Below are positions 1 through 64,000 of a stretch of 64,000 nucleotides of DNA, piece after piece. This DNA is from Azomonas agilis. Lineage in GTDB: Bacteria; Pseudomonadota; Gammaproteobacteria; Pseudomonadales; Pseudomonadaceae. The stretch lies in NCBI RefSeq assembly GCF_007830255.1, contig NZ_VLKG01000004.1, positions 124,001 to 188,000 of the forward strand, in the 5' to 3' direction. Positions within the stretch are counted from its first letter, which is position 1. Each line of letters starts with the position of its first letter. A model generated the notes under the pieces. The model was not told where the DNA came from, ran no database searches, and saw nothing but the letters and a program-made list of their open reading frames with translations. The position numbers were made by a program, and so were the translations under genes.

Positions 1-441
1 ATAGATTTAACGCCCTTATTTGAAGAAGAGCTTTTTTTAGTCAGTAGAGCCGTAGATCATCCCTTTAATGATCCTATTTCTATTATGGACTTAGTGGGAT
101 ATCCCTTAATTATGCCCAGCCGCCCCAATGCCATTCGCATGTTAATTGAGAGCGAACTGGCTAACTATGGGCTACGACCTACAGTAGCATTCGAAGTAGA
201 TGGAATTAACGCCATATTAGACTTAGTAGGTGAAGATTTTGGATATGCTATTTTAACTAAAACTGCTGTTATAAACTTTGCCGGCAATCGTCAGTTTCAT
301 TTACGCTCGGTAAGCGATAGCCATTTAAAAGCTAAGTTATCACTGGCGGTTAATTCACATCGACAAATAACAGCAACCCAACGGGCGTTAATTGATTTAA
401 TTCGGCGGGTGGTTGTGCGTCACTTAAGTTGCTCGGTTTAG
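1..441 (+). CDS. LysR-family transcriptional regulator, C-terminal part (5' end outside window)
   Basis: The reading frame is open from base 1 and ends with a stop at 441, so about 146 residues of the C-terminal part are present. The sequence fits the second half of a LysR effector-binding domain: an ELFLVS strand, a segment that reads like a ligand-pocket hinge (YPLIMPSRPN), and a DLVGEDFGYAILTKTAV stretch typical of the GxGxxxLP region. The HTH domain lies upstream of the window. Its last bases overlap the stop of the convergent flavoprotein gene, so the two are tail to tail. It is AT-rich compared with that neighbour. It may regulate the flavoprotein cluster, but this is only positional. 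Confidence 0.8.
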   Translation: MDLTPLFEEELFLVSRAVDHPFNDPISIMDLVGYPLIMPSRPNAIRMLIESELANYGLRPTVAFEVDGINAILDLVGEDFGYAILTKTAVINFAGNRQFHLRSVSDSHLKAKLSLAVNSHRQITATQRALIDLIRRVVVRHLSCSV

Positions 442-2141
442 CCGCCGTATTGATGGCCCGCCAAGGTACGTCCAGCCAAATAACCAAAAGTCATGCCCGG
501 CCCTAGGGTGATGCCGCCACTGGGATAATAGCCCCCGAATGCCGTATTCATGTCGTTACCCACGGCGAATAAGCCGGGAATAGCTTGGCCTTCCGTGTTT
601 AATACCCGCGCCTGAGCATCCGTTTTTAGGCCGGCAAAGGTGCCTAAACTGCCCGGCAGCAGCTTGACCGCATAAAAAGGCCCTTGTAACGGACGTAATG
701 AAGGATTAGGGCCATGCAACACCTCGCCTTGGGCTTTGTTGTAAGCCGAGCGACCGCGGCCAAAATCCGGATCTTCGCCTTGGGCTGCGTACTGGTTGAA
801 GCGTTTCACCGTGGCTTCAAGACCGGCTGCGTCAATGCCACAGGCTTTAGCCAACTCCGCTAAGGTTTTACCCCGGAATAAATAGCCTTTGTACTGGTAA
901 TAACAAGCCCAAAACGGGAAGGGTTTGGCCCAGCCAATGCCATAACGGTTGCGGGCTTTGTGGTCGCAAATCAGCCAAGCGGCATAGGGTTTCCCGGCGG
1001 GTGTGCTGGCAAACAAGTGGTTCATAAAGTCGTGGTAGCAGTCGGCCTCATTGGTGAAGCGCTGTCCATCGGCACCTACGGCTAAAAAGCCCGGTTTGGC
1101 GCGGTCAATCAGGTGCGGGAAGTTTCTGTACTGCCCATTTGAGCGCGGCACTAAGGAGACGGGAGCCCAAGCTACCGCATGGACTAGATCATCAGCCACT
1201 TGGCCACCAACCTGCTCGCCCAAACGCAGCCCATCGCCGGTGTTTTCGGGCGGTGCTGCGGAGTAATGGGGCTGCTTGGGCGTTGTTTGAGCGGTTAATT
1301 GAGCAAGGCGGGCTTGATTATGGGGGAAACCACCACAGGCTAATACCACGCCGCGTCGAGCCAGAACTTCAACCCGTTGGCCTTCTATTTCTAAAACCGC
1401 GCCACTGATCTGTTTAGCCGTGCCGATTAGTTGCACAGCGGGCGCGCTGGTCAAAAACTCAACCCCCAAATCCAGCGCGCTGCGCAGCAGACGGGCTACT
1501 AACGCATTGCCATTCACCAGTTGTTGCCCACGTCCATAACGCAGCACATCCCAGATATGGCGCGCTAATCGTTTAGTAACGTGTTTCATGGAGGCCAGCG
1601 AGGTAGTGGCATTGAAAAAATGGCCTAAATCCACCCCACCGGCAATGCCCATACCGCCCAAGCTGATGACATCCAGCGGCGGGCGCAGTTTGTAGATCCA
1701 ATCACCCAAGGCGCGGCCATCGTAGGGTTGTGCGCAGAGGGAACGCCCGCCCAAAGCGGCCCCGGGGGCATCGCGCATATCCGGCATCCGTGTACCGGAG
1801 TAAAAGCGCACGGCGGTGTGCTGCTGGAAAAAATCCACCATCTCCGGGCCGCGTTCTAGATAGGTACGTTGCAGCTCATTGAGCTGATCTTGGTGTACCT
1901 GTGAGCGCAGGTAGCGGTCGGGCTCTTCAGCGCTTTCTTGCTGACCTTCGGCCTTGGCTAAGGCGTTACGCGGAATCCACAGCCAGCCACCCGACCAAGC
2001 ACTGGTTCCGCCCAATTGTGTAGCTTTCTCCGCCACTATGACTTTTAAACCGTAATGGGCTGCCGTAACAGCGGCCGCCAGCCCCGAAGCACCGGAGCCA
2101 ATCACCAATAGGTCACATTCGAGCATTCGAGGGCCGTGCAT
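438..2141 (-). CDS. FAD-dependent dehydrogenase, 3-ketosteroid delta1-dehydrogenase/fumarate reductase superfamily (paralogue 1)
   Basis: A 567-residue flavoprotein. The N-terminal Rossmann motif is VIGSGASG, the second FAD segment is GGTSAWSGGW, and the C-terminal FAD-binding signature includes FAVGND near residue 525 and YPSGG near residue 539. In ketosteroid dehydrogenases the Tyr and last Gly of the equivalent YPGPG motif bind the substrate ketone, and both are kept here. An NE-x3-Y segment is also conserved. I chose the ATG at 2141 because AAGGAG lies eight bases upstream; a longer frame to 2198 has no such site. It is the last gene of an operon with the AroE-like protein, paralogue 2 and NIPSNAP. 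The substrate is unknown; context suggests a cyclic ketone derived from quinate/shikimate-type acids. Confidence 0.85.
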   Translation of the reverse strand: MHGPRMLECDLLVIGSGASGLAAAVTAAHYGLKVIVAEKATQLGGTSAWSGGWLWIPRNALAKAEGQQESAEEPDRYLRSQVHQDQLNELQRTYLERGPEMVDFFQQHTAVRFYSGTRMPDMRDAPGAALGGRSLCAQPYDGRALGDWIYKLRPPLDVISLGGMGIAGGVDLGHFFNATTSLASMKHVTKRLARHIWDVLRYGRGQQLVNGNALVARLLRSALDLGVEFLTSAPAVQLIGTAKQISGAVLEIEGQRVEVLARRGVVLACGGFPHNQARLAQLTAQTTPKQPHYSAAPPENTGDGLRLGEQVGGQVADDLVHAVAWAPVSLVPRSNGQYRNFPHLIDRAKPGFLAVGADGQRFTNEADCYHDFMNHLFASTPAGKPYAAWLICDHKARNRYGIGWAKPFPFWACYYQYKGYLFRGKTLAELAKACGIDAAGLEATVKRFNQYAAQGEDPDFGRGRSAYNKAQGEVLHGPNPSLRPLQGPFYAVKLLPGSLGTFAGLKTDAQARVLNTEGQAIPGLFAVGNDMNTAFGGYYPSGGITLGPGMTFGYLAGRTLAGHQYGG

Positions 2142-2216
2142 GCCGGTGCTCCTTTTATTGTTGGATTGAGATGGGGAAGGATGAGCGGCGAAACCCAAGG
2201 CTTCGCCGCTGTGAAG

Positions 2217-2537
2217 CTATTTCAGCGGGGAGAAACCGGTGGGACGCATCAGACGTGAATCCAGATGCTCTACGGCATCCAGCTCACGGTTTTTACGGCT
2301 AAATTCTGCCCAGCGCGGATCGGCAGCCATGCGGGCACGGCGGGCAATGCGGTCGTCCAGACTTTCGTAAGCCCAGATATGCACCACCTGATTGGCTTCA
2401 CCAAATTCAGTGGTAAAAAAGCCCACCAATTGGCCCAAATGTTCGGTTTGTACGGCCAAAGCATCGCTTTGGTATAGAGCTAACCACTCAGCCATACGGG
2501 TGGGTTTCAGGGTGTAGGTGCGCAGTTCGTAATACAT
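2217..2537 (-). CDS. NIPSNAP family protein
   Basis: A 106-residue protein that begins with YYELRTYTLKP, the typical start of NIPSNAP proteins, and continues with a FTTEFGEANQVVHIW core and a LDDR-A-R pattern. The fold is expected to be a dimeric alpha/beta barrel like ABM domains. The ATG at 2537 is preceded by TGGAGG at seven bases and is preferred to a TTG two codons upstream. It lies between two flavoprotein genes, 23 bases after paralogue 2. In bacterial catabolic operons such proteins often accompany oxidoreductases but have no agreed activity. It could bind an intermediate or act as a small isomerase or monooxygenase-like partner; this is inference. Confidence 0.85.
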   Translation of the reverse strand: MYYELRTYTLKPTRMAEWLALYQSDALAVQTEHLGQLVGFFTTEFGEANQVVHIWAYESLDDRIARRARMAADPRWAEFSRKNRELDAVEHLDSRLMRPTGFSPLK

Positions 2538-2560
2538 AGTCAAGCCTCCAAAGGCTGGAT

Positions 2561-4270
2561 TTAAGCGCGTAGGCGCTCGGTGACGTGGGTGGCAGCGATG
2601 TAACCGAAGGTCAGACCGGGGCCAATGGTGATACCGGGGCCGGGGTAAGTGCCGTCCATCAGGGAGTTCATTTCGTTACCGGCGGCGTACAGGCCCTCAA
2701 TGGGCTGACCGTCTTCGCGCAGCACTTGGGCTTGGGCGTTGGTGACTAAACCGCGAGCGCTGCCTAAATCGCCGGTAAAGACTTGCACCGCGTAAAAAGG
2801 TGCTTTGAGTAAGGGCGCTAGGCAGGGATTGGGCTTGTGGTAGGGATCACCCAAGGAGCGGTTGTAGCTGTTACCGCCCTTAGCAAAGTCTGGATCAACA
2901 CCGCGCTCGGCGTTGGCGTTGTAATCGGCGAGGGTTTTGCGCAGTCCTGCCGCATCTACGCCGATTTGTTGCGCCAATTGCTCGATGCTGGCGGCTTGAT
3001 GCAGATAGCCGGCTTTAATCAGTGCCGAATTATCCACCGGGCTGGGGCGGGCCAATCCAATGCCGTATTTGCCCAAGGAGTCCGCATCGGCAATCAACCA
3101 GCAGGGTGCATTGCCCGACGTGAACATGGCCTCGACAAAGGCGTGGTAAGAGTCGGATTCGTTAACAAAACGCTGGCCTGCTTTATTGACTGCGATGATG
3201 CCGGGTTTAGCGCGGTCAGTAACCAAATGCGGGAAGCGCTCTTTGCGGCCATCGGCATGGGTAACTTCCGAGACCGGAGCCCAGAAGAAATTGGCCGCCA
3301 TGTGCTGGCCAGTTGCGGCCTGTACCTGACTGCCAAGGCGCAGACCATCGCCGCTGTTAGCTTCAGGGGACATGGTGAGGTGCGGCGTTCTGGTATTGGG
3401 ACGCTGGCTAGCGGCGATGGAGCCCGCTGCAAATCCGCCCATGGCGCAAACCACACCACCAGAAGTCAGTACCCGCTCAGAGCGACCTTCACGCTCAACC
3501 ACCACACCAATGACTCGGCCCTGTTCCACGATCAGGGACTCAGTGCGCGCGTTTAGCCACAGGGACAATCCCTTGTCAAAGGCTGTAGTAGCCAAGCGCG
3601 CAATCAACGCATTACCTACCGTGAGGCGCGTGCCCCGTGGATAGCGTAGCCGGTCGCGGCCATAACGAGCCATCAGGCGCAGACAGTGCCAAAGGGATTT
3701 GGGCGAGCGGCGAAAGCTCAGAAAATGCTGAATATCCACCCGGTTGACCATCATGCCGCCAAACAACAGCATGCCGGGCGGTGGGCATTTGAGGTCTTTA
3801 AAACGGGCACCTAAACGGCGACCATCGTACTCGATCATTTCCAGCGCACGGCCAAAATCAGTGCCGCCTTCAACCTCAGGGTAATAGTCGGGCGATAGCG
3901 GGCGCAGGCTGTAGGCCAGTTCGGTATTTTTTTCCAGAAAACGCAGCGCCTCGGCACCGCGCTGGACAAAGGCATCCACCAATTCCGGGTTGTAGTTAGC
4001 GCCAATGATGTGCTTGAGGTAGGTACACACGGCTTCGGGCGAATCCTGCACCGCTGCCGCCTGCGCCTGATCGCTGCCGTAAATCCACACCGCGCCCCCG
4101 GACACGGCGGAAGTACCGCCAAAGGTGTCGGCTTTCTCGATCATCAGCACCCGTAAGCCTTTGCACACTGCGGTGGTAGCCGCTGCAAAACCAGCGGCAC
4201 CGCTGCCGAGTACCACCAGATCGTATTGACTCGTCGGTGCCCCTTGTGGGGCCGAAACAGAAGTTGTCAT
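2561..4270 (-). CDS. FAD-dependent dehydrogenase, 3-ketosteroid delta1-dehydrogenase/fumarate reductase superfamily (paralogue 2)
   Basis: A 569-residue flavoprotein with VLGSGAAGF near residue 21, GGTSAVSGGAVW, a GQRFVNES-x-S-Y segment, and a C-terminal AAGNEMNS followed by YPGPGITIGP near residue 542. The YPGPG form is identical to the carbonyl-binding motif of true 3-ketosteroid dehydrogenases, while the two paralogues in this window carry YPSGG. The start ATG follows a GAGGG site and begins ten bases after the AroE-like gene stops, so the two are cotranscribed. The expected reaction is desaturation next to a ring ketone with FAD as hydride acceptor. A steroid substrate is unlikely, because no other steroid genes are present. 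Confidence 0.85.
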   Translation of the reverse strand: MTTSVSAPQGAPTSQYDLVVLGSGAAGFAAATTAVCKGLRVLMIEKADTFGGTSAVSGGAVWIYGSDQAQAAAVQDSPEAVCTYLKHIIGANYNPELVDAFVQRGAEALRFLEKNTELAYSLRPLSPDYYPEVEGGTDFGRALEMIEYDGRRLGARFKDLKCPPPGMLLFGGMMVNRVDIQHFLSFRRSPKSLWHCLRLMARYGRDRLRYPRGTRLTVGNALIARLATTAFDKGLSLWLNARTESLIVEQGRVIGVVVEREGRSERVLTSGGVVCAMGGFAAGSIAASQRPNTRTPHLTMSPEANSGDGLRLGSQVQAATGQHMAANFFWAPVSEVTHADGRKERFPHLVTDRAKPGIIAVNKAGQRFVNESDSYHAFVEAMFTSGNAPCWLIADADSLGKYGIGLARPSPVDNSALIKAGYLHQAASIEQLAQQIGVDAAGLRKTLADYNANAERGVDPDFAKGGNSYNRSLGDPYHKPNPCLAPLLKAPFYAVQVFTGDLGSARGLVTNAQAQVLREDGQPIEGLYAAGNEMNSLMDGTYPGPGITIGPGLTFGYIAATHVTERLRA

Positions 4271-4280
4271 TCATCAGCCC

Positions 4281-5090
4281 TCAGATATCCAGCGGAGTTA
4301 CGCCCATAAAGGCACCTAAATTACCCAGTTGAGCGCGCGCCATTTGCGGGCCGGTCTGGATGGCACAGCCTTTGGACTGAGCTAAGGCCAGCAAGGGGGT
4401 GATTTCAGGGGAGGTCACTACATCGGCGACCCAGGTATGGGCAGAAAGGCTTTCCAGCAATTCGCGGGACAGAGGCAGTTCGCCCGTGCCGCCCATGCCA
4501 ACAGGGGAAGCATTCACCAGTAAATTCAGCCCAGCCAAGGAGGTGGGGGCACGTTCAATGGAGAGGCTGGGGAAGTGGGTTCGCAGTACGTTAGCCAAGG
4601 CTTCGGTACGTTCTGCGCTGGGATCTGAGAGTGCCAAACGTGCTACGCCAGCGGCGGCCAGCGCGTAGGCAATGGCACTGCCGACACCCCCTGCGCCTAC
4701 CACCAACACTGAGGTGCCAGCCGCTTGGAAGCCGTTTTTACGCGCGGCATTTAAAAAGCCTTCACCGTCTACGTTATCGCCCAGCAGCTTTCCGTTGGCT
4801 TCACGGCGAATCACATTCACCGATTTTAGAGCAGCTGCGCGCTCACTCAGGCTGTCCAGCAAAGGTACGAGGCTTTGTTTGTAAGGCACGGTTACCACGC
4901 AACCGTCTAAGTTATGCCAACCGCGTAAGGCTTGAATAAAAGTTTCTAGGGACTGGCCATCCATATCAATCGGGATCAGCACTTGATCCTGATTTTGGCT
5001 GGCAAACCAGGTATTGAAATTCTCGGGCGATTTCACCTGCGCAATGGGGGTGCCCAAAATGGCCACCAATCTCGTTGTTCCACGAACCAT
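4281..5090 (-). CDS. Shikimate/quinate dehydrogenase-like protein (AroE family, variant substrate motif)
   Basis: A 269-residue AroE-family protein. It keeps the catalytic Lys in VTVPYKQ, the Asn in VNVI, the Asp in GDNVDGEGF, and the nucleotide loop VVGAGGVGSA near residue 130. The substrate-carboxylate motif, usually S-x-S-P, reads V-K-S-P, so the first Ser is replaced by Val. This suggests a substrate other than shikimate, or altered carboxylate binding. The ATG at 5090 has GGAGGT just upstream and is chosen over an earlier in-frame Met. It is the first gene of the operon with two flavoproteins and NIPSNAP, divergent from the IclR gene. A plausible role is oxidation of a ring hydroxyl to the ketone that the flavoproteins then desaturate. 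Confidence 0.8.
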   Translation of the reverse strand: MVRGTTRLVAILGTPIAQVKSPENFNTWFASQNQDQVLIPIDMDGQSLETFIQALRGWHNLDGCVVTVPYKQSLVPLLDSLSERAAALKSVNVIRREANGKLLGDNVDGEGFLNAARKNGFQAAGTSVLVVGAGGVGSAIAYALAAAGVARLALSDPSAERTEALANVLRTHFPSLSIERAPTSLAGLNLLVNASPVGMGGTGELPLSRELLESLSAHTWVADVVTSPEITPLLALAQSKGCAIQTGPQMARAQLGNLGAFMGVTPLDI

Positions 5091-5159
5091 GTACACCTCC
5101 ACTCGGTGTTGTTGGATTTATTGTGGAACTAGCTTGCTTGGACTGATTGCGCTATACCA

Positions 5160-5212
5160 TTCGAATAACGCGCTTTTAATTCGATTATCAGAGTTTAAAT
5201 GCGATTATCGCA
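5160..5212. promoter_or_regulatory. Three phased operator-like repeats between the AroE-like and IclR genes
   Basis: Related 13-base sites start at 5160 (TTCGAATAACGCG), 5180 (TTCGATTATCAGA) and 5200 (TGCGATTATCGCA). The last is a near-perfect palindrome. The 20-base spacing places them on one face of the helix. They lie in the only intergenic space between the IclR gene and the divergent operon. PobR/PcaU-type IclR proteins are known to use three repeats, which makes this a natural operator for the adjacent regulator. Binding itself is inferred. Confidence 0.55.
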
Positions 5213-5238
5213 ATAAATCCCCCATTCCCAGAGTCGAT

Positions 5239-6006
5239 ATGGACAGCCCTAATATTCACCCTCGCGATCTGATTGCCGGTCTGCAAAAAGGCTTGGCCTT
5301 GATGCAGTTGTTTAATGATGAGCGTCCGCGCCTATCCGTGCCTGAGGCGGCGCGGTTGTCCGGCATGACGCCCAGCGCCAGCCGCCGTTTTCTACTGACC
5401 TTGGTGCATGAAGGCTTTGCTGAGACCGATGGCCGCCAGTATTGGTTGACCCCAAAGGCGTTGCGGATTGGTCAGGCTTATGTGGATTCAGCCCAGCTGC
5501 CGCGCATGTTGCGGCCCATCGTGGAACAAACGGCGCGCACTACGCAGGAGCATGTGTCCGTAGGGGTACGCGATGAAGACCACATCGTGCATGTGGTGCG
5601 CAGCCGCTATAGCCATATTGCATCGCTGTCCATCCGGCCCGGATCGCGGGTGCCGCTGTATTGCGCGGCCAGCGGTCGGGTGTGGTTGGCCTTTTCGTCG
5701 GCTTTAGCGCAGGAGGAATACTTAGAACGCACGCCACTGCGCGCCTTAACGCCCTATACCCAAACCGATAAGGCCCATATTCGCGCTGAGCTGCAACAGG
5801 TGGCGATACAGGGCTTTGCCTGTGTGGATCAGGAGTTTGAAATCAATATGCGGGTGCTCAGCGTGCCGCTGTTCGACAGGGCAGGCTTGTTGAAGGCTAC
5901 CCTGTCCATCACCACCCATGCCTCACGCTTAACGCTGGAGGAAATGCGCCAGCGTTACTTAGGCCCGCTGTACGAGGCCCAAGCGTTGCTGCGGCCCATT
6001 TGTTAA
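5239..6006 (+). CDS. IclR-family transcriptional regulator
   Basis: A 255-residue IclR protein. The N-terminal winged HTH (about residues 10-70) has LIAGLQKGLALMQLF and LSVPEAARLSGMTPSASRR. The C-terminal effector domain has EHVSVGVRDEDHIVHVVRS and DQEFEINMRVLSVPLFD. It resembles the PcaR/PobR branch, which senses aromatic or ring-cleavage acids. The frame extends upstream to 5014, but Met at 5239 gives the normal length and leaves the phased repeats upstream of the gene. It is divergent from the AroE-like/flavoprotein operon and ends overlapping the stop of flavoprotein paralogue 3. It probably controls these flanking genes. Confidence 0.88.
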   Translation: MDSPNIHPRDLIAGLQKGLALMQLFNDERPRLSVPEAARLSGMTPSASRRFLLTLVHEGFAETDGRQYWLTPKALRIGQAYVDSAQLPRMLRPIVEQTARTTQEHVSVGVRDEDHIVHVVRSRYSHIASLSIRPGSRVPLYCAASGRVWLAFSSALAQEEYLERTPLRALTPYTQTDKAHIRAELQQVAIQGFACVDQEFEINMRVLSVPLFDRAGLLKATLSITTHASRLTLEEMRQRYLGPLYEAQALLRPIC

Positions 6007-7739
6007 TCCAGCTTGGCTTCCGGCTCAGTGGCTCCAGCGATGTGGCGTGCGGCCAGATAGCCAAACACCATCGCCGGGCCGAGGTTAATGCCGCCGGAGG
6101 GATAGTGTCCGCCCATAATGCTGGCCATGTCCGCGCCAGCCGCATATAAGCCAGAGATGGGCTGGCCTTCGCTGTTCAACACCTGCGCATGGGCGTTGGT
6201 ACTGAGTCCGGCAAAGGTGCCAAAGCAACCCGCTTCCACCTTGACCGCGTAAAATGGCGGCTTAAGGATCGGCGCTAGGCAAGGATTCGGCCCCTTGTGC
6301 AAAGCATCGCCCTGTTTACGGTTATAGGGTGTGCTGCCTTTGCCAAACGCAGGGTCGAGGCCTTGGGCAGCGTGCGGGTTATAACCCTCAACGGTGGCTT
6401 GCAGCCCCTTAGCATCAATACCGCACTGCTGAGCTAAGCCCGCCAGCGTGGGCGCGCGTTTTAAATAGCCCGTGCGTACTGCCCCCGCCAAAGGAATGGG
6501 GAAGGGACGCGAAAAACCCAGCCCATAACGGCGTTGGGTCGGATGGTCACAGATCAACCAAGAGGCCACCGGCTGATCGGCGGGACTTTGAGTCACCATC
6601 GCTGCCACATAGTCGTAGTAACCACCGGCTTCATTCACAAAGCGCTGCCCGTTGGACAGTACCCCAATCACACCGGGCTTGGCGCGGTCGATGATGTGGG
6701 GAAAATGGCCAAGGTTACCGTCCCAGTGCATCAAGCGCGATACCGGAGCCCAAGCTACTGGGGAGGCCAAATCAGTGAGCATCTGTCCACCGGCAGCACG
6801 TCCTAAAGCAATGCCATCGCCCTCACATTCGGCAGGCGGCAAGGGCAGATGCTCGTTACCTGTGGGTGTACGGGGAAACAGCGCCTTACGCTGGGCTTTG
6901 TCGTGGGGAAAGCCGCCGGTGGCCAAAATTACGGCTCTGGCCTGAATACGCACCAAGCCCTTGGGTGTACTGACTTCAGCGCCGGTGACGCGGCCTTGCT
7001 CCATCAATAAGCGAGTGACCGGACTGGATTCCCAAAAACTGACCCCCAAAGCCTCGGCCGATTTCGCCAGACGGCCCACCAAAGCCACCCCGTTGACCAA
7101 TTGCATGGTGCGTCCGTGGCGCAGTAAATCCCAGCCGTGCCGCGTAATTCGACGTAGCACATGCAGCAAGGATTTTGGCGAGCGAGTCACGCTCAAAAAT
7201 GCGCCTAAATCCGGCCCGGCCATGATCGGCATGCCGAAAAAAGAGGTTTCGCGCATTGTGCGCCGCAACCGGCTCAGCAGGGGGCCAAGTTTGCGGCCAT
7301 CGTAAGGCGCGGCCACCACCTGATGTCCGCCGGTAGCGGCACCGGGCACACTGCCGTGGATGTCGGGAATGGCATTGCCGTCTCGAAATTGCAGTTCGGT
7401 GTGTTGCTCGAAGAAGGCCACCATGTGCGGGCTGGCGGCTAAAAAGGCTTCAATGCGCGGGGCATGGGCGGGGTAGCGCGCTCCCAACTCATGGCGCAGG
7501 TAGGTGAACGGCTGTTGTGGGTCTTCGTGGATACCGGCGCGGCGGGCCAGCGGATTGCCCGGTAGCCACATCCAGCCCCCAGACCAAGCCGTGGCCCCGC
7601 CGAGCACTGAGGCTTTTTCCACCAAAATCACCCTTTGCCCATGCCAAGCGGCGGTTACCGCGGCTGAAAGCCCCGCGGCTCCGGAACCTATGACCAGTAC
7701 GTCACAGGTCTGGCTGTTACCTGCTGTGGTTGTATCCAT
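6003..7739 (-). CDS. FAD-dependent dehydrogenase, 3-ketosteroid delta1-dehydrogenase/fumarate reductase superfamily (paralogue 3)
   Basis: A 578-residue flavoprotein closely similar in layout to paralogue 1: VIGSGAAGL near residue 16, GGATAWSGGWMW, GQRFVNEAGGYY, AAGADMASIMGG and YPSGGINLGP near residue 546. The ATG at 7739 is preceded by GCAGGT seven bases upstream; the longer frame to 7814 lacks a ribosome site. It lies on the other side of the IclR gene from the main operon and is downstream of the chemoreceptor gene, with a 103-base gap that contains a perfect GAAC-CAT-GTTC palindrome. It may therefore have its own regulated promoter. Three divergent copies imply either three related substrates or consecutive oxidation steps. 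Confidence 0.85.
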   Translation of the reverse strand: MDTTTAGNSQTCDVLVIGSGAAGLSAAVTAAWHGQRVILVEKASVLGGATAWSGGWMWLPGNPLARRAGIHEDPQQPFTYLRHELGARYPAHAPRIEAFLAASPHMVAFFEQHTELQFRDGNAIPDIHGSVPGAATGGHQVVAAPYDGRKLGPLLSRLRRTMRETSFFGMPIMAGPDLGAFLSVTRSPKSLLHVLRRITRHGWDLLRHGRTMQLVNGVALVGRLAKSAEALGVSFWESSPVTRLLMEQGRVTGAEVSTPKGLVRIQARAVILATGGFPHDKAQRKALFPRTPTGNEHLPLPPAECEGDGIALGRAAGGQMLTDLASPVAWAPVSRLMHWDGNLGHFPHIIDRAKPGVIGVLSNGQRFVNEAGGYYDYVAAMVTQSPADQPVASWLICDHPTQRRYGLGFSRPFPIPLAGAVRTGYLKRAPTLAGLAQQCGIDAKGLQATVEGYNPHAAQGLDPAFGKGSTPYNRKQGDALHKGPNPCLAPILKPPFYAVKVEAGCFGTFAGLSTNAHAQVLNSEGQPISGLYAAGADMASIMGGHYPSGGINLGPAMVFGYLAARHIAGATEPEAKLD

Positions 7740-7761
7740 GCTGCTACCTGCGTTGTTTTTA

Positions 7762-7772
7762 GAACCATGTTC
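7762..7772. promoter_or_regulatory. Operator-like palindrome upstream of flavoprotein paralogue 3
   Basis: GAAC-CAT-GTTC is a perfect inverted repeat with a three-base centre, 23 bases upstream of the flavoprotein start. It is flanked by AT-rich sequence. It could bind the IclR or another local regulator. No promoter boxes were assigned. Confidence 0.35.
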
Positions 7773-7842
7773 CAATTTTATGAGATAGACCGACGCGATA
7801 CCAGCCCCAAGCACAGGCTTAGGTTAAAAACTGCGACTTTGT

Positions 7843-9483
7843 TTAAAGATCAAAACCTTCTACACGGGTATTAAGCTCATGCGCCAAGCTGGCAAGTTTC
7901 TGACTGGTGTGCTGGATCAGAGCGGCGGCTTCTGCACTTTCAGAGGCAAAATCACGGATCAAACACAGGTTACGGTCAATTTCACGGGCTACTTGGGCCT
8001 GCTCTCCAGAAGCACTGGCGATCAGCAAGTTGCGATCCATCACCTGTCCCATAGCTTGGCAGATGGCTTCTAACACCTGCCCTGTGCGCTCAGCCGCTTG
8101 ATGAGTTTGGGAAACCCGCTGATGGTTGCCCGTGATGGCCTGCACCACGGTTTCCGTACCGTTTTGGACGTTGGCAATCATGCCTTCGATTTCGCGGGTG
8201 GATTCTTGGGTTCGGTGAGCTAAGGCGCGCACCTCATCAGCCACCACTGCAAAGCCGCGTCCCGCCTCACCCGCTCGGGCGGCTTCGATGGCCGCGTTCA
8301 GGGCCAATAAATTGGTCTGTTCGGCAATGCCTCGAATCACGTCCAATACTTTGCCGATGGCGCGTGTTTGGGTGGCTAGCTGTTGAATCTGAGCGGTAGC
8401 GACTTCGGCTTCTCCAGTCATCTGCTGAATGCAATTTAAGGTTTCCCGTACTTGGCGTGTGCCCTGTTCCGCCACCGTGACGGATTCGCGGGTGGCTTCG
8501 GAAGCCAGTTCTGCATTGCGCGCGACCTCTTCTGCGGTTACCGACATTTCGGTCACCGCAGTGGCTGCTTGGCCTACTTCATCGTTTTGCTGAGACAGAC
8601 GCTGACTGCCGTGCTCGGTGGCTTGGGTCATTTCATGGCAGGACTGACTCAGTTGCCCTGAGGCTCCGACGATGAGGGTCAGGGTGTCGCGCAGGCTGTC
8701 CTGCATATGAGCAAGGGCTTCCAGTAACCGAGCCGCTTCATCTTGGCCACTGAGGGGAATCGCTTGTGACAGTCTGCCCTGAGCCACACGCTCTGCAACA
8801 GCAACCGCCTGCTGTAACGGCTGCACAATGCTACGAATCAGCAGCCAAGCCATGACTAGGGTAAACAGAATACTGCCCCCGAAAATTACGGCCATGCTCA
8901 GTTGAATGTTTTGGTAATGCCCGTCTGCCTGCTGAGCCGCTTTCTGATTAACACGGCTGCTGTAGGTCATTAAAGCGGCATATTGATCCCCAAGGCGCGT
9001 CGAATACTCCTGTAATGGCCCATTGAGTAACACTTTAAGATCCTCTAAACGGTTATCGCGTGATAACTGGCGATAACGGCTCAGTTCTTTGAAATACTGA
9101 TCAATAGTGGCCATGAAGTCTTTGTATTCATTCACTGATTGAAGGGTATTCAATGTACTGAGTTTGGATAAGGCTTCACGCAGCCAATCTTCCACAAGAT
9201 TTAATCGATCTTGTGTGGGTTGAAGTATGGCGGGCTCGCGGTTAAGCACCATGCGCAGGGTTAATACCCGAATACTCAGAATATAATCCCGAGCCTCGCC
9301 CAAATAACGCACGCTGGGTAATAGTTTCTCTTCAGTATGGCGGCCGGTATCCCTGATTTCGCCTATTTGATGCAGTGCGTAGACTCCTTGAGCTATAGCA
9401 ATTACCACAATAAGGCTAAAGCTGATGAGTGCGCGCCGCGCAATACTTAAACGCCGCAAACAGTCAATAACGAGTTGAGCCAT
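7843..9483 (-). CDS. Methyl-accepting chemotaxis protein with four-helix-bundle-type sensor
   Basis: A 546-residue chemoreceptor. A transmembrane helix (about 17-37) is followed by a mostly helical periplasmic domain of about 150 residues and a second transmembrane helix (about 192-214). A HAMP domain and the signalling domain with its conserved hairpin ([20 protein letters not shown]) complete it. The sensor length and helical character fit a 4HB-type domain. It lies among hydroaromatic-acid genes, between the MFS transporter and flavoprotein 3. In Pseudomonas putida the receptor PcaY responds to quinate, shikimate and aromatic acids; this may be a functional equivalent, inferred from architecture and position only. 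Confidence 0.9.
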
Positions 9484-9511
9484 AACAAACCCAGAATGGT
9501 ATTTAACAGGG

Positions 9512-9547
9512 GCAATGAAAAAGGCCCTGAAGGGCCTTTTTCATTGC
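9512..9547 (-). terminator. Rho-independent terminator after the MFS transporter gene
   Basis: AGGGCC pairs with GGCCCT around a two-base loop. It is flanked by A5 and T5 and by outer GCAATG/CATTGC arms, giving an almost fully symmetric hairpin. It lies just after the minus-strand MFS stop and before the chemoreceptor start, so the chemoreceptor needs its own promoter or read-through. Confidence 0.85.
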
Positions 9548-9557
9548 AGGCGATAAC

Positions 9558-10904
9558 TTAGTCCGAAGTCTGTACCAGTTTTCGGGGAGCCATCAGGAAC
9601 ATCCAGGTCAGAGCAATAAAGTACATGACTGGAATCATGGTGAAGAGGATTGAGTAGTTGTTATGGGTGGTGGTCAGAACATAGCCCACGATCTTGGTCA
9701 TAAACATGCCACCGATCGCAGCGATCATGCCGCCGAAACCAAAAACACTGCTCATCATATGCTTGGGCGTATAGTCCATGACCATACTCCAAATATTGGC
9801 AGTCCAAGCTTGGTGAGCACCCACTGCCACGGAGATAGCGATGACTGCCATCCACAAGCTACTGGCGTTAGCGGCTAGAATTACGGTGCTGATACAGCAG
9901 GCGAAGCACAGCATGGAGATCAAACGAGCCCGTACCGGAGCCACACCGCGTCCAATCAAGAAGGATGAAAGGATGCCGCCACCCACACTACCAAAGTCAG
10001 CCGTCAGGTAAATAATGATCAGCGGGATACCCATCTGAGTCACGCTAATGCCCAAATCGTACTGTTGGTTCAAAAACGGTGGCAGCCAGTAGAGGTAAAA
10101 CCACCATACAGGCGCTGTAATTGAATAAGCGAGTGCAAAGGCCCAAGTACCGCGCATGCGTATGATGGTGCTGAGGGACGCAGGCTTTCCTGAGTCAGCT
10201 TCACCGCTTTGCACATATTGACGTTCAGCATCTGAAACTTTGGGGTGCTCTTCAGGGTTAAAGTAATTCAAACCCCAGAACACCAACCAAATCAAGCCCA
10301 AGGCACCCATAAACATAAAGGCTGCTTGCCAACCCCAAACGGCCAAAATCAAGGGCAACAGCATGGGGGTCAACATGGCACCGACGTTAGTACCGGCGTT
10401 AAAAATCCCCGTGGCGATGGCGCGCTCTCCGGCTGGGAACCACAGGCGTGTGGTTTTAACACAGGCGGGATAGTTGGCCGCTTCGGTCAAGCCCAGGAAA
10501 AAGCGGCACACCATAAAGCCTACGGCAGAGGTGGCCAAACCGTGTAGCCCGGTAGCCAAACTCCACAGCAAAACAGCTAAAAAGAAGGCGCGCTTGACCC
10601 CAACCCTGTCGATAAAACGACCTTGCAGCAAAAAGCCAATGGCATAACCGGCTTGGAACCAGAAGTTGATGTCTGCGTAATCCTGCGCAGTCCAGCCCAT
10701 TTGCTGCGATAAAATGGGCTGCATAATACCGAGGGCCGCTCGGTCAACGTAATTAAGGGTCGTCGCGAAAAAAACCAGAGCGAGCATGTACCAACGTGTA
10801 TGGCCAACAGCCATGGAGCCACGAATTTTGCTCCAAACACTTTCATGGGGAATAGGAGTTGGCATAGGGTCAGCCGCTGTAGACGCTGTAGAAACGTGGT
10901 TCAT
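9558..10904 (-). CDS. MFS transporter, anion:cation symporter (ACS) family; probable hydroaromatic/organic acid uptake
   Basis: About 448 residues with twelve predicted membrane segments. ACS-family features include the early LNYVDRAALGIMQP segment, the RFIDRVGVKRA loop between helices 2 and 3, and RFFLGLTEAANYPA in helix 4. The closest families carry hexuronates, phthalate-like or other carboxylates. It is divergent from quiC and clustered with shikimate-type genes, so quinate/shikimate uptake is a reasonable inference. The start is uncertain: Met at 10904 was chosen over an in-frame Met at 10919, and neither has a strong ribosome site. Confidence 0.85.
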   Translation of the reverse strand: MNHVSTASTAADPMPTPIPHESVWSKIRGSMAVGHTRWYMLALVFFATTLNYVDRAALGIMQPILSQQMGWTAQDYADINFWFQAGYAIGFLLQGRFIDRVGVKRAFFLAVLLWSLATGLHGLATSAVGFMVCRFFLGLTEAANYPACVKTTRLWFPAGERAIATGIFNAGTNVGAMLTPMLLPLILAVWGWQAAFMFMGALGLIWLVFWGLNYFNPEEHPKVSDAERQYVQSGEADSGKPASLSTIIRMRGTWAFALAYSITAPVWWFYLYWLPPFLNQQYDLGISVTQMGIPLIIIYLTADFGSVGGGILSSFLIGRGVAPVRARLISMLCFACCISTVILAANASSLWMAVIAISVAVGAHQAWTANIWSMVMDYTPKHMMSSVFGFGGMIAAIGGMFMTKIVGYVLTTTHNNYSILFTMIPVMYFIALTWMFLMAPRKLVQTSD

Positions 10905-11335
10905 TGAAAAGCCATCCAATTATTGTTGTGGGAAGGCAGAGGAGGTCTGCTGGAACAGCCTATCTTCGGAAAAAATCAGCCAAAAGTAGCCGAAATACTA
11001 AAAATTAAGGGCGATAATGGATTAACTTGCTCGATCAACATGGCACCACCTTTTTTGAAATTGTTATGGAGGACTTGGAGTACAACAAAACGGCTTCCCC
11101 AAATACCTATCTCGATCTTTGTGCAGCCGCTTAGGGAGCGTCAATCAATAAACTCTTGTTTGTTCGATAATAGAACACTAAACTCACCAGTTAGTACATT
11201 ACTAATTGCTTACCTATTAATCGCCCGCGAATAATCCCTGCATGTGGACTTCAGCCACTGACTTTCTGGGCACAGGGTCTCAGTTTTGTTAAACCGATCA
11301 CCCAAAACACCCTGCCATTGGGTAGGAGCTAACCT
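10905..11335. promoter_or_regulatory. Divergent promoter region between the MFS transporter and quiC
   Basis: This 431-base gap has no convincing gene. It contains a perfect 15-base palindrome, TTAGTA-CAT-TACTAA, at 11191-11205, and a GTTC-N7-GAAC repeat (core TTCGATAATAGAA) at 11163-11175. It also has GGCGATAATGGAT at 11010-11022. The last two resemble the phased repeats at 5160-5212 (9-10 of 13 bases after reverse complement). quiC has AGGAG eight bases before its ATG. The TetR gene downstream and the IclR regulators nearby are candidate binders. Confidence 0.5.
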
Positions 11336-13228
11336 ATGCATCGCTCGATTGCCACCGTTTCTCTGAGTGGAACCCTTCCGGAAAAGCTTGAAGCCATTGC
11401 AGCCGCAGGTTTTGACGGGGTAGAAATCTTCGAAAATGACCTTCTGTATTACTCCGGCAGTCCGCGTGAAATCCGGCAGATGTGTCAGGATTTGGGCATC
11501 GCCATTACCCTATTTCAGCCCTTCCGCGACTTTGAGGGCTGCCGTCGGGATCGGCTGGCTAAAAATTTGGATCGAGCCGAGCGTAAGTTCGATCTGATGC
11601 AGGAATTGAATACTGATCTGGTACTGGTGTGCAGCAACGTAGCTCAGGACTCGCTCAGCAATGAGTCCATGCTGGTTGACGATCTGAGCTTACTGGCTGA
11701 GCGGGCCCATACTCGTGGCCTGCGCATTGGTTATGAGGCACTGGCTTGGGGACGGCATGTCAATACTTGGCAACAGGTATGGAGCATCGTCCATCAGGCC
11801 AATCATCCAGCGCTGGGCGTATTGCTCGACAGCTTCCATACCCTGTCGATCAAAGGTGATCCCAGCGCAATTGACCAAATTCCCGGCGATAAAATCTTCT
11901 TCGTACAGATGGCCGATGCGCCTTTGTTGGCCATGGATGTGCTGGAATGGAGCCGCCATTTCCGCTGCTTCCCCGGACAAGGAGACTTTGATCTGGCTAA
12001 TTTCTTAGCCCCGATCATCCGCAGTGGCTACACAGGCCCGCTGTCTTTGGAAATCTTTAACGACGGTTTTCGCGCTGCACCACCGCGCAGTACGGCTGCA
12101 GACGGCTTGCGCTCCTTGCTGTATTTGGAGGAGAAAACCCGGCGCGTATTGGAAAAAGACCCAACGCCCCCTGCTGCATTGGATATCCTATTCCAGCCGC
12201 CCAAGGCCAGCCGTTACGCAGGCGTGGAATTCATTGAGTTTGCGGTAGACGAGCCTCAAGGTGCCCGTTTGGGCCATTGGTTGGAGCGCTTAGGCTTTAG
12301 CTGCACCGGCGCGCATCGCTCCAAGGCGGTTAAACTCTGGCAGCAAGGAGAGATCAACATTGTGCTCAATGCTGAGCCTTACTCCTTTGCCCACGGATTT
12401 TTCGAAGTCCATGGTTCCTCCCTTTGTGCTACGGCATTCCGTGTCAAGGATAGCAATGCGGCTTTAACCCGAGCTCGTGATTTCAAAGGTCAGCCGTATC
12501 GTGGGCTGGTCGGCCCCAACGAGCGAGAAATCCCCGCTGTACGCGCTCCAGATGGCAGTCTGATTTATTTGGTGGAGCCTTCTCAGCCCGGTCAGCGGAT
12601 TTACGATACCGACTTTCAACTCCAAACCAATGCCAAAACTTCCTGTGGTCTAAATAGTATCGACCATATGGCTATGGCCCTACCGGCGGAAAGTTTGGAT
12701 AACTGGGTGCTGTTTTATAAGTCCCTGTTTGACTTTGAAGCCGATGACGAAGTAGTCGTACCCGATCCCTATGGTTTAGTAAAAAGCCGAGCGGTACGCA
12801 GTCCCTGTTCCAGTATTCGCTTGCCGCTGAACATCTCTGAAAGCCGCAATACCGCCATTTCTAAGGCCGTATCCAACTATAGAGGTTCAGGGGTACACCA
12901 TATTGCTTTTAGCTGCGACAACATTTTTGAAGCTGTGAGTCGCGCTAAGGATGCGGGCGTACCTTTGCTGGAAATTCCCCTGAACTATTACGACGACTTA
13001 GCGGCTCGCTTGGATTTTGAACATAAATTCCTGAGTGAGTTGGCCTACTACAACGTGCTGTATGACCGCGATCCTCAAGGCGGGGAGCTATTTCATGTAT
13101 ACACAGAACCCTTTGAGGATCGGTTTTTCTTCGAGATCTTGCAACGCAAAAATAACTATGCGGGTTATGGTGCCGCTAATGTGGCTGTTCGCTTGGCTAG
13201 TTTAGCCAAATTACGGGCCAACCGCTGA
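11336..13228 (+). CDS. quiC: 3-dehydroshikimate dehydratase, fused to a 4-hydroxyphenylpyruvate-dioxygenase-like domain
   Basis: A 630-residue two-domain protein matching the Pseudomonas QuiC architecture. Residues 1-290 form the xylose-isomerase-like TIM barrel that dehydrates 3-dehydroshikimate to protocatechuate. Likely metal ligands are in YEALAWG (Glu), LLDSFH (Asp), FVQMAD (Gln) and LSLEIF (Glu). Residues 290-630 are two VOC modules with IDHMAMAL, HHIAFSCD and a C-terminal FFFEILQR, as in 4-hydroxyphenylpyruvate dioxygenase. That domain's role in QuiC is not settled. It acts in the cytoplasm and links the shikimate-type genes here with aromatic ring cleavage. AGGAG precedes the ATG by eight bases. 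Confidence 0.93.
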   Translation: MHRSIATVSLSGTLPEKLEAIAAAGFDGVEIFENDLLYYSGSPREIRQMCQDLGIAITLFQPFRDFEGCRRDRLAKNLDRAERKFDLMQELNTDLVLVCSNVAQDSLSNESMLVDDLSLLAERAHTRGLRIGYEALAWGRHVNTWQQVWSIVHQANHPALGVLLDSFHTLSIKGDPSAIDQIPGDKIFFVQMADAPLLAMDVLEWSRHFRCFPGQGDFDLANFLAPIIRSGYTGPLSLEIFNDGFRAAPPRSTAADGLRSLLYLEEKTRRVLEKDPTPPAALDILFQPPKASRYAGVEFIEFAVDEPQGARLGHWLERLGFSCTGAHRSKAVKLWQQGEINIVLNAEPYSFAHGFFEVHGSSLCATAFRVKDSNAALTRARDFKGQPYRGLVGPNEREIPAVRAPDGSLIYLVEPSQPGQRIYDTDFQLQTNAKTSCGLNSIDHMAMALPAESLDNWVLFYKSLFDFEADDEVVVPDPYGLVKSRAVRSPCSSIRLPLNISESRNTAISKAVSNYRGSGVHHIAFSCDNIFEAVSRAKDAGVPLLEIPLNYYDDLAARLDFEHKFLSELAYYNVLYDRDPQGGELFHVYTEPFEDRFFFEILQRKNNYAGYGAANVAVRLASLAKLRANR

Positions 13229-13257
13229 CTGGGTGCCTTTTTATCGCTTTCCGCTCA

Positions 13258-13293
13258 GGGACAGGTGCCCGCATAATGGCGGGCATCTGTCCC
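13258..13293 (+). terminator. Hairpin between quiC and the TetR gene
   Basis: GGGACAG-G-TGCCCGC pairs with GCGGGCA-T-CTGTCCC around a short loop, a stem of about 15 positions with one mismatch. No T-run follows, so it may be a rho-dependent or processing hairpin, or an operator just before the regulator, rather than a classical terminator. Confidence 0.5.
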
Positions 13294-13310
13294 TTAGGTG
13301 CCCCGTCAAT

Positions 13311-13973
13311 ATGACTTATCACACCTCTTCTTCACTTGAAACTTCTACTCGTAAGCCGCGTAAAAACAATCCTGATAAAACCCGTGAGGATATCCTTCAG
13401 GCTGCCATCACCGAATTTGTCCAACAGGGATTATCGGGAGCACGGGTAGACGCTATAGCAGAACGTACCCGTACTTCAAAGCGCATGATTTATTACTATT
13501 TTGGTAGTAAAGAACAGTTGTATTTGCGGGTATTGGAAAAGCTTTATGGCGATATTCGCCAAACAGAAGCTCAACTTAACTTAGCCGCTTTAGATCCGAT
13601 ACAGGCTATTTGCCGTGTAGTGGAGTTCACTTTTGACCACCATGAACAGCATCAGGATTTTGTGCGTATTGTGAGTATTGAAAATATTCACTACGGTGCC
13701 TATGTAAAGAACTCAACCACTATTCGCTCCCTGAGTAACAGTATTTTATCTGCTTTAGAAGATATCTTGCGGCGAGGAGCGGAGCAGAAACTCTTTAAAT
13801 CTGGAGTTAATCCGTTGGATGTACACTTACTGATTAGTTCGTTTTGCTTTTACCGAACCTCTAACCAATATACTTTTGGACAAATTTTTGATTTAGATTT
13901 ACAAGATGCTGAAGTCAAACAACGCCATCGAAAAATGATCATTGAGGCGGTACTGGGTTATTTAAAGTTATAA
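13311..13973 (+). CDS. TetR/AcrR-family transcriptional regulator
   Basis: A 220-residue protein. The N-terminal HTH (about residues 24-70) contains TREDILQAAITEFVQQGLSGARVDAIAERTRTSKRMIYYYFGSKEQLY, as expected for TetR. The C-terminal domain is helical. I start at the ATG at 13311; an in-frame extension to 13233 would run through the hairpin and lacks a ribosome site. Position directly after quiC on the same strand suggests it controls quiC and perhaps the divergent MFS gene. The GC content drops from here on relative to quiC. Confidence 0.9.
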   Translation: MTYHTSSSLETSTRKPRKNNPDKTREDILQAAITEFVQQGLSGARVDAIAERTRTSKRMIYYYFGSKEQLYLRVLEKLYGDIRQTEAQLNLAALDPIQAICRVVEFTFDHHEQHQDFVRIVSIENIHYGAYVKNSTTIRSLSNSILSALEDILRRGAEQKLFKSGVNPLDVHLLISSFCFYRTSNQYTFGQIFDLDLQDAEVKQRHRKMIIEAVLGYLKL

Positions 13974-14079
13974 AAATGCTTTTGATACAGTAAATATAAT
14001 GGAAACATCAATCAGAGTCCACCTCCTAAAACTTGTACGAATCTTTAATTAATGAGATATATAATATTTTAATCCAGAT

Positions 14080-14109
14080 GACATTTGGAGAAATAATCCT
14101 CCAAATGTC
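14080..14109. terminator. Bidirectional terminator between the TetR gene and pcaR
   Basis: GACATTTGGAG pairs perfectly with CTCCAAATGTC (11 base pairs, eight-base loop). It sits between the ends of two convergent genes. T-rich sequence is weak on both sides, so efficiency is uncertain. Confidence 0.65.
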
Positions 14110-14143
14110 TGTATATGATTATGACCGGAAAGTACTTTAAAAA

Positions 14144-14992
14144 CTAAAGCTGATTGTATAGCTGAGCACTTAATTCACGGCTAGCTTGCAATAAGGTGGG
14201 TAGAAAACGACTTTCTAGTTCTTGGCGGCTAATGTAATTAGTCTGGGTTCTTACATTTAAGGCTGCTAATACCTGACCGCCCGAGCTACATACGGGAACG
14301 GCTAAAGAACGTAAGCCAATTTCCAATTCCTGATCTACGAGAGACCAACCTTGTCGGCGTACATCCTCAATGCAATGGCGCAAAGCATTTACCGAATGCA
14401 AAGTCCGGTTTGTTTTAATATGTAAGTCTATATTGTCTAAATATTCGTCTAATACTACATCATCTAAGGAAGCTAAAAGAATGCGCCCCATAGAAGTACA
14501 ATAGGCAGGTAAACGGCTACCCACGCTTAAATCTACGGTACTTAATCGTTGAGGGGTCGATGAGCGCGCAATATAGAGCACTTCGCTTTCTTCTAAGGTA
14601 GCTAAAAAGAAGGTTTCGTGGAGTTGTTCACTTAATCGGTTAAGAATAGGTTGCGCTGTTACCGTAAGAGGATTTGAGGATAAATAGGCGTGTCCTAAAG
14701 TCAGTACCTTAGGTAACAGTGAGTAAGTACGCCCATTTGAGGTGGCATAGCCCAGCTTCATCAGCGTATGCAGGCAACGACGCACCGCAGCGCGTGGAAT
14801 TTCTGTACGGTGGCTAATTTGGGCAATGGTTAATTGACGTTTACGCTCTTGAAAAGCATGGATCACCGCCAAACCACGAGCCAGTGAAGCCATAAAATTA
14901 GGATCACCGGTAAAACCTTTAATACGCGCAGCGGGTGAGGTTACAGTAGGCGGTGCAATCGTTGAGAAGCTAGGGCGTTGAACGTCAGTCAT
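14144..14992 (-). CDS. pcaR: IclR-family regulator of the PcaR type
   Basis: A 282-residue protein. The HTH region GDPNFMASLARGLAVI...LTIAQISHRTEIPRAAVRR is the hallmark of the PcaR/PcaU/PobR subgroup that regulates protocatechuate and 4-hydroxybenzoate catabolism. The C-terminal effector domain has SLVDQELEIGLRSLAVPV. The ATG at 14992 has GGAGG seven bases upstream, and a longer frame to 15076 is rejected. In Pseudomonas PcaR activates pca genes with beta-ketoadipate. Here no pca structural genes are nearby; it lies between quiC-tetR and galD. The symbol is assigned by family similarity; the true targets are unknown. Confidence 0.85.
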   Translation of the reverse strand: MTDVQRPSFSTIAPPTVTSPAARIKGFTGDPNFMASLARGLAVIHAFQERKRQLTIAQISHRTEIPRAAVRRCLHTLMKLGYATSNGRTYSLLPKVLTLGHAYLSSNPLTVTAQPILNRLSEQLHETFFLATLEESEVLYIARSSTPQRLSTVDLSVGSRLPAYCTSMGRILLASLDDVVLDEYLDNIDLHIKTNRTLHSVNALRHCIEDVRRQGWSLVDQELEIGLRSLAVPVCSSGGQVLAALNVRTQTNYISRQELESRFLPTLLQASRELSAQLYNQL

Positions 14993-15175
14993 AAAAAGCC
15001 TCCAATCAAAATTGCCTGAAAACAAGTCACGGAACAAACATTGATTTATATTTATTGTTTCGAGCTTCGTTTTCATGCCTTATTAATATTTATTTTATAG
15101 ATTATTATCGTCGGACAAAACTTATAATAGCTTTCGCCAAGTTATATATTATTAATCAATCAAAAACTTAAAAAG

Positions 15176-15200
15176 ACCAGCTAGCTATAAACTAGCTGGT
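15176..15200 (-). terminator. Terminator after galD
   Basis: On the minus strand a perfect nine-base stem, ACCAGCTAG/CTAGCTGGT, is followed by CTTTTTAAG. It is about 80 bases past the galD stop and would end the galC-galD transcript. Confidence 0.65.
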
Positions 15201-15277
15201 AAATTAGAAGAACACATCCCCCTGAGATGTTTCCTTCTTTTGCTGCTTAGCACTAATAGGAAAGAGGCAATACTAAA

Positions 15278-16360
15278 TCAGCTCTGCCCATTCCATATTC
15301 TTTTAGGGATGTATACATCCCCTGACATTAATAGTCGGGCTGTTCTTACAAGACCACATCCAAGAAGCACTCCATTCTTTTGCTGGAGTTCAACAGTAAA
15401 TTCGCCAGTGGGGTGTTCAACAGATATTCTAACTCTTTCCTCATCCGTTACATGAGCTATGCCCTGTGTGACCGAGTTTGGAATCAGGCAAGCAGAAGCA
15501 AGACTAACAGCCCCAAATACTCCAATAGCTGTATGGCAACGATGGGGTATAAAGGTTCTGCTGCAAATATTGCCCCCATTAGTAGGTTTGGCAATTAATG
15601 AGATTTTAGGTACCGTTCTACTCGTTACGTCTCCCAAATTCATGGCCTGTCCTGCTTGAATTCGGATGGATTCGATAACTTTTTTTAACTCTTGATTTGC
15701 ATTGAGCTGTTCAGCACTTTCGTAGCCCGTACACCCCAAATCCTCTGCCTTAATAAGGATGACTGGCATTCCATTATCAATACAGGTTACTTCAATGCCA
15801 CCAAATACATCTTTTGCTTTTCCTGTAGGCAGCAAACTGCCACAACTCGAACCGGCGATATCTTGAAATTCAATAATAATCCGGGATGAGGTTCCTGGTA
15901 CGCCATCAATACAGGTATCGCCCTCATACTCGACGGTTCCGTTAGGTGTTTTAACTTTGGCAACAGCAATTTGACCCGTATTTTCCATAAAAATACGAAC
16001 CTCTGTTACATCCCCAGTTACCTTAACTAAACCTGACTCAATCGCAAAGGGGCCAACACCCGCTAATATATTTCCACAGTTTTGGCCGAAATCCACAGTA
16101 GGAGAATCAACTACTACCTGAGCAAATAAATAGTCAACATCAACCTCTGGTTTTTGAGAGGGCTTTATAATAGCAATTTTGCTGGTAAGTGAATCAGCCC
16201 CACCAATACCGTCAATTTGCCTTTTATCTGGGGAGCCCATGCAGGTTAATAAAACTTCTTTAAGTAAATTTTGATCCACCGGCAGATCTTTAGAGTGAAA
16301 ATAAGCTCCCTTAGATGTTCCACCGCGAATCATCATACAAGGAATACGAGTTTGGGACAT
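15278..16360 (-). CDS. galD: 4-oxalomesaconate tautomerase (PrpF family)
   Basis: A 360-residue PrpF-family isomerase. It has the N-terminal PCMMIRGGTSKGAYF segment, IDGIGGADSLTSK, and the catalytic-region Cys in DFGQNCGNILAGVGPF. The C-terminal half repeats the diaminopimelate-epimerase-like fold and ends with GRTARLLMSGDVY-like sequence. GalD converts the keto form of oxalomesaconate to its enol tautomer in the gallate pathway and in protocatechuate 4,5-cleavage. It follows galC on the minus strand with a 125-base AT-rich gap. Other PrpF members isomerise aconitate, but the adjacent CHA aldolase and LysR gene favour GalD. Confidence 0.88.
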   Translation of the reverse strand: MSQTRIPCMMIRGGTSKGAYFHSKDLPVDQNLLKEVLLTCMGSPDKRQIDGIGGADSLTSKIAIIKPSQKPEVDVDYLFAQVVVDSPTVDFGQNCGNILAGVGPFAIESGLVKVTGDVTEVRIFMENTGQIAVAKVKTPNGTVEYEGDTCIDGVPGTSSRIIIEFQDIAGSSCGSLLPTGKAKDVFGGIEVTCIDNGMPVILIKAEDLGCTGYESAEQLNANQELKKVIESIRIQAGQAMNLGDVTSRTVPKISLIAKPTNGGNICSRTFIPHRCHTAIGVFGAVSLASACLIPNSVTQGIAHVTDEERVRISVEHPTGEFTVELQQKNGVLLGCGLVRTARLLMSGDVYIPKRIWNGQS

Positions 16361-16485
16361 TACTGTATCTTCCTCTATTTACTTAAAATAGAGCTAGAGA
16401 AAATTAATAGTTATTTTTATAGGTAAACACTATTTAAACGGCTACTCTCTAGCATTTTAGAGTATTTAATTAATTTAATACGGAA

Positions 16486-17196
16486 TTACAGCTCATCTAT
16501 AGTGTCGATATAACGCAGCCCTTTTTCTGCTAAACGCGGGCGCATATTGTATATATCTAATCCCAGTTCGCCGGCTGCTAAACGGAGGCGCTTTTGCTCT
16601 TCTAAATCCGCGCGTTTTTTAGTGGCTTCAAGTACCCTAGCGGCTTCTGAATGTCGAACGACTACCACACCGTCATCGTCTGCGATAATAACGTCACCGG
16701 GATTAACCAACTGTCCGGCACAAAGTACGGGCAAGTTGACAGATCCCAAGGTTTCTTTAATAGTGCCTTGGGCATTGATGGCTTTAGACCAAACGTGGAA
16801 ACCCATTTCACGCAAGGTTTTGGTATCCCTAACCCCTGCATTAATCACTAATCCACGCACACCACGAGCCTTTAGTGAAGTAGCGAGTAAGTCACCAAAA
16901 TAGCCGTCACAGCAGGCTGAGCTTGGGGCAACCACTAAAATATCACCCGGCTTACACTGCTCAACCGCAACATGGAACATCCAGTTATCACCGGGAGCCA
17001 CTAAAACCGTTACCGCTGATCCGCTGATAGAAACGTCGCTTTGAATAGGGCGGACATTATAATCGAGTAGACCTTTTCTACCCTGAGCTTCATGAACCGT
17101 AGCAACGCCATATTGGGCTAACTCATCGACAATAGATGAGTCAACTCTATTAATGCTTTGAACTACAATTCCTGTTTTTCCGACTAATTCACTCAT
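16486..17196 (-). CDS. galC: 4-carboxy-4-hydroxy-2-oxoadipate aldolase/oxaloacetate decarboxylase (RraA-like)
   Basis: A 236-residue class II aldolase of the RraA-like fold. Recognisable segments are [25 protein letters not shown] with the metal-binding Asp, and [15 protein letters not shown]. The C-terminal helix [14 protein letters not shown] is shared with LigK/GalC/ProA. It cleaves CHA to pyruvate and oxaloacetate, the last step of gallate and protocatechuate 4,5-cleavage catabolism. The ATG has GGAG about ten bases upstream. It is divergent from the double-HTH LysR gene and leads the galC-galD pair. Ring-cleavage dioxygenase and hydratase genes are absent from the window. Confidence 0.88.
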
Positions 17197-17280
17197 GGGA
17201 AAGCGCTCCGTGGAGTAATTAAATCTACTTTTAATTATTAACTTATTTGCATAACTTAACTTATTCTCTAGTACCAGAGG

Positions 17281-17308
17281 TTGACATTTTATGCTTAGGC
17301 GGGATAAT
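17281..17308 (+). promoter_or_regulatory. Sigma-70-type promoter for the LysR gene
   Basis: TTGACA at 17281-17286 and GATAAT at 17303-17308 are separated by 16 bases, on the plus strand, 32 bases before the LysR start codon. The match to consensus is high, and a palindrome begins at the -10 box. Confidence 0.7.
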
Positions 17309-17324
17309 ACTTTTATCTAAAGTA
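17308..17324. promoter_or_regulatory. Operator-like palindrome over the LysR gene transcription start
   Basis: TACTTT-TATCT-AAAGTA is a perfect six-base inverted repeat that begins in the -10 box and covers the expected start point. This position suits autorepression by the LysR protein, which is typical of the family. Confidence 0.5.
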
Positions 17325-17340
17325 GGTATACGTTTTTTTT

Positions 17341-18570
17341 ATGCAAAAAACCCAAATCCTGCCCGAAAGCAAAAAGCATCTAAACTTAATGCACATAAGG
17401 GCTTTTATTAAAGTTGCGGAATGTGAGTCTATATCTAAAGCCGCTAACACTTTATATAGATCTCAGCCTGTTATAACACGCTCTATTTCTGACTTAGAAA
17501 AAAGATTGTCCGTTCTTTTATTTGAGCGTCATATACAGGGTATGAGACTTAGTAACTATGGAAAGCAGATTTTACCTAGAGCAAAACAGGCAATATCCGA
17601 ATTATTGAGCATTGCTGATCTTATTAACCAAACACATGAGCCTATTTATTTATACAATACAAAAAGACTTGAGTTATTTATAAAACTATCAGAAACCTAC
17701 CATGTGCAAACGGTCGCCAATCATTTTGGATTGACCCAACCCGCTGTTAGCACTGCCTTAAAAACCCTAGAGCAAGGATTTGGATTTCCATTGTTTGAAC
17801 GTACCCCCAAAGGGCTGCAACCCACAAAAATAAGCGATGAAATCAGTGTTTTTGTGCGCCGGGCTTTAAACGAGTTAAAGCATATCGACAGTGATATTGC
17901 AGCGTTACAGGGAGAAATCAGCGGGAAAGTAGTGGTTGGAGCCTTACCCTTGGGCCGAACCCGAATTCTCCCTGAAGCCATTGTTAGAATGGTCAGTGCC
18001 TATCCAAAAATACAGATAGTAACCATCGAAAGTCCCTTTGATTTATTGGCTAAGGACTTAAGAACAGGAGATATTGATTTTATTTTGGGGGCATTAAGAT
18101 CGACGGATTATGCCAGTGACTTATTTGGAGAAAAATTGCTTACCGAAGACTTAGTGATTCTAGTACGAAAAAACCATCCGCTACTAAGCCAAGAAAATGC
18201 CTTAGATAATCTGAGTTTATCAAAATGGATTTTACCCAGAGCAGGATCTCCGTCTAGAGAACAAATCGACCATTACTTTGATACTATAGGTATGAATCCA
18301 CCAGACCCTGTTGTTGAAACAGGAGATTTGGCTATTATCCGTGGAGTTCTAATTCGCTCAGATATTCTAGCAATAGTATCAAACCATCAATTAGAGTATG
18401 AGATTAAGTCTGGTGATTTAGTAAAGCTACCCATCTATACAAATCATACCAAAAGAGATATTGGTTTAATTTATAGGTCTAAGTGTTTGCACTCTCCTGC
18501 TGCCAATATTTTAATGGAGTTCATTAAGTCGGTCGTACAGGACAGTAAACAGCACCATGAGTTTATTTGA
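17341..18570 (+). CDS. LysR-family regulator with two tandem HTH domains, probable gallate/protocatechuate pathway regulator
   Basis: A 409-residue protein, about 100 longer than usual LysR regulators. Residues 14-73 form one LysR HTH (HIRAFIKVAECESISKAANTL, SQPVITRSISDLEKRL, LFERHIQGMRLSNYGK). Residues 109-165 form a second (RLELFIKLSETYHVQTVANHFG, TQPAVSTALKTLEQGFGFPLFERTPKGLQPT). The effector-binding domain follows (about 190-400). Divergent transcription from galC, with a palindrome at its own promoter, indicates control of galC-galD. Two HTH units in one chain suggest unusual DNA geometry. Confidence 0.88.
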   Translation: MQKTQILPESKKHLNLMHIRAFIKVAECESISKAANTLYRSQPVITRSISDLEKRLSVLLFERHIQGMRLSNYGKQILPRAKQAISELLSIADLINQTHEPIYLYNTKRLELFIKLSETYHVQTVANHFGLTQPAVSTALKTLEQGFGFPLFERTPKGLQPTKISDEISVFVRRALNELKHIDSDIAALQGEISGKVVVGALPLGRTRILPEAIVRMVSAYPKIQIVTIESPFDLLAKDLRTGDIDFILGALRSTDYASDLFGEKLLTEDLVILVRKNHPLLSQENALDNLSLSKWILPRAGSPSREQIDHYFDTIGMNPPDPVVETGDLAIIRGVLIRSDILAIVSNHQLEYEIKSGDLVKLPIYTNHTKRDIGLIYRSKCLHSPAANILMEFIKSVVQDSKQHHEFI

Positions 18571-18596
18571 ACAGCGCTTTAAAATCATACCAACAA

Positions 18597-18628
18597 GGGC
18601 TTCTTAACCATGTTCGTTATAGAAGCCC
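18597..18628. terminator. Hairpin between the LysR gene and the AroE gene (convergent)
   Basis: GGGCTTCT and AGAAGCCC pair perfectly across a 16-base loop, placed between two gene ends. There is no strong T-run, so termination is plausible but not certain. Confidence 0.5.
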
Positions 18629-18649
18629 AAACAGCTATTGAGTTAAAGA

Positions 18650-19516
18650 TTAAGTATTCATCTGGTGAAAGTGAGTCTGCATCCGTTCTGCATTCGCGGG
18701 ACTACCAGAAAACAGCTCAAAGGCTTTAACCGCTTGAAACACTGCCATATTACTACCATCCAAAGTACGGCAACCCATTTGGCGGGCTGTTTTTAATAGC
18801 TCGGTCTCCAATGGAAAGTAGATGATCTCAGCTACCCAAAGCTTAGGGTGTAACAGTTCAGCAGGCAGCGGCATTCCGGGCAATTTAGCCATGCCCACAG
18901 GGGTGGTGTTAACCAGTCCATCGGCTACTGCAACCGTAGCGGCTAAGTCGGTGCCTACCACTGCACGATTGGCTCCGAAGTGCGCATTCAGGTTACTCAC
19001 CAGTTCTTGGGCCTTGGTTGGGTCTACTTCAAAAATCGCCAGTTGTTGAACGCCTTCCGCCAGCAAGGCTTGGGCTACTGCTGCGCCTGCTCCTCCTGCG
19101 CCCATCTGCACCACTTTTCCCCGCGCAACATCGGACAGCCCACGACGAAAGCCTTCACCAAACCCTAAGCAGTCAGTGTTATAGCCGATACGTTTACCAT
19201 CGCGGAATACCACGGTATTTACTGCTCCGATGCTCCGAGCTTCGTCGGAAAGCTCATCAAGCAGCGGAATAACCGCTTGTTTGCAGGGAAAGGTGATGTT
19301 CAGTCCGGTAAAACCACCCACTTCGGCGGCCCGAACTAAATCAGGGAGGGCATTGCTATCCAACTTGAGGGCATCCAGATCCAGTAAACGATAAATATAT
19401 CGAATACCCTGAGCATCACCTTCATGCTCATGGAGGGCTGGAGTGCGCGAGGCTTGAATGCCCGCGCCAATAAGTCCTGCTAAAACGGAAGAGTTTTTAT
19501 TGTTCATGCTATTCAC
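18650..19516 (-). CDS. aroE: Shikimate/quinate dehydrogenase (AroE family, catabolic type)
   Basis: A 288-residue AroE-family enzyme. The substrate motif is S-R-T-P in [15 protein letters not shown], the Ser/Thr form seen in the quinate/shikimate dehydrogenase of Corynebacterium glutamicum. Catalytic Lys is in NITFPCKQ, Asn in AVNTVVF, Asp in YNTDCLGFG, and the cofactor loop is [12 protein letters not shown]. It oxidises shikimate (or quinate) at C3 with NAD(P). Its start overlaps the aroQ stop as GTGA; an ATG three codons later is an alternative. Pairing with AroQ and nearness to QuiC point to catabolism rather than the core shikimate pathway. It is not closely similar to the variant AroE protein at 4281-5090. 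Confidence 0.88.
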
Positions 19517-19953
19517 GCGTTGAGCAAGTGGGCGAAATACTCCAGTCCCAAGCGATAACTCTGGGAACCGAAGCCAGCGATGACACCAACGGCAATAGGT
19601 GTCACAAAAGAGTGATGACGAAAGCTTTCGCGCTTATGGACATTGGATAGATGGACTTCGACAATGGGTAGTTCACTGGCTACCAAGGCATCACGAATGG
19701 CCACCGAGGTGTGCGTCCAAGCGCCGGGATTGATCAGGATGCCGCCGTATTGGCCACGAGCTTCGTGAATCCAGTCAATCATTACACCTTCATGATTGGT
19801 TTGGCGAAATTCGATACTCAATCCCAGATTATCGGCACTGCGCTGACAGAGCGCTGCTATATCCGCTAGGGTTTCATGGCCGTAGGTAGTCGGTTCGCGA
19901 GTACCTAACATGTTGAGGTTGGGGCCGTTAAGTATAAGAACGGAAGTTTTCAT
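19513..19953 (-). CDS. aroQ: Type II 3-dehydroquinate dehydratase
   Basis: A 146-residue type II dehydroquinase with [17 protein letters not shown] (catalytic Tyr and Arg), [16 protein letters not shown] and [11 protein letters not shown] (catalytic His). It interconverts 3-dehydroquinate and 3-dehydroshikimate and forms a dodecamer. It overlaps the following aroE by four bases, so the two are translationally coupled. In this context it would work in quinate breakdown, feeding QuiC. An AAAAATAA sequence overlaps the start codon and may be a Hfq/Crc site. Confidence 0.93.
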
Positions 19954-20548
19954 TATTTTTGTCCATTGCTAACCTGAATGTACTATCTAGTTAATACAGT
20001 ATCATTCGGTATACTCCAGAGCTATTAGTGTTTGCAAGGTAAATTTTCTGGGACTGGCTCATCAAAAAATATCTGTTCGCCCCCAAAACGGTGAGCCAGA
20101 TAGACTGCCTAAGTGGTGAACACTGCTTATCGAGTCTTGCTTGCGAAGACTGAGACGAGACTGAGAGCGCCTCTCCCCAAAGTCTTAACAACACAGGCTG
20201 ATCAAAGAGATGAACGGGTTAATAAAACAGGCTCTAGGCAAGCTAAACCAGCGGTATGGCTGACTGAGCTGAGGGCAATCGGAGCTCCTCTTAGTCCGAC
20301 ATGGTCTCGCCATAGGTTGTTGGAGCTTTTTGAACCGTCGTTCGTACTGTTCCCGAACATCTTTGGGTTTAGTCCGCAAGCGTTTTCTATGCCTCGTTTG
20401 GCATCGGCCATCCAGCTTTCGGTCAGATCCTGGATTCGGCGGGCCTCATGTGTGCAGCTTTCTAGTCGGTTATTACAAGTGAGATACCGAAATCGTATTT
20501 GTAAGAAATTGTCCGTAAGTTGCTCGATTAATATGGCTCTATCACATT
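19954..20548. other. Intergenic region without a recognisable gene; possible decayed sequence
   Basis: About 595 bases between aroQ and the LuxR gene. Several overlapping short frames are open on both strands, but none has a ribosome site or a family I recognise. A minus-strand stretch around 20200-20450 looks protein-like in two frames joined by a shift, which could be decayed coding sequence. TGGCTCA and TGAGCCA form an inverted repeat at 20055-20098. The region may also hold the aroQ promoter near 19960-20030. Confidence 0.4.
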
Positions 20549-23296
20549 CTAGTTATAGCTTTGTTTAACTAGTTTTAATGTTAAGGCTTTACTGATGGCT
20601 TGAGTGCGGCTAGCTACCTGCAATTTTATGTATAAATTTTTTAAATGCCATTTAACCGTTTCAGTAGAAATACTTAAAGATCTAGCCATTTCTTTGTTAG
20701 AAAGCCCAGAAGCTAATAAGCTGAGCGTTTGTAACTCACGCTCACTCAGAGGGCAAGAAGTATCAAGATCACTAGTATCTTCGCCACTAAGTTGTTGAAA
20801 TATATTATGAGTGTAGTTAAATAATTTTATATTTTCTTTTATATTGGTTAAACACTGACTTAATATAGGCAATAATGGACTACCATAATCCAAAATACTG
20901 TGCAGTAAGCCCTCCCGGTATCCGAACTCTAAAGCGGACAGCAATGTTTTTTCTGCATCAAGGGGTAGTCCCTTTTTCCATAACAAAATGGCTTTTAAGG
21001 GTTTGAGGCGGGCTATCTCTAACCCGCAACCATAATGCTCAAACTCTTTAATTAACTCAGAGATACACTCATCTCCCATATCATATAAATTACGAGCTAA
21101 TAGTAAATGTGTATGAGCTATCTTTGCATAATGGTGACAGTTAGGGATACTGTGCTCTTTACTAGGAAGCATCTCTATTTGCCAGAGCAATTGCTCAGCC
21201 ATTACCAAATTATCACGCTGAATATACATAATAATTTGTTCAAGCAATAACCCCGCATGTAAACGCTCCCAAGAACGCTGTACAGCAATGTTCCGCGCAC
21301 TTTGTATCAGCAATAAAGCCTGGTTATCCTCTGATTGCGCCACAGCCTTTCTAAACAAAGCTCTATACGCAGATAAAACTCCCTCTAAAGGAACCCATTT
21401 ATCTATTTGCTCTTGTCTTTGGATGACTAAATATTCTAGCTGATCCCAACAACCTCGCTCATAAGCTAGCTCGGCCAAAAGGCTGGCAAGAGTAGCACTT
21501 CCGGTGGAATAAGCTCCGGTGAGCTTTTCAACAGACTCTAAGGAGTCTAATAAATATTGTTCAGCGATGTTAATACAGCCTTGCTTTATATAAGACAGTC
21601 CTAAAATAAAATTTCTATATACCGTGACAAAAAGATTTTCCATAGGGGATTGTGGGGTTGGCATATAACACTGAACGGATTGAACTAAGTGTAAATCCCC
21701 ACGCAATAAATGACAAAAACTCAATATATTACATATTAATCCATCTACCCAAATATGGCCCGTTGGAATTTTTGATAATAAGGGTTGAACATAAAACAGT
21801 GCTTTATCAATTTGCTCCGCAAAGGCCTCACAAATGGCTTGAGTAACATTTAATCGAATAATCAGTAGCTCTTGAGATATTGATGAGTCTTGAAACCACT
21901 GATTGAGCTCATTCAATAAACTTCTTGACTCGTCAAAACGAAAACGGTGGGCCAATGCCCAAGCCATATTCAGCTGGAGATCAATGCGGTATTGGTTATT
22001 CGTTATGGGTAACTTCTGTAACCAGCGCAATAAGGTATCAATATCGCCCTGTTCTGCTAAAGATTGGGCACCTGACTCTGCTAAAGTCGGATCGGATGTA
22101 TTACTTAATCGGCCCGCAGATAAAGCATGGCGCACTGCTTCAGCCCATAAGCTGTGTTTTACGAACCATTGACTGGCTCGCTCATGTAAATCTATAGAAT
22201 TTACATCAGAGCGCTTTTGTAAGCGCTTTTGCAAGGCTTCAGCAAAGAGTTGGTGATAACGAAACCATTGCCCTTGAGTATCTAAGGCCGCTATAAATAA
22301 ATTATGCTGTTCTATCCAATCCAGCATGACATGAGCATTGCCTGATCCTGTAACTGCATTGCACAAATCAGCATTTAAACGGTTCAAAACAGAGGTAAGT
22401 AATAAAAACTCTTCTACCTCTTTGGGCAGGTGCTCGAAAATAACGTCATGCCAATAGTGATCAATACTTTTAATACCTTCCTCTAAATTTTTTATAGCTT
22501 GCTCTGGATTTCGTTTAATCGAGGGTATTAAAGTTACCATTTGCATGCCCGCAATCCAGCCCTCTGTTACCCTCAGTAAGAGCTTGCTTTGAGCTTTATC
22601 TAAAGCAAGATCGGCAATCTTTTCAAAGTAAAAATAAGCCTCTGCTGAATCGAATCGTAGTTCGGATGGCCCCAGCTCAATTAACTGTTTATGAATTCTC
22701 AACCTACCCAAAGACAAGTCCACAGGACTACAGCGAGTCCCTATAATCCAATGTACATGGGATGGACTTTTCTCTAGCAAAAAATTAATTAACTTGTGAA
22801 TACTCAAATTATTAATAATATGAAAATCATCTATAAAAAAATAGACCGGCTTTGAGTACTGATATAATACATTTATAAGCGATGCAGTTAACTGCTCTAC
22901 TGATTTGGAGCTTGCTACAATATCTCGCAAAGTATTGATGTAATTTGGAGGAAAAGCTTGGCTTAGTGAGCCAATTAAATAGCGATAAAACGTATTTATT
23001 TGGTTATCTTCAGTATCTAAGCTTAACCAAGCTGCACAATACTCTTTTTGCTTAAGTAAATTATACCATTGAGTTAATAGGGTTGTTTTTCCAAATCCAG
23101 CCCCTGCACAGACTACAGCCAAGGTCCAACTTTTTGTTTCTGCCAGTTTACTCTGTAATCGAGGTCGCTCTAACAATCCACCCGTTGAGCGGGGTGGATT
23201 TAACTTTGTTATAATTAACGGAAAATCCTGGGTAATATCATTCGAGTCTTGACTATATATTGAGCTTAATGCAGTGCTTGAATTTTTTCTGTTCAT
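20549..23296 (-). CDS. LuxR-family ATP-dependent regulator (MalT-like, LAL type)
   Basis: About 915 residues. A nucleotide-binding domain has Walker A GAGFGKTT at residues 65-72 and VYFFIDDFHIINN as Walker B. A helical MalT-like repeat region follows, and a C-terminal LuxR HTH (LSERELQTLSLLASGLSNKEMARSLSISTETVKWHLKNLY) completes it. The Met at 23296 has AAGG upstream and was preferred to an earlier one at 23383. It lies 87 bases downstream of the OprD gene on the same strand, so the two may be cotranscribed. Such regulators are activated by an inducer and ATP. The gene is AT-rich. Its targets are unknown. Confidence 0.9.
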   Translation of the reverse strand: MNRKNSSTALSSIYSQDSNDITQDFPLIITKLNPPRSTGGLLERPRLQSKLAETKSWTLAVVCAGAGFGKTTLLTQWYNLLKQKEYCAAWLSLDTEDNQINTFYRYLIGSLSQAFPPNYINTLRDIVASSKSVEQLTASLINVLYQYSKPVYFFIDDFHIINNLSIHKLINFLLEKSPSHVHWIIGTRCSPVDLSLGRLRIHKQLIELGPSELRFDSAEAYFYFEKIADLALDKAQSKLLLRVTEGWIAGMQMVTLIPSIKRNPEQAIKNLEEGIKSIDHYWHDVIFEHLPKEVEEFLLLTSVLNRLNADLCNAVTGSGNAHVMLDWIEQHNLFIAALDTQGQWFRYHQLFAEALQKRLQKRSDVNSIDLHERASQWFVKHSLWAEAVRHALSAGRLSNTSDPTLAESGAQSLAEQGDIDTLLRWLQKLPITNNQYRIDLQLNMAWALAHRFRFDESRSLLNELNQWFQDSSISQELLIIRLNVTQAICEAFAEQIDKALFYVQPLLSKIPTGHIWVDGLICNILSFCHLLRGDLHLVQSVQCYMPTPQSPMENLFVTVYRNFILGLSYIKQGCINIAEQYLLDSLESVEKLTGAYSTGSATLASLLAELAYERGCWDQLEYLVIQRQEQIDKWVPLEGVLSAYRALFRKAVAQSEDNQALLLIQSARNIAVQRSWERLHAGLLLEQIIMYIQRDNLVMAEQLLWQIEMLPSKEHSIPNCHHYAKIAHTHLLLARNLYDMGDECISELIKEFEHYGCGLEIARLKPLKAILLWKKGLPLDAEKTLLSALEFGYREGLLHSILDYGSPLLPILSQCLTNIKENIKLFNYTHNIFQQLSGEDTSDLDTSCPLSERELQTLSLLASGLSNKEMARSLSISTETVKWHLKNLYIKLQVASRTQAISKALTLKLVKQSYN

Positions 23297-23383
23297 TGCA
23301 TAAACCTTATAATTATTTATTATAATTTCGCCTAGTATAAGGCCTATATAACCTACGTTCCAGATTACTGTCAATGATAACAA

Positions 23384-24736
23384 TTAAAAGCTGAGTGGAT
23401 ACTCGACTAGTATTCGCAACTCATCAATATTGGATTCTGCGGTATGATCACCACTCACTCTATGGGTGGCTTGTAACATTTTAATAGCCAAATCTTTAGC
23501 GGCTCCACTTTGAACCACATAACTTACCCAAAAGTTACGCTCCCAATGACGGCCATTCTTAATATTTTTATAGGCTGAATACCCAGAAGCCACTGAAGTG
23601 CCATCAATATCCGTGCCTCGTACATAGCGGGTGATGATTGATAATCCCGGTATTCCCAATGCTGCAAAATCATAATCGTAGCGCATCAGCCAAATACGCT
23701 CATTGGGATTATTAAAATCCGATACCTGAGAATTGGTATTTAAAAAGAAGTCCCATGTGTGCCATAGGTAGTCAAAAGGGGAGTCTTTATCTATTTGAGT
23801 ATGGGCTACCACAAAATTATGCGGGCCTGCCTTTAAACCTATCTGGCTGCTCCAAGAGTTATTAGAGAACTGACCTAGCAACTTTTGCCCGGTATCACGG
23901 GTACGGTAGTAACGCAGATTAGCATTTAAGGTGAAATAATCGGACAAAGGCTGAACCCAATCAAGATATAAGGAAGTCTGATTCCATATGTTATCTAAAC
24001 GTCCGTGATGGAGCTTTACAAAAAACTGATCTTTATGATTTAAGTCAAAACCAAAGTATTTAAAATCATCGACTTGTTTAAATCTTCCTCCATAGGCTGT
24101 GCCTAAATCCTGATTATGGCCTGTATCGGTGCGGTCACTTTGAGACTCCAATTTTCCGGCCTGAATACTAATGCCTTTGAAAGAGTCGTTAACCAGAGTT
24201 AAGCCTCGAAAACTTTGGGGTAATAGTCGTATATCACTGGTATGTACCACTGGATTAATGGGCCGAACATCGCCGTACCTTAACTCAGTATCCAAAAATC
24301 GGGCTTTCAATTCGTAGTCCAGTTTACCAAAACTGTCTTTGGGCTTACCGTCACGATTATAACCTCGTCGGGGTAGTAAGCCGGGGCCACTGTTGCCATC
24401 CCCCGCCAGCCCATTTCCGCCATCTAATTTAAATCCATATAATCCACGAAGATCCAAGCCCAACCCTATCGGCCCTTGGGTAAAGCCTGAACTAAAACTG
24501 GCGATAACGCCATTGGCCCATTCTGCCCGTCGCCCTTTTCGTTCTTTGGTATTCGGGTTAATGGTAGCGTCACCATTTTTAAAATCTTGGGAAAAATAAA
24601 AATTTCTATTCAGTAATTTGATATCAGCATCTTCAAAAAAACCGGCGGCATGGGTTTGCATACTGATACATAATGCGCAGGCCGAAGCGACCGAAATACG
24701 GCAGGCTCTATCGAGCATAAAGGACACCCGTATCAT
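23384..24736 (-). CDS. OprD-family outer membrane porin
   Basis: A 450-residue OprD family protein. A signal peptide ends near MQTHAAG (about residue 31). FFEDADIKLLNRNFYFSQDF is the typical mature start, with RAEWANGVIASFSSGFTQGPIGLGLD soon after. The C-terminus ends in a beta strand with terminal Phe (ILVEYPLSF), as required for outer membrane insertion. OprD/OccD/OccK channels take up basic amino acids or carboxylates such as benzoate and vanillate. The second in-frame Met at 24718 is an alternative start. It is divergent from the acetoin-dehydrogenase operon and upstream of the LuxR gene. Confidence 0.92.
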   Translation of the reverse strand: MIRVSFMLDRACRISVASACALCISMQTHAAGFFEDADIKLLNRNFYFSQDFKNGDATINPNTKERKGRRAEWANGVIASFSSGFTQGPIGLGLDLRGLYGFKLDGGNGLAGDGNSGPGLLPRRGYNRDGKPKDSFGKLDYELKARFLDTELRYGDVRPINPVVHTSDIRLLPQSFRGLTLVNDSFKGISIQAGKLESQSDRTDTGHNQDLGTAYGGRFKQVDDFKYFGFDLNHKDQFFVKLHHGRLDNIWNQTSLYLDWVQPLSDYFTLNANLRYYRTRDTGQKLLGQFSNNSWSSQIGLKAGPHNFVVAHTQIDKDSPFDYLWHTWDFFLNTNSQVSDFNNPNERIWLMRYDYDFAALGIPGLSIITRYVRGTDIDGTSVASGYSAYKNIKNGRHWERNFWVSYVVQSGAAKDLAIKMLQATHRVSGDHTAESNIDELRILVEYPLSF

Positions 24737-25079
24737 TAAATTATTTTTATTAAGTATTGAGGAGTTAACTATTGACTCAATAGATTAAATATTCGTTAAA
24801 AGCATAATTCGTTCACTGAGGAAATAGCGCTCGATATATATTGTTATTTTTTTACTCATAGAAAGCTCCCGATAAAGCTATTGTTTGTCTTGTTGAGTTA
24901 TTAGCTTTATGCAGCCCTATAGGGATAGGACTCCCTAGAGGTTAATCGCTCCCCCCCTTAATGGCTCCCCCCCATCTGGGTAGTTATCTGGCGTTGTGTT
25001 AATTCCCTACTCTAGGTCTGCCTATCGGCACGAGCACTGAGTTCACAACAATTATTTAAATAATAATGAGGCAAACGCC
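24737..25079. promoter_or_regulatory. Divergent regulatory region between oprD and the aco operon, with C7 tracts
   Basis: No gene is seen in these 343 bases. GCTCCCCCCC occurs twice, at 24948-24957 and 24964-24973, 16 bases apart. CCCTATAGGG, a perfect palindrome, is at 24915-24924. A GAGG ribosome site precedes the first operon gene. I could not assign a sigma-70 or sigma-54 promoter with confidence. Confidence 0.45.
25059..25066 (+). promoter_or_regulatory. Hfq/Crc-like catabolite repression site before acoA
   Basis: AATAATAA matches the AANAANAA motif of Pseudomonas Hfq/Crc targets and lies directly next to the ribosome site of acoA. A similar AAAAATAA lies before the glycerol-dehydrogenase gene at 30069-30076. 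Function is inferred from the motif and its position. Confidence 0.4.
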
Positions 25080-26042
25080 ATGTCATTAACTAAGCCAGAA
25101 CTTCTTCAGGCTTATCGAAAGATGTACGAGATCCGTGCCTTCGAAGAGCGACTGCATTTAGAAAACACCGGCGGCGATATTCCGGGCTTTATTCACCTCT
25201 ATACCGGCGAAGAAGCCATCGCCGTAGGGGTGTGCGAAAACCTGACTCCTCAGGATTACATTGGCTCAACCCATCGCGGACATGGCCATTGCATTGCTAA
25301 AGGCTGCGATATTCGCGGCATGATGGCGGAAATTTTCGGCAAAGAAACGGGATTATGCCGTGGCAAAGGCGGCTCCATGCACATCGCCGATTTGGAACAA
25401 GGCATGCTGGGTGCCAATGCCATTGTGGGCGGCGCACCACCCTTAGTGATTGGAGCCAGTTTGACCGCTAAAACCCTTGGAAACAAAGGCGTTGGGGTGT
25501 CTTTTACCGGAGATGGCGGCTCCAACCAAGGTTTAGTGTTTGAAGCTATGAACATGGCCGTGGTACTGCAACTGCCCACCATTTTTATCTTTGAAAACAA
25601 CGGATTTGGCGAGGCCACCGGCCACGATTACGCCGTAGGCGGACGCAACATCACCCGCCGCGCCGAAGGTTTTGGCATGCCCGCCGTGCGTGTAGATGGC
25701 GTGGATTTCTTCGCCGTGTACGAGGCGGTTAAAGAAGCGGTGCAACGTGCCCGTGAGGGTGGTGGCCCCACCGCGATTGAAGCCATGGCCTACCGCTGGC
25801 ACGGTCATTTTGAAGGCGACCCTATGCTGTACCGCGCCGAAGGCGAAGTAGAACGCCTGCGCGCCGAGAAAGACCCTCTGAAAATCTTCCGCAGTAAAAC
25901 CCGCAAGCAACTCAGTGATGCGGAGTTGGATGCCATAGAAACCGAAGTAAACGCCCTAGTCGATGAAGCGGTCAGCAAAGCCAAAGCCGACCCCTATCCA
26001 CCGGCTGAGAACGTTTTAACTGACGTATACGCATCTTACTGA
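25080..26042 (+). CDS. acoA: Thiamine-diphosphate-dependent dehydrogenase E1 alpha subunit (acetoin dehydrogenase type)
   Basis: A 320-residue E1 alpha. The ThDP motif runs from GDGGSNQG (near residue 144) to FIFENNGFGE. The phosphorylation-loop-like region KGGSMHI-D is conserved, as in AcoA and PdhA proteins. The length matches acetoin dehydrogenase alpha. With the beta subunit it cleaves acetoin, or decarboxylates a related 2-oxo compound, and passes the acetyl group to lipoyl-E2. First gene of a five-gene operon. Confidence 0.88.
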   Translation: MSLTKPELLQAYRKMYEIRAFEERLHLENTGGDIPGFIHLYTGEEAIAVGVCENLTPQDYIGSTHRGHGHCIAKGCDIRGMMAEIFGKETGLCRGKGGSMHIADLEQGMLGANAIVGGAPPLVIGASLTAKTLGNKGVGVSFTGDGGSNQGLVFEAMNMAVVLQLPTIFIFENNGFGEATGHDYAVGGRNITRRAEGFGMPAVRVDGVDFFAVYEAVKEAVQRAREGGGPTAIEAMAYRWHGHFEGDPMLYRAEGEVERLRAEKDPLKIFRSKTRKQLSDAELDAIETEVNALVDEAVSKAKADPYPPAENVLTDVYASY

Positions 26043-26056
26043 GGAATTTGTACATC

Positions 26057-27082
26057 ATGGCCATCAAGACCTATCGGGAAGCAGTAAAAGAAGCTCTGGC
26101 GCAGGAAATGGAGCGCGACGAGCGTGTGGTACTCATCGGTGAAGACGTGCGCGGCGGACAAGCCGGTACTGCCAGCCCGGAAAAACTAGCCACCATCGAA
26201 GCCTTCGGCGGTGTACTGGGGGTGACTAAGGGTCTTTGGACTCAGTTTGGCTCATCGCGGGTCATCGACACTCCCATTACAGAGTCGGCCATTGTGGGTA
26301 TGGCAGCGGGCGCGGCTATGACTGGACTCCGCCCTGTGGCCGAGTTGATGTTCATGGACTTCTTCGGCGTTTGCTATGACATGATCTATAACCAAGCCGC
26401 CAAGTTCCGCTATATGTTCGGCGGCAAGGCCAAAACCCCTCTGGTGATGCGCGGCATGATTGGCGCGGGCTTTTCAGCGGCGGCTCAACACTCCCAATCC
26501 CCTTACAACATCTTCGGCAGCACACCGGGGGTTAAGGTGGTGGTTCCTTCCAGCCCCTACGACGTTAAAGGCTTGCTGATCCAATCCATTCGCGACGAAG
26601 ATCCGGTAATTTTCTGTGAACACAAAGCCCTGTACGAGCTGAAAGGAGAAGTTCCGGAGCACGCCTACACCATCCCGCTGGGCGTAGCCAACTACACCCG
26701 CGAAGGCACCGATGTCACCATCATCGCCCTGTCAGCGATGGTGCATAAAGCCAACGCAGTAGCCGACAAGCTGCTCAAAGAAGGCATTTCCGTTGAGGTG
26801 GTTGACCCACGCACGGTGTCACCGCTAGACGAGGAAGGCATCCTCGAATCCGTTGCTTCCACCGGTCGGGTGGTGATTGTGGACGAATCCTCCGCCCGCT
26901 TTGGTTTTGCCCATGACGTAGCGGCTCTGATTGCCTCCCAAGCCTTCCACCACCTGAAAGCCCCCATCGTACTGATTACCCCGCCGCATACGCCGGTTCC
27001 CTTCTCACCGCCCCTCGAACAGGCGTGGATTCCCAGCGTGGAGCGCATTGAAGCGGCTGTTCGTAAGCTGATGGAGGCCTAA
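26057..27082 (+). CDS. acoB: Thiamine-diphosphate-dependent dehydrogenase E1 beta subunit (acetoin dehydrogenase type)
   Basis: A 341-residue E1 beta. It has KTYREAVKEALAQEMERDERVVLIGEDV, the GMAAGAAMTGLRPVAEL region and a transketolase C-terminal domain (VVDPRTVSPLDEEGI, VDESSARFGFAHDVAALI). The start is the ATG at 26057, ten bases after GAGGAA; a TTG nine bases earlier is too close to that site. The stop is one base before the E2 start. It forms the heterotetrameric E1 with AcoA in the cytoplasm. Confidence 0.88.
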   Translation: MAIKTYREAVKEALAQEMERDERVVLIGEDVRGGQAGTASPEKLATIEAFGGVLGVTKGLWTQFGSSRVIDTPITESAIVGMAAGAAMTGLRPVAELMFMDFFGVCYDMIYNQAAKFRYMFGGKAKTPLVMRGMIGAGFSAAAQHSQSPYNIFGSTPGVKVVVPSSPYDVKGLLIQSIRDEDPVIFCEHKALYELKGEVPEHAYTIPLGVANYTREGTDVTIIALSAMVHKANAVADKLLKEGISVEVVDPRTVSPLDEEGILESVASTGRVVIVDESSARFGFAHDVAALIASQAFHHLKAPIVLITPPHTPVPFSPPLEQAWIPSVERIEAAVRKLMEA

Positions 27083-27083
27083 C

Positions 27084-28628
27084 ATGAGCAGCCTATTTGC
27101 CATTGAAGTACCCAAGTGGGGGCTCTCTATGGAGGAGGGCACTCTGAGTCGCTGGCTGATCCAAGAGGGCGACTCCTTCAAAGCCCATCAAGAACTGTGC
27201 GAGATCGAAACCAGCAAAATCGCCAACGCCTTGGAAGCCCCCAGTGACGGCGTACTCTGTCGCATCATCGCCCAACCCGGAGTCACCCTGCCCGTAGGCG
27301 GACTGTTGGGGGTAGGCGCTCAGGGCGAAGTCAGTGCGGCGGACATCGAAGCCTTTATCGCCAGCCGAGGCGGAGCACCTAGCGCTGCTGCAACGCCAGC
27401 ACCGAGCACAGCCGCCGCGCCGGTTAAAGCCTCAGCCCCTGAGCCTCAGGCAAAAGCTTCCCAAGCGGTAGCGGCCCCTGTGGCAACTCCAGCGCCTCAG
27501 AGCACGGCCACCCAGATTCCGGCCACGTTGCAAGGGCAAACCGATGAGACTCAGGTTCAGGCCACACCCCATGCCCTACGGATGGCGCGTGAACTGGGCA
27601 TTGATCTGGCCAAAGTCACCGGGCAAGGACGCAATGGCCGCATATCGCAAAAGGATGTGGAACAGGCCATTGTGGCGCAGGGCGGACGACTGGCAGCGCC
27701 TCAATTGGCAACGCCCAACCGTCAGCCGTTGCGCTCTACCGAAGATGACAGCCGCTTGGAAGCAACACCTCTGGCCCGCCGTTTGGCCAAGCAATGGGGC
27801 ATTAATCTGCACGATTGCCGCGCTACAGGGGCACGGGGCCGGATTTGCCAAGCAGATGTGGAGGCCGCGCAGCGCACCTATCAGCCTGCCACCTCTACAG
27901 TGGCAGCGGCAACTGCTCAGCCGACCGCTATCCCTCAGGCCGATTTTGAGGTTCAGCCGTTGTCGGGGATGCGGCGGGCCATTGCTCAGCGTCTACAAGA
28001 ATCCAAACGCAACGCGCCCCACTATCGGCTGAGTCTGGACTTGGATCTGGAAAACCTGATGGCCCTGCGTCAGGAAATCAATGCTTCCATTCCACAGGTC
28101 AAAGTATCCATCAATGACTTGCTGATTAAGGCCTGCGCCCAAGCCTTGATTCGTGTGCCCGAAGTGAATGTGCAGTACGATGAGGCGAGCCAAAGCATTC
28201 GGCGCTACAGCGATGCGGATATCTCCGTAGCCGTGGCCTTACCCGGTGGGCTTATCACGCCCATCGTGCGCGCCGCCAACCAAAAGTCCATTGCGCAAAT
28301 CTCCACCGAGATGCATCACCTTGCCACCAAAGCTAAGGCGGGCACCTTAAAGCCGGAGGAGTTCCAAGGCGGAACCTTCAGTATTTCCAACTTGGGCATG
28401 CTGGGCATTCGTCAGTTCGATGCCATCATCAACCCACCCCAAGCCGCCATTTTAGCCATCGGCAGCAGCGAGCAACGGGTGGTTGCCTTGGATGGGCAAA
28501 TGGTGATTCGGCAACAGGTTACGGTTTCCCTATCCTGCGATCATCGGGTTATTGACGGTGCGTTAGGCGCTACCTTCCTGCGCGAACTCAAGCGACTGGT
28601 GCAAACCCCAGTGCTGATGTTGGTCTGA
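27084..28628 (+). CDS. acoC: Dihydrolipoamide acetyltransferase E2 with one lipoyl and two peripheral-subunit-binding domains
   Basis: A 514-residue E2. The lipoyl domain covers residues 4-80, with the lipoyl Lys at 45 in ETSKIAN. An Ala/Pro-rich linker follows (95-158). Two E3/E1-binding domains come next: 160-196 (ATPHALRMARELGI...GRISQKDV) and 227-262 (ATPLARRLAKQWGI...GRICQADV). The catalytic domain (288-514) has the DHRVIDG active-site motif. A second binding domain is unusual. Context with AcoA/AcoB suggests acetoin cleavage, though pyruvate or another 2-oxo acid cannot be excluded. GGAGG precedes the ATG. Confidence 0.9.
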   Translation: MSSLFAIEVPKWGLSMEEGTLSRWLIQEGDSFKAHQELCEIETSKIANALEAPSDGVLCRIIAQPGVTLPVGGLLGVGAQGEVSAADIEAFIASRGGAPSAAATPAPSTAAAPVKASAPEPQAKASQAVAAPVATPAPQSTATQIPATLQGQTDETQVQATPHALRMARELGIDLAKVTGQGRNGRISQKDVEQAIVAQGGRLAAPQLATPNRQPLRSTEDDSRLEATPLARRLAKQWGINLHDCRATGARGRICQADVEAAQRTYQPATSTVAAATAQPTAIPQADFEVQPLSGMRRAIAQRLQESKRNAPHYRLSLDLDLENLMALRQEINASIPQVKVSINDLLIKACAQALIRVPEVNVQYDEASQSIRRYSDADISVAVALPGGLITPIVRAANQKSIAQISTEMHHLATKAKAGTLKPEEFQGGTFSISNLGMLGIRQFDAIINPPQAAILAIGSSEQRVVALDGQMVIRQQVTVSLSCDHRVIDGALGATFLRELKRLVQTPVLMLV

Positions 28629-28638
28629 GGAATTAGCC

Positions 28639-30036
28639 ATGAATGATTACGATGTTTTAGTCATTGGCAGCGGCCCCGGCGGTTATGTAGCCGCCATCCG
28701 CGCCGCGCAACTGGGGCTCAAAACAGCCGTGGTTGAAAAGCAACACTTGGGGGGAATTTGCCTCAACTGGGGCTGTATTCCCACCAAAGCCCTGCTCAAA
28801 GGCGCTGAAATTGCCCATACCCTGACCCACTTAGATCAGTTCGGTTTCAGTGTCGAGAATCCGCAATTCAAGGTGGAGCGACTGGTTCAGCACAGCCGGG
28901 ACGTATCCGCCAAGTTGACCGGCGGCATTGCTTATCTGCTGAACAAAAACGGCGTTGAAGTGATCCGAGGCCGGGCTCGGGTGCTGGATAAGGGCGTGGT
29001 TTCGGTGCTGGAGGAAGAAACGGAGTCGGTGTTTAAAGCCGCTCATATCATCCTCGCCACCGGCGCACGGCCCCGCAATCTGCCGGGAGTTCAGGCCGAC
29101 GGGCAGCGCATCTGGAATTACTTTGATGCGCTGGTTCCCAAAGCTGTACCCAGCTCCTTGCTGGTGATTGGCTCGGGCGCGATTGGCATGGAATTCACCA
29201 GCCTGTATCAGGATTTAGGCAGCCAAGTCACCTTGGTGGAGCTGAATAATCGCATCATGCCGGTTGAAGATGCCGAAGTCGCCGCCCTAGTGCATAAAAG
29301 CTTTGAGCGGCGGGGTATCCAGATTCATACCCAAACAGCGGTTACGGCAGTGGATACGCAAAATCCGCAGCATTTGGTATGCACCCTGCGTCAAGCCAAC
29401 GGGCAGGAAACTCAGGTCAGCGTCGACCGCGTGCTGATCGCTGCCGGTGTACAGCCTAATATCGAAGATTTGGGGCTAGAAGCCTTGGGCGTGGAGCTGG
29501 AAACCGGCTTTATCAAAACCGATGCTTGGGGGCAAACCAATGTGTTTGGTCTGTATGCCATCGGAGATGTAGCCGGTGCCCCTTGTCTGGCCCACAAAGC
29601 CAGCCATGAAGGCGTGCTCTGTGTGGAAAAACTGGCCGGTGTGGACTCAGCCCATGCCTTGGATTACGACTACATCCCCGGCTGCACCTACACAAGGCCC
29701 CAAGTCGCTAGTTTAGGGCTAACGGAAGAACAAGCCCTCGCTCGAGGTTACCAAGTCAAGGTAGGCCGCTTTCAGTACCAAGCCAACGGCAAGGCCTTGG
29801 CGATGGGTGATAGCGAAGGCTTCGTGAAAACCCTGTTTGATGCGGCCACCGGCGCTTTGCTGGGTGCGCACATGGTGGGGCCAGAAGTCACTGAGCAAAT
29901 CCAAGGTTTTGGTATCGCCCACACCTTGGAGGCTACGGACGAGTTTTTACAGCAGGTGGTATTTGCCCATCCGACGCTGTCGGAAGCCATGCACGAAGCC
30001 ATCTTGGCCAGTAGCGGGCGGGCATTACATCACTAA
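28639..30036 (+). CDS. lpdA: Dihydrolipoyl dehydrogenase (E3)
   Basis: A 465-residue flavoprotein disulfide reductase. FAD motif VIGSGPGGYVAA, redox-active cysteines in GGICLNWGCIPTK, NAD motif VIGSGAIGMEF, second FAD motif YAIGDVAG, and C-terminal HPTLSEAMHE with the active-site His-Glu pair. It reoxidises dihydrolipoyl groups of the E2 with NAD. It starts ten bases after the E2 stop and is dedicated to this complex by position. Confidence 0.93.
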   Translation: MNDYDVLVIGSGPGGYVAAIRAAQLGLKTAVVEKQHLGGICLNWGCIPTKALLKGAEIAHTLTHLDQFGFSVENPQFKVERLVQHSRDVSAKLTGGIAYLLNKNGVEVIRGRARVLDKGVVSVLEEETESVFKAAHIILATGARPRNLPGVQADGQRIWNYFDALVPKAVPSSLLVIGSGAIGMEFTSLYQDLGSQVTLVELNNRIMPVEDAEVAALVHKSFERRGIQIHTQTAVTAVDTQNPQHLVCTLRQANGQETQVSVDRVLIAAGVQPNIEDLGLEALGVELETGFIKTDAWGQTNVFGLYAIGDVAGAPCLAHKASHEGVLCVEKLAGVDSAHALDYDYIPGCTYTRPQVASLGLTEEQALARGYQVKVGRFQYQANGKALAMGDSEGFVKTLFDAATGALLGAHMVGPEVTEQIQGFGIAHTLEATDEFLQQVVFAHPTLSEAMHEAILASSGRALHH

Positions 30037-30086
30037 CGTCGGGTCATTGCTGATACATCCCTTGGTATAAAAATAAGGAAAACGCT

Positions 30087-31235
30087 ATGTCTGTGCAGAC
30101 CAAATCCGTCACCTCACCGCCTAAATTCTTCATTGGTAAGAACTTTCTGGGCCAACTGGGAACCTACGTTTCTGATTTAGGGAGTCACGCCTACGTTATC
30201 TGTGACCCCTTCATTCTGGAGCGCGCCCTGTGCGAGGCTGCGCCTTCTTTTGAAGGTAAAGGCCAAGCGATTTTTGAGCGCTTTAATTTGGAATGTACTC
30301 AGCAAGAAATTGATCGCCACTGTGGATTGGTAACGGCAGCAGCGGCCAATGTAATTGTGGGCATTGGCGGCGGTAAAACCCTCGATACCGCTAAAGCAGT
30401 GGCTTATGAGCGCAATCTGCCGGTGGTGATTTTCCCAACAATTGCCTCAACCGACGCACCCTGCACGGCATTGGCGGTGTTATATACGCCCACTGGAGAG
30501 TTCGACCGCTATCTGTTCTTGCCCCGTAATCCCGATTTAGTGCTGGCCGACAGCCGTATTTTGGCAGAAGCCCCTTTGCGCTTGTTCTTGGCTGGAATCG
30601 GCGATGCCTTAGCCACCTATTTCGAGGCGCGGGCCTGTTACCGCGCCAACGGTGAAAACCTAACCCGCCTGAAAATGAAGCCTTCTCGCACCGGTTTAGG
30701 ATTATCGCGCCTGTGCTTAGACATCCTGCTGGAAAACGCCGTGTCTGCTTGTGTAGCGGTGCGGGAAAAGCGCGTTACTCCAGCGGTTGAGCACACCATT
30801 GAGTCCACCATTTACCTAAGTGGTGTGGGGGTTGAAGGCGCAGGGATTGCGGCCGCCCACGCTATTCACAATGGCATGACCCAAGTGCCCTCATTGCATG
30901 GCGCTCAGCATGGTGAAAAGGTCACTTTTGGCGTGATTGCGCAACTGGTGTTGGAAAATGCGCCCCAAGCTGAACTGAATTTAGTGCTGGATTTTATTAA
31001 AGCCGTGGGCTTGCCCCTGACTTTAGAGGATTTAGGATTGGATCAGTTTGTGGAAAGCCAGTGGCGGCAAGTGGCTGAGTTGGCCTGCTCGGAACAGGAT
31101 TCCATGGGCAATATGCCCTTTACCGTTACCCCAGGTGATGTGTACGACGCTATCGTAACCGCCAATGCTTTGGCGCATGCCCATAAGGCGTTAGCGCAGG
31201 TTCGATCGGTGTTTGATCCTAGCCTGATCGCTTAA
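30087..31235 (+). CDS. gldA: Glycerol dehydrogenase family protein (GldA-like, zinc/iron-dependent alcohol dehydrogenase)
   Basis: A 382-residue GldA-family protein. The NAD-binding GIGGGKTLDTAKA (near residue 93), TIASTDAPC, and metal ligands in GIGDALATYFEA (Asp), AAAHAIHNG (His) and GAQHGEKV (His) are all present. GldA oxidises glycerol to dihydroxyacetone, and several members also oxidise 1,2-propanediol or 2,3-butanediol. As the last gene of an acetoin-dehydrogenase operon it may produce acetoin from 2,3-butanediol. The ribosome site AAGGA is preceded by AAAAATAA, a possible Hfq/Crc site. A strong terminator follows. Confidence 0.88.
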   Translation: MSVQTKSVTSPPKFFIGKNFLGQLGTYVSDLGSHAYVICDPFILERALCEAAPSFEGKGQAIFERFNLECTQQEIDRHCGLVTAAAANVIVGIGGGKTLDTAKAVAYERNLPVVIFPTIASTDAPCTALAVLYTPTGEFDRYLFLPRNPDLVLADSRILAEAPLRLFLAGIGDALATYFEARACYRANGENLTRLKMKPSRTGLGLSRLCLDILLENAVSACVAVREKRVTPAVEHTIESTIYLSGVGVEGAGIAAAHAIHNGMTQVPSLHGAQHGEKVTFGVIAQLVLENAPQAELNLVLDFIKAVGLPLTLEDLGLDQFVESQWRQVAELACSEQDSMGNMPFTVTPGDVYDAIVTANALAHAHKALAQVRSVFDPSLIA

Positions 31236-31274
31236 ACCGCTTCCTATCTGGTACTTCACAGCTTTTGCTGTACG

Positions 31275-31310
31275 GCTCGATGTGCTCCTCAGTCGCATCG
31301 AGCTTTTTTT
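31275..31310 (+). terminator. Rho-independent terminator of the aco operon
   Basis: GCTCGATG and CATCGAGC form a perfect eight-base stem followed directly by seven T residues, 40 bases after the gldA stop. Confidence 0.93.
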
Positions 31311-31676
31311 AGGCATTCAATCAGTATCTAAGTCTTTATAAGCTCCCTCAGTGTGACGACCTGCATTTAGTCACTGCTAAAGCGCCGCAGGTCATTCCAG
31401 TTTAAATCTGAAGCTATGAGTGGCAGTTTGCCTATGATCTGGCCTCAAGGACTCAGGCCACCTTGATTCCCCTGTGAAGCTTGTTGAAACCCTGCCAGTG
31501 ACCTCAGGGGTAAATGCAATGCAGGGATTAACGCCACATATAGAGTTTATTATTTGTTTATTGTCCACTTAAAAATGACAAATAAATCCATTTGTGCTCA
31601 TTAATATATATCAATAAAGACAGTAATCTTCTCTCCATCGCGTCACTGATGACACATTCCCCTCTAGGAGAGTCCC

Positions 31677-31845
31677 ATGTTTACCAATGCCCACACCGCT
31701 ATCGCCCTGTTATCACCAGTTTGGTGATCAGAATCAACTGATCCACTTTTTGAGAAATCTAGCGATGGCCGGCGGATTGTTACAGGTAGCGCTCTACGCC
31801 GATCCGCAAACCCGCTCAAAAACCTCTGGATACACCCACGCCTAA
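31677..31845 (+). pseudogene. Decayed DoxX-family membrane protein gene
   Basis: An ATG at 31677 with AGGAG upstream starts a 16-codon frame (MFTNAHTAIALLSPVW) ending at TGA. In the +1 frame the sequence YHQFGDQNQLIHF followed by RNLAMAGGLLQVALY runs to a TAA at 31845. This matches the conserved DoxX motif around FLKNLAMAGG. A complete DoxX protein has about 130-150 residues and four membrane helices; only about 55 codons remain, with a frameshift and an internal deletion. DoxX often sits beside pirin, the next gene here, which supports the identification. Confidence 0.6.
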
Positions 31846-31860
31846 GCACCGGAAGAGAGC

Positions 31861-32583
31861 ATGAATACTTTATTGAAATCCAATGATCGCGGCTTTGCTG
31901 ATCACGGTTGGCTGCAATCACACCACAGTTTTTCCTTCGCCAATTACTACAATCCAGAGCAACTGGGCTTTTCTGATCTACTGGTGATTAACGACGACCA
32001 TGTGGCTCCCGGCAAAGGCTTTAAGCGCCATCCTCATCAGAATATGGAGATTTTCTCCTACGTTTTGGAGGGCACTTTGGAACACCAAGACAGCATGGGT
32101 AATGGCTCGCAGATACAGGCGGGTGATGTACAACTGATGAGTGCGGGAACCGGAGTCACCCACAGCGAATTTAATGCTTCGCCTCAGGCTGAAGTGCATT
32201 TTCTGCAAATCTGGATTTTGCCCGATACTCAGGGGTTACAACCTAGTTATCAGCAAAAACGTTTTTCCACCGAGGGCAAACGCGGACGCTTGCAACTGAT
32301 CCTTTCCCCCGATGGCGCGCAGGGATCATTGCGGATTCACCAAGAGGCACGGGTTTACGCCGGACTCTTTGATGGCACTGAACGCACCTCTGTGCCTGTA
32401 CCTGCACAGCGTTATCTGTATGTTCACTTAGCGCGGGGTAGTCTGACCGTGAACGGCCAAAGCTTACAAGCCGGTGATGGGTTGCGGATTCGTCAGGCAG
32501 AATACTTGGAGTTAGCAGGAGGAAACCAAGCTGAGGTGCTAGTCTTTGAGCTACGCCCCCAAGAACTTCCTCATCGAATCTAA
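31861..32583 (+). CDS. Pirin family protein (bicupin)
   Basis: A 240-residue pirin of the YhhW type. The first cupin has the metal ligands in HHSFSF, HPHQNMEIFSYVLEG and the conserved HSEFN. A second cupin domain follows from about residue 140. Bacterial members have quercetinase activity in some cases. It begins 15 bases after the DoxX remnant and is followed by an FMN reductase, a common stress-associated grouping. Ribosome site GGAAGAG. Confidence 0.9.
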   Translation: MNTLLKSNDRGFADHGWLQSHHSFSFANYYNPEQLGFSDLLVINDDHVAPGKGFKRHPHQNMEIFSYVLEGTLEHQDSMGNGSQIQAGDVQLMSAGTGVTHSEFNASPQAEVHFLQIWILPDTQGLQPSYQQKRFSTEGKRGRLQLILSPDGAQGSLRIHQEARVYAGLFDGTERTSVPVPAQRYLYVHLARGSLTVNGQSLQAGDGLRIRQAEYLELAGGNQAEVLVFELRPQELPHRI

Positions 32584-32630
32584 TCCATACTCAATTCATC
32601 CATTAAGCATCTCAAGTTCAGGATTTTATT

Positions 32631-33194
32631 ATGAGTCAGTCTATTCCTAACATTCTCGGTATCTGCGGCAGCCTGCGCAAAGACTCCAACAGCTTGGCCA
32701 TTTTGAACACCCTAGCTGAGTCGCTTAAAGATAAAGCCCACTTCCGTATTCAGCGTTTGGATGATGTGCCTTTGTACAATCAGGACTTGGATACGCCAGA
32801 AGTATTACCCGGTGTGGCTGTTCTGCGCGCCGCCATTGGAGCTGCTGATGGTATTGTGATCGTCACCCCAGAGTACAATTACGGCCTTCCCGGTGTGGTT
32901 AAAAATGCGCTGGATTGGGCCTCCCGCCCCTATAATCAATCCACCTTGACGGGCAAGCCAGTGTTGTCGGTGTCCTCATCTCCGGCCTTTACCGGCGGCG
33001 TGCGTGCTTTGGCTCAGCTCAACGAAACCCTGCTGGCGATTGGCGTTCAAGTTCTGTCAGGCCCACAGGTGGTGATCGGCACGGCCCATGAAAAAATCCG
33101 TGACGGACGATTAGTCGATACAGCCACCCTGAACTTTTTGGATGCCAGCTTTGAGCGACTCTTTGTAGAAATCGCCCAGATTGCACGACGCTAA
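32631..33194 (+). CDS. NADPH-dependent FMN reductase (flavodoxin-like fold)
   Basis: A 187-residue protein with GICGSLRKDSNSLAIL (FMN phosphate loop) and TPEYNYGLPGVVKNALDWASRP, the hallmark of the NADPH-dependent FMN reductase/ChrR/azoreductase family. It reduces FMN or quinones with NADPH in the cytosol. It follows pirin on the same strand by 47 bases, and a hairpin terminator closes the unit. The substrate is not predictable. Confidence 0.9.
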   Translation: MSQSIPNILGICGSLRKDSNSLAILNTLAESLKDKAHFRIQRLDDVPLYNQDLDTPEVLPGVAVLRAAIGAADGIVIVTPEYNYGLPGVVKNALDWASRPYNQSTLTGKPVLSVSSSPAFTGGVRALAQLNETLLAIGVQVLSGPQVVIGTAHEKIRDGRLVDTATLNFLDASFERLFVEIAQIARR

Positions 33195-33202
33195 ACTTAA
33201 AT

Positions 33203-33240
33203 ATCGCCTAAGCGCCTTAACCAAGGTGCTTAGGCGATTT
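33203..33240. terminator. Bidirectional terminator between FMN reductase and LysR genes
   Basis: ATCGCCTAAGC pairs perfectly with GCTTAGGCGAT, with an inner CCTT-AACC-AAGG stem, followed by TTT on the plus strand and ATTTAA on the minus strand. It lies between convergent gene ends. Confidence 0.85.
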
Positions 33241-34129
33241 AAAACCGCGTTTGACTGAGGGTCTCGTGCAAGTAATTGCTGAACACCCGAATCAGTAGTG
33301 ATACCTGACGATGTTGCGGATACAGCGCATAGATGGTTAACGGTGGGGGCCGAAAATCATCCAGTATCCGAACTAAAGCTCCCGACTCCAGATGCCGCCC
33401 CACGATAAAGGTGGGTAGTAAGGCCACGCCCAAACCAGCCACCGCAGCATCCCCAATCAGCTCACCGTTATTCACCCGATAACGTCCCCGCACGTTGATG
33501 CGCTCCGGTTGCCCCTGATTGCGATACACCCATTCCACGGATTTACTGTGCCCATACAGCAAACACTCATGCTGGGCTAAATCAGCAGGCTCCTGCGGGG
33601 TTCCTTTGCGGTTCAAATAGCTGGGGCTGCAACAGGTCACCATATCCGATGCGCCCAAAGGACGGGCCACCAGCGACGAATCGGCCAATACGCCGATCCG
33701 CACCGCCATGTCGTAGCCTTCATCCAGCATATCCACCCGACGGTCGCTCAGATCCAGCTCAATGGAGATTTCGGGATAGCGCTCCAAAAACCCCGGTAAC
33801 AGCGTGCTCAGGTACAGGGTGCCAAAGGACATAGGAGCGGATAAACGCAGCGCTCCTCGTGGTGTGGCCCGCTGCTGGGAGATGGCCTGCTCAGCATCCT
33901 CCACTTCCCGCAGAATCTTTTTAGCGCTCTCGTAATAGGCTTGTCCCAAAGGAGTTACGTCCAACCGGCGCGTGGAACGGTTGATCAGACGTACTCCCAA
34001 GCGGGCTTCTAGCTGCATTAAGCGACGGCTGACAAATTGCTTGGATAACCCACTTTGTTCTGCGGCGGCGGTGAAACTCTTGCATTCCAGTACGGTAACA
34101 AATAACCGCATGTCTTCCAGTTGGCTCAT
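33239..34129 (-). CDS. LysR-family transcriptional regulator
   Basis: A 296-residue CrgA-type LysR protein. The HTH (residues 1-60) includes MRLFVTVLECKSFTAAAEQSGLSKQFVSRRLMQLEARLGVRLINRSTRRLDVT. The effector domain contains GYDMAVRIGVLADSSLVARPL, common in regulators of oxidoreductase genes. It is convergent with the FMN reductase gene and divergent from the DUF2790 gene. It may regulate the pirin/FMN reductase pair, inferred from position. Confidence 0.92.
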   Translation of the reverse strand: MSQLEDMRLFVTVLECKSFTAAAEQSGLSKQFVSRRLMQLEARLGVRLINRSTRRLDVTPLGQAYYESAKKILREVEDAEQAISQQRATPRGALRLSAPMSFGTLYLSTLLPGFLERYPEISIELDLSDRRVDMLDEGYDMAVRIGVLADSSLVARPLGASDMVTCCSPSYLNRKGTPQEPADLAQHECLLYGHSKSVEWVYRNQGQPERINVRGRYRVNNGELIGDAAVAGLGVALLPTFIVGRHLESGALVRILDDFRPPPLTIYALYPQHRQVSLLIRVFSNYLHETLSQTRF

Positions 34130-34247
34130 TGTCCTATCCTAGTTTACTGAGTAAAGCCAATTAGCTGCTTATTCTAACCTAAAAGAGACAGTAATCTAGG
34201 CTCCAAGGCGCTCAACACCGCGCCACCCACAGATTAAGGAGCTTGAC

Positions 34248-34589
34248 ATGACCACAATCCACTTCCCCAAACCTGCTATCAGCACACTGGGCTTACTGGG
34301 ACTGTTTTTAGGCAGCAGCTTTGCCCACGCAACCGAAGCTACAGGGATCTTTGAATCTCGCCCTTTGTATGTAGTCGTCAACGCTGCCAAAACGACAGAA
34401 GCCGAATCCTCAGAAATAGAGTCTTATCACTACGGTGAAACTTTGGATGTTCAGGAGGTGATTTCAATCACTAAGGACAGCTCTGTGACCTGCGCCCCGG
34501 TTCCCGTCACCATGCTGTACAAAGACTCTCAAGGCGTTTTGCGTAAGCTGAATTATCAAGTGTTCGATAATGGCTGTCAGAGCGGTTGA
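34248..34589 (+). CDS. DUF2790-type small exported protein
   Basis: A 113-residue protein with a signal peptide (hydrophobic stretch ISTLGLLGLFLGSSFAHA). The mature part holds YHYGETLDVQEVISIT, a Cys, then a MLYKDSQGVLRKLNYQVFDNGC tail with a second Cys. This layout is characteristic of DUF2790, a family mainly found in Pseudomonas and relatives. The two Cys could form a disulfide. Function unknown. TTAAGGAG precedes the ATG. It supports the taxonomic assignment. Confidence 0.85.
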   Translation: MTTIHFPKPAISTLGLLGLFLGSSFAHATEATGIFESRPLYVVVNAAKTTEAESSEIESYHYGETLDVQEVISITKDSSVTCAPVPVTMLYKDSQGVLRKLNYQVFDNGCQSG

Positions 34590-34767
34590 AGTGCTCCTTT
34601 GTGCCTAGGTGTGTAGTCCCTCAGAAATATGGGTAAAACAGAGCAAGGCGTGAGCCCTATCAGCCAAGACGATAGGGTCAGTCTGTGTTGCAGTTTTTCT
34701 CTCTGCGTACAAGGCTTATTTAGTCACCTTAGTCAGCACCCCATAGGCTCTAAAGTCTGAGCAAGGC

Positions 34768-35724
34768 CTAATCTAAGTTAACCGGCGTAACTAACTTACC
34801 CTGATTGAAATAGCTACTCAGATTAGTAAATACCAATTCCGCCATGGCTTGGCGCGTCTCGTAAGTACCACTGCCCAGATGCGGTGTCAGCACTAGGTTA
34901 TCCATGCTGAAAAATTCAGTGGGAACCCGGGGTTCATCCTCAAATACGTCCAAGGCGGCACCGGCGATTTCACCTGCCTGCAAAGAGGCAATCAAAGCCT
35001 GCTCATCCATGACTGAGCCCCGTGCCACGTTAATCAAGTAGGAGTCGGAGCCCAAGGCTTGCATCACCTCACGGTTAATCAAGTGCTTGGTTTCTGGGCC
35101 TCCGGGCACAATCACCACCAGATAATCGGATTGGCGTGCCAGCTCTTTAAGGTCTGAGTAGTGGGTATAGGGCACATCTGGATAGGGCTCACCCCGGCGA
35201 AAATAGGCAATTTCCATATTAAAAGCCGCCGCACGCTTGGCAATGGTTTTGCCGATTTTCCCCAAACCCACGATGCCGCAGGTTTTACCAGTAAGGCCAC
35301 GCCCTAAGGGAAATTTAGCTGACGTCCATTTCCCAGCCCGCACAAAGCGCTCGGCCTCGCTGATTCTACGGGTTAGACAGAGCATCAGAGCTAAAGCCGT
35401 TTCCGCCACCGCATTGTTCAAAACATCAGGGGTATTACTGAGACGGATGCCGCGTTTAGCCAGATACGCAGTATCAATGGCATCGTAACCCACACCAAAG
35501 CTGGTTACGACCTCAAGGGAGGACAGGCGCTCTAGTAAGGCTGTTTCCAGACCATATACGCCACTGGTAACAACCGCTCGCACATGAGGGCCCCGATCGG
35601 CCACCCAAGCATCCAAATCCTTAATCTCCCAACGCTTGTGTACTTTGAAATCGCGGGCTAGGGCTTGCATCAGAAACTCGTGCAGCGGGCCCCAAACCAG
35701 TACATCAATAGTGCTGTTGGTCAT
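34768..35724 (-). CDS. D-2-hydroxyacid dehydrogenase (glyoxylate/hydroxypyruvate reductase type)
   Basis: A 318-residue D-isomer-specific 2-hydroxyacid dehydrogenase. NAD motif GLGKIG in GIVGLGKIGKTIAKRA, catalytic Arg in NVARGSVMDE, Glu in FEDEPR, and His in TPHLGSGT. FGVGYDAID is typical of the GhrB/HprA group. It reduces glyoxylate, hydroxypyruvate or other 2-oxo acids with NAD(P)H. It stands alone, with an AGGAG-like site before the ATG. Confidence 0.9.
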   Translation of the reverse strand: MTNSTIDVLVWGPLHEFLMQALARDFKVHKRWEIKDLDAWVADRGPHVRAVVTSGVYGLETALLERLSSLEVVTSFGVGYDAIDTAYLAKRGIRLSNTPDVLNNAVAETALALMLCLTRRISEAERFVRAGKWTSAKFPLGRGLTGKTCGIVGLGKIGKTIAKRAAAFNMEIAYFRRGEPYPDVPYTHYSDLKELARQSDYLVVIVPGGPETKHLINREVMQALGSDSYLINVARGSVMDEQALIASLQAGEIAGAALDVFEDEPRVPTEFFSMDNLVLTPHLGSGTYETRQAMAELVFTNLSSYFNQGKLVTPVNLD

Positions 35725-35911
35725 CAGTAACTCCTGTACGACCTCTTAACAAGGCCGTAATTAGTGGATATCAATCAACCAAGTCCCTAAGACCGCCGTC
35801 TCCCACCAGTGATAGTAACTTAAGCCGGGTTCCTAAGCAGAAAACTCAAGGGCTGTCCCCACAAAAGCACGAATGAGGCGATCAGGAACGAACTTCTTTA
35901 GAGCTACCACT

Positions 35912-36049
35912 TTATAGCCCATCCACCTCGAGTATCGACACTGATGCGGCTGAGATTTGGCTAAAGACATATTGGGGGAGCAAAAGTGACAGTAGGCCAA
36001 TACTTGTGCCTGCTAAAACCTTACGGCGACTTAAGTGGCTGGAAAACAT
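35912..36049 (-). CDS. Short ORF with twin-arginine-like signal (possible gene remnant)
   Basis: An ATG with AGGAG six bases upstream starts a 45-codon frame. Its N-terminus, SRRKVLAG followed by a hydrophobic stretch, resembles a twin-arginine signal. A one-base shift near the stop would extend the product by about 25 codons to 35833. The downstream part matches nothing I recognise. It may be a remnant of an exported protein gene or a genuine small exported protein. Apart from it, the 35725-36270 gap is empty and AT-rich. Confidence 0.35.
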   Translation of the reverse strand: MFSSHLSRRKVLAGTSIGLLSLLLPQYVFSQISAASVSILEVDGL

Positions 36050-36276
36050 GACGGCTCCTATTTTTAAAAAATAATAAAAACTATATTACTTATTCTATTA
36101 TAGAATAATATTTTTCCGTGATAAGCCGCAGGCTTTGAAGGTTTGGGTTGAGTAACCTGTATTTTTTATCTGGTATAAAAATTTATTTTTAGATATTTAA
36201 AAATTAAATTTTTGCATAATTAATTTATTCCTAAAGAATATTTATCAAAGCATTTTTATACGGATATTCTCAATCC

Positions 36277-36300
36277 AGACCGACCCCTTTCCAGTGGAGG
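36277..36300 (+). promoter_or_regulatory. Shared leader element of the sulfur island, plus-strand copy
   Basis: AGACCGACCCCT at 36277-36288 followed after five bases by GTGGAGG at 36294-36300. The same two blocks, with a four-base gap, precede the minus-strand sulfur operon at 57650-57672. Neither arm occurs elsewhere in the window as far as I could see. It may mark the transcription start and 5' leader of both operons. Confidence 0.6.
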
Positions 36301-36333
36301 TGTTAGCTTTCAACCCCCTTGAAGAGGTCGTGT

Positions 36334-36441
36334 ATGCCGAATGTTCCCGTCTCAGCTCAGCGTTTTAATCGCCCCATCAGTCCCAACCCGAGGGGCTCTG
36401 TCTTGTTAGTTATCCGCTCTCCTCAGCCTTGCACAGCCTAA
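36334..36441 (+). CDS. Leader ORF candidate upstream of the old yellow enzyme operon
   Basis: A 35-codon frame with AAGAGG six bases before its ATG ends 29 bases before the first operon gene. It encodes a Pro/Arg/Ser-rich peptide with a single Cys at codon 33, three codons from the stop. TCTCC at 36418-36422 within it can pair with GGAGA at 36459-36463, the ribosome site of the next gene. It could be a translated leader that tunes expression to cysteine supply, by analogy with the Cys-Cys leader of the opposite operon. Confidence 0.45.
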   Translation: MPNVPVSAQRFNRPISPNPRGSVLLVIRSPQPCTA

Positions 36442-36470
36442 AGCAGCCACGCCTTTTCGGAGACACTGCC

Positions 36471-37553
36471 ATGAGTCTATTTCAACCCGCCCAATTAGGG
36501 GCTTTTAAGCTCCGCAATCGCATCCTGATGGCTCCACTCGGACGCGCTCGCTCCGATAAGGAACTGCGGATTCCCTTACCACGCGTAGCCACCTACTACC
36601 AGCAGCGCGCCAGCGCGGGCCTGATTATTTCCGAAGCCAGCCATGTATCGCCCTACAGCGTTAGTCGGCCCGGTGGTTCGGCCATTCATACGGAGGCCCA
36701 AGCCCAAGGCTGGAAGCCCGTCACCGCAGCGGTACATGCCGCAGGCGGGTTGATCGTACAACAGCTATTCCACCTAGGCCGTAAAGCTCATCCTTCGCGG
36801 CTACCGGGTCACGCTTTACCTGTAGCGCCCTCAGCCATCGCCGCTCAAGGGCTGGCCGAAACGGCTGAAGGGCCGCAAGCCTTTCCCGTCCCTAGGGTGT
36901 TGGATATCAGCGAAATTCCCGGCATTGTTGCAGAGTTTCAGCAAGCGGCACGCTATTCCAAACAAGCGGGATTCGATGGCGTGGAAATTCACGCCGCCAA
37001 TGGCTATTTAATCGACCAATTCCTGCGTGATGGCACCAATCAACGGACGGACGATTACGGCGGCTCTGTAGAAAACCGTGCCCGCCTACTGCTGGAAATT
37101 GTGGATGCGGTGCTGGAAGTTTTTGGCCCAGATCGCCTAGGCGTGCGCCTATCACCGCACTTTGATTTGGATGGCATTCAGGACAGCAATCCTGCGGCCC
37201 TGTATAGCTATGTGGCCGAACAGCTACAGGCGCGGGGCATCGCCTACCTACACTTGATTGAGCCAGACAGCATCCCCGCTGAACGACGTTTAGCGCCCCG
37301 TCTGCGCGAACTGTTCCAAGGTGCTTTGGTATTGGCCGGTGAATTTGACCAACAACGCGCGCAACAAGCGTTAGAACAAGGCCGCGCCGATTTTATTGCC
37401 TTTGGCCGCCTGTTTATTGCCAATCCCGATCTGGTGGAGCGCTTCCGCCGTCAAGCCCCCTTAAATACACCGGATACTGCCAGTTTTTACATCGGCGAGG
37501 ATCAGGGCTACATCGACTATCCCTTTTTAGCCCCACAACGGGCCAGCGCCTGA
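36471..37553 (+). CDS. Old yellow enzyme family NADH:flavin oxidoreductase
   Basis: A 360-residue TIM-barrel FMN enzyme. LRNRILMAPL at the FMN site, QLFHLGRKAHPS, and VEIHAANGYLIDQFLRDGTNQRTDDYGGS, the classical OYE signature with the substrate-binding His-x-x-Asn pair. The C-terminus has DFIAFGRLFIANPDLVERF. It reduces activated C=C bonds or nitro groups. The ATG at 36471 has GGAG at eight bases, and an earlier in-frame Met at 36429 overlaps the leader ORF. First gene of an operon with a peroxiredoxin-like protein and TauD, so it may supply substrates or handle electrophiles in sulfur scavenging. Confidence 0.9.
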   Translation: MSLFQPAQLGAFKLRNRILMAPLGRARSDKELRIPLPRVATYYQQRASAGLIISEASHVSPYSVSRPGGSAIHTEAQAQGWKPVTAAVHAAGGLIVQQLFHLGRKAHPSRLPGHALPVAPSAIAAQGLAETAEGPQAFPVPRVLDISEIPGIVAEFQQAARYSKQAGFDGVEIHAANGYLIDQFLRDGTNQRTDDYGGSVENRARLLLEIVDAVLEVFGPDRLGVRLSPHFDLDGIQDSNPAALYSYVAEQLQARGIAYLHLIEPDSIPAERRLAPRLRELFQGALVLAGEFDQQRAQQALEQGRADFIAFGRLFIANPDLVERFRRQAPLNTPDTASFYIGEDQGYIDYPFLAPQRASA

Positions 37554-37567
37554 GGAAGTGAGCCGCC

Positions 37568-38266
37568 ATGACAGAATCTCTGAATCAGTTGCTGGCCGAT
37601 CTGCACACCGAACGAGAGCGCACTTGGGATGCAGCGGATTTACAGGTCAACATCGACCAACGCCGCCGCTTGGTGGAGGAAGCTCCCCGCAGACGCTTTG
37701 TTCAATCCGGCGACTTTGTGGCTCCCTTTGAGTTACACAAAGTGGGCGGCGAACGCTTAACGCGAGACGGCCTATTGGCCGATGGGCCAGCGGTGTTGGT
37801 GTTCTTCCGTTTTGCGGGCTGTCCGGCCTGTAATCTGGCCATTCCCTATTACGACCGTCAGTTGTATCCCCAGTTACAGCAATGGGGCGTGCCTTTAGTG
37901 GCCGTCAGCCCACAGGTGCCAGAACGCCTCATCGAGATCCAAACCCGCCATGCCTTAAAGCTGCACGTGGCCAGCGATTTGGGCAATCAGCTCGCCCAGC
38001 GCTTTGGCATTGTGTACCAATTTGACCAAGCCTCCCAACAAGCGGCCCTAGCCAAAGGGCCCGGCATTGGTGTGATTACGGGCACAGGGACTTGGGAGCT
38101 ACCGCAACCCACCGTAGTGGTTATTGGCCAAGATCAGCGGGTGCATTTTGCCCAAGTCTCCCCCGATTGGCTGGTTCGCACCGAAGCCAGCCCCATTTTG
38201 GAGGCCGTACAGGCTTTGCTACCTACCCAAACCAACGGCCCACTTCGTAACGCCGTTGGCTATTAA
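37568..38266 (+). CDS. Peroxiredoxin-like (AhpC/TSA family) protein
   Basis: A 232-residue thioredoxin-fold protein. VFFRFAGCPACNLAIPYY carries a C-P-A-C motif, unlike the single peroxidatic Cys of typical AhpC, followed by VAVSPQVPERLIEIQ. It begins 14 bases after the OYE gene with GAGGAAG upstream. It probably reduces peroxides or acts as a thiol-disulfide carrier for the oxygen-using sulfur enzymes. The exact substrate is unknown. Confidence 0.85.
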   Translation: MTESLNQLLADLHTERERTWDAADLQVNIDQRRRLVEEAPRRRFVQSGDFVAPFELHKVGGERLTRDGLLADGPAVLVFFRFAGCPACNLAIPYYDRQLYPQLQQWGVPLVAVSPQVPERLIEIQTRHALKLHVASDLGNQLAQRFGIVYQFDQASQQAALAKGPGIGVITGTGTWELPQPTVVVIGQDQRVHFAQVSPDWLVRTEASPILEAVQALLPTQTNGPLRNAVGY

Positions 38267-38300
38267 CAGAACATTGCCCCAATCCCTAAAGGAGTACCCC

Positions 38301-39161
38301 ATGAGCACGGAAAAAGTCGTCAACCTGTCTGAAATCCTGAAAGTCACCCCGCTGGAGCCCACCCTTGGGGCGGAAGTCAGCGGTATTGATCTGAAAAAGC
38401 CCCTCAGCCCGGCAGTGCGCGACCAGTTAAAAACCCTGTTACTGCAATACAAGGTGCTGTTCTTCCGCGATCAGTTCATCAACACTCAGGAACAGGTAGC
38501 TTTTGCCCGTAATTTTGGCGAGCTGTATGTGCATCCCACCACCCAGCAAGCCGATCCTGAGTTACCGGCCGCCCATTTAATTCGCGCCGAAGAGTCCCGT
38601 GCCCTGTACGGTGAAGCGGTGAAAGGCCGTTGGCATTCGGACACCAGTTGGCTGCTTAAACCCACTTATGGCGCGGTGTTACGCCCAGTGACCCTGCCGG
38701 AGTTTGGCGGCGATACCATTTGGGCCGACAGCGGTTTGGTGTACCGCAATTTGCCGGATGAGGTGAAAGCCCGCATTGAGGATGCCTATGTGGTACACAA
38801 CTTCAAGCCCTCGCTGGATCGCGTGGGTTATGAATACCCCATAGTGTCCCATCCACTGGTTCGTACCCATCCGGAAACCGGCGAGGATGTGCTGTTCATC
38901 AATTTCTCCATGTTTCCCTACATTTTGGGTTGGAGCCCAGAGGAAAGCCGCGCGCTGGTGGATTACCTACTCAAAGAGTTCAGCCACCCTGAATACCAAG
39001 TGCGCTTTAAGTGGCGCGAGGGTTCGGTGGCGTTCTGGGATAACCGCTCGACTCTGCATTACCCAGTGACCAACTACGGTGACTTCCCGCGTGTCATGGA
39101 GCGAGTGCTGATCGCCGACGAAGACATTCCCCACCGCGCACGCTTGGCTAAAGCGGGCTAA
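38301..39161 (+). CDS. TauD/TfdA-family 2-oxoglutarate-dependent dioxygenase
   Basis: A 286-residue Fe(II)/2-oxoglutarate dioxygenase. The HxD iron ligands are in GRWHSDTSW, the distal His in STLHYPVTNYGDFPR, with the 2-oxoglutarate-binding Arg in MERVLIADE. LGAEVSGIDLKKPL is typical of TauD/AtsK. It would hydroxylate a taurine-like sulfonate or an alkyl sulfate ester to release sulfite or sulfate. The real ATG at 38301 has AAAGGAG six bases upstream, and a longer overlapping frame from 38124 is rejected. Third gene of the OYE operon. Confidence 0.9.
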   Translation: MSTEKVVNLSEILKVTPLEPTLGAEVSGIDLKKPLSPAVRDQLKTLLLQYKVLFFRDQFINTQEQVAFARNFGELYVHPTTQQADPELPAAHLIRAEESRALYGEAVKGRWHSDTSWLLKPTYGAVLRPVTLPEFGGDTIWADSGLVYRNLPDEVKARIEDAYVVHNFKPSLDRVGYEYPIVSHPLVRTHPETGEDVLFINFSMFPYILGWSPEESRALVDYLLKEFSHPEYQVRFKWREGSVAFWDNRSTLHYPVTNYGDFPRVMERVLIADEDIPHRARLAKAG

Positions 39162-39179
39162 TCCATCGTCACGGAACGC

Positions 39180-39213
39180 GAGCGATCAACGCCTTTTGGT
39201 CGCTCCTGTTTTT
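39180..39213 (+). terminator. Terminator after the TauD gene
   Basis: GAGCGA and TCGCTC pair around a 14-base loop, with extra wobble pairs, and are followed by CTGTTTTT. It separates the OYE-peroxiredoxin-TauD unit from the next gene, though read-through is possible. Confidence 0.65.
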
Positions 39214-39233
39214 AATTGGAAGGAGGGGAATGG

Positions 39234-40583
39234 ATGTCAGAGGATCTTGCCGCATCTTTGGTGGAGCATGTACTGAGCTTTCCAGCAACGGGTTTAACCG
39301 ATGAGGTCAGCCAGCATCTGGGGTTGGATTTGGCCGATAGCCTAGCCGTCACTCTGGGTGGGAGTCGGGCGGAAGGCATTGCCGCTTTGCAACAGGTCGT
39401 GCAGCAACAGTATCAAAGCGGTCAGGCGCGGGTCGTCAACTCCAAGCTGTCTCTGCCTGCGGTGGCGGCCGCCCAGCTTAATGCCTCGGCGGGACACGCG
39501 CTGGATTACGACGATACCCTCGACGAAGGCGGCGGTATGCACGCCGGAGCTTTGGTGCATAACGCCGTGCTGGCCGTAGCCGATGAGCTGGGCAATGTCA
39601 GCGGCGCAGATTACAGCCTAGCCGTAGCCCTCGGTTTGGATGTGGCCGTGCGTTTAGCCCTCGCCCCGACCCAAGATTTTGGCTGGCACCGTACTTCAGC
39701 CTTTGGCATTTTTGGCGTGGTCGCAGCTCTGGGGCGCTTGCTCAAGCTTGATCACAGCCAACTGCACAATGCCTTTGGGATCGCTTATTCTCAAGCCAGC
39801 GGCAATCGCCAATGTATTTTGGACGGTGCCCTATCTAAGCGCTTGCAGGCCGGATTTGCCGCCCGTGATGGTATTACCGCTGTACTCCTAGCCCGCGCTG
39901 GCTTAACCGGAGCGCAAGCAGTCTTTGAAGGCCCCGATGGATTTTTCAACCTCTACCAGCGTGGCGCTTACCGCCCTGACGTGATTACCGAGGGTTTAGG
40001 AACACAGCTCTTAAGTGCGCGCATCTCCTTAAAACCCTACCCTTGCGGGCGTAATGTGCATGCTTTATTGGATGCCAGTTTAGCCGCCCGTCCAGCGCAC
40101 CAAGGACGCAGTATTCAATCCATTCAGGTGTATTTAGAAGAAGCCGCCTTAGCACGTAATCGCACCCAATACCCGGAGCACAGTGTACAGGCCCAGTTCA
40201 GCATTCCTTTTTCCTTGGCACTGAGCACTCTATCCGGCCAAACCCGTCTACAGGATTATGCCGCGCCCCAATCCGCTTCTGACGCGGTCAAGGCACTGGC
40301 GGCTAAGGTGGAGTTACGCTCCCAAGGCAACCAACCGAGTCGCTTAGTGTTTGTGTATGACCAAGGGGGCAGTCACACAGTACCCCTGATTACCCCCAGC
40401 CTTGGGCATCCGCACAACCCCTTAACCGCAACCGATATTCGCCGCAAGCTGTGGGATTGCAACGCCTTCGCGCACAACCCCTTGCGGGATGAAACCTTGG
40501 AGCAACTGCTACACCACAGCCTATCCATCCGTAACCTAGCCAATACGCAAACACTGACCCGCCTATTGCAGATTGACCACTGA
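39234..40583 (+). CDS. MmgE/PrpD family protein
   Basis: A 449-residue member of the MmgE/PrpD fold (2-methylcitrate dehydratase, cis-aconitate decarboxylase, iminodisuccinate epimerase). Conserved features include the ALDYDDTLDE segment with catalytic-region Asp, HAGALVHNAVLAVADELG, and SAFGIFGVVAALGRLLKLD. The ATG at 39234 follows AGGAGG at seven bases. It starts a unit with a nitroreductase and a flavin monooxygenase. Its substrate here is unknown; it could process the carbon skeleton freed from a sulfonate. This is inference. Confidence 0.85.
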   Translation: MSEDLAASLVEHVLSFPATGLTDEVSQHLGLDLADSLAVTLGGSRAEGIAALQQVVQQQYQSGQARVVNSKLSLPAVAAAQLNASAGHALDYDDTLDEGGGMHAGALVHNAVLAVADELGNVSGADYSLAVALGLDVAVRLALAPTQDFGWHRTSAFGIFGVVAALGRLLKLDHSQLHNAFGIAYSQASGNRQCILDGALSKRLQAGFAARDGITAVLLARAGLTGAQAVFEGPDGFFNLYQRGAYRPDVITEGLGTQLLSARISLKPYPCGRNVHALLDASLAARPAHQGRSIQSIQVYLEEAALARNRTQYPEHSVQAQFSIPFSLALSTLSGQTRLQDYAAPQSASDAVKALAAKVELRSQGNQPSRLVFVYDQGGSHTVPLITPSLGHPHNPLTATDIRRKLWDCNAFAHNPLRDETLEQLLHHSLSIRNLANTQTLTRLLQIDH

Positions 40584-40603
40584 CCTTTCTTGGAGCCCAG
40601 TCT

Positions 40604-41428
40604 ATGCCAAACACCAATACCCTATTGCAACAGCGCTATGCCCTCCCTGCTGAGGAACAACCCGCTTTTATCGACAACGCCATTACCCGTTTTTTGCTGG
40701 AGCACCGCAGCGTCCGGGCTTATCAGGATAAACCTTTGCCTGAAGGTACACTGGAAACCCTGCTGGCGGCAGCGCAGTCGGCAGCCACCTCCTCTAACCT
40801 GCAAGCTTGGTCGCTGTTGGCGGTGGAAAACCCTGAACGCAAAGCCCGTCTGGCGGCTTTATCCAACGATCAAGCCCACATTCGCCAAGCGCCTTTATTT
40901 TTGGTGTGGTTGGCGGATTTTTCCCGCATTCAGCGCCAAGCCGAAGCACAGGGAGCAAGCCTAGAAGCGCTGGAATATCTGGACAGCTTTCTGGTGGCCA
41001 GCACAGACGCAGCCTTAGCAGCGCAAAATGCGGTATTGGCGGCGGAATCCTTAGGATTGGGTACGGTGTATATCGGTGCCTTGCGCAACAACCTCGCCGC
41101 AGTGATTGATGAACTGGGTTTACCGTCTTGGGTGTATCCGGTTTTTGGTTTGGCCATTGGTTACCCCGATGCCCAAAAACCAGCAGCCATCAAGCCTCGC
41201 CTGCCGCAATCGCTGGTACTGCATCGGGAAACCTACCGAATTCCTGAGGACGAAAGCACCCAAGTACAGGATTACGATCAACGTATTGGTGCGTTCTACC
41301 AGCAACAGGGGCTGAATACGCCCAGTTGGACGCGCCAATCCATCGAACGCCTGAGCCGCCCACAGATATTGAGCGGACGTGAACACCTACTGGCCACCCT
41401 TCAAGCCCAATCCTTTCAACTGCGTTGA
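40604..41428 (+). CDS. NfsA-type oxygen-insensitive NADPH nitroreductase/flavin reductase
   Basis: A 274-residue nitroreductase-family protein. RFLLEHRSVRAYQDKPLPE at the N-terminus, QSAATSSNLQAWSLLAV at the FMN site, ESLGLGTVYIGALRNN, and a C-terminal extension as in NfsA/FRP. It can reduce FMN and so could feed reduced flavin to the FMN-dependent monooxygenase encoded next. It begins 20 bases after the MmgE/PrpD gene with TTGGAG upstream. Confidence 0.88.
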   Translation: MPNTNTLLQQRYALPAEEQPAFIDNAITRFLLEHRSVRAYQDKPLPEGTLETLLAAAQSAATSSNLQAWSLLAVENPERKARLAALSNDQAHIRQAPLFLVWLADFSRIQRQAEAQGASLEALEYLDSFLVASTDAALAAQNAVLAAESLGLGTVYIGALRNNLAAVIDELGLPSWVYPVFGLAIGYPDAQKPAAIKPRLPQSLVLHRETYRIPEDESTQVQDYDQRIGAFYQQQGLNTPSWTRQSIERLSRPQILSGREHLLATLQAQSFQLR

Positions 41429-41539
41429 GGGTTCATCGGTACATTTTTGTACTTACATATAAGTAAAAAGAACTTCACAGTATTTTTTTATAGCATTAGT
41501 GTCTCCCTGCGTGTGCTTTCGATCAATCGGAAACACCTA

Positions 41540-41566
41540 AGCGGCCAGCCTCAAAGGTTGGCCGCT
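41540..41566 (+). other. Hairpin upstream of the flavin monooxygenase gene
   Basis: AGCGGCCAGCC pairs with GGTTGGCCGCT (one wobble) around a five-base loop. It ends 26 bases before the next ATG and has no T-run, so it may stabilise or attenuate the mRNA rather than terminate it. Confidence 0.45.
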
Positions 41567-41592
41567 GGTCGTATTAAGGCTTGGAGAACCCG

Positions 41593-42918
41593 ATGGGCAG
41601 TCCCTCATCACTCAAACTCGGTGTGCAAATTTGCGGCGTTGGTTACGGCTGGGGCGAATGGCGGCACCCGGATGTGCCCGCCGATGCCAGCATCAGCCTC
41701 AATTTTTACCGTCAGCAAGCACAACTGGCCGAGGCGGGTCGGCTGGATTTTCTGTTTATCGCCGATAGCCTGCACATTCACGAGAAATCCAACCCGCATT
41801 ACCTGAATCGCTTTGAGCCCCTAACGTTGCTGTCGGCCTTGGCCACAGTAACCGAGCATATTGGTTTAGTAGCCACCGCCAGCGTCAGCTATACCGAGCC
41901 CTTTAATCTAGCGCGCCAATTAGCTTCTTTGGATCATCTCAGTGGCGGGCGCGCGGGTTGGAATGTGGTCACTTCTTGGCTGTCTGGTACGGCGGATAAC
42001 TTTGGCAAAGCCGAACATCCACCCCATCGGGTGCGCTACTACATGGCCCGCGAGCATTTGAGCGTGGTGAAAGGGCTTTGGGACTCGTGGGAGGACGATG
42101 CCTTTGTGCGCGATAAGCCCAGCGGGGAGTTTTTCCTACCCAGCAAACTGCATCGGCTGGATCACAACGGCGAGTTTTTTCGGGTTAAGGGGCCACTGAA
42201 TATTGCTCGCTCGCCACAAGGCCAGCCGGTGATTTTTCAGGGCGGTACCTCAGTGGAAGGGCGCGAATTTGCGGCCGGTCACGCCGATGTGGTGTTCCTA
42301 AACCCAGAGTCATTGACTGAAGCTCAGTGGCGATACCAAGACATTAAGGGACGAGCCGCATGTTTAGGGCGCAATCTACAGCAGGTGCAGGTACTAGCCA
42401 ATATTCGGCCTGTGGTGGGACGCACCGCCAGCGAGGTAGAGCAACGTTACCAGCACATCTGCCAGTTCATCACTTTGGAAGATGCCTTAGTCACCCTAGG
42501 GCGGCCCTTTAATGACCACGATTTTTCGCGCTATCCGCTGGATGAGCCTTTCCCGGATGTGGGGGATCTGGGGCGTGAACATCTGCAAGGTCACTCCGAG
42601 CACATCAAGCAAGTAGCGCGGGATGAAAAACTCACCTTACGTCAAACCGCATGGCGCTTTGCTTTGCCGCAGCGGGAGTTCACTGGTACTCCAGAACAGC
42701 TGGCGGATCGACTGGAACATTGGTTCCAACAAGGGGCCGCCGACGGTTTTGTGATTAACCCTTGGCCGGGGGGCTTACAGCACTTTGTTGAGCTGGTGAT
42801 TCCTGAGTTACAGCGGCGCGGTCTGTTTCGCCGTGAGTACAGCGGCCACACCCTGCGCGATCATTTGCAGCTTTCCACACCCATCAACCGCTATGCACCG
42901 CGCCGGGAGCTGATTTAA
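41593..42918 (+). CDS. FMN-dependent monooxygenase, NtaA/SnaA/DszA (DmoA) family
   Basis: A 441-residue luciferase-like monooxygenase. LFIADSLHI near the N-terminus, TASVSYTEPFNLARQLASLDHLSGGRAGWNVVTSW, and VIFQGGTSVEGREFAA define the NtaA/SnaA/DszA subfamily, which uses reduced FMN to oxidise sulfones, dimethyl sulfide or aminopolycarboxylates. In this sulfur island an organosulfur substrate is most likely. The ATG at 41593 follows TTGGAG at eight bases. It ends overlapping the stop of the ferredoxin gene on the other strand. No terminator is evident. Confidence 0.9.
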   Translation: MGSPSSLKLGVQICGVGYGWGEWRHPDVPADASISLNFYRQQAQLAEAGRLDFLFIADSLHIHEKSNPHYLNRFEPLTLLSALATVTEHIGLVATASVSYTEPFNLARQLASLDHLSGGRAGWNVVTSWLSGTADNFGKAEHPPHRVRYYMAREHLSVVKGLWDSWEDDAFVRDKPSGEFFLPSKLHRLDHNGEFFRVKGPLNIARSPQGQPVIFQGGTSVEGREFAAGHADVVFLNPESLTEAQWRYQDIKGRAACLGRNLQQVQVLANIRPVVGRTASEVEQRYQHICQFITLEDALVTLGRPFNDHDFSRYPLDEPFPDVGDLGREHLQGHSEHIKQVARDEKLTLRQTAWRFALPQREFTGTPEQLADRLEHWFQQGAADGFVINPWPGGLQHFVELVIPELQRRGLFRREYSGHTLRDHLQLSTPINRYAPRRELI

Positions 42919-43286
42919 TGCTTCTCTAATTCATTCTTGGTTGGCCCCAGCAACACTTTAGCACGCTGGAATACCGAGCCCATCACCCAGTGCCGATTGG
43001 GGTGCTGCCCTGCCCATTCGTCCCAACCGGAATAACGCCGGTAATAACCCAGAGTTCCAGAGGCCTCAGCCGTCTGCTCGTCGATGCCTTCTGGCTGCTC
43101 ACAGTTGGGGCTGACGTATAGGGCATCGCTTGTGCAGTACAGCTCGCACATATAGCAGCTTTGGCAATCCTGCTGGCGGGCAATGGAGGACAGCCCATCT
43201 ACACCTAACTCAAATACCTGCGCTGGGCAGACCTCAAGGCATTTCTGGCAGCCGGTGCAACGGTTGCGGATCACTACTTCGATCAT
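42915..43286 (-). CDS. Two-[4Fe-4S] ferredoxin-type protein with C-terminal tail (AprB-like)
   Basis: A 123-residue protein. CTGCQKCLEVCP and CQSCYMCELYC provide ligands for two 4Fe-4S clusters. A tail of about 55 residues (YYRRYSGWDEWAGQHPNRH) follows, resembling the extension of AprB that wraps round AprA. The ATG at 43286 has AGGAG eight bases upstream and overlaps the flavoprotein stop as ATGA. A longer frame to 43439 runs inside the flavoprotein gene and is rejected. It is the last gene of the 12-gene operon and the predicted partner of the flavoprotein. Confidence 0.9.
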   Translation of the reverse strand: MIEVVIRNRCTGCQKCLEVCPAQVFELGVDGLSSIARQQDCQSCYMCELYCTSDALYVSPNCEQPEGIDEQTAEASGTLGYYRRYSGWDEWAGQHPNRHWVMGSVFQRAKVLLGPTKNELEKH

Positions 43287-44884
43287 GCGGGAACTCCTGC
43301 GGCAGGCTCTGGGCGTACCCATAGCTGATCTAAACCGCCGGTATTCAGACGGTACTGATAGGCCTCCGAAGAATCTGGAATGTCTTGGCGGTAGTGCAGC
43401 CCTCGGCTTTCTGGGCGAGCTAAAGCACTGCGGTAACACCAGCGGGCACTGGCAATCAGGGCGGCGGCTTCGCGGGCTTTGACTTGTTCAGCGCCCTGCC
43501 CTGTTAGCTGTTGTCGCGCTTCTTGCCAAGCCGTCTCTAAACGATCCAAGGATTGATTCAGGCCCACTTCAGTACGGAAGAAGTTTTTATCGAAGGGCAG
43601 CATTTCATCACGCACCTGCGCTACCAAACGTGCGCTTAAACCGGAGTTTTTAGCGGCTGTTTGCGAGCCTAAACCCACCTGTCCTGCGCCATCGGCGGTT
43701 TCGTGCAGACGGCGGCCTTGGCTGAGTGCTTGCTGGGCTAATGCCTGCCCCGCCCAAACGCCAGAAGACAAAGCCCAAGCCGCATTGACTGCACCGCCGC
43801 CGGTATTGGCTCCGGCTACCAGCTCACGGGTGGCTGTGTCACCAATGGCGTACAGTCCGGCCACCAAGGTTTGACAGAATTCATTGATTATGCGTAATCC
43901 TCCCGTACCGCGAATGGTACCCTCGGCACGCAAACTGACCTCAAATCGCTGTTGGTAAGGGTCAAGCCGAGCGCGATTGAACAACAGGGGCACATTGGGG
44001 GAAATCTCCGCCAGTTGACGGCGAATATCTTCCGGCACGCGGTGCAGGCTGCAATACACCGGGCCTTCCAGCAGGGCGGTGGCTAAATCAAAGGTACGCA
44101 CTGAGGGATCGGCCTCGCGTACTGGAGCAATCTCCCGCCCAGAAGCATCGTAGTAGGTGGCGAAGGCGTAGATCATGGCGCGGGTCATGGTGGTTTGGCC
44201 TTGGGCCACGCAGTAGGCGTTGGAAAACTCCATTCCCGATAAATCCGCGTCCACTTCGGCGGCCATCAGCAAACCGTCGCCGGTGTTGTTGCCGCTGCCC
44301 AGCAAGTGGGATTTAAAAGCACAGCCGCCGGTGGCCAAAATCACCCCGGCCGAGCGAATCAACCATTCCCGCTGCTGACGAATTTGCCAACCCCGAGCGC
44401 CGCCTACAGAACCATCGGCGCGAACCAGCAGTTCCAAGGCTGGGCTGTGATCCAAAATCCGCACCCCCGAAGCCAACATGCGCTGACGCAAAGCGCGCAT
44501 GTACTCCGGCCCGCGCAAAGCCGCGTAGATCGGCTGACCTTGCTCGTTACGGGCAAAGTCGTACCAAGGAGCCAGGGTAGGAAGTTGTTGCCAGGTTTCG
44601 GCCAAAATGCGGTGCATCCAGCTTTTATCCGCCAAGCCAAGAGTGGGAACGGCACGGGCATCCACGGCGGCCTCGCGCTGTTCGGGAGCTACCCACCAAT
44701 GGGTCGGGCCTGCGGTGGCGGTCACGCCACTAGTTCCACAGTAGCCCTTATCCACCAAAATCACTTCAGCTCCGGCTTGGCGGGCGGCGATGGCGGCCCA
44801 AGCCCCAGACATACCACCGCCGATAATCAGCACATCCGTATGCAATACGAGACGCTCTTGGGCCTCGCGGGTTTGAATACTCAT
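43283..44884 (-). CDS. FAD-dependent oxidoreductase, AprA/fumarate-reductase-like
   Basis: A 533-residue flavoprotein. IIGGGMSGAWAAIAARQAGAEVILVDKG is the Rossmann FAD motif, GTSGVTATAG binds FAD, and NTGDGLLMAAEVDADLSGMEF and GLYAIGDTA-REL follow. The overall layout matches the adenylylsulfate reductase alpha branch, though this is shorter than dissimilatory AprA (about 620-660). Overlaps of four bases on both sides (ATGA) with the molybdoenzyme and the ferredoxin genes suggest one complex. It may pass electrons between the ferredoxin and the molybdoenzyme, or act on a sulfur compound directly. Confidence 0.88.
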   Translation of the reverse strand: MSIQTREAQERLVLHTDVLIIGGGMSGAWAAIAARQAGAEVILVDKGYCGTSGVTATAGPTHWWVAPEQREAAVDARAVPTLGLADKSWMHRILAETWQQLPTLAPWYDFARNEQGQPIYAALRGPEYMRALRQRMLASGVRILDHSPALELLVRADGSVGGARGWQIRQQREWLIRSAGVILATGGCAFKSHLLGSGNNTGDGLLMAAEVDADLSGMEFSNAYCVAQGQTTMTRAMIYAFATYYDASGREIAPVREADPSVRTFDLATALLEGPVYCSLHRVPEDIRRQLAEISPNVPLLFNRARLDPYQQRFEVSLRAEGTIRGTGGLRIINEFCQTLVAGLYAIGDTATRELVAGANTGGGAVNAAWALSSGVWAGQALAQQALSQGRRLHETADGAGQVGLGSQTAAKNSGLSARLVAQVRDEMLPFDKNFFRTEVGLNQSLDRLETAWQEARQQLTGQGAEQVKAREAAALIASARWCYRSALARPESRGLHYRQDIPDSSEAYQYRLNTGGLDQLWVRPEPAAGVPA

Positions 44885-47172
44885 AGAGCAGCGGTCTCAG
44901 GTTCACGGTAAAAGGCGGGGGGATCGAAGGCTTTAATCTCCGGCAATTCTGCTTCCCAGCGTTCGATATCGACGTAGCAGGTATGGGCGGTGCAGCCTTG
45001 GGACAGGCTGGAAGCGCCCACATCCTCGGTCAGTACATTGGGGTTGCCGTGGATTTCGAGGGTCTGGCTGTCCTTGGCTGACAAAGGGTCATACCAAGCG
45101 CCGGTAGCCAATTGCACCACGCCGGGGCGGATGTCTTGGCTCAGAATCACGCCCGCCAATAAAGCGCCCCGCTCGTTGTACACCCGCACCACGTCACCTT
45201 CGGCAATGCCTCGTGCAACAGCATCTTGAGGATTTAGGGTGATAGGTTCGCGGCCTTGGATTTTTGAGGCACGACTGTAGCCCCCGTGATCGTACTGGCT
45301 GTGGAGGCGGGTTTTGGGTTGGTTAGAAATCAGATGCAAAGGATAGGTCGGGGCCGGTTTTTCCAACCAAAGTGGATGGCCGGGGCAATCGGCGTAACCA
45401 AAGTCGGCGATGCGTTGGGAAAACAGCTCAATACGGCCTGAGGGTGTGGGTAAAGGATGAGCCTCTGGGTCGTTGCGAAAGTCGTTTAGCAGAATGGTTT
45501 GCTGTTCAGGCTTGGCGATCTCAAAGCGACCCTCGGCCCAAAAATCCTCAAAGGAGGGCAAGTGGATGTTCTGTTCTTCAGCACGGGCAAAGGAGTCTTG
45601 GTAGATGTAGCGCAGCCAGTCCATTTCGTCGCGGCCTTCGCTGAAGTCCTCACTAAAACCTAAGCGCTGGGCTAAGTCGCAAAAGATCTGATAATCGTCC
45701 CGTGCCTCACCCACAGGTTCGATGACCTTTTTCATGGCAATCATAAAGCGGTCGGAACTGGCGCTGCCGATGTCGTTGCGCTCTAAAGCGGTAGTAGCGG
45801 GCAACACCACATCGGCATGTTTGGCCTGTGCCGTCCAGTATTGGTCTTGCACAATGATGCTTTGCGGTTTCTGCCAGGCTTGGCGCAGTTGGTTCAGGTC
45901 TTGATGGTGGTGGAAGGCATTACCACCGGCCCAGTAAATCAGCTGAATATCCGGGTAATGTAGATGCTGTCCGTTGTAATCGAAGGGTGCGCCGGGGTTG
46001 AGCAGCATGTCCACAAAGCGCGCCACGGGAATAAAGTCCCGCACCGGGTTTTGCCCCTGAGAAAAGCGCGGCCCGGAGAAGGGTTTACGCCCACTGCCGG
46101 TATTATTCATGCAGCCGTAGCCCACGCCAAAACCGCCGCCCGGTAAACCGATTTGGCCTAATAGCGCGGCTAAAACCACGGTCATCCAAAAGGGTTGTTC
46201 GCCATGACGTGCCCGTTGCAATCCATAAGCCACGTTGATCATCGTGCGGCTGGAGGCCATGCGCCGTGCCAGTTCACGGATGTGCTCGGCGGGAATGTCC
46301 GTCACTGGGGCGGCCCAGTCTGGGGTTTTGGGCTGGCCATCGCTCAGTCCCAACAGATAATCGCGGAAGGGGGCAAAACCCACCGTATAGCGCTCTAAAA
46401 AGGCCTCATCGTGCAAGCCTTCGCTGACCAACACATAGGCTAAGGCCAGCATAAAAGCGGTGTCGCTGCCGGGACGTAGGGGCCACCATTCGCTGTTGTC
46501 GCTTTCCAGATCGCTGCGCAAGGGGCTGATGTTGATAAAACGCACCCCCGCTTGGGTCAGTTGCTCTAAGGCCGGACGCAACAGGTGATCGCTGGCTCCA
46601 CCGGGGCTGTTCTGGGCGTTTTTGATCGGCAAACCGCCAAAGGCTACAAACAGCTCGCAGTGTTCGGCCAAATTATCCCAACTGGTATGTTGGGACAGCA
46701 ACCAATCCATCGGCGCGACGATGTGCGGCATTAGCACCCGCCCCGCACCGAGACTGTAGGTATCCACACTGTACACATAGCCGCCAAAGCCATTCAAAAA
46801 ACGGTGCAATTGGCTTTGCGCATGATGAAAACGCCCCGCGCTAGCCCAGCCGTAACTGCCGCCAAAAATAGCTTGATTGCCGTATTGGTGGCGCACGCGT
46901 TGTAACTCAGCGGCGACCCAATCCAAGGCCTGATCCCAACTCACTTCCACAAAGGGCTCTTGGCCTCGGCGTTCTGGGTGACTGCCGGGGTTTTCCAAGG
47001 CGCTGCGGCGAATAGCCGGGCGACGAATACGGCTGGGCGAATCAATGGCTTCGGGTAAAAATAGGCCGATGGGCGAGGGATCCTGATCCCATTCTGCCGC
47101 TAACATGCCTTCTAAGCGGCCATCGCGTACCTGTGGGCGGTATACACCCCAATGCAAAGCGGTATAGCTCAT
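44881..47172 (-). CDS. Molybdopterin oxidoreductase of the BisC/DMSO reductase type
   Basis: A 763-residue molybdenum enzyme similar to biotin sulfoxide/TMAO/DMSO reductases. HWGVYRPQV at the N-terminus and GGSYGWASAGRFHHAQSQLHRFLN, where the Ser is the expected Mo ligand, are typical. There is no N-terminal Cys cluster and no Tat signal, so it is cytoplasmic and lacks FeS, like BisC. It should bind bis-MGD and reduce an S-oxide or N-oxide. BisC needs external reductants; the adjacent flavoprotein and ferredoxin may play that role. It follows the solute-binding protein by 25 bases. Confidence 0.9.
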   Translation of the reverse strand: MSYTALHWGVYRPQVRDGRLEGMLAAEWDQDPSPIGLFLPEAIDSPSRIRRPAIRRSALENPGSHPERRGQEPFVEVSWDQALDWVAAELQRVRHQYGNQAIFGGSYGWASAGRFHHAQSQLHRFLNGFGGYVYSVDTYSLGAGRVLMPHIVAPMDWLLSQHTSWDNLAEHCELFVAFGGLPIKNAQNSPGGASDHLLRPALEQLTQAGVRFINISPLRSDLESDNSEWWPLRPGSDTAFMLALAYVLVSEGLHDEAFLERYTVGFAPFRDYLLGLSDGQPKTPDWAAPVTDIPAEHIRELARRMASSRTMINVAYGLQRARHGEQPFWMTVVLAALLGQIGLPGGGFGVGYGCMNNTGSGRKPFSGPRFSQGQNPVRDFIPVARFVDMLLNPGAPFDYNGQHLHYPDIQLIYWAGGNAFHHHQDLNQLRQAWQKPQSIIVQDQYWTAQAKHADVVLPATTALERNDIGSASSDRFMIAMKKVIEPVGEARDDYQIFCDLAQRLGFSEDFSEGRDEMDWLRYIYQDSFARAEEQNIHLPSFEDFWAEGRFEIAKPEQQTILLNDFRNDPEAHPLPTPSGRIELFSQRIADFGYADCPGHPLWLEKPAPTYPLHLISNQPKTRLHSQYDHGGYSRASKIQGREPITLNPQDAVARGIAEGDVVRVYNERGALLAGVILSQDIRPGVVQLATGAWYDPLSAKDSQTLEIHGNPNVLTEDVGASSLSQGCTAHTCYVDIERWEAELPEIKAFDPPAFYREPETAAL

Positions 47173-47197
47173 GCGGTATGGACTCTCTCAAATAGGG

Positions 47198-48190
47198 TTA
47201 CGACCAAAATCCCTTCACCCACAGCGGGCGTACATCCAAGCGCTGACTCAGCACTCCTGCCTCATGGAACAGGTCGGCTACGGCCTGTTGGGAGGCAATG
47301 GCTGAATCGTCCACCGGAATCAAGCGATAGGGCTCGCTTTGGGCGCGGAATTGGTCGAGGAATAAAGAGGCATCCAAGCCGGTGATTTCCGAGCTGCGCT
47401 TGGCCCATTGCTCTGGGTTAGCCTGAATCCAATCCCAAGTGCGCTGTTCGAGGGCCAAATAATCCTGAATAGCGGCCACCTTGGCGGCGTCTTCCAATAC
47501 GGAGGTGCGGGCGGCAATCACATAGTTACCGGACAGATAGCCCAAGCCTGTTTTTAGGACTCGTGCTTGGAGCCGTGCTAACGCAATGCGAATGTAAATG
47601 CCGTAAATTACCCACGCATCCAACTGACCGCTTTGGAAGGCGGAAAAACCATCCTGTGGCGTTAAACCGACCGGAGTGATATCGGCAAAGCTCAACCCCT
47701 GCTCTTTGAGGGCTTTGATCAGAAAATAATGGGCGGTGGTGGAGCGCACAAAACCCACCCGCTTGCCCTTAAGGTCAGCCAAGGATTGGATTTTGGAATC
47801 CTTAGGCAACAGGATGGCCTGATTACTGTTCACATCGCCGCGCAGCACCGCAATCAGCTTGATCGGCGCTTGGCTTTGGATGGCAAAGATGGGCGGAATC
47901 TCACTCATGCTGCCGATGTCCAGACTGCCCCCCGACAGGCCCTCGACAATCAAGTTACCCCCTGCCATTTCTGCGTGCTTCACCTGATAGGGATTAGGCT
48001 TTAATCCAGCATCGGCAAAAAAGGACGAAGCCTGTCCTTTATAGGTACCCACGTTGAGCAGCACTTTGGACAGGTCCGGCTGATTGGGCGCGGCTAACAG
48101 ATTCCAGCGTCCAGTTAGGGTTGCACCCAGCAGCAGAGAGCCACCCAGTACCAAGTCGCGCCGCCCAAGATTCAAGATTGTTTTAGACAT
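47198..48190 (-). CDS. Sulfonate/nitrate-type ABC solute-binding protein with Tat-like signal
   Basis: A 330-residue SsuA/TauA-type binding protein. The N-terminus LGRRDLVLGGSLLLGATLTG has twin arginines and a hydrophobic core. The mature part has MSEIPPIFAIQSQAPIKLIAVLRGD, the LKGKRVGFVRSTTAHYFLIKAL hinge region, and FQSGQLDAWVIYG. The Met at 48190 is preferred to one at 48232. It lies between the TonB receptor and the molybdoenzyme and has no dedicated permease next to it; the SsuBC-like pair at 52081-53718 may serve both binding proteins. Confidence 0.88.
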   Translation of the reverse strand: MSKTILNLGRRDLVLGGSLLLGATLTGRWNLLAAPNQPDLSKVLLNVGTYKGQASSFFADAGLKPNPYQVKHAEMAGGNLIVEGLSGGSLDIGSMSEIPPIFAIQSQAPIKLIAVLRGDVNSNQAILLPKDSKIQSLADLKGKRVGFVRSTTAHYFLIKALKEQGLSFADITPVGLTPQDGFSAFQSGQLDAWVIYGIYIRIALARLQARVLKTGLGYLSGNYVIAARTSVLEDAAKVAAIQDYLALEQRTWDWIQANPEQWAKRSSEITGLDASLFLDQFRAQSEPYRLIPVDDSAIASQQAVADLFHEAGVLSQRLDVRPLWVKGFWS

Positions 48191-48201
48191 GGAATATCCC
48201 C

Positions 48202-50769
48202 TCAAAAATCGTAGGCCAGCTTGGTGTACCAAGCGCCGCCACCGGGGTGGAAGGGCGCATCGCCGTACATGGCTTGGCTGCCGTTAGCATTGCGCACGCC
48301 GTTTTTATCCGGGCGTACATCAAAAATATTGGTGCCGCCGACACTCACCGTCAGGCTGTCCATAAAGGTGTAGGAAACGTCTAAATCGGTGATCCATTTG
48401 TCGCCAAACTTGCGATCTTGAGCGGCGTTCTGCTGCCAAGTCTCCACTGAGCCATAGCGGGTATGCATCAAATTGACGATGTAATTACCCACCGTCCAAT
48501 TCGCCCCCAGCATCAACTTGGTGTGGGGCGAAGCGGCTACTAAAGTACCCTCAGCGGCATGGCCAATCAGGGTAATCCCAGAACCTAAGTTGCTTAAGGC
48601 TGGCGCTTTACGGCTACGAATGGTGGTGTTATTCCAGTTAAAGCCCAGCGTCCAACGCACTTCTCCAAATCCAAACTCGGTGAAATCAGTAGTGTGATCA
48701 GCCACCAGATCCACGCCTCGGGTGCGGGTATCGAAGGCGTTGGTGTAGAAGCTGGCCCAAGTGGTACGCGCCAGACCGTTGGCGGCCAGAATATCGCCCA
48801 AAGCGCCATTGCCCCCAGAGCGGTCGTACAGGTTTTCCGACAGGGCAATGCGGTCGTCCACGTCAATGACGTAGGCATCCAGAGTGACGTTAGTGCGCGG
48901 CGTAGGTTGCCAAGTCAAACCCAAGCCCAGATTTTTGGTGCGCTCGGACTTGAGTTCTCCACCACCCAGCGCAGTGGCCAGAGCACTATCCGGTTTCACC
49001 GTTTTGCGCAGAGCCGGAACCACATTACCGTTGGCATCCACCGCCGTCCGGTTATCGGTCACACTGTAGCCAATCTGGGTCAGAGAGGGCGCGCGATAGC
49101 CCGTACCAAAGTTACCCCGTACCGCTAAGGTGTTGGTCAGTTCATAGCGCGAGTTAAGGTTAAAGCTGAAGTTCTTCTTCTGATCCATGTCGTCGAAGTG
49201 CTCCAGCCGTCCGCCCAAGCCCACCGACCAACGCTTGGTAGGCCGCAAGTTGACACTGGCATACAGCGCCGTGGTATTGCGCTGCTGATCGGCTTCATCC
49301 TCGGGGCGGATGGTGACAGCGGCCTGCGCACCCACCGCCGGCTGTCCGGTATAAGCCGTGTATAAAGGGTTGAGGGAACCATTGGCCAAATATTGCGGAT
49401 AAGTATAAGGCCCCACAGTGTAGGCCTTGGGGTCGCCATCAAAGGTGCGAAAGCGCTCCCAGCGGTTTTCGATGCCTGCCTCAATGTCTACCGGGAAATT
49501 TAACAGCGGGAATTTTTCCACCGTCCCTTTAACATCGAAGTTGGTCGAGTTTTGCTCAAACTGAAAAGTCGCTAAATCATCAAAAGAAGTGGGAGACTCA
49601 GGCCCATAGGTGGGGTTAATAGTCAGGTCGCTGGAGTGCTGATTACGGTTGCGGCCATAGGTATTACTAAAATCCCAGTCCCAGTTGGATACACTCCCTT
49701 TAACCCCAAGCAAGAATTGGTAGTCCTCATCCTGAATATTATTCAGTGGGAAATAACCATCAGGAAATAACTCTGGGATAGAGGCATTGCCATTGGGAAG
49801 ACGTTTGTTATTCAGTGCTTCGGTACGGCGCTCTCCATAACTGCCGTAGGAATAAAAGCGGGTGTAATCTGTAAGAGCAAACTCGGTGTTATAAGACCAA
49901 TTATAGGCCTTGATTTTGGGATCACCGTTTTTGATCGCTCGATGATCCCAAGTTGCTTGGCGGGCATCATCAAAATAGGCCCGATAGTTGGGATCAGCCT
50001 TATCCAACCAATAGGCCATGCCGCGTTTACGGGCATCCAGCGAAACTTGTAGAAAGCCATCCTCACCAATGGCAAACCCGGTATTGCCTTCGAATTTACT
50101 GGTTTCACCCATGCCCGAATACAACTGGCCGTAGCTGGTTCCCACATGGGTGCCTGAGGGCGAGGAGCGCAAAATAATGTTAATCACCCCGGCGATGCCG
50201 TCCGCGCCGTATTTGACCCCGGCCCCATCGCGCAAGACTTCGATACGCTCCACAGCGGCAATAGGGATCATGTCGATGTCCACCGGGTTATGACCGCTGT
50301 TATCGGTAGAGCCACTGGCCGGAACCGAGCTGTTATGGCGGCGCTTACCGTTGACTAACACCACGGTATAGGCCGGGTTCATGCTGCGGTTATTCAGGGG
50401 CCGGACGTTGGATTGATAACCGGCCATGTTGGTACCGAAGTTAAAGGACGGCAGCAGCTTGGAAATGGCTTCTGAAAGTTCGGCGCGTCCGGTTTTCAGC
50501 AGTTGTTCGGCACTGATGATGTCTACCGGCGTGGGGCTGTCCACCACCGTGCGCAATTGGGTACGGCGCGTATCTTCCGCCGCCGCTGCCGAACGTTTCG
50601 AGCTGACGGTTACGGTTTCTAACTGAGTGTCCTTACTGCTGTCCTCAGCTAAAGCGCAGGCCGAGGCCAGCATAAATCCTGACAGGGGTAATAAACTCCA
50701 GGTTTTAAATTTAAAGGGTATTAAATAGCTACTCGGTACACTTTTCCTATAACGCTCAACACTTAACAT
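48202..50769 (-). CDS. TonB-dependent outer membrane receptor
   Basis: About 855 residues. A signal sequence ends near ACALAED. A TonB-box-like LETVTVSS follows, then the plug domain (VDSPTPVDIISAEQLLKTG, VLRDGAGVKYGADGIAGVINIIL) and a 22-strand-type barrel ending in YTKLAYDF with terminal Phe. Its long early loop and overall layout resemble receptors placed with sulfate-ester and sulfonate genes. The start is uncertain: 50769 (GGGG upstream) or an upstream codon at 50814. It probably imports a bulky organosulfur compound across the outer membrane. Confidence 0.9.
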   Translation of the reverse strand: MLSVERYRKSVPSSYLIPFKFKTWSLLPLSGFMLASACALAEDSSKDTQLETVTVSSKRSAAAAEDTRRTQLRTVVDSPTPVDIISAEQLLKTGRAELSEAISKLLPSFNFGTNMAGYQSNVRPLNNRSMNPAYTVVLVNGKRRHNSSVPASGSTDNSGHNPVDIDMIPIAAVERIEVLRDGAGVKYGADGIAGVINIILRSSPSGTHVGTSYGQLYSGMGETSKFEGNTGFAIGEDGFLQVSLDARKRGMAYWLDKADPNYRAYFDDARQATWDHRAIKNGDPKIKAYNWSYNTEFALTDYTRFYSYGSYGERRTEALNNKRLPNGNASIPELFPDGYFPLNNIQDEDYQFLLGVKGSVSNWDWDFSNTYGRNRNQHSSDLTINPTYGPESPTSFDDLATFQFEQNSTNFDVKGTVEKFPLLNFPVDIEAGIENRWERFRTFDGDPKAYTVGPYTYPQYLANGSLNPLYTAYTGQPAVGAQAAVTIRPEDEADQQRNTTALYASVNLRPTKRWSVGLGGRLEHFDDMDQKKNFSFNLNSRYELTNTLAVRGNFGTGYRAPSLTQIGYSVTDNRTAVDANGNVVPALRKTVKPDSALATALGGGELKSERTKNLGLGLTWQPTPRTNVTLDAYVIDVDDRIALSENLYDRSGGNGALGDILAANGLARTTWASFYTNAFDTRTRGVDLVADHTTDFTEFGFGEVRWTLGFNWNNTTIRSRKAPALSNLGSGITLIGHAAEGTLVAASPHTKLMLGANWTVGNYIVNLMHTRYGSVETWQQNAAQDRKFGDKWITDLDVSYTFMDSLTVSVGGTNIFDVRPDKNGVRNANGSQAMYGDAPFHPGGGAWYTKLAYDF

Positions 50770-50875
50770 AGCAACCCCAGAGACAGGTAATCCCCGTCGA
50801 TTCAATGAGATCAATTTAATAAATTGGATGAATAATTTAATTATCGAGATAAATCTAAAGCGCTAGTTATTCGGA

Positions 50876-51937
50876 TTAATAACCCGTGGTACTTAAATTA
50901 GTTGGCTGAGTTAATCCCGAACATTCCGGCCCTTGCTCACTAAATATATTTTTATCCGCTAATAACTGGGTATTAATCGCATGGGGAAATATTCCTTTAG
51001 CTACGAATAAATCATCAACATCCTGTAAGGTCTGCACATCCTGATCGGTGACGGGACGTACAATCTCATCCCCCCAAGAACGCAAGCGCTTGGAAACATT
51101 CAGCGGCACGGAGTTAGCTGTTGCAAAAATCTGGGCATATTCTTCTGGGTGTTTTTGTGCCCAATCAAAGGCTTGGCTAAGGCGAACCAATACATCACTC
51201 AACGCGCAGCGTTTTGAAGGGTCAGCCAGAGCCGAATCGGCAGCGGTAATAAAGCCTAAACCACTGTTAATGCCTTCCCCATGAATCAGCACCCGAGCAC
51301 CGGCCTCTTCAGCAAAGGCTTGGTAAATACCAAAAGTGGCCCAAGCCTCAATTTGTCCGGCATTAAAGGCGGCTAAGGCATCCGTAGGTAATACAAACCC
51401 AACATTGACTTTTTGCTCATCCACACCTGCCTGCGCTAAAGCGCGAATTAGCAAGTATTGAGCAATACTGCCCCGAGCTGAAGACACCACCACATTACGG
51501 CCTTCTAAGTCTTTAAGACTGTGAATGGGGGAGTTTTCCGGCACCAAAATGGCAATGCTGCGCCCAGTACCACTACGGGAGGCGATGATTTTCAGCGGTG
51601 TGGCTCCGGTAGCTGCTGCTAATACCGGAGTATCTCCCGCAGGTGCTAAATCTACCGCTCCTGCGCGTAAGGCTTCGAATAAAGGCGCTGCGCCTTGGAA
51701 ATTAGCCCATTCAATACGATAAGGCGTGTCTTTTAAGGTGCCTGCGGCCTCTGCAACCGTAAAAAGAATCTTAGATTGATCTCCTAGGCGCAGGGTTAAC
51801 TGAGACCAATCCCTCTGCTGAGTATTTGTTTTAGCAGGAGTATCCGTATCAGAACATCCGGCTAATGCCGTACATAAGGCAAGGGTTAAATACCGATATC
51901 GCCACCTCATATAATAAGCCTTACTTAAGCGCATCAT
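50876..51937 (-). CDS. Lipoprotein ABC solute-binding protein, aliphatic sulfonate type
   Basis: A 353-residue SsuA/TauA family protein. The N-terminus has a lipobox LAGC with Cys28, so it is probably membrane-anchored. LRAGAVDLAPAGDTPVLAAATGATPLKIIASR and LEGRNVVVSSARGSIAQYLLIRALAQAG are typical of sulfonate binders, as is FNAGQIEAWATFGIYQAF. Three in-frame Met codons are possible; 51937 has GGGA at seven bases. It lies 143 bases downstream of the ATPase gene and is the natural partner of the ABC pair. Confidence 0.88.
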   Translation of the reverse strand: MMRLSKAYYMRWRYRYLTLALCTALAGCSDTDTPAKTNTQQRDWSQLTLRLGDQSKILFTVAEAAGTLKDTPYRIEWANFQGAAPLFEALRAGAVDLAPAGDTPVLAAATGATPLKIIASRSGTGRSIAILVPENSPIHSLKDLEGRNVVVSSARGSIAQYLLIRALAQAGVDEQKVNVGFVLPTDALAAFNAGQIEAWATFGIYQAFAEEAGARVLIHGEGINSGLGFITAADSALADPSKRCALSDVLVRLSQAFDWAQKHPEEYAQIFATANSVPLNVSKRLRSWGDEIVRPVTDQDVQTLQDVDDLFVAKGIFPHAINTQLLADKNIFSEQGPECSGLTQPTNLSTTGY

Positions 51938-52080
51938 TAAAAATTCCCATTTAAACGCAAAAAAATCCTTAGCCTCTAACTCATAAGTTATGAGGCTATG
52001 CTGCATATATATTGATGAACGAGTGCCTTATTTAAATAAACTTACTGAGATCATAGTTATCCGTAAGTTTTAAATACTAT

Positions 52081-52887
52081 TTAACCATTAGCGACTCGAC
52101 GTAACTCTGCGTGCTCTATTGCCGCTTCCTGTAGGGCATGGCTTGCGGAGGTTTCAGGAGCGACTGCCGTCACCTGAACGCCCAATAAACTCAATAGATG
52201 CTTACGCAGCGCCTGAAAACCGGCTTGGCTGCTGTCCCTAGGTCGAGCTAGGGGAACGGAAGCGGCTTCGGCGATGCGGCCTTCTTTCAGTACAATGATG
52301 CGATCCGCCAGCAAAATGGCCTCGTCTACATCGTGAGTAACTAGTAACACCGCCGGGGTGTGGGCTTGCCAAAGGTCGATAATCAGCCGGTGCATGCGGA
52401 TACGGGTTAGGGCATCCAAGGCGGCAAAGGGCTCATCCAGCAATAAGAGTTTAGGTTCGCGCACCAAACCCCGTGCCAGAGCTACCCGCTGAGCTTCGCC
52501 CCCAGACAGAGTAGCGGGATAAGCATTTAAACGATGACTCAAACCCACTTCGGTCAGAGCTTGAATGGCCAACTCCTTGGCATTGGGTGCGCGCACGCCT
52601 AAGGCCACATTGCGCCAGGCTTTTTTCCACGGCATTAAGCGCGGCTCTTGGAATACAGCGGCGCGCACTTCGGGTACGGCTAAATGGCCGCCGTCCAGCC
52701 GATCCAATCCAGCTAAGGCACGCAGTAGGGTAGTTTTCCCCGAGCCGCTGGCCCCAAGCAGGGCCACAAACTCGCCGGGGGCAATGTCTAAATCCAAACC
52801 ATCAATGACGCGATTAGGGCCAAATTGGCGTACCACTTGCCGCAGGCGCACCGCCGGTTCGGCAGGGGAAGAAAGCCGCTGTGTCAT
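52081..52887 (-). CDS. ssuB: ABC transporter ATP-binding protein, sulfonate/nitrate type
   Basis: A 268-residue ATPase. Walker A GASGSGKTT at 45-53, signature LSGGEAQRVALARGL, Walker B LLLLDEPFAALD, and the switch His in LVTHDVDEA. It has the short form typical of SsuB/TauB. It begins three bases after the permease stop, and with the permease and lipoprotein it forms a complete importer for an aliphatic sulfonate or sulfate ester. Confidence 0.9.
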   Translation of the reverse strand: MTQRLSSPAEPAVRLRQVVRQFGPNRVIDGLDLDIAPGEFVALLGASGSGKTTLLRALAGLDRLDGGHLAVPEVRAAVFQEPRLMPWKKAWRNVALGVRAPNAKELAIQALTEVGLSHRLNAYPATLSGGEAQRVALARGLVREPKLLLLDEPFAALDALTRIRMHRLIIDLWQAHTPAVLLVTHDVDEAILLADRIIVLKEGRIAEAASVPLARPRDSSQAGFQALRKHLLSLLGVQVTAVAPETSASHALQEAAIEHAELRRVANG

Positions 52888-52890
52888 GGT

Positions 52891-53718
52891 TTAATTCCTG
52901 ATAAATGAAGGCCGCCATGCCAGAGCAAAGCGCTCCAACACCCGGATGATTCCATCAATGAGCAGCCCCAAAAGGCTGTAGATCAACAGGCAGATGACGA
53001 TCACATCGGTACGCATAAAGTCGCGGGCATCGCTGGCTAAATAGCCCAGTCCGGCCGAGGTGTTGATTTGCTCCACAAACACCAGCGCCAACCAGGAAAT
53101 CCCCAGCGAGTAACGCAGGCCCACAAAGAACGAGGGCAATGCACCGGGCAAAATAACGTGCCAAATCAGCTCGCGTCGGGTTAAACCCAGCGTCTGTGCC
53201 GCCTCAATCAGCTTAGGATCAATGTTGCGAATCCCAGCAAACAGGTTCAGGTACACCGGAAAGGTGGTGCCCATCACAATCAGGGCTACCTTGGTAAATT
53301 CACCGATACCAAACCAGAGAATAAACAGCGGAACCAATGCCAAAGAAGGAATGGTGCGCAACATCTGCATGGGAGAATCCAGCAGAATTTCACCCCGCCG
53401 CGACAACCCAGCCACCAGTGCTGCCGCCGTGCCAATACTGACACCGATGAACAGCCCCAAACCGGCTCGCTGTAGGGAGGTCAACAGATGCCGCCCCAGC
53501 TCACCGCTGGCGATCAGCGTCCACAGGGTTTCGGCGATGGCACTGGGCGCGGCGATGATGCGCGCTGGAATCAAACCCGCGCGTGAAGCCAGCTCCCAGA
53601 GGCACAAAATCACCAAGGGGCTGATCAGGCGTAGGACGAAATCCGGGGTCTTCCATGGGCTCCGTCGCCATGCCCAAAGAGGGCTAAGGCTTAAGGGTTT
53701 AACATTCTGTTCAGCCAC
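52891..53718 (-). CDS. ssuC: ABC transporter permease, sulfonate/nitrate type
   Basis: A 275-residue inner membrane permease with about six helices and the EAA loop EAAQTLGLTRRELIWHVILPGALPSFFVGLRYSLG. LISPLVILCLWELASRAGLIP at the N-terminus is usual for SsuC. It belongs to the same unit as the ATPase (three-base gap) and starts 30 bases after the class II aldolase gene. Confidence 0.9.
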   Translation of the reverse strand: MAEQNVKPLSLSPLWAWRRSPWKTPDFVLRLISPLVILCLWELASRAGLIPARIIAAPSAIAETLWTLIASGELGRHLLTSLQRAGLGLFIGVSIGTAAALVAGLSRRGEILLDSPMQMLRTIPSLALVPLFILWFGIGEFTKVALIVMGTTFPVYLNLFAGIRNIDPKLIEAAQTLGLTRRELIWHVILPGALPSFFVGLRYSLGISWLALVFVEQINTSAGLGYLASDARDFMRTDVIVICLLIYSLLGLLIDGIIRVLERFALAWRPSFIRN

Positions 53719-53748
53719 GGGTGATTGCTCCTGGGTAATCCTAAATAC

Positions 53749-54549
53749 TTAACGGCGGTAGCCATCGCCTTGGCGTTCCAGCAGACGAATCAAAGCATCC
53801 CAATGGCGCTGGGTGATGGGCTGCTCAGCCTCTTCAGGGCGCTCAGTCTGGCGGCGTACCTTGTCGATGGCATCCTGAGGTGCAAACAGCAAATCGGTAT
53901 TGCCCCCTGATTGCGCCGCGATCTGGATATTGCAGGCGTATTCCAATACATGCAGGCGGCGGAAGGCTTGCTCTACAGTACTGCCTCCAGCCAACAGACC
54001 GTGATTGCGCAGAATCAGCAGGCTTTTATCCCCCACATTGGCAATCAGACGATCCTGTTCTTCTACATCCAGCACAATGCCTTCGTAGGTGTGATAGGCC
54101 ACACGACCGTAAGAGGCCAAAGCGTGTTGGGACAGCGGCAACAAACCCTCTTTTTGCGCGGAAACGGCGGCCCCGTCACGGGTATGGGTGTGCAAAATAG
54201 CGCGCAAATCCGGACGCACCCGATGCAGGGCGCTGTGAATCACATAACCGGCTTGGTTAATGCCCAGCTCCAAGGGGTCTTCAATCACGGTGCCATCGAT
54301 GTCAATTTTCACCAGATTGGAGGCGCTGACTTCATCAAACAGCAGGCCGAAGGGGTTAATCAGGAAATGTTCTTCCTTACCCGGAACCCGCACCGAAAAG
54401 TGGGTGTAAATATGATCCGTCCAGCGAAACAGGGCGGCCAATCGATAGGCTGCGGCCAATTTAACCCGCACCTCCCATTCATCAGCAGGGATGTGAGCGG
54501 GGCGAGCGCTGGCGGCTTGTTCATTAATGTGGCGGTTTAAGGCGGTCAC
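53749..54549 (-). CDS. Class II aldolase/adducin family protein (copy A)
   Basis: A 266-residue protein. RVKLAAAYRLAALFRWTDHIYTHFSVR at the N-terminus, the metal-binding LHTHTRDGAAVSA and RNHGLLAGGSTVEQAF, and NPFGLLFDEV are typical of the aldolase II/adducin fold. Members include fuculose-phosphate aldolase, MtnB and decarboxylases. It follows a second, divergent member by 21 bases, and the ABC permease comes next. It may cleave or dehydrate the carbon part of the imported compound. Substrate not predictable. Confidence 0.87.
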   Translation of the reverse strand: MTALNRHINEQAASARPAHIPADEWEVRVKLAAAYRLAALFRWTDHIYTHFSVRVPGKEEHFLINPFGLLFDEVSASNLVKIDIDGTVIEDPLELGINQAGYVIHSALHRVRPDLRAILHTHTRDGAAVSAQKEGLLPLSQHALASYGRVAYHTYEGIVLDVEEQDRLIANVGDKSLLILRNHGLLAGGSTVEQAFRRLHVLEYACNIQIAAQSGGNTDLLFAPQDAIDKVRRQTERPEEAEQPITQRHWDALIRLLERQGDGYRR

Positions 54550-54570
54550 GGTGGTAGTCCTCTGTTGGGG

Positions 54571-55416
54571 TTAATCCAAAAAGTCTGGTTCTTGGCGCAG
54601 TACGCGATCCCAAAACGGCAAGAAGCTGGCCCAGTTGGCGTACTCACTGCCGGTTAAAGCCGCCGTGCGTTCGGCGACTTCCGGGCGAATCAATTGCGGA
54701 GTTCCGGCGGCTTCGGCCAGAAGCTGGGCTTGGGCGGCGTTTTCAAAAGCGATGTAGCGCCAAGCCGCGCCCTCAACGGTTTGAGCTACAGTCAAATGAC
54801 CGTGGTTTTTCAGAATCACTGCTTTACGGTGGCCAATGGCTTCGGCAATACGGCGGCCCTCGCTGTTTTCCAACACCACTCCGGTGAAGTCATCAAACAG
54901 GGCGTGATCCTGATAGAAGGCGGTGGAGTCTTGAGTGAGCGGGTCAAGCAAGCGGCCCAGAGTTGACCAGCTTTTGCCGTATAAGGAATGGGAGTGGGCG
55001 GCAGCGTTTACTTCTGGGCGGGCTTTGTGCAATTCCGAGTGAATGGCAAAAGCGGCTTGGTTCAGGAAGCCTTCCCCTTCCACAATCTCGCCCGCGTGGT
55101 TGACCAACAACAAATCCGACACCCGAATATGCCCAAAGTACACACCGTGGGGGTTGACCCAAAAATGATCCTTAAACTCAGGGTCGCGCACGGTGATGTG
55201 ACCCGCGCTGCCCATATCAAAGCCCAGCCACGCAAACACCCGAAAGGCAGCAGCCAAGCGCTGTTTACGGTACAGGCGCTCCTCGGCCAATGTGGCTTGC
55301 TGGGGCGGCTGTTGCCAACGCTGTCGCACCGTACCTTCGCGGGCCAAGCTATAAGCGCTGGGTTTTAAGGGTGTTTTGTAGGAGACGGGACGTAAAACAC
55401 TTACGGAAGAGGTCAT
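54571..55416 (-). CDS. Class II aldolase/adducin family protein (copy B)
   Basis: A 281-residue protein with RLAAAFRVFAWLGFDMGSAGHITVRDPE, NAAAHSHSLYGKSW (metal His residues), ILKNHGHLTVAQTVEGAAWRYIAFE, and FWVNPHGVYFGHI. The N-terminal 50 residues are extended and Arg/Gln-rich. The ATG at 55416 has GGAAT at eight bases, and an earlier start at 55443 is less likely. It shows only family-level similarity to copy A, so the pair are not a recent duplication. Two such enzymes in one operon may form a hetero-oligomer or act in sequence. Confidence 0.87.
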   Translation of the reverse strand: MTSSVSVLRPVSYKTPLKPSAYSLAREGTVRQRWQQPPQQATLAEERLYRKQRLAAAFRVFAWLGFDMGSAGHITVRDPEFKDHFWVNPHGVYFGHIRVSDLLLVNHAGEIVEGEGFLNQAAFAIHSELHKARPEVNAAAHSHSLYGKSWSTLGRLLDPLTQDSTAFYQDHALFDDFTGVVLENSEGRRIAEAIGHRKAVILKNHGHLTVAQTVEGAAWRYIAFENAAQAQLLAEAAGTPQLIRPEVAERTAALTGSEYANWASFLPFWDRVLRQEPDFLD

Positions 55417-55432
55417 GGCAAGATTCCTTAAT

Positions 55433-56374
55433 TCAGTAACCACGCTGGCGGTCGACGGGATACAGCAAAGGTTGTCCAGTTTTAAAACGCTGGAGGTTGT
55501 CTAAAAAGCGCTCAGCGATACGACGCTGACCCAGCGTGGAAATCCCCGAGGTATGGGGCGAAATCCGTACCCTAGGATGCAGGTAGAGGGGATGCCCATC
55601 CGGTAGCGGCTCAGGATCAGTAACGTCCAAGGTGGCCAGCCCCAAGCGTTCGCTGTCCAAGGCTTCCAACAGCGCGGAGTGATCCAGCAGCGGCCCACGG
55701 GCGATGTTGATCAGATGCTGCCCCGGCTTGGCGTGGGCCAACAAGGCGCGCCCCACTAAGCCTCGGGTTTCTTCGGTGAGGGGCGCGGCAATCACCAGAT
55801 GATCGGCGCGGGCGAACAGTTCCTCTAAACTGGCAGCGGTTTCCACCCCAGCTAGCTCAATAAGTTGCTTGGAGCGGCGGCTGGCAATCACCTGCATGCC
55901 TAGGTGCTGCGCCTGCTCGGCCAAATGCTGTCCAATGCTGCCAAACCCCAAAATACCCAGCGTGCTACCGCGCACGGGCGTCTGAGGTATAAAACTCCAG
56001 CGCGAATCCTTAACCCACAGCTCAGGGATACGCTTGGTGGCGGAAAAAATCGCCGCCAGTACATACTCGACGATGGCCTCAGTGGCCGTACCCTGAGCAC
56101 TGGCTACCGGGCGCTGAAACAGCCATTTTGGATAGGCATCAATGCCCGCCGAAGAAAGCTGTGTCCACTGCACCTGAAAGGGCCAGCCCGCTGGCGGCTG
56201 TGGCTGGCTGAGTCCGCGAATTTCGATGGGCCGCACCAAGAGCGCTGCTGTTTGTTCCGGTAATTTCGGCAACAAACCCAGTGTAATGCCGATGACCTCG
56301 TCCTGCGGCAACTGGCTCTGCAAAAACCGATTCGTGGCCTCGTCCAACTGGCTGGCAATCAACAGGCCGCTCAT
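55433..56374 (-). CDS. D-2-hydroxyacid dehydrogenase
   Basis: A 313-residue D-2-hydroxyacid dehydrogenase. NAD motif GFGSIGQHLAE, catalytic Arg in INIARGPLLDHS, Glu in VTDPEPLPDGHPLY, and His in RISPHTSG, as in the GhrA/GyaR group. The start overlaps the acyl-CoA dehydrogenase-like stop as ATGA, so translation is coupled; a longer frame to 56455 is rejected. It may reduce or oxidise the 2-oxo/hydroxy acid left after desulfonation. Confidence 0.88.
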   Translation of the reverse strand: MSGLLIASQLDEATNRFLQSQLPQDEVIGITLGLLPKLPEQTAALLVRPIEIRGLSQPQPPAGWPFQVQWTQLSSAGIDAYPKWLFQRPVASAQGTATEAIVEYVLAAIFSATKRIPELWVKDSRWSFIPQTPVRGSTLGILGFGSIGQHLAEQAQHLGMQVIASRRSKQLIELAGVETAASLEELFARADHLVIAAPLTEETRGLVGRALLAHAKPGQHLINIARGPLLDHSALLEALDSERLGLATLDVTDPEPLPDGHPLYLHPRVRISPHTSGISTLGQRRIAERFLDNLQRFKTGQPLLYPVDRQRGY

Positions 56375-57570
56375 ACAGCAGGACTCGCGGCAAAGGCCTG
56401 TTTGCCCACGGAGGAAAACACCACATCGTCCTGAGGTGTATGTACCCGCGCGCAAAGCACATCGCGGTAGTGGCGCTCCAGTGGAAATTGACGCGATAGA
56501 CCGGGATTACCCGCCGCCTCCACCGCTAAGGACACCGCTTCAATAGCATTTTGGGTGACTAGCTGTTTGATTTGCCCCGCATGCTGAGCGGGCACCTGTC
56601 CCGCCGCCGCGTTATCCAATAGCTGACGATTGGCAAACAGCAGCGTATCAATACGACCTACGGCCTCCTGAAAGCGTGGCAAGCTGGACAGCGGTGCGCC
56701 CAAATTGGACGGTGTACGCACTTGCAACCAGTTCACCAACCAATCCCGTGCCGCAATAGCAATCCCATCGTACAGAGACGACAACAGCACCGACATCCAC
56801 AGCGCGCCCTGCGGATCAAACTCCGGGGTAGGGGCACTCCAAGGGCTGACGCTCACCGCATGATCCAGCGGCACGCGAACCCCTGAAAACTCGACCTTAT
56901 GGCTGCATGTAGCGCGCATGCCCAAATGATCCCAGTCCTCGACGATACGAATACCGGGGGTGTCCTTGTGTACCAACCAAGCACCGACCAGAGGATCAAC
57001 ATCATCACTGCGCGCCCAAACCAGATACCAAGTCACGCCAAAGCTGCCGGTGGAATAGATTTTGCTGCCGTCAATAATCCAGCCTTCGGGGGTACGGCGG
57101 GCAATAGTGGCCGGAAGTCCGCCGCGTACTGGTGTTCCTAATTCGGGCTCCACGCGGAAAGCATTAATCAGCGCCCCCTCAAGTACGGCTTCGCGGCTCA
57201 CTCGTAAGCGCAAATGCTCCGGCCAGCGCGTGTTGAACTGCAAACGGTGCAAATGCAGGTATTGCATGACCAAGATCAGTGCTGTCGAAGGCTCACCCTG
57301 TGCCACGGCAGAAATCACCTGACGGGCTTCAGTCAAATTGGCTTCTGCACCCCCTAATTCTTTGGCTACCGTTAGGCCCAACAGGCCCCGCTGCTGCAAC
57401 AGGCGGAAATTTTCCCAAGGGAAGTCACTGCTGCGATCCAAATCAGCAGCTCCTGAAGCCAAAATAGGGGTCAATTCAGCCAGTGTGGCCGCCAGATCGC
57501 TAATACCGCGATGTAGGGGGCTGATGTTGCTGGCGGTCAGCGCGCCGCCTGTCTGCACAGAAAAACTCAT
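56371..57570 (-). CDS. Acyl-CoA dehydrogenase-fold flavin monooxygenase, DszC/SfnC-like
   Basis: A 399-residue member of the acyl-CoA dehydrogenase fold. The N-terminal helical domain has GLLGLTVAKELGGAEA, and the middle domain has GWIIDGSKIYSTGSFGVTWYLVWA and DWDHLGMRATCSHKVEFSGVRVP. It lacks the usual catalytic Glu context and the CoA-binding motifs, and it resembles DszC/SfnC enzymes that use reduced flavin to oxygenate sulfur compounds. First gene of the 12-gene operon; its ribosome site AAAGG can be paired by leader sequence. Function inferred from family and context. Confidence 0.87.
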   Translation of the reverse strand: MSFSVQTGGALTASNISPLHRGISDLAATLAELTPILASGAADLDRSSDFPWENFRLLQQRGLLGLTVAKELGGAEANLTEARQVISAVAQGEPSTALILVMQYLHLHRLQFNTRWPEHLRLRVSREAVLEGALINAFRVEPELGTPVRGGLPATIARRTPEGWIIDGSKIYSTGSFGVTWYLVWARSDDVDPLVGAWLVHKDTPGIRIVEDWDHLGMRATCSHKVEFSGVRVPLDHAVSVSPWSAPTPEFDPQGALWMSVLLSSLYDGIAIAARDWLVNWLQVRTPSNLGAPLSSLPRFQEAVGRIDTLLFANRQLLDNAAAGQVPAQHAGQIKQLVTQNAIEAVSLAVEAAGNPGLSRQFPLERHYRDVLCARVHTPQDDVVFSSVGKQAFAASPAV

Positions 57571-57596
57571 GGGCTACCTTTGCTTTGAAAAAGCGG

Positions 57597-57641
57597 TTAC
57601 GGAAGCCTGGGCGGACAGCAAGGTGGAAGTAGGCTGAACAC
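57597..57641 (-). CDS. Cys-Cys leader peptide candidate (cysteine attenuator)
   Basis: A GTG-started 14-residue frame, MFSLLPPCCPPRLP, with GGAGG eight bases upstream. It carries tandem Cys codons (TGC TGT) at positions 8-9 and ends 26 bases before the first gene of a sulfur-acquisition operon. Downstream, GGCTTCC (57607-57601) can pair with GGTAGCC (57578-57572), enclosing a GCTTT-TTC-AAAGC hairpin and burying the ribosome site AAAGG of the first gene. A ribosome paused at the Cys codons would reach into this stem. It is too short for standard gene callers. Confidence 0.6.
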   Translation of the reverse strand: MFSLLPPCCPPRLP

Positions 57642-57649
57642 CCAGATAG

Positions 57650-57672
57650 CCTCCACCTAGAGGGGTCGGTCT
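57650..57672 (-). promoter_or_regulatory. Shared leader element of the sulfur island, minus-strand copy
   Basis: On the minus strand AGACCGACCCCT is followed after four bases by GTGGAGG, which supplies the ribosome site of the Cys-Cys leader. It matches the copy at 36277-36300. Its position between promoter region and leader suggests a common transcription start and 5' end. Confidence 0.6.
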
Positions 57673-57674
57673 TT

Positions 57675-57691
57675 TAAGAACCGTATTCTTA
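57675..57691. promoter_or_regulatory. Operator-like palindrome in the divergent sulfur promoter region
   Basis: TAAGAA-CCGTA-TTCTTA is a perfect six-base inverted repeat with a five-base centre, directly upstream of the shared leader element. Two more repeats lie in the same gap: TTGGTTA/TAACCAA at 57716-57741 and AAACTTAT/ATAAGTTT at 57859-57878. Candidate regulators are CysB/Cbl-type proteins, inferred. The gap 57642-57975 otherwise holds no gene except short leader frames. Confidence 0.45.
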
Positions 57692-57898
57692 TGTTTTAGC
57701 TCTGTAAAATTCTTTTTGGTTATTAACTAATTATTAACCAATCACATTTTTAGTCATTCAAAAAATGCAAAAAAATTATTTTAAGCCGCGCAGGCTCCAG
57801 CATGGCTCTGTACAGCGCACGGCTCACCGCCTTTTTTTATAAAAATAAAAAATAATATAAACTTATTTCTATAAGTTTTTTGCATATACATTCGCCCT

Positions 57899-57967
57899 GT
57901 GTCTAACATCCGTACATCCCCTGCCGCGCAGTGCAGGGAGCCTAGTAAATTAGAAGCGAATGGATAG
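57899..57967 (+). CDS. Possible short leader ORF before the SsuD-like gene
   Basis: A GTG-started 22-codon frame with one Cys (codon 12) ends inside the ribosome site of the SsuD-like gene (TAG within GGATAGGAG). The Cys codon lies in a CCCTGC/GCAGGG hairpin (57919-57938). It lacks a clear ribosome site, so translation is doubtful. Confidence 0.25.
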   Translation: MSNIRTSPAAQCREPSKLEANG

Positions 57968-57975
57968 GAGACAAC

Positions 57976-59082
57976 ATGAGTCTGGAATTTATCGGCTTTA
58001 TCGGCCCACAAGAAAGCAGCGAATCACTCTCCCCTCGTGGCCCCATTGTGGACGTGAACTTCATTAACGCCTTTGCCCAAGCCCAGGAATACGGCGGTTT
58101 CGATAAGGTGCTGCTGGCAGTTAACACAGCGGCACCGGATTCGCTGGTATTGGCCAGTTATGTAGCGGCGCAAACCCAAAAGCTGGGACTGCTGGTAGCG
58201 CACCGTCCCGGGTTCCAAGCGCCAACCTTTGCCGCGCGCCAATTGGCCACCCTTGACCAACTGACCCAAGGCCGTGCGGCAGTCAACATTATTACCGGCG
58301 GCGACAGCGGCGACCTGCAACGCGACGGCGAAACAGTGCTGAATAAGGATGAGCGCTACAAGCGCACCGATGAATATCTGGAGATCTTCAAAAAGACTTG
58401 GACCAGCGAGCAGCCCTTCGACCATCAAGGCGACTTCTATCGCATTGAAGACAACCTGACCCAGGTTAAACCAGTGCAAAAACCCTATTTGCCCATCTTC
58501 TTCTCCGGTGCTTCCGATGCAGCGGTAGAGGTCGCGGCCAAACACGCAGATGTGTATATGATGTGGGGCGAGCCAGTGGAAGAAATTCGCGCGCGCATCG
58601 CTCAGGTACGCAAAGCGGCGGCTAAGTACGGTCGGGAAAAACACATTCGCTTCAGCCTGTCCCTACGTCCAATTCTGGGAGCCACCGAAGCCGTCGCTTG
58701 GGATCGAGCCAACCAAATTTTGGAAGATGCCAAACTGCGCGTAGGTGAACAGGGCGGCTGGCGGCGCTTTAAAGAAGGCGCTAAAACCAACATCGGCTCC
58801 GAGCGGCTGGTGGAGTTCTCGCGCCAAAAACGCGTTCACGACCAACGCCTGTGGACAGAAATCGCCGCCCTAACCAGTGCCAGCGGTAACTCCACTTCAT
58901 TGGTGGGCACGCCGGATCAGGTTGCCGAAGCCGCTTTGGAATACTACAAAGTGGGCGTAACCACCTTCCTGTTCCGCGGCTTTGATCCGCTACGCGATGC
59001 GGTGGAGTACGGTCAAGAATTGCTGCCACGCATTCGGGCCTTGGTAGAGCAACAATCCGTCAAGCCCGCCTTAGCCAGCTAA
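57976..59082 (+). CDS. FMN-dependent alkanesulfonate monooxygenase-like protein (SsuD family)
   Basis: A 368-residue luciferase-like monooxygenase close to SsuD. LVAHRPGFQAPTFAARQLATLDQLTQGRAAVNIITGG is the typical sulfonate monooxygenase core. GDFYRIEDNL and PIFFSGASDAAVEVAAKHADVYMMWGEP also match SsuD, as does a C-terminal LVGTPDQVAEAALEYYKVGV-TFL. It would use reduced FMN and oxygen to release sulfite from an alkanesulfonate. It is divergent from the 12-gene operon, with a TAGGAG ribosome site. A weak hairpin at 59100-59123 may end its transcript. Confidence 0.9.
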   Translation: MSLEFIGFIGPQESSESLSPRGPIVDVNFINAFAQAQEYGGFDKVLLAVNTAAPDSLVLASYVAAQTQKLGLLVAHRPGFQAPTFAARQLATLDQLTQGRAAVNIITGGDSGDLQRDGETVLNKDERYKRTDEYLEIFKKTWTSEQPFDHQGDFYRIEDNLTQVKPVQKPYLPIFFSGASDAAVEVAAKHADVYMMWGEPVEEIRARIAQVRKAAAKYGREKHIRFSLSLRPILGATEAVAWDRANQILEDAKLRVGEQGGWRRFKEGAKTNIGSERLVEFSRQKRVHDQRLWTEIAALTSASGNSTSLVGTPDQVAEAALEYYKVGVTTFLFRGFDPLRDAVEYGQELLPRIRALVEQQSVKPALAS

Positions 59083-59135
59083 GAAGCTGGCCACCCTATG
59101 CGGGCTATCTCAGCATGGCCCGCTTGCCTAATCAG

Positions 59136-59612
59136 CTACAACCCTTGCTCAAGGTAGGTCGGTGTAATCAGCACCGGGTAGTGTTCCAAATCCAGCAAAC
59201 GTGCTAAATCGTCCCCGGTTACAGGCAGTAACAGCAGCCCGTCAACCAACACACTCAATTCGTTCACCGAGTCCGGTGAGGCCGCATTCACCACAAGGCC
59301 CGTGGCTTTTAGGCGCTGGAGCAGGCTTTTATTTGCTCTGAGCCAATTGCGCGACAAACTGTCGTTACCTATAAGAAAAACCGGATTTAAACCCGGCATA
59401 TCAATCGCACGATCCTCAATAAAACCGGGGGATAAACGCATAGAAATCACAGGAAATACGTCCGCTATAGCCGGTGATTCTTGCTGGAATAGGCTCCAGG
59501 TTGCATTAAGCTCAGGGCTATCTGATCCCTTGTGTGAAGGTTGAGCGGCCACAGCCCAACTGGCACATAGGCTAACCAGAATACTAAAGATCATCCGAGG
59601 TATCGGGGTCAC
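59136..59612 (-). CDS. Integrating conjugative element protein, PFL_4695/DUF2859 family (orphan)
   Basis: About 158 residues with a signal peptide (ILVSLCASWAVAAQP). The mature part has MPGLNPVFLIGNDSLSRNWLRANKSLLQRLKATGLVVN and ends with GDDLARLLDLEHYPVLITPTYLEQGL, which I recognise as the DUF2859 family found in the type IV secretion module of integrating conjugative elements. No other ICE gene is nearby, so it is probably a leftover. Start could be GTG at 59612 or ATG at 59594. Confidence 0.75.
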   Translation of the reverse strand: MTPIPRMIFSILVSLCASWAVAAQPSHKGSDSPELNATWSLFQQESPAIADVFPVISMRLSPGFIEDRAIDMPGLNPVFLIGNDSLSRNWLRANKSLLQRLKATGLVVNAASPDSVNELSVLVDGLLLLPVTGDDLARLLDLEHYPVLITPTYLEQGL

Positions 59613-59869
59613 AGGCTGTCTTCTTTCATTCTGTCTGATGCGTTGAGTATCGCACGATCTGAGGCAGCTAAATAGGTTGTTTATTTGGGTTTCACCCCAT
59701 GTAAATACCTCGATTTTGAGCGCTTTAGTGTTAAGAAGATAAGTGGGCCTTAAACACCTGAGTCAATATATGGTGTGGAAATTTATGGATGCGTTAAGGT
59801 AGGTGGTGCTTGAGGAACTAAGACTGGCGTTGGTCTTGAAGACCTAAGCACATATAAAGAAGGATCAGT

Positions 59870-60961
59870 ATGAAGCTGTTTCAATGCCAACATTGTGGTC
59901 AGACACTGTATTTTGAAAATGTACGCTGCCTGCGTTGCAATCACACATTGGGCTATCTCTCCCCTTTAAACCGAATGGCTGCCGTTGAACCTGATGGCTC
60001 TGTATGGCGGATTTTACCGAACAATGGAGCAGCTCCTGACACACAGCGCTGGCGATTTTGTCGTAACTGGGAAGTCAGTGCCTGTAACTGGATGATACCT
60101 GTGGATGAACATTCGGGCGAGGACGCAGAATTCTGTCCCGCTTGCGCACACAACCGCACTATTCCAGATTTATCAAATCCCGAAAACCTAGCGCGCTGGC
60201 AGAAAATTGAGGTGGCGAAGCGGCGGTTGCTCTACACAATTTTGCGGCTTAATTTACCCTGTCCCTTACCGGGTAGTGATCATCCTGAGCCGCTGGTGTT
60301 TGACTTTCTTGCTGATGACCCTAAGGGGGGTGCAAAGGTCATAACAGGCCATGCTGATGGACTCATTACCATTGCCTTGAACGAAGCAGATGATGTCCAA
60401 CGTGAGAAAATGCGCCAAGATCTGAACGAGGTATACCGTACCTTGCTGGGCCATTTTCGCCATGAAGTAGGGCACTATTATTGGGACATCTTAGTGCGGG
60501 ATGGCGGTGACTGTGAATCTTTCCGTATTTTATTTGGGGATGAGCGAGCAGATTACCGTGCTGCGCTAGATCGCCATTATGAGAAAGGCCCTCCTGTAGG
60601 TTGGAAAGACTCTTATGTATCCTCCTACGCGACTATGCATCCTTGGGAGGATTGGGCAGAAACTTGGGCTCATTACCTGCATATCGTCGATACCTTGGAA
60701 ACTGCTGCGGCACTGGGCATGCAGATTGAGCCAGAAATAGACGAGCATCATGAGCTAACGGCGGATGTTAATTTTAACCCTTATCAAGGTTTAAACGCAG
60801 ATAGACTAATTTCAGCTTGGGTTCCACTAACAGTTGCACTCAATACGCTGAACCGATCAATGGGACAATCTGATCTCTATCCTTTTGGGCTACCTGAACG
60901 GGTGAGACAGAAACTGTCTTACATACATAACCTTATTAAAAAACACAGCCTTAATAAATGA
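59870..60961 (+). CDS. Putative zinc-binding metallopeptidase (Peptidase_Mx-like) with N-terminal zinc ribbon
   Basis: A 363-residue protein. Residues 1-30 have two Cys-x2-Cys pairs (CQHCGQ, CLRCNH), and CPAC follows near residue 96, giving a zinc-ribbon-like head. The catalytic HEVGH motif is near residue 200 in HFRHEVGHYYWD, and WEDWAETWAHYLH may supply the third zinc ligand. This fits the family of putative zinc-binding peptidases common in proteobacteria. There is no signal peptide, so it is cytoplasmic. Ribosome site AAGGAT. Function unknown. The 59613-59869 gap before it holds no gene that I can see. Confidence 0.85.
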   Translation: MKLFQCQHCGQTLYFENVRCLRCNHTLGYLSPLNRMAAVEPDGSVWRILPNNGAAPDTQRWRFCRNWEVSACNWMIPVDEHSGEDAEFCPACAHNRTIPDLSNPENLARWQKIEVAKRRLLYTILRLNLPCPLPGSDHPEPLVFDFLADDPKGGAKVITGHADGLITIALNEADDVQREKMRQDLNEVYRTLLGHFRHEVGHYYWDILVRDGGDCESFRILFGDERADYRAALDRHYEKGPPVGWKDSYVSSYATMHPWEDWAETWAHYLHIVDTLETAAALGMQIEPEIDEHHELTADVNFNPYQGLNADRLISAWVPLTVALNTLNRSMGQSDLYPFGLPERVRQKLSYIHNLIKKHSLNK

Positions 60962-61104
60962 TTTTGTATGCATTGGTGCTTTGTTAATTGTCACTATTAA
61001 GTTGACAGTATTTCAGAAATATCCGGCTATTTAAGCTCGTTTAATGACGCTAAAGTGGGACCATCTGTTAACCACTCTGCATCAAACATCACAGGTAGCC
61101 TTTC

Positions 61105-61692
61105 ATGAACACATTGAGCACAGTATCCGCCGCCTTATTCCTCGCTACTGGCCTTGCTGTTTCTGCCAGCCCCGTTTTTGCCGCTCCCGAAACTTATACT
61201 CTGGATAGCACCCATACCTTCCCGCGCTTTTCATACAGCCACTTTGGACTTTCTACTCAACTCAGTCGCTTTAACAAAACCACAGGCACCATCGTTATTG
61301 ATAAAGCAGCTAAGACGGCCAAGGTAGATATCCTCATCGACACCACCTCGGTAGACACGGGCTTTGCCACCTTTGACGAACATATCCAAGGCCCAGATTT
61401 CCTAGATACCGCGAAATACCCCACCGCTACCTTTAAATCCAACAAGGTACGCTTTGAGGGCGATAAGCCCGTGGCTTTAGAGGGTGATCTGACCATTAAA
61501 GGCATTACCAAGCCCGTAACCCTGAGCATCACCAGCTTCACCAACATGCCGCACCCTATGCTGAAAAAAGACGCTATCGGTGCTAATGCTCAGGTAGTGA
61601 TCAAGCGTAGCGAATTTAACGCTGGAAAATATGCGCCCAATGTCGGGGATGAAGTGACCATAGATATCGCGGTCGAAGCTGTTAAAAACTAA
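61105..61692 (+). CDS. yceI: YceI family periplasmic protein
   Basis: A 195-residue YceI/lipocalin-like protein. A signal peptide ends at PVFAAPE; the mature part has YTLDSTHTFPRFSYSHFGLSTQLSRFNKTTGTIVID, typical of YceI, and ends with a GDEVTIDIAVEA strand. YceI proteins bind isoprenoid-type lipids such as polyprenyl compounds. It is followed by cytochrome b561, the usual partner, with a hairpin between them. Confidence 0.93.
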   Translation: MNTLSTVSAALFLATGLAVSASPVFAAPETYTLDSTHTFPRFSYSHFGLSTQLSRFNKTTGTIVIDKAAKTAKVDILIDTTSVDTGFATFDEHIQGPDFLDTAKYPTATFKSNKVRFEGDKPVALEGDLTIKGITKPVTLSITSFTNMPHPMLKKDAIGANAQVVIKRSEFNAGKYAPNVGDEVTIDIAVEAVKN

Positions 61693-61700
61693 GGCTTTCC

Positions 61701-61729
61701 CTGCCGCGGGGATTTTTACTCAGCGGCAG
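61701..61729 (+). other. Hairpin between yceI and cytochrome b561 genes
   Basis: CTGCCGC and GCGGCAG pair over a 15-base loop, without a downstream T-run. It may attenuate or stabilise transcript between the two genes. Confidence 0.4.
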
Positions 61730-61758
61730 TTATTCCCTCTTAACTAAGAACGACTCCT

Positions 61759-62313
61759 ATGGACACATCCTCAGCTCGTTATACTCGTACGGCTCAATGG
61801 CTACATTGGGGCATGGCCGCCCTTTGGATATTGAGCTGGGTACTGGGAATTTTAGCTACTCACTGGCGTGAAGCCTTAAATCCCACGCATGGCTTAACTA
61901 TTTTGCACAAAGCCTTGGCCAGTAGCCTGCTGATTCTGATTGTGGTGCGGATAGCCTGGCGTTTGACTCATCCAGTGCCTGCTTTACCGAGCCATATGAG
62001 CCCGCTGATGCAACGTGCTGCACATATGGGGCATCTGCTGTTGTACGTAGTAGCACTGATTGCTTTGCCTGTATCCGGTTGGTACTGGAGTTCAGTCGCT
62101 GATAAACCCATCCTGCTTTTAGGTTTGGTTCAACTTCCCCCATTAGTTGCTCCAGACCCTGATCTTTATGGGTTAGCTAAGATAATCCATCAGTGGACGG
62201 CTTGGTTTTGTGGAGCTTTGATCGGCGGCCATATCTTAGTGGCGCTCAAGCATCATTGGGTAGATAAGGATAGCGTATTACGCAGTATGCTTCCTAAACC
62301 CTCTTCTGATTAA
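61759..62313 (+). CDS. Cytochrome b561 (prokaryotic, membrane dihaem type)
   Basis: A 184-residue protein with four membrane helices. Haem-ligand His residues are in RTAQWLHWGMAALWI, LTILHKALASSLL, RAAHMGHLLLYVVALIALPVSGWYW and HILVALKHHWVD. It follows yceI, a widespread pairing (YceI/YceJ). It likely moves electrons between quinol and a periplasmic acceptor. Confidence 0.92.
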   Translation: MDTSSARYTRTAQWLHWGMAALWILSWVLGILATHWREALNPTHGLTILHKALASSLLILIVVRIAWRLTHPVPALPSHMSPLMQRAAHMGHLLLYVVALIALPVSGWYWSSVADKPILLLGLVQLPPLVAPDPDLYGLAKIIHQWTAWFCGALIGGHILVALKHHWVDKDSVLRSMLPKPSSD

Positions 62314-62332
62314 GGTATGTTTTAAAGGCTTT

Positions 62333-62363
62333 GGTGGTACCTACACAGCAGTTAGGTACCACC
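62333..62363. terminator. Inverted repeat after cytochrome b561
   Basis: GGTGGTACCTA and TAGGTACCACC form a perfect 11-base stem with a nine-base loop, 20 bases after the stop and just before the convergent AbrB remnant. T-runs are short, so termination strength is uncertain. Confidence 0.6.
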
Positions 62364-62367
62364 TAAA

Positions 62368-62932
62368 TCAATCGACACCCTTATCCATCTCTTGAGTATG
62401 CTCCAGTTTTAGCCAGAGCTTGAATAAAGGTTCTGCACAGAGCATCACCACAACCAACCGCATATCTACATAACCGTCACCATTCCCACCCCTAGATGTA
62501 AAGCTTCAGCGGTTAGGTACATTTCTGCGCTGCTTCCGGGCATCATGCCGAGCGCTAGAGTAAATACGGGAAACTCGAATAGAGCACCGACTCCCCAAGC
62601 ACAGACAAAGGTGCTACCAATCATAGCCAAGATAAACAGAGCTACCTTGACTAAAAAGATTGGGGCCGACTGAAAAACTTTCGATCAAAGAAGCCACCCA
62701 GAGTACAACCAATCATTAATTGGCCGTAGTTGCTTAATTCAATGGGCAATGCTGTATGCAGATCGAAACACGCCGTGACAAGAGCACAGAGAGCCATAGG
62801 CCCAAATATCCAAGGGTTAGGCAGTTTTAAGCGTTTCCAGATAAGGGCAATGAGGACACCTCCGACCAACATAGGCGCTAACCAATACCAATCTGTAGGA
62901 AGGCGGGTATGATTAAGAGTCGGCGTAGCCAT
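62368..62932 (-). pseudogene. Decayed AbrB-family membrane protein gene
   Basis: From 62932 an open frame of 93 codons encodes ILAMVGG-type helices (PMLVGGVLIALIWKRLKLPNPWIFGPM), ending early at 62651. A second frame continues with VKVALFILAMIGSTFVCAW and the AbrB motif ALGMMPGSSAEMYLTAEALHLGVGMVT until a stop near 62490. A third frame (RLVVVMLCAEPLFKLWLKL) runs to 62368. At least two frameshifts are therefore present. Full AbrB proteins have about 350 residues; only the C-terminal half seems to remain. Confidence 0.75.
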
Positions 62933-63147
62933 ATGGGCTCATAAACAAAGACTCTTTTGCGTTATTTGGTGTCCTTCATGTTTATACTTAAGTCTCTTTG
63001 AGTTGAGTTTAAGATCTGTGCAGGTTTTTAGTGGGCCATTACAAACTTTCGTATAAAATGCGCAAAATGTAGTGCTCTATAACAAAGCATTCTTTATACT
63101 AAATAAAATATTTATCGGACTCACTAATAAATTTTTGATAAAATTTC

Positions 63148-64000
63148 ATGCCCAATAAACCAAAACCAAGACTGAGTTTCAATACTATAATATTTTGGTT
63201 TGCCTTGCTATCAGCACTGGGAACCCTTGCAAATGTATTTTTCGTAGTCTATGAAGTTCAAAAAAAATATATTGTAGATAGAGCAAAGGATTTTAATAAG
63301 GCTTATTCTGAAAAAGTTGCCAGTGGGATTGATGTTTTTATTAAAGCTAACATGGCTAGACTATCTTTTAGTGCTAGTGAAATTTCAAAAAATATTGATC
63401 ACCCTAGTTTTATACAAGAAACCGTTTCACGCCTTGAGCAACAAGATGAAGATTTCAACTCAACTCTAGTGGCAAACGCCTATGGCGTTATAACACAGGC
63501 ATCGCCAGAAACTTTATCTATAAAAGATAAAATTTTACAAGATTTGACACCCATTGAGACAAAGCTTCCAACAGTAAGTGATGTCTTTAGCTCAGTGGCG
63601 GGGAATTTAATTATATTTATTTCACATCCCATTTTTAGCGATACAGGAGTCTATCAGGGTCTAATAGGTGGAACGGTCAGGTTATACGAAAATAATACGC
63701 TGCAAAATTTAGTTAATGGATATACTCGAAAAGATGGCGCGTATATGTTTATTATTGATCGCTTAGGAAGAATTTTATATCACCCTGATCCTAACCTGAT
63801 AGGAAGTATTAATCCAGATAATAAAGCGGTAGCCGCAGCATTAAAGGGCGATGATGAGTTTTTTTCTGATACTGAAAATGAGTCTGGTCTTCTTTCATCT
63901 TATGCTATAAGCCAAAAAAATGGTTGGCGCATAATTGTACAACAGCCCACTAAGATGGTGGATCAAGAACTGCATTTACTCATGGAAAAAATAGCATTGG
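63148..64000 (+). CDS. dCache-sensor membrane signalling protein, N-terminal part (cut by window end)
   Basis: An ATG at 63148 opens a frame that reaches the window end without a stop (284 codons). A transmembrane helix (about residues 11-33, IIFWFALLSALGTLANVFFVV) is followed by a periplasmic double Cache domain. Motifs such as LVNGYTRKDGAYMFIIDRLGRILYHPDPNLIG and NGWRIIVQQP are typical of dCache_1. The output domain (chemoreceptor, GGDEF or kinase) lies outside. The gene is AT-rich and lacks a clear ribosome site. The 62933-63147 gap upstream is AT-rich and shows no gene. Confidence 0.85.
   Translation, partial: MPNKPKPRLSFNTIIFWFALLSALGTLANVFFVVYEVQKKYIVDRAKDFNKAYSEKVASGIDVFIKANMARLSFSASEISKNIDHPSFIQETVSRLEQQDEDFNSTLVANAYGVITQASPETLSIKDKILQDLTPIETKLPTVSDVFSSVAGNLIIFISHPIFSDTGVYQGLIGGTVRLYENNTLQNLVNGYTRKDGAYMFIIDRLGRILYHPDPNLIGSINPDNKAVAAALKGDDEFFSDTENESGLLSSYAISQKNGWRIIVQQPTKMVDQELHLLMEKIAL

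Follow-up and report, generated by a model that had tools for sequence, protein, structure and literature searches.

Does the short, cysteine-containing open reading frame in front of a large organosulfur operon of Azomonas agilis sense cysteine supply, or is it part of a different kind of control element? The window, that is, the whole stretch of 64,000 nt that was analyzed, contains on its minus strand a cluster of 12 genes (42915–57570) that had been predicted to form a sulfur operon, and the gene content bears this out. The first gene (56371–57570) encodes an SfnB-like acyl-CoA-dehydrogenase-type oxidoreductase (TIGR04022, 117 bits, which is under the cutoff). It is followed by genes for a 2-hydroxyacid dehydrogenase, two class II aldolases, an SsuC/B/A-type transporter and a TonB receptor, and further by those for a second SsuA, a molybdopterin oxidoreductase, a flavoprotein and a ferredoxin.

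The leader of Azomonas agilis and its close relatives

Direct reading of the minus strand upstream of the cluster reveals a short ORF of 14 codons (57597–57641; putative translation MFSLLPPCCPPRLP), as described in the original prediction. It starts with GTG at 57641, has the tandem Cys codons TGC TGT at 57620–57615 and ends with TAA at 57599–57597, and a GGAGG motif is located 8 nt 5' of the GTG. The first gene of the operon has its own Shine-Dalgarno (SD) motif, AAAGG, at 57577–57581. Short ORFs that combine an SD motif with tandem Cys codons are uncommon, yet a few dozen are expected per genome: they were found in 3 of 262 gene upstream regions of the same contig and in 7 of 3000 dinucleotide shuffles of the A. 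agilis UTR. The same genome also has a second SD-led short ORF with tandem Cys codons, which ends in PPCCIANDS and precedes an MFS-type transporter gene (C4:200885, minus strand).

The ribosome-binding site of the short ORF had been called strong, but it is predicted to be buried. It forms one arm of a hairpin (57621–57658) in which AGGTGGAGG (57658–57650) pairs with CTTCCACCT (57629–57621) over 9 bp, with an inner CTGG/TCAG pairing, and its predicted unpaired probability is at most 0.16 per base. The hairpin is kept in two homologous leaders, one in Azotobacter vinelandii, before the same SfnB-like gene, and one in Azomonas macrocytogenes, before a class II aldolase gene; for both of these closest relatives, the unpaired probability is about 0. 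Thus, the supposed leader SD is predicted to be nearly all paired in all three leaders. Common to the three are also a 5' hairpin and the motifs GACCGACC and AGGTGGAGGC. The free energies of the long hairpin are −17.7, −24.9 and −21.4 kcal/mol, with an alifold z of about −6. A search of 85,000 species genomes with the exact W-type pattern yielded real matches only in A. vinelandii and A. macrocytogenes. Two further pairings were considered and rejected: a pseudoknot formed by the inner loop and CGCCCAG, for which the partial match in the relatives is not outstanding, and a long-range stem from the strand after the hairpin to the main SD (alignment columns 73–77/121–125), which is common to the three sequences at P 0.04.

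The short frame itself is conserved less well. A. vinelandii has AUA at the position of the start codon, and the frame continues into the gene. A. macrocytogenes does have an ATG and tandem Cys codons, albeit at codons 15–16 rather than 8–9 as in A. agilis (chance P about 0.045), and the stop codon of this short ORF overlaps the next start. Substitutions are conservative in this frame only, which is no more than suggestive of coding; a coding test of the conserved hairpin gave P 0.17. A stem proposed to cover the ribosome site of the first operon gene is indeed present in A. agilis, where GGCTTCC (57607–57601) lies opposite GGTAGCC (57578–57572) with 6 of 7 pairs and GCTTT/AAAGC nested within. 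However, it is poorly conserved, with 4 of 6 pairs in A. vinelandii and 5 of 6 in A. macrocytogenes (where the alignment is uncertain), and the nested hairpin is lost.

A two-block RNA element in the Pseudomonadaceae

A weak model match in A. vinelandii, with the same 5' half as the leader and a different 3' arm, was the first sign of a wider family. Searches with a CCGACC-N-GGTGGAG pattern, with a stricter form of it in 398 genomes of the Pseudomonadaceae, and with a sequence-only model in 35 genomes yielded many matches; filtering left 41 distinct members, distributed over Pseudomonas and Azotobacter relatives with as many as five in one genome. Many of these members are close homologues and unevenly related, so that the counts given here are not independent. 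Among the 35 genomes, which were chosen within the Pseudomonadaceae rather than drawn at random, 29 had a match at E 0.05 or better, with no more than five each. Matches of an earlier model, R1, in the order sample fell mostly in coding sequence and were set aside.

All members contain two near-invariant blocks, CCGACCCC and GG[U/C]GGAGG, spaced by 4–7 nt. Block 1 reads CCGACCCC in 38 of the 41 members and CCGACCAC in the other 3, and block 2 reads GGTGGAGG in 24 and GGCGGAGG in 15. This invariance is in part due to ascertainment because most members were found by patterns or models holding both blocks; four were found without the later patterns, namely L049, L055 and L060, which have GGCGGAGG (model R1), and L157 (model R2). 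In the A. agilis leader, block 1 (57662–57669) is located 4 nt 5' of block 2 (57650–57657, GGTGGAGG), and the two are separated by a UCUA loop (57658–57661) at the position that is occupied by the anti-SD sequence in other members. Block 2 is the very sequence that had been taken for the ribosome site of the short ORF. The window contains a single instance of the full two-block pattern, and shuffled sequences contain none.

Organosulfur mRNAs carry the element either close to their 5' end or in a gap between two genes of the operon, and several members, often three, can lie on one strand of a single sulfur island, 5–7 kb apart. The downstream genes encode SsuA-type sulfonate-binding proteins, SsuD-type and DmoA-type monooxygenases, TauD-type dioxygenases, TonB receptors, AprA-like flavoproteins and class II aldolases, as well as the SfnB-like protein in A. 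agilis. Of ten proteins that were scanned with Pfam, two, an aminotransferase and an amine oxidase, are encoded by the next long ORF after an element and are perhaps not direct targets. Altogether, the 41 members represent a conserved 5'-UTR RNA element before functionally related, mostly organosulfur, genes.

A second member is present in the window, on the plus strand at 36280–36329, with the sequence CCGACCCC-TTTCC-AGTGGAGG. Here, GACCCCTT (36282–36289) lies opposite AAGAGGTC (36322–36329) with 7 of 8 pairs, which cover the SD of a short ORF at 36334. This copy is also matched by model R3 at E 6.5e-5, and it belonged to the set from which that model was built. On its 3' side lies a second organosulfur cluster (36429–42918, plus strand); according to inspection of the translations, its genes encode an OYE-type flavoprotein, a peroxiredoxin, a TauD-type dioxygenase, an MmgE/PrpD-like protein, a nitroreductase-like protein and a DmoA-type monooxygenase. 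The short ORF at 36334 (plus strand, MPNVPVSAQRFNRPISP..., about 35 codons) is placed between the element and the OYE-type gene. A further copy, with 86% identity, was found on the Pseudomonas antarctica plasmid pP27494_1 (L281, 14001–14072) before a stretch without a listed gene; it adjoins type III secretion genes and an IS30 transposase and adds little.

The RNA family appears to be undescribed: no Rfam 15 family matched at the gathering cutoff and none at relaxed thresholds, and searches of the open-access literature turned up no account of the two blocks or of a similar element. To our knowledge, CCGACCCC and GGYGGAGG are not the blocks of any riboswitch class.

Putative competing folds at the Shine-Dalgarno sequence

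In 22 of the 41 members, a helix of 6–10 bp joins the strand around the blocks to the SD of the next ORF (helices were counted if they had at least 6 bp and included an SD with a start codon after it). Each of these 22 helices shares 2 nt or more with one of the two blocks, and the same bases would thus be used twice, so that the SD helix and a putative pairing of the two blocks would be mutually exclusive. For the 11 members tested first, in which the search for helices was limited to the element and the last 22 nt ahead of the start codon, the longest helix had 7–9 bp, with P from 0.001 to 0.07 each compared with shuffled downstream sequence. In the member L210, the longest helix is formed by block 2 with its own 3' arm, and the SD helix has 6 bp. 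A broader test, which allowed any helix to the next 50 nt, gave 18 of 41 members at P<0.05; among these are eight distinct helix sequences, such as GACCCCTGA/TCAGGGGTC, CCCTCGCA/TGCGAGGG, TCTCCGGT/ACCGGAGA and CTCCAGGCGG/CCGCCTGGAG; in a control with the upstream 45 nt, none of the 41 members had a helix at P<0.05. The anti-SD:SD helices were part of none of the search patterns. Because different helix sequences share the same pairing logic, these helices point to selection on RNA pairing. As the two blocks are almost constant in sequence, covariation lends no support to a duplex between them.

The remaining 19 members, the A. agilis leader included, have no clear anti-SD:SD helix. In A. agilis, block 2 pairs with the 3' arm CTTCCACCT instead (9 bp), and the ACCUU of this arm would be able to pair with AAGGU of the SD of the main gene.

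Taken together, the family is found before organosulfur genes, with covarying anti-SD:SD helices that overlap its blocks, and looks like a translational switch. The A. agilis leader is probably a variant member of this cis-regulatory RNA family of the Pseudomonadaceae. In about half of the members, the strand through or between the blocks would act in the OFF state as an anti-Shine-Dalgarno sequence and mask, by pairing, the SD of the ORF that follows. In the ON state, the blocks would pair with each other (CC/GG, tandem G·A, C–G, CC/GG) and the SD would be freed. The A. agilis leader may work as an inverted switch, in which the pairing of block 1 with block 2 would free the CTTCCACCT arm to cover the main SD (ACCUU/AAGGU). 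The short Cys-containing ORF would be at most a local addition that uses block 2 as its SD. The block duplex, the direction of switching and the type of signal, which may be a sulfur metabolite, a protein or a small RNA, are what this model infers beyond the observed helices. The original prediction is in good agreement with these results in its general idea, namely that an organosulfur operon is controlled after transcription through a buried ribosome site.

Tentatively, and with somewhat less than even confidence, the element can be envisaged as a new riboswitch class that would sense a sulfur metabolite (e.g., cysteine, sulfide or a sulfonate-derived product) and gate organosulfur translation across the Pseudomonadaceae. 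Sulfur-starvation control in Pseudomonas is usually described as transcriptional; a widespread switch of this kind would cover ribosome sites in transcripts for sulfonate transporters, monooxygenases and receptors and thereby add a post-transcriptional layer. The element is small, has two fixed blocks and is represented by many natural members, so that its signal is open to direct tests. Translational riboswitches such as SAM-II, preQ1 and SAH have SD-containing hairpins or pseudoknots, and the element resembles them in being a short 5'-UTR RNA with conserved blocks in which, in the standard form, the next gene's SD would lie in a helix that excludes another fold. Unlike these riboswitches, the element matches no Rfam model.

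Alternative explanations and the adjoining promoter

As a sub-case of the switch, the element may be real but serve as the target of a trans-acting small RNA or RNA-binding protein. Two short, near-invariant blocks with varying partners are what such a factor needs, whereas the SD-overlapping folds would be enough for switching in cis, and we regard a trans-acting partner as somewhat unlikely.

Control by a cysteine-responsive leader peptide, in which shortage of Cys-tRNA would stall the ribosome on the tandem Cys codons and thereby open the ribosome site of the operon, is considerably less probable. The SD at 8 nt, the GTG and the tandem Cys codons of A. agilis, the ATG and tandem Cys codons of A. 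macrocytogenes with the overlapping stop and start, and the conservative substitutions all speak for it, as does the precedent of polycysteine leaderless short ORFs that regulate mycobacterial operons (Canestrari et al., 2020, cited in PMC9031893 and PMC9094748). In the open-access literature, the mycobacterial ORFs are the closest described regulatory case for such a peptide and share with A. agilis a short Cys-containing ORF ahead of a sulfur-related operon; by comparison, the A. agilis ORF is not leaderless, its start region is predicted to be buried, and neither ORF nor Cys codons are kept in the family. Indeed, 39 of the 41 members have no tandem Cys codons and 33 have no start codon 4–12 nt past the supposed SD. 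Because tandem Cys codons are present in only 2 members (those of A. agilis and A. macrocytogenes) and any start codon in only 8, the family as a whole cannot function through the peptide. Together with the AUA of A. vinelandii, the SD that is predicted to be buried, the P of about 0.045 for A. macrocytogenes and the poorly kept stem and nested hairpin, this leaves at most a peptide with a local use that may have been added in Azomonas.

A T-box mechanism was rejected. In principle, block 2 might recognize the UCCA end of tRNA-Cys through its UGGA, as in translational T-box RNAs. However, the UGGN match to the tRNA acceptor end is lost in the 15 members with GGCGGAGG, where the block reads CGGA, no specifier stem was seen, and there is no Rfam match.

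It is very improbable that the blocks are a DNA operator adjoining a sulfur-starvation promoter, with incidental RNA folds: the fairly constant distance of about 40 bp between the promoter element and CCGACC in many members would suit an operator, but the anti-SD:SD helices covary, the wobble pairs of A. macrocytogenes preserve RNA pairing while breaking DNA symmetry, and the element is not a promoter operator because the operon-internal members L049, L055 and L060, by direct reading, come after the stop codon of a preceding gene and lack the promoter element.

The promoter-like element of A. agilis, TTTTACA-N14-GAATACGGT, is located at 57680–57709 on the minus strand. The exact pattern was found in 27 of the 398 family genomes, compared with 1 match for a reversed control pattern, and the same genes adjoin it in relatives. 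In the form TTTTACA-N14-GAATANGGT, whose upstream part is AT-rich and conserved, it precedes organosulfur genes, often without the RNA element. Behind the same promoter, several loci (L105, L110, L118, L124; L106, L109, L113, L117) have conserved Cys-free short ORFs of 20–29 codons, for example MPRTQPSTFPNGFVYRRAAR. The terminal TGA of these ORFs overlaps the ATG of a lipoprotein-like gene, suggesting that the two may be translationally coupled.
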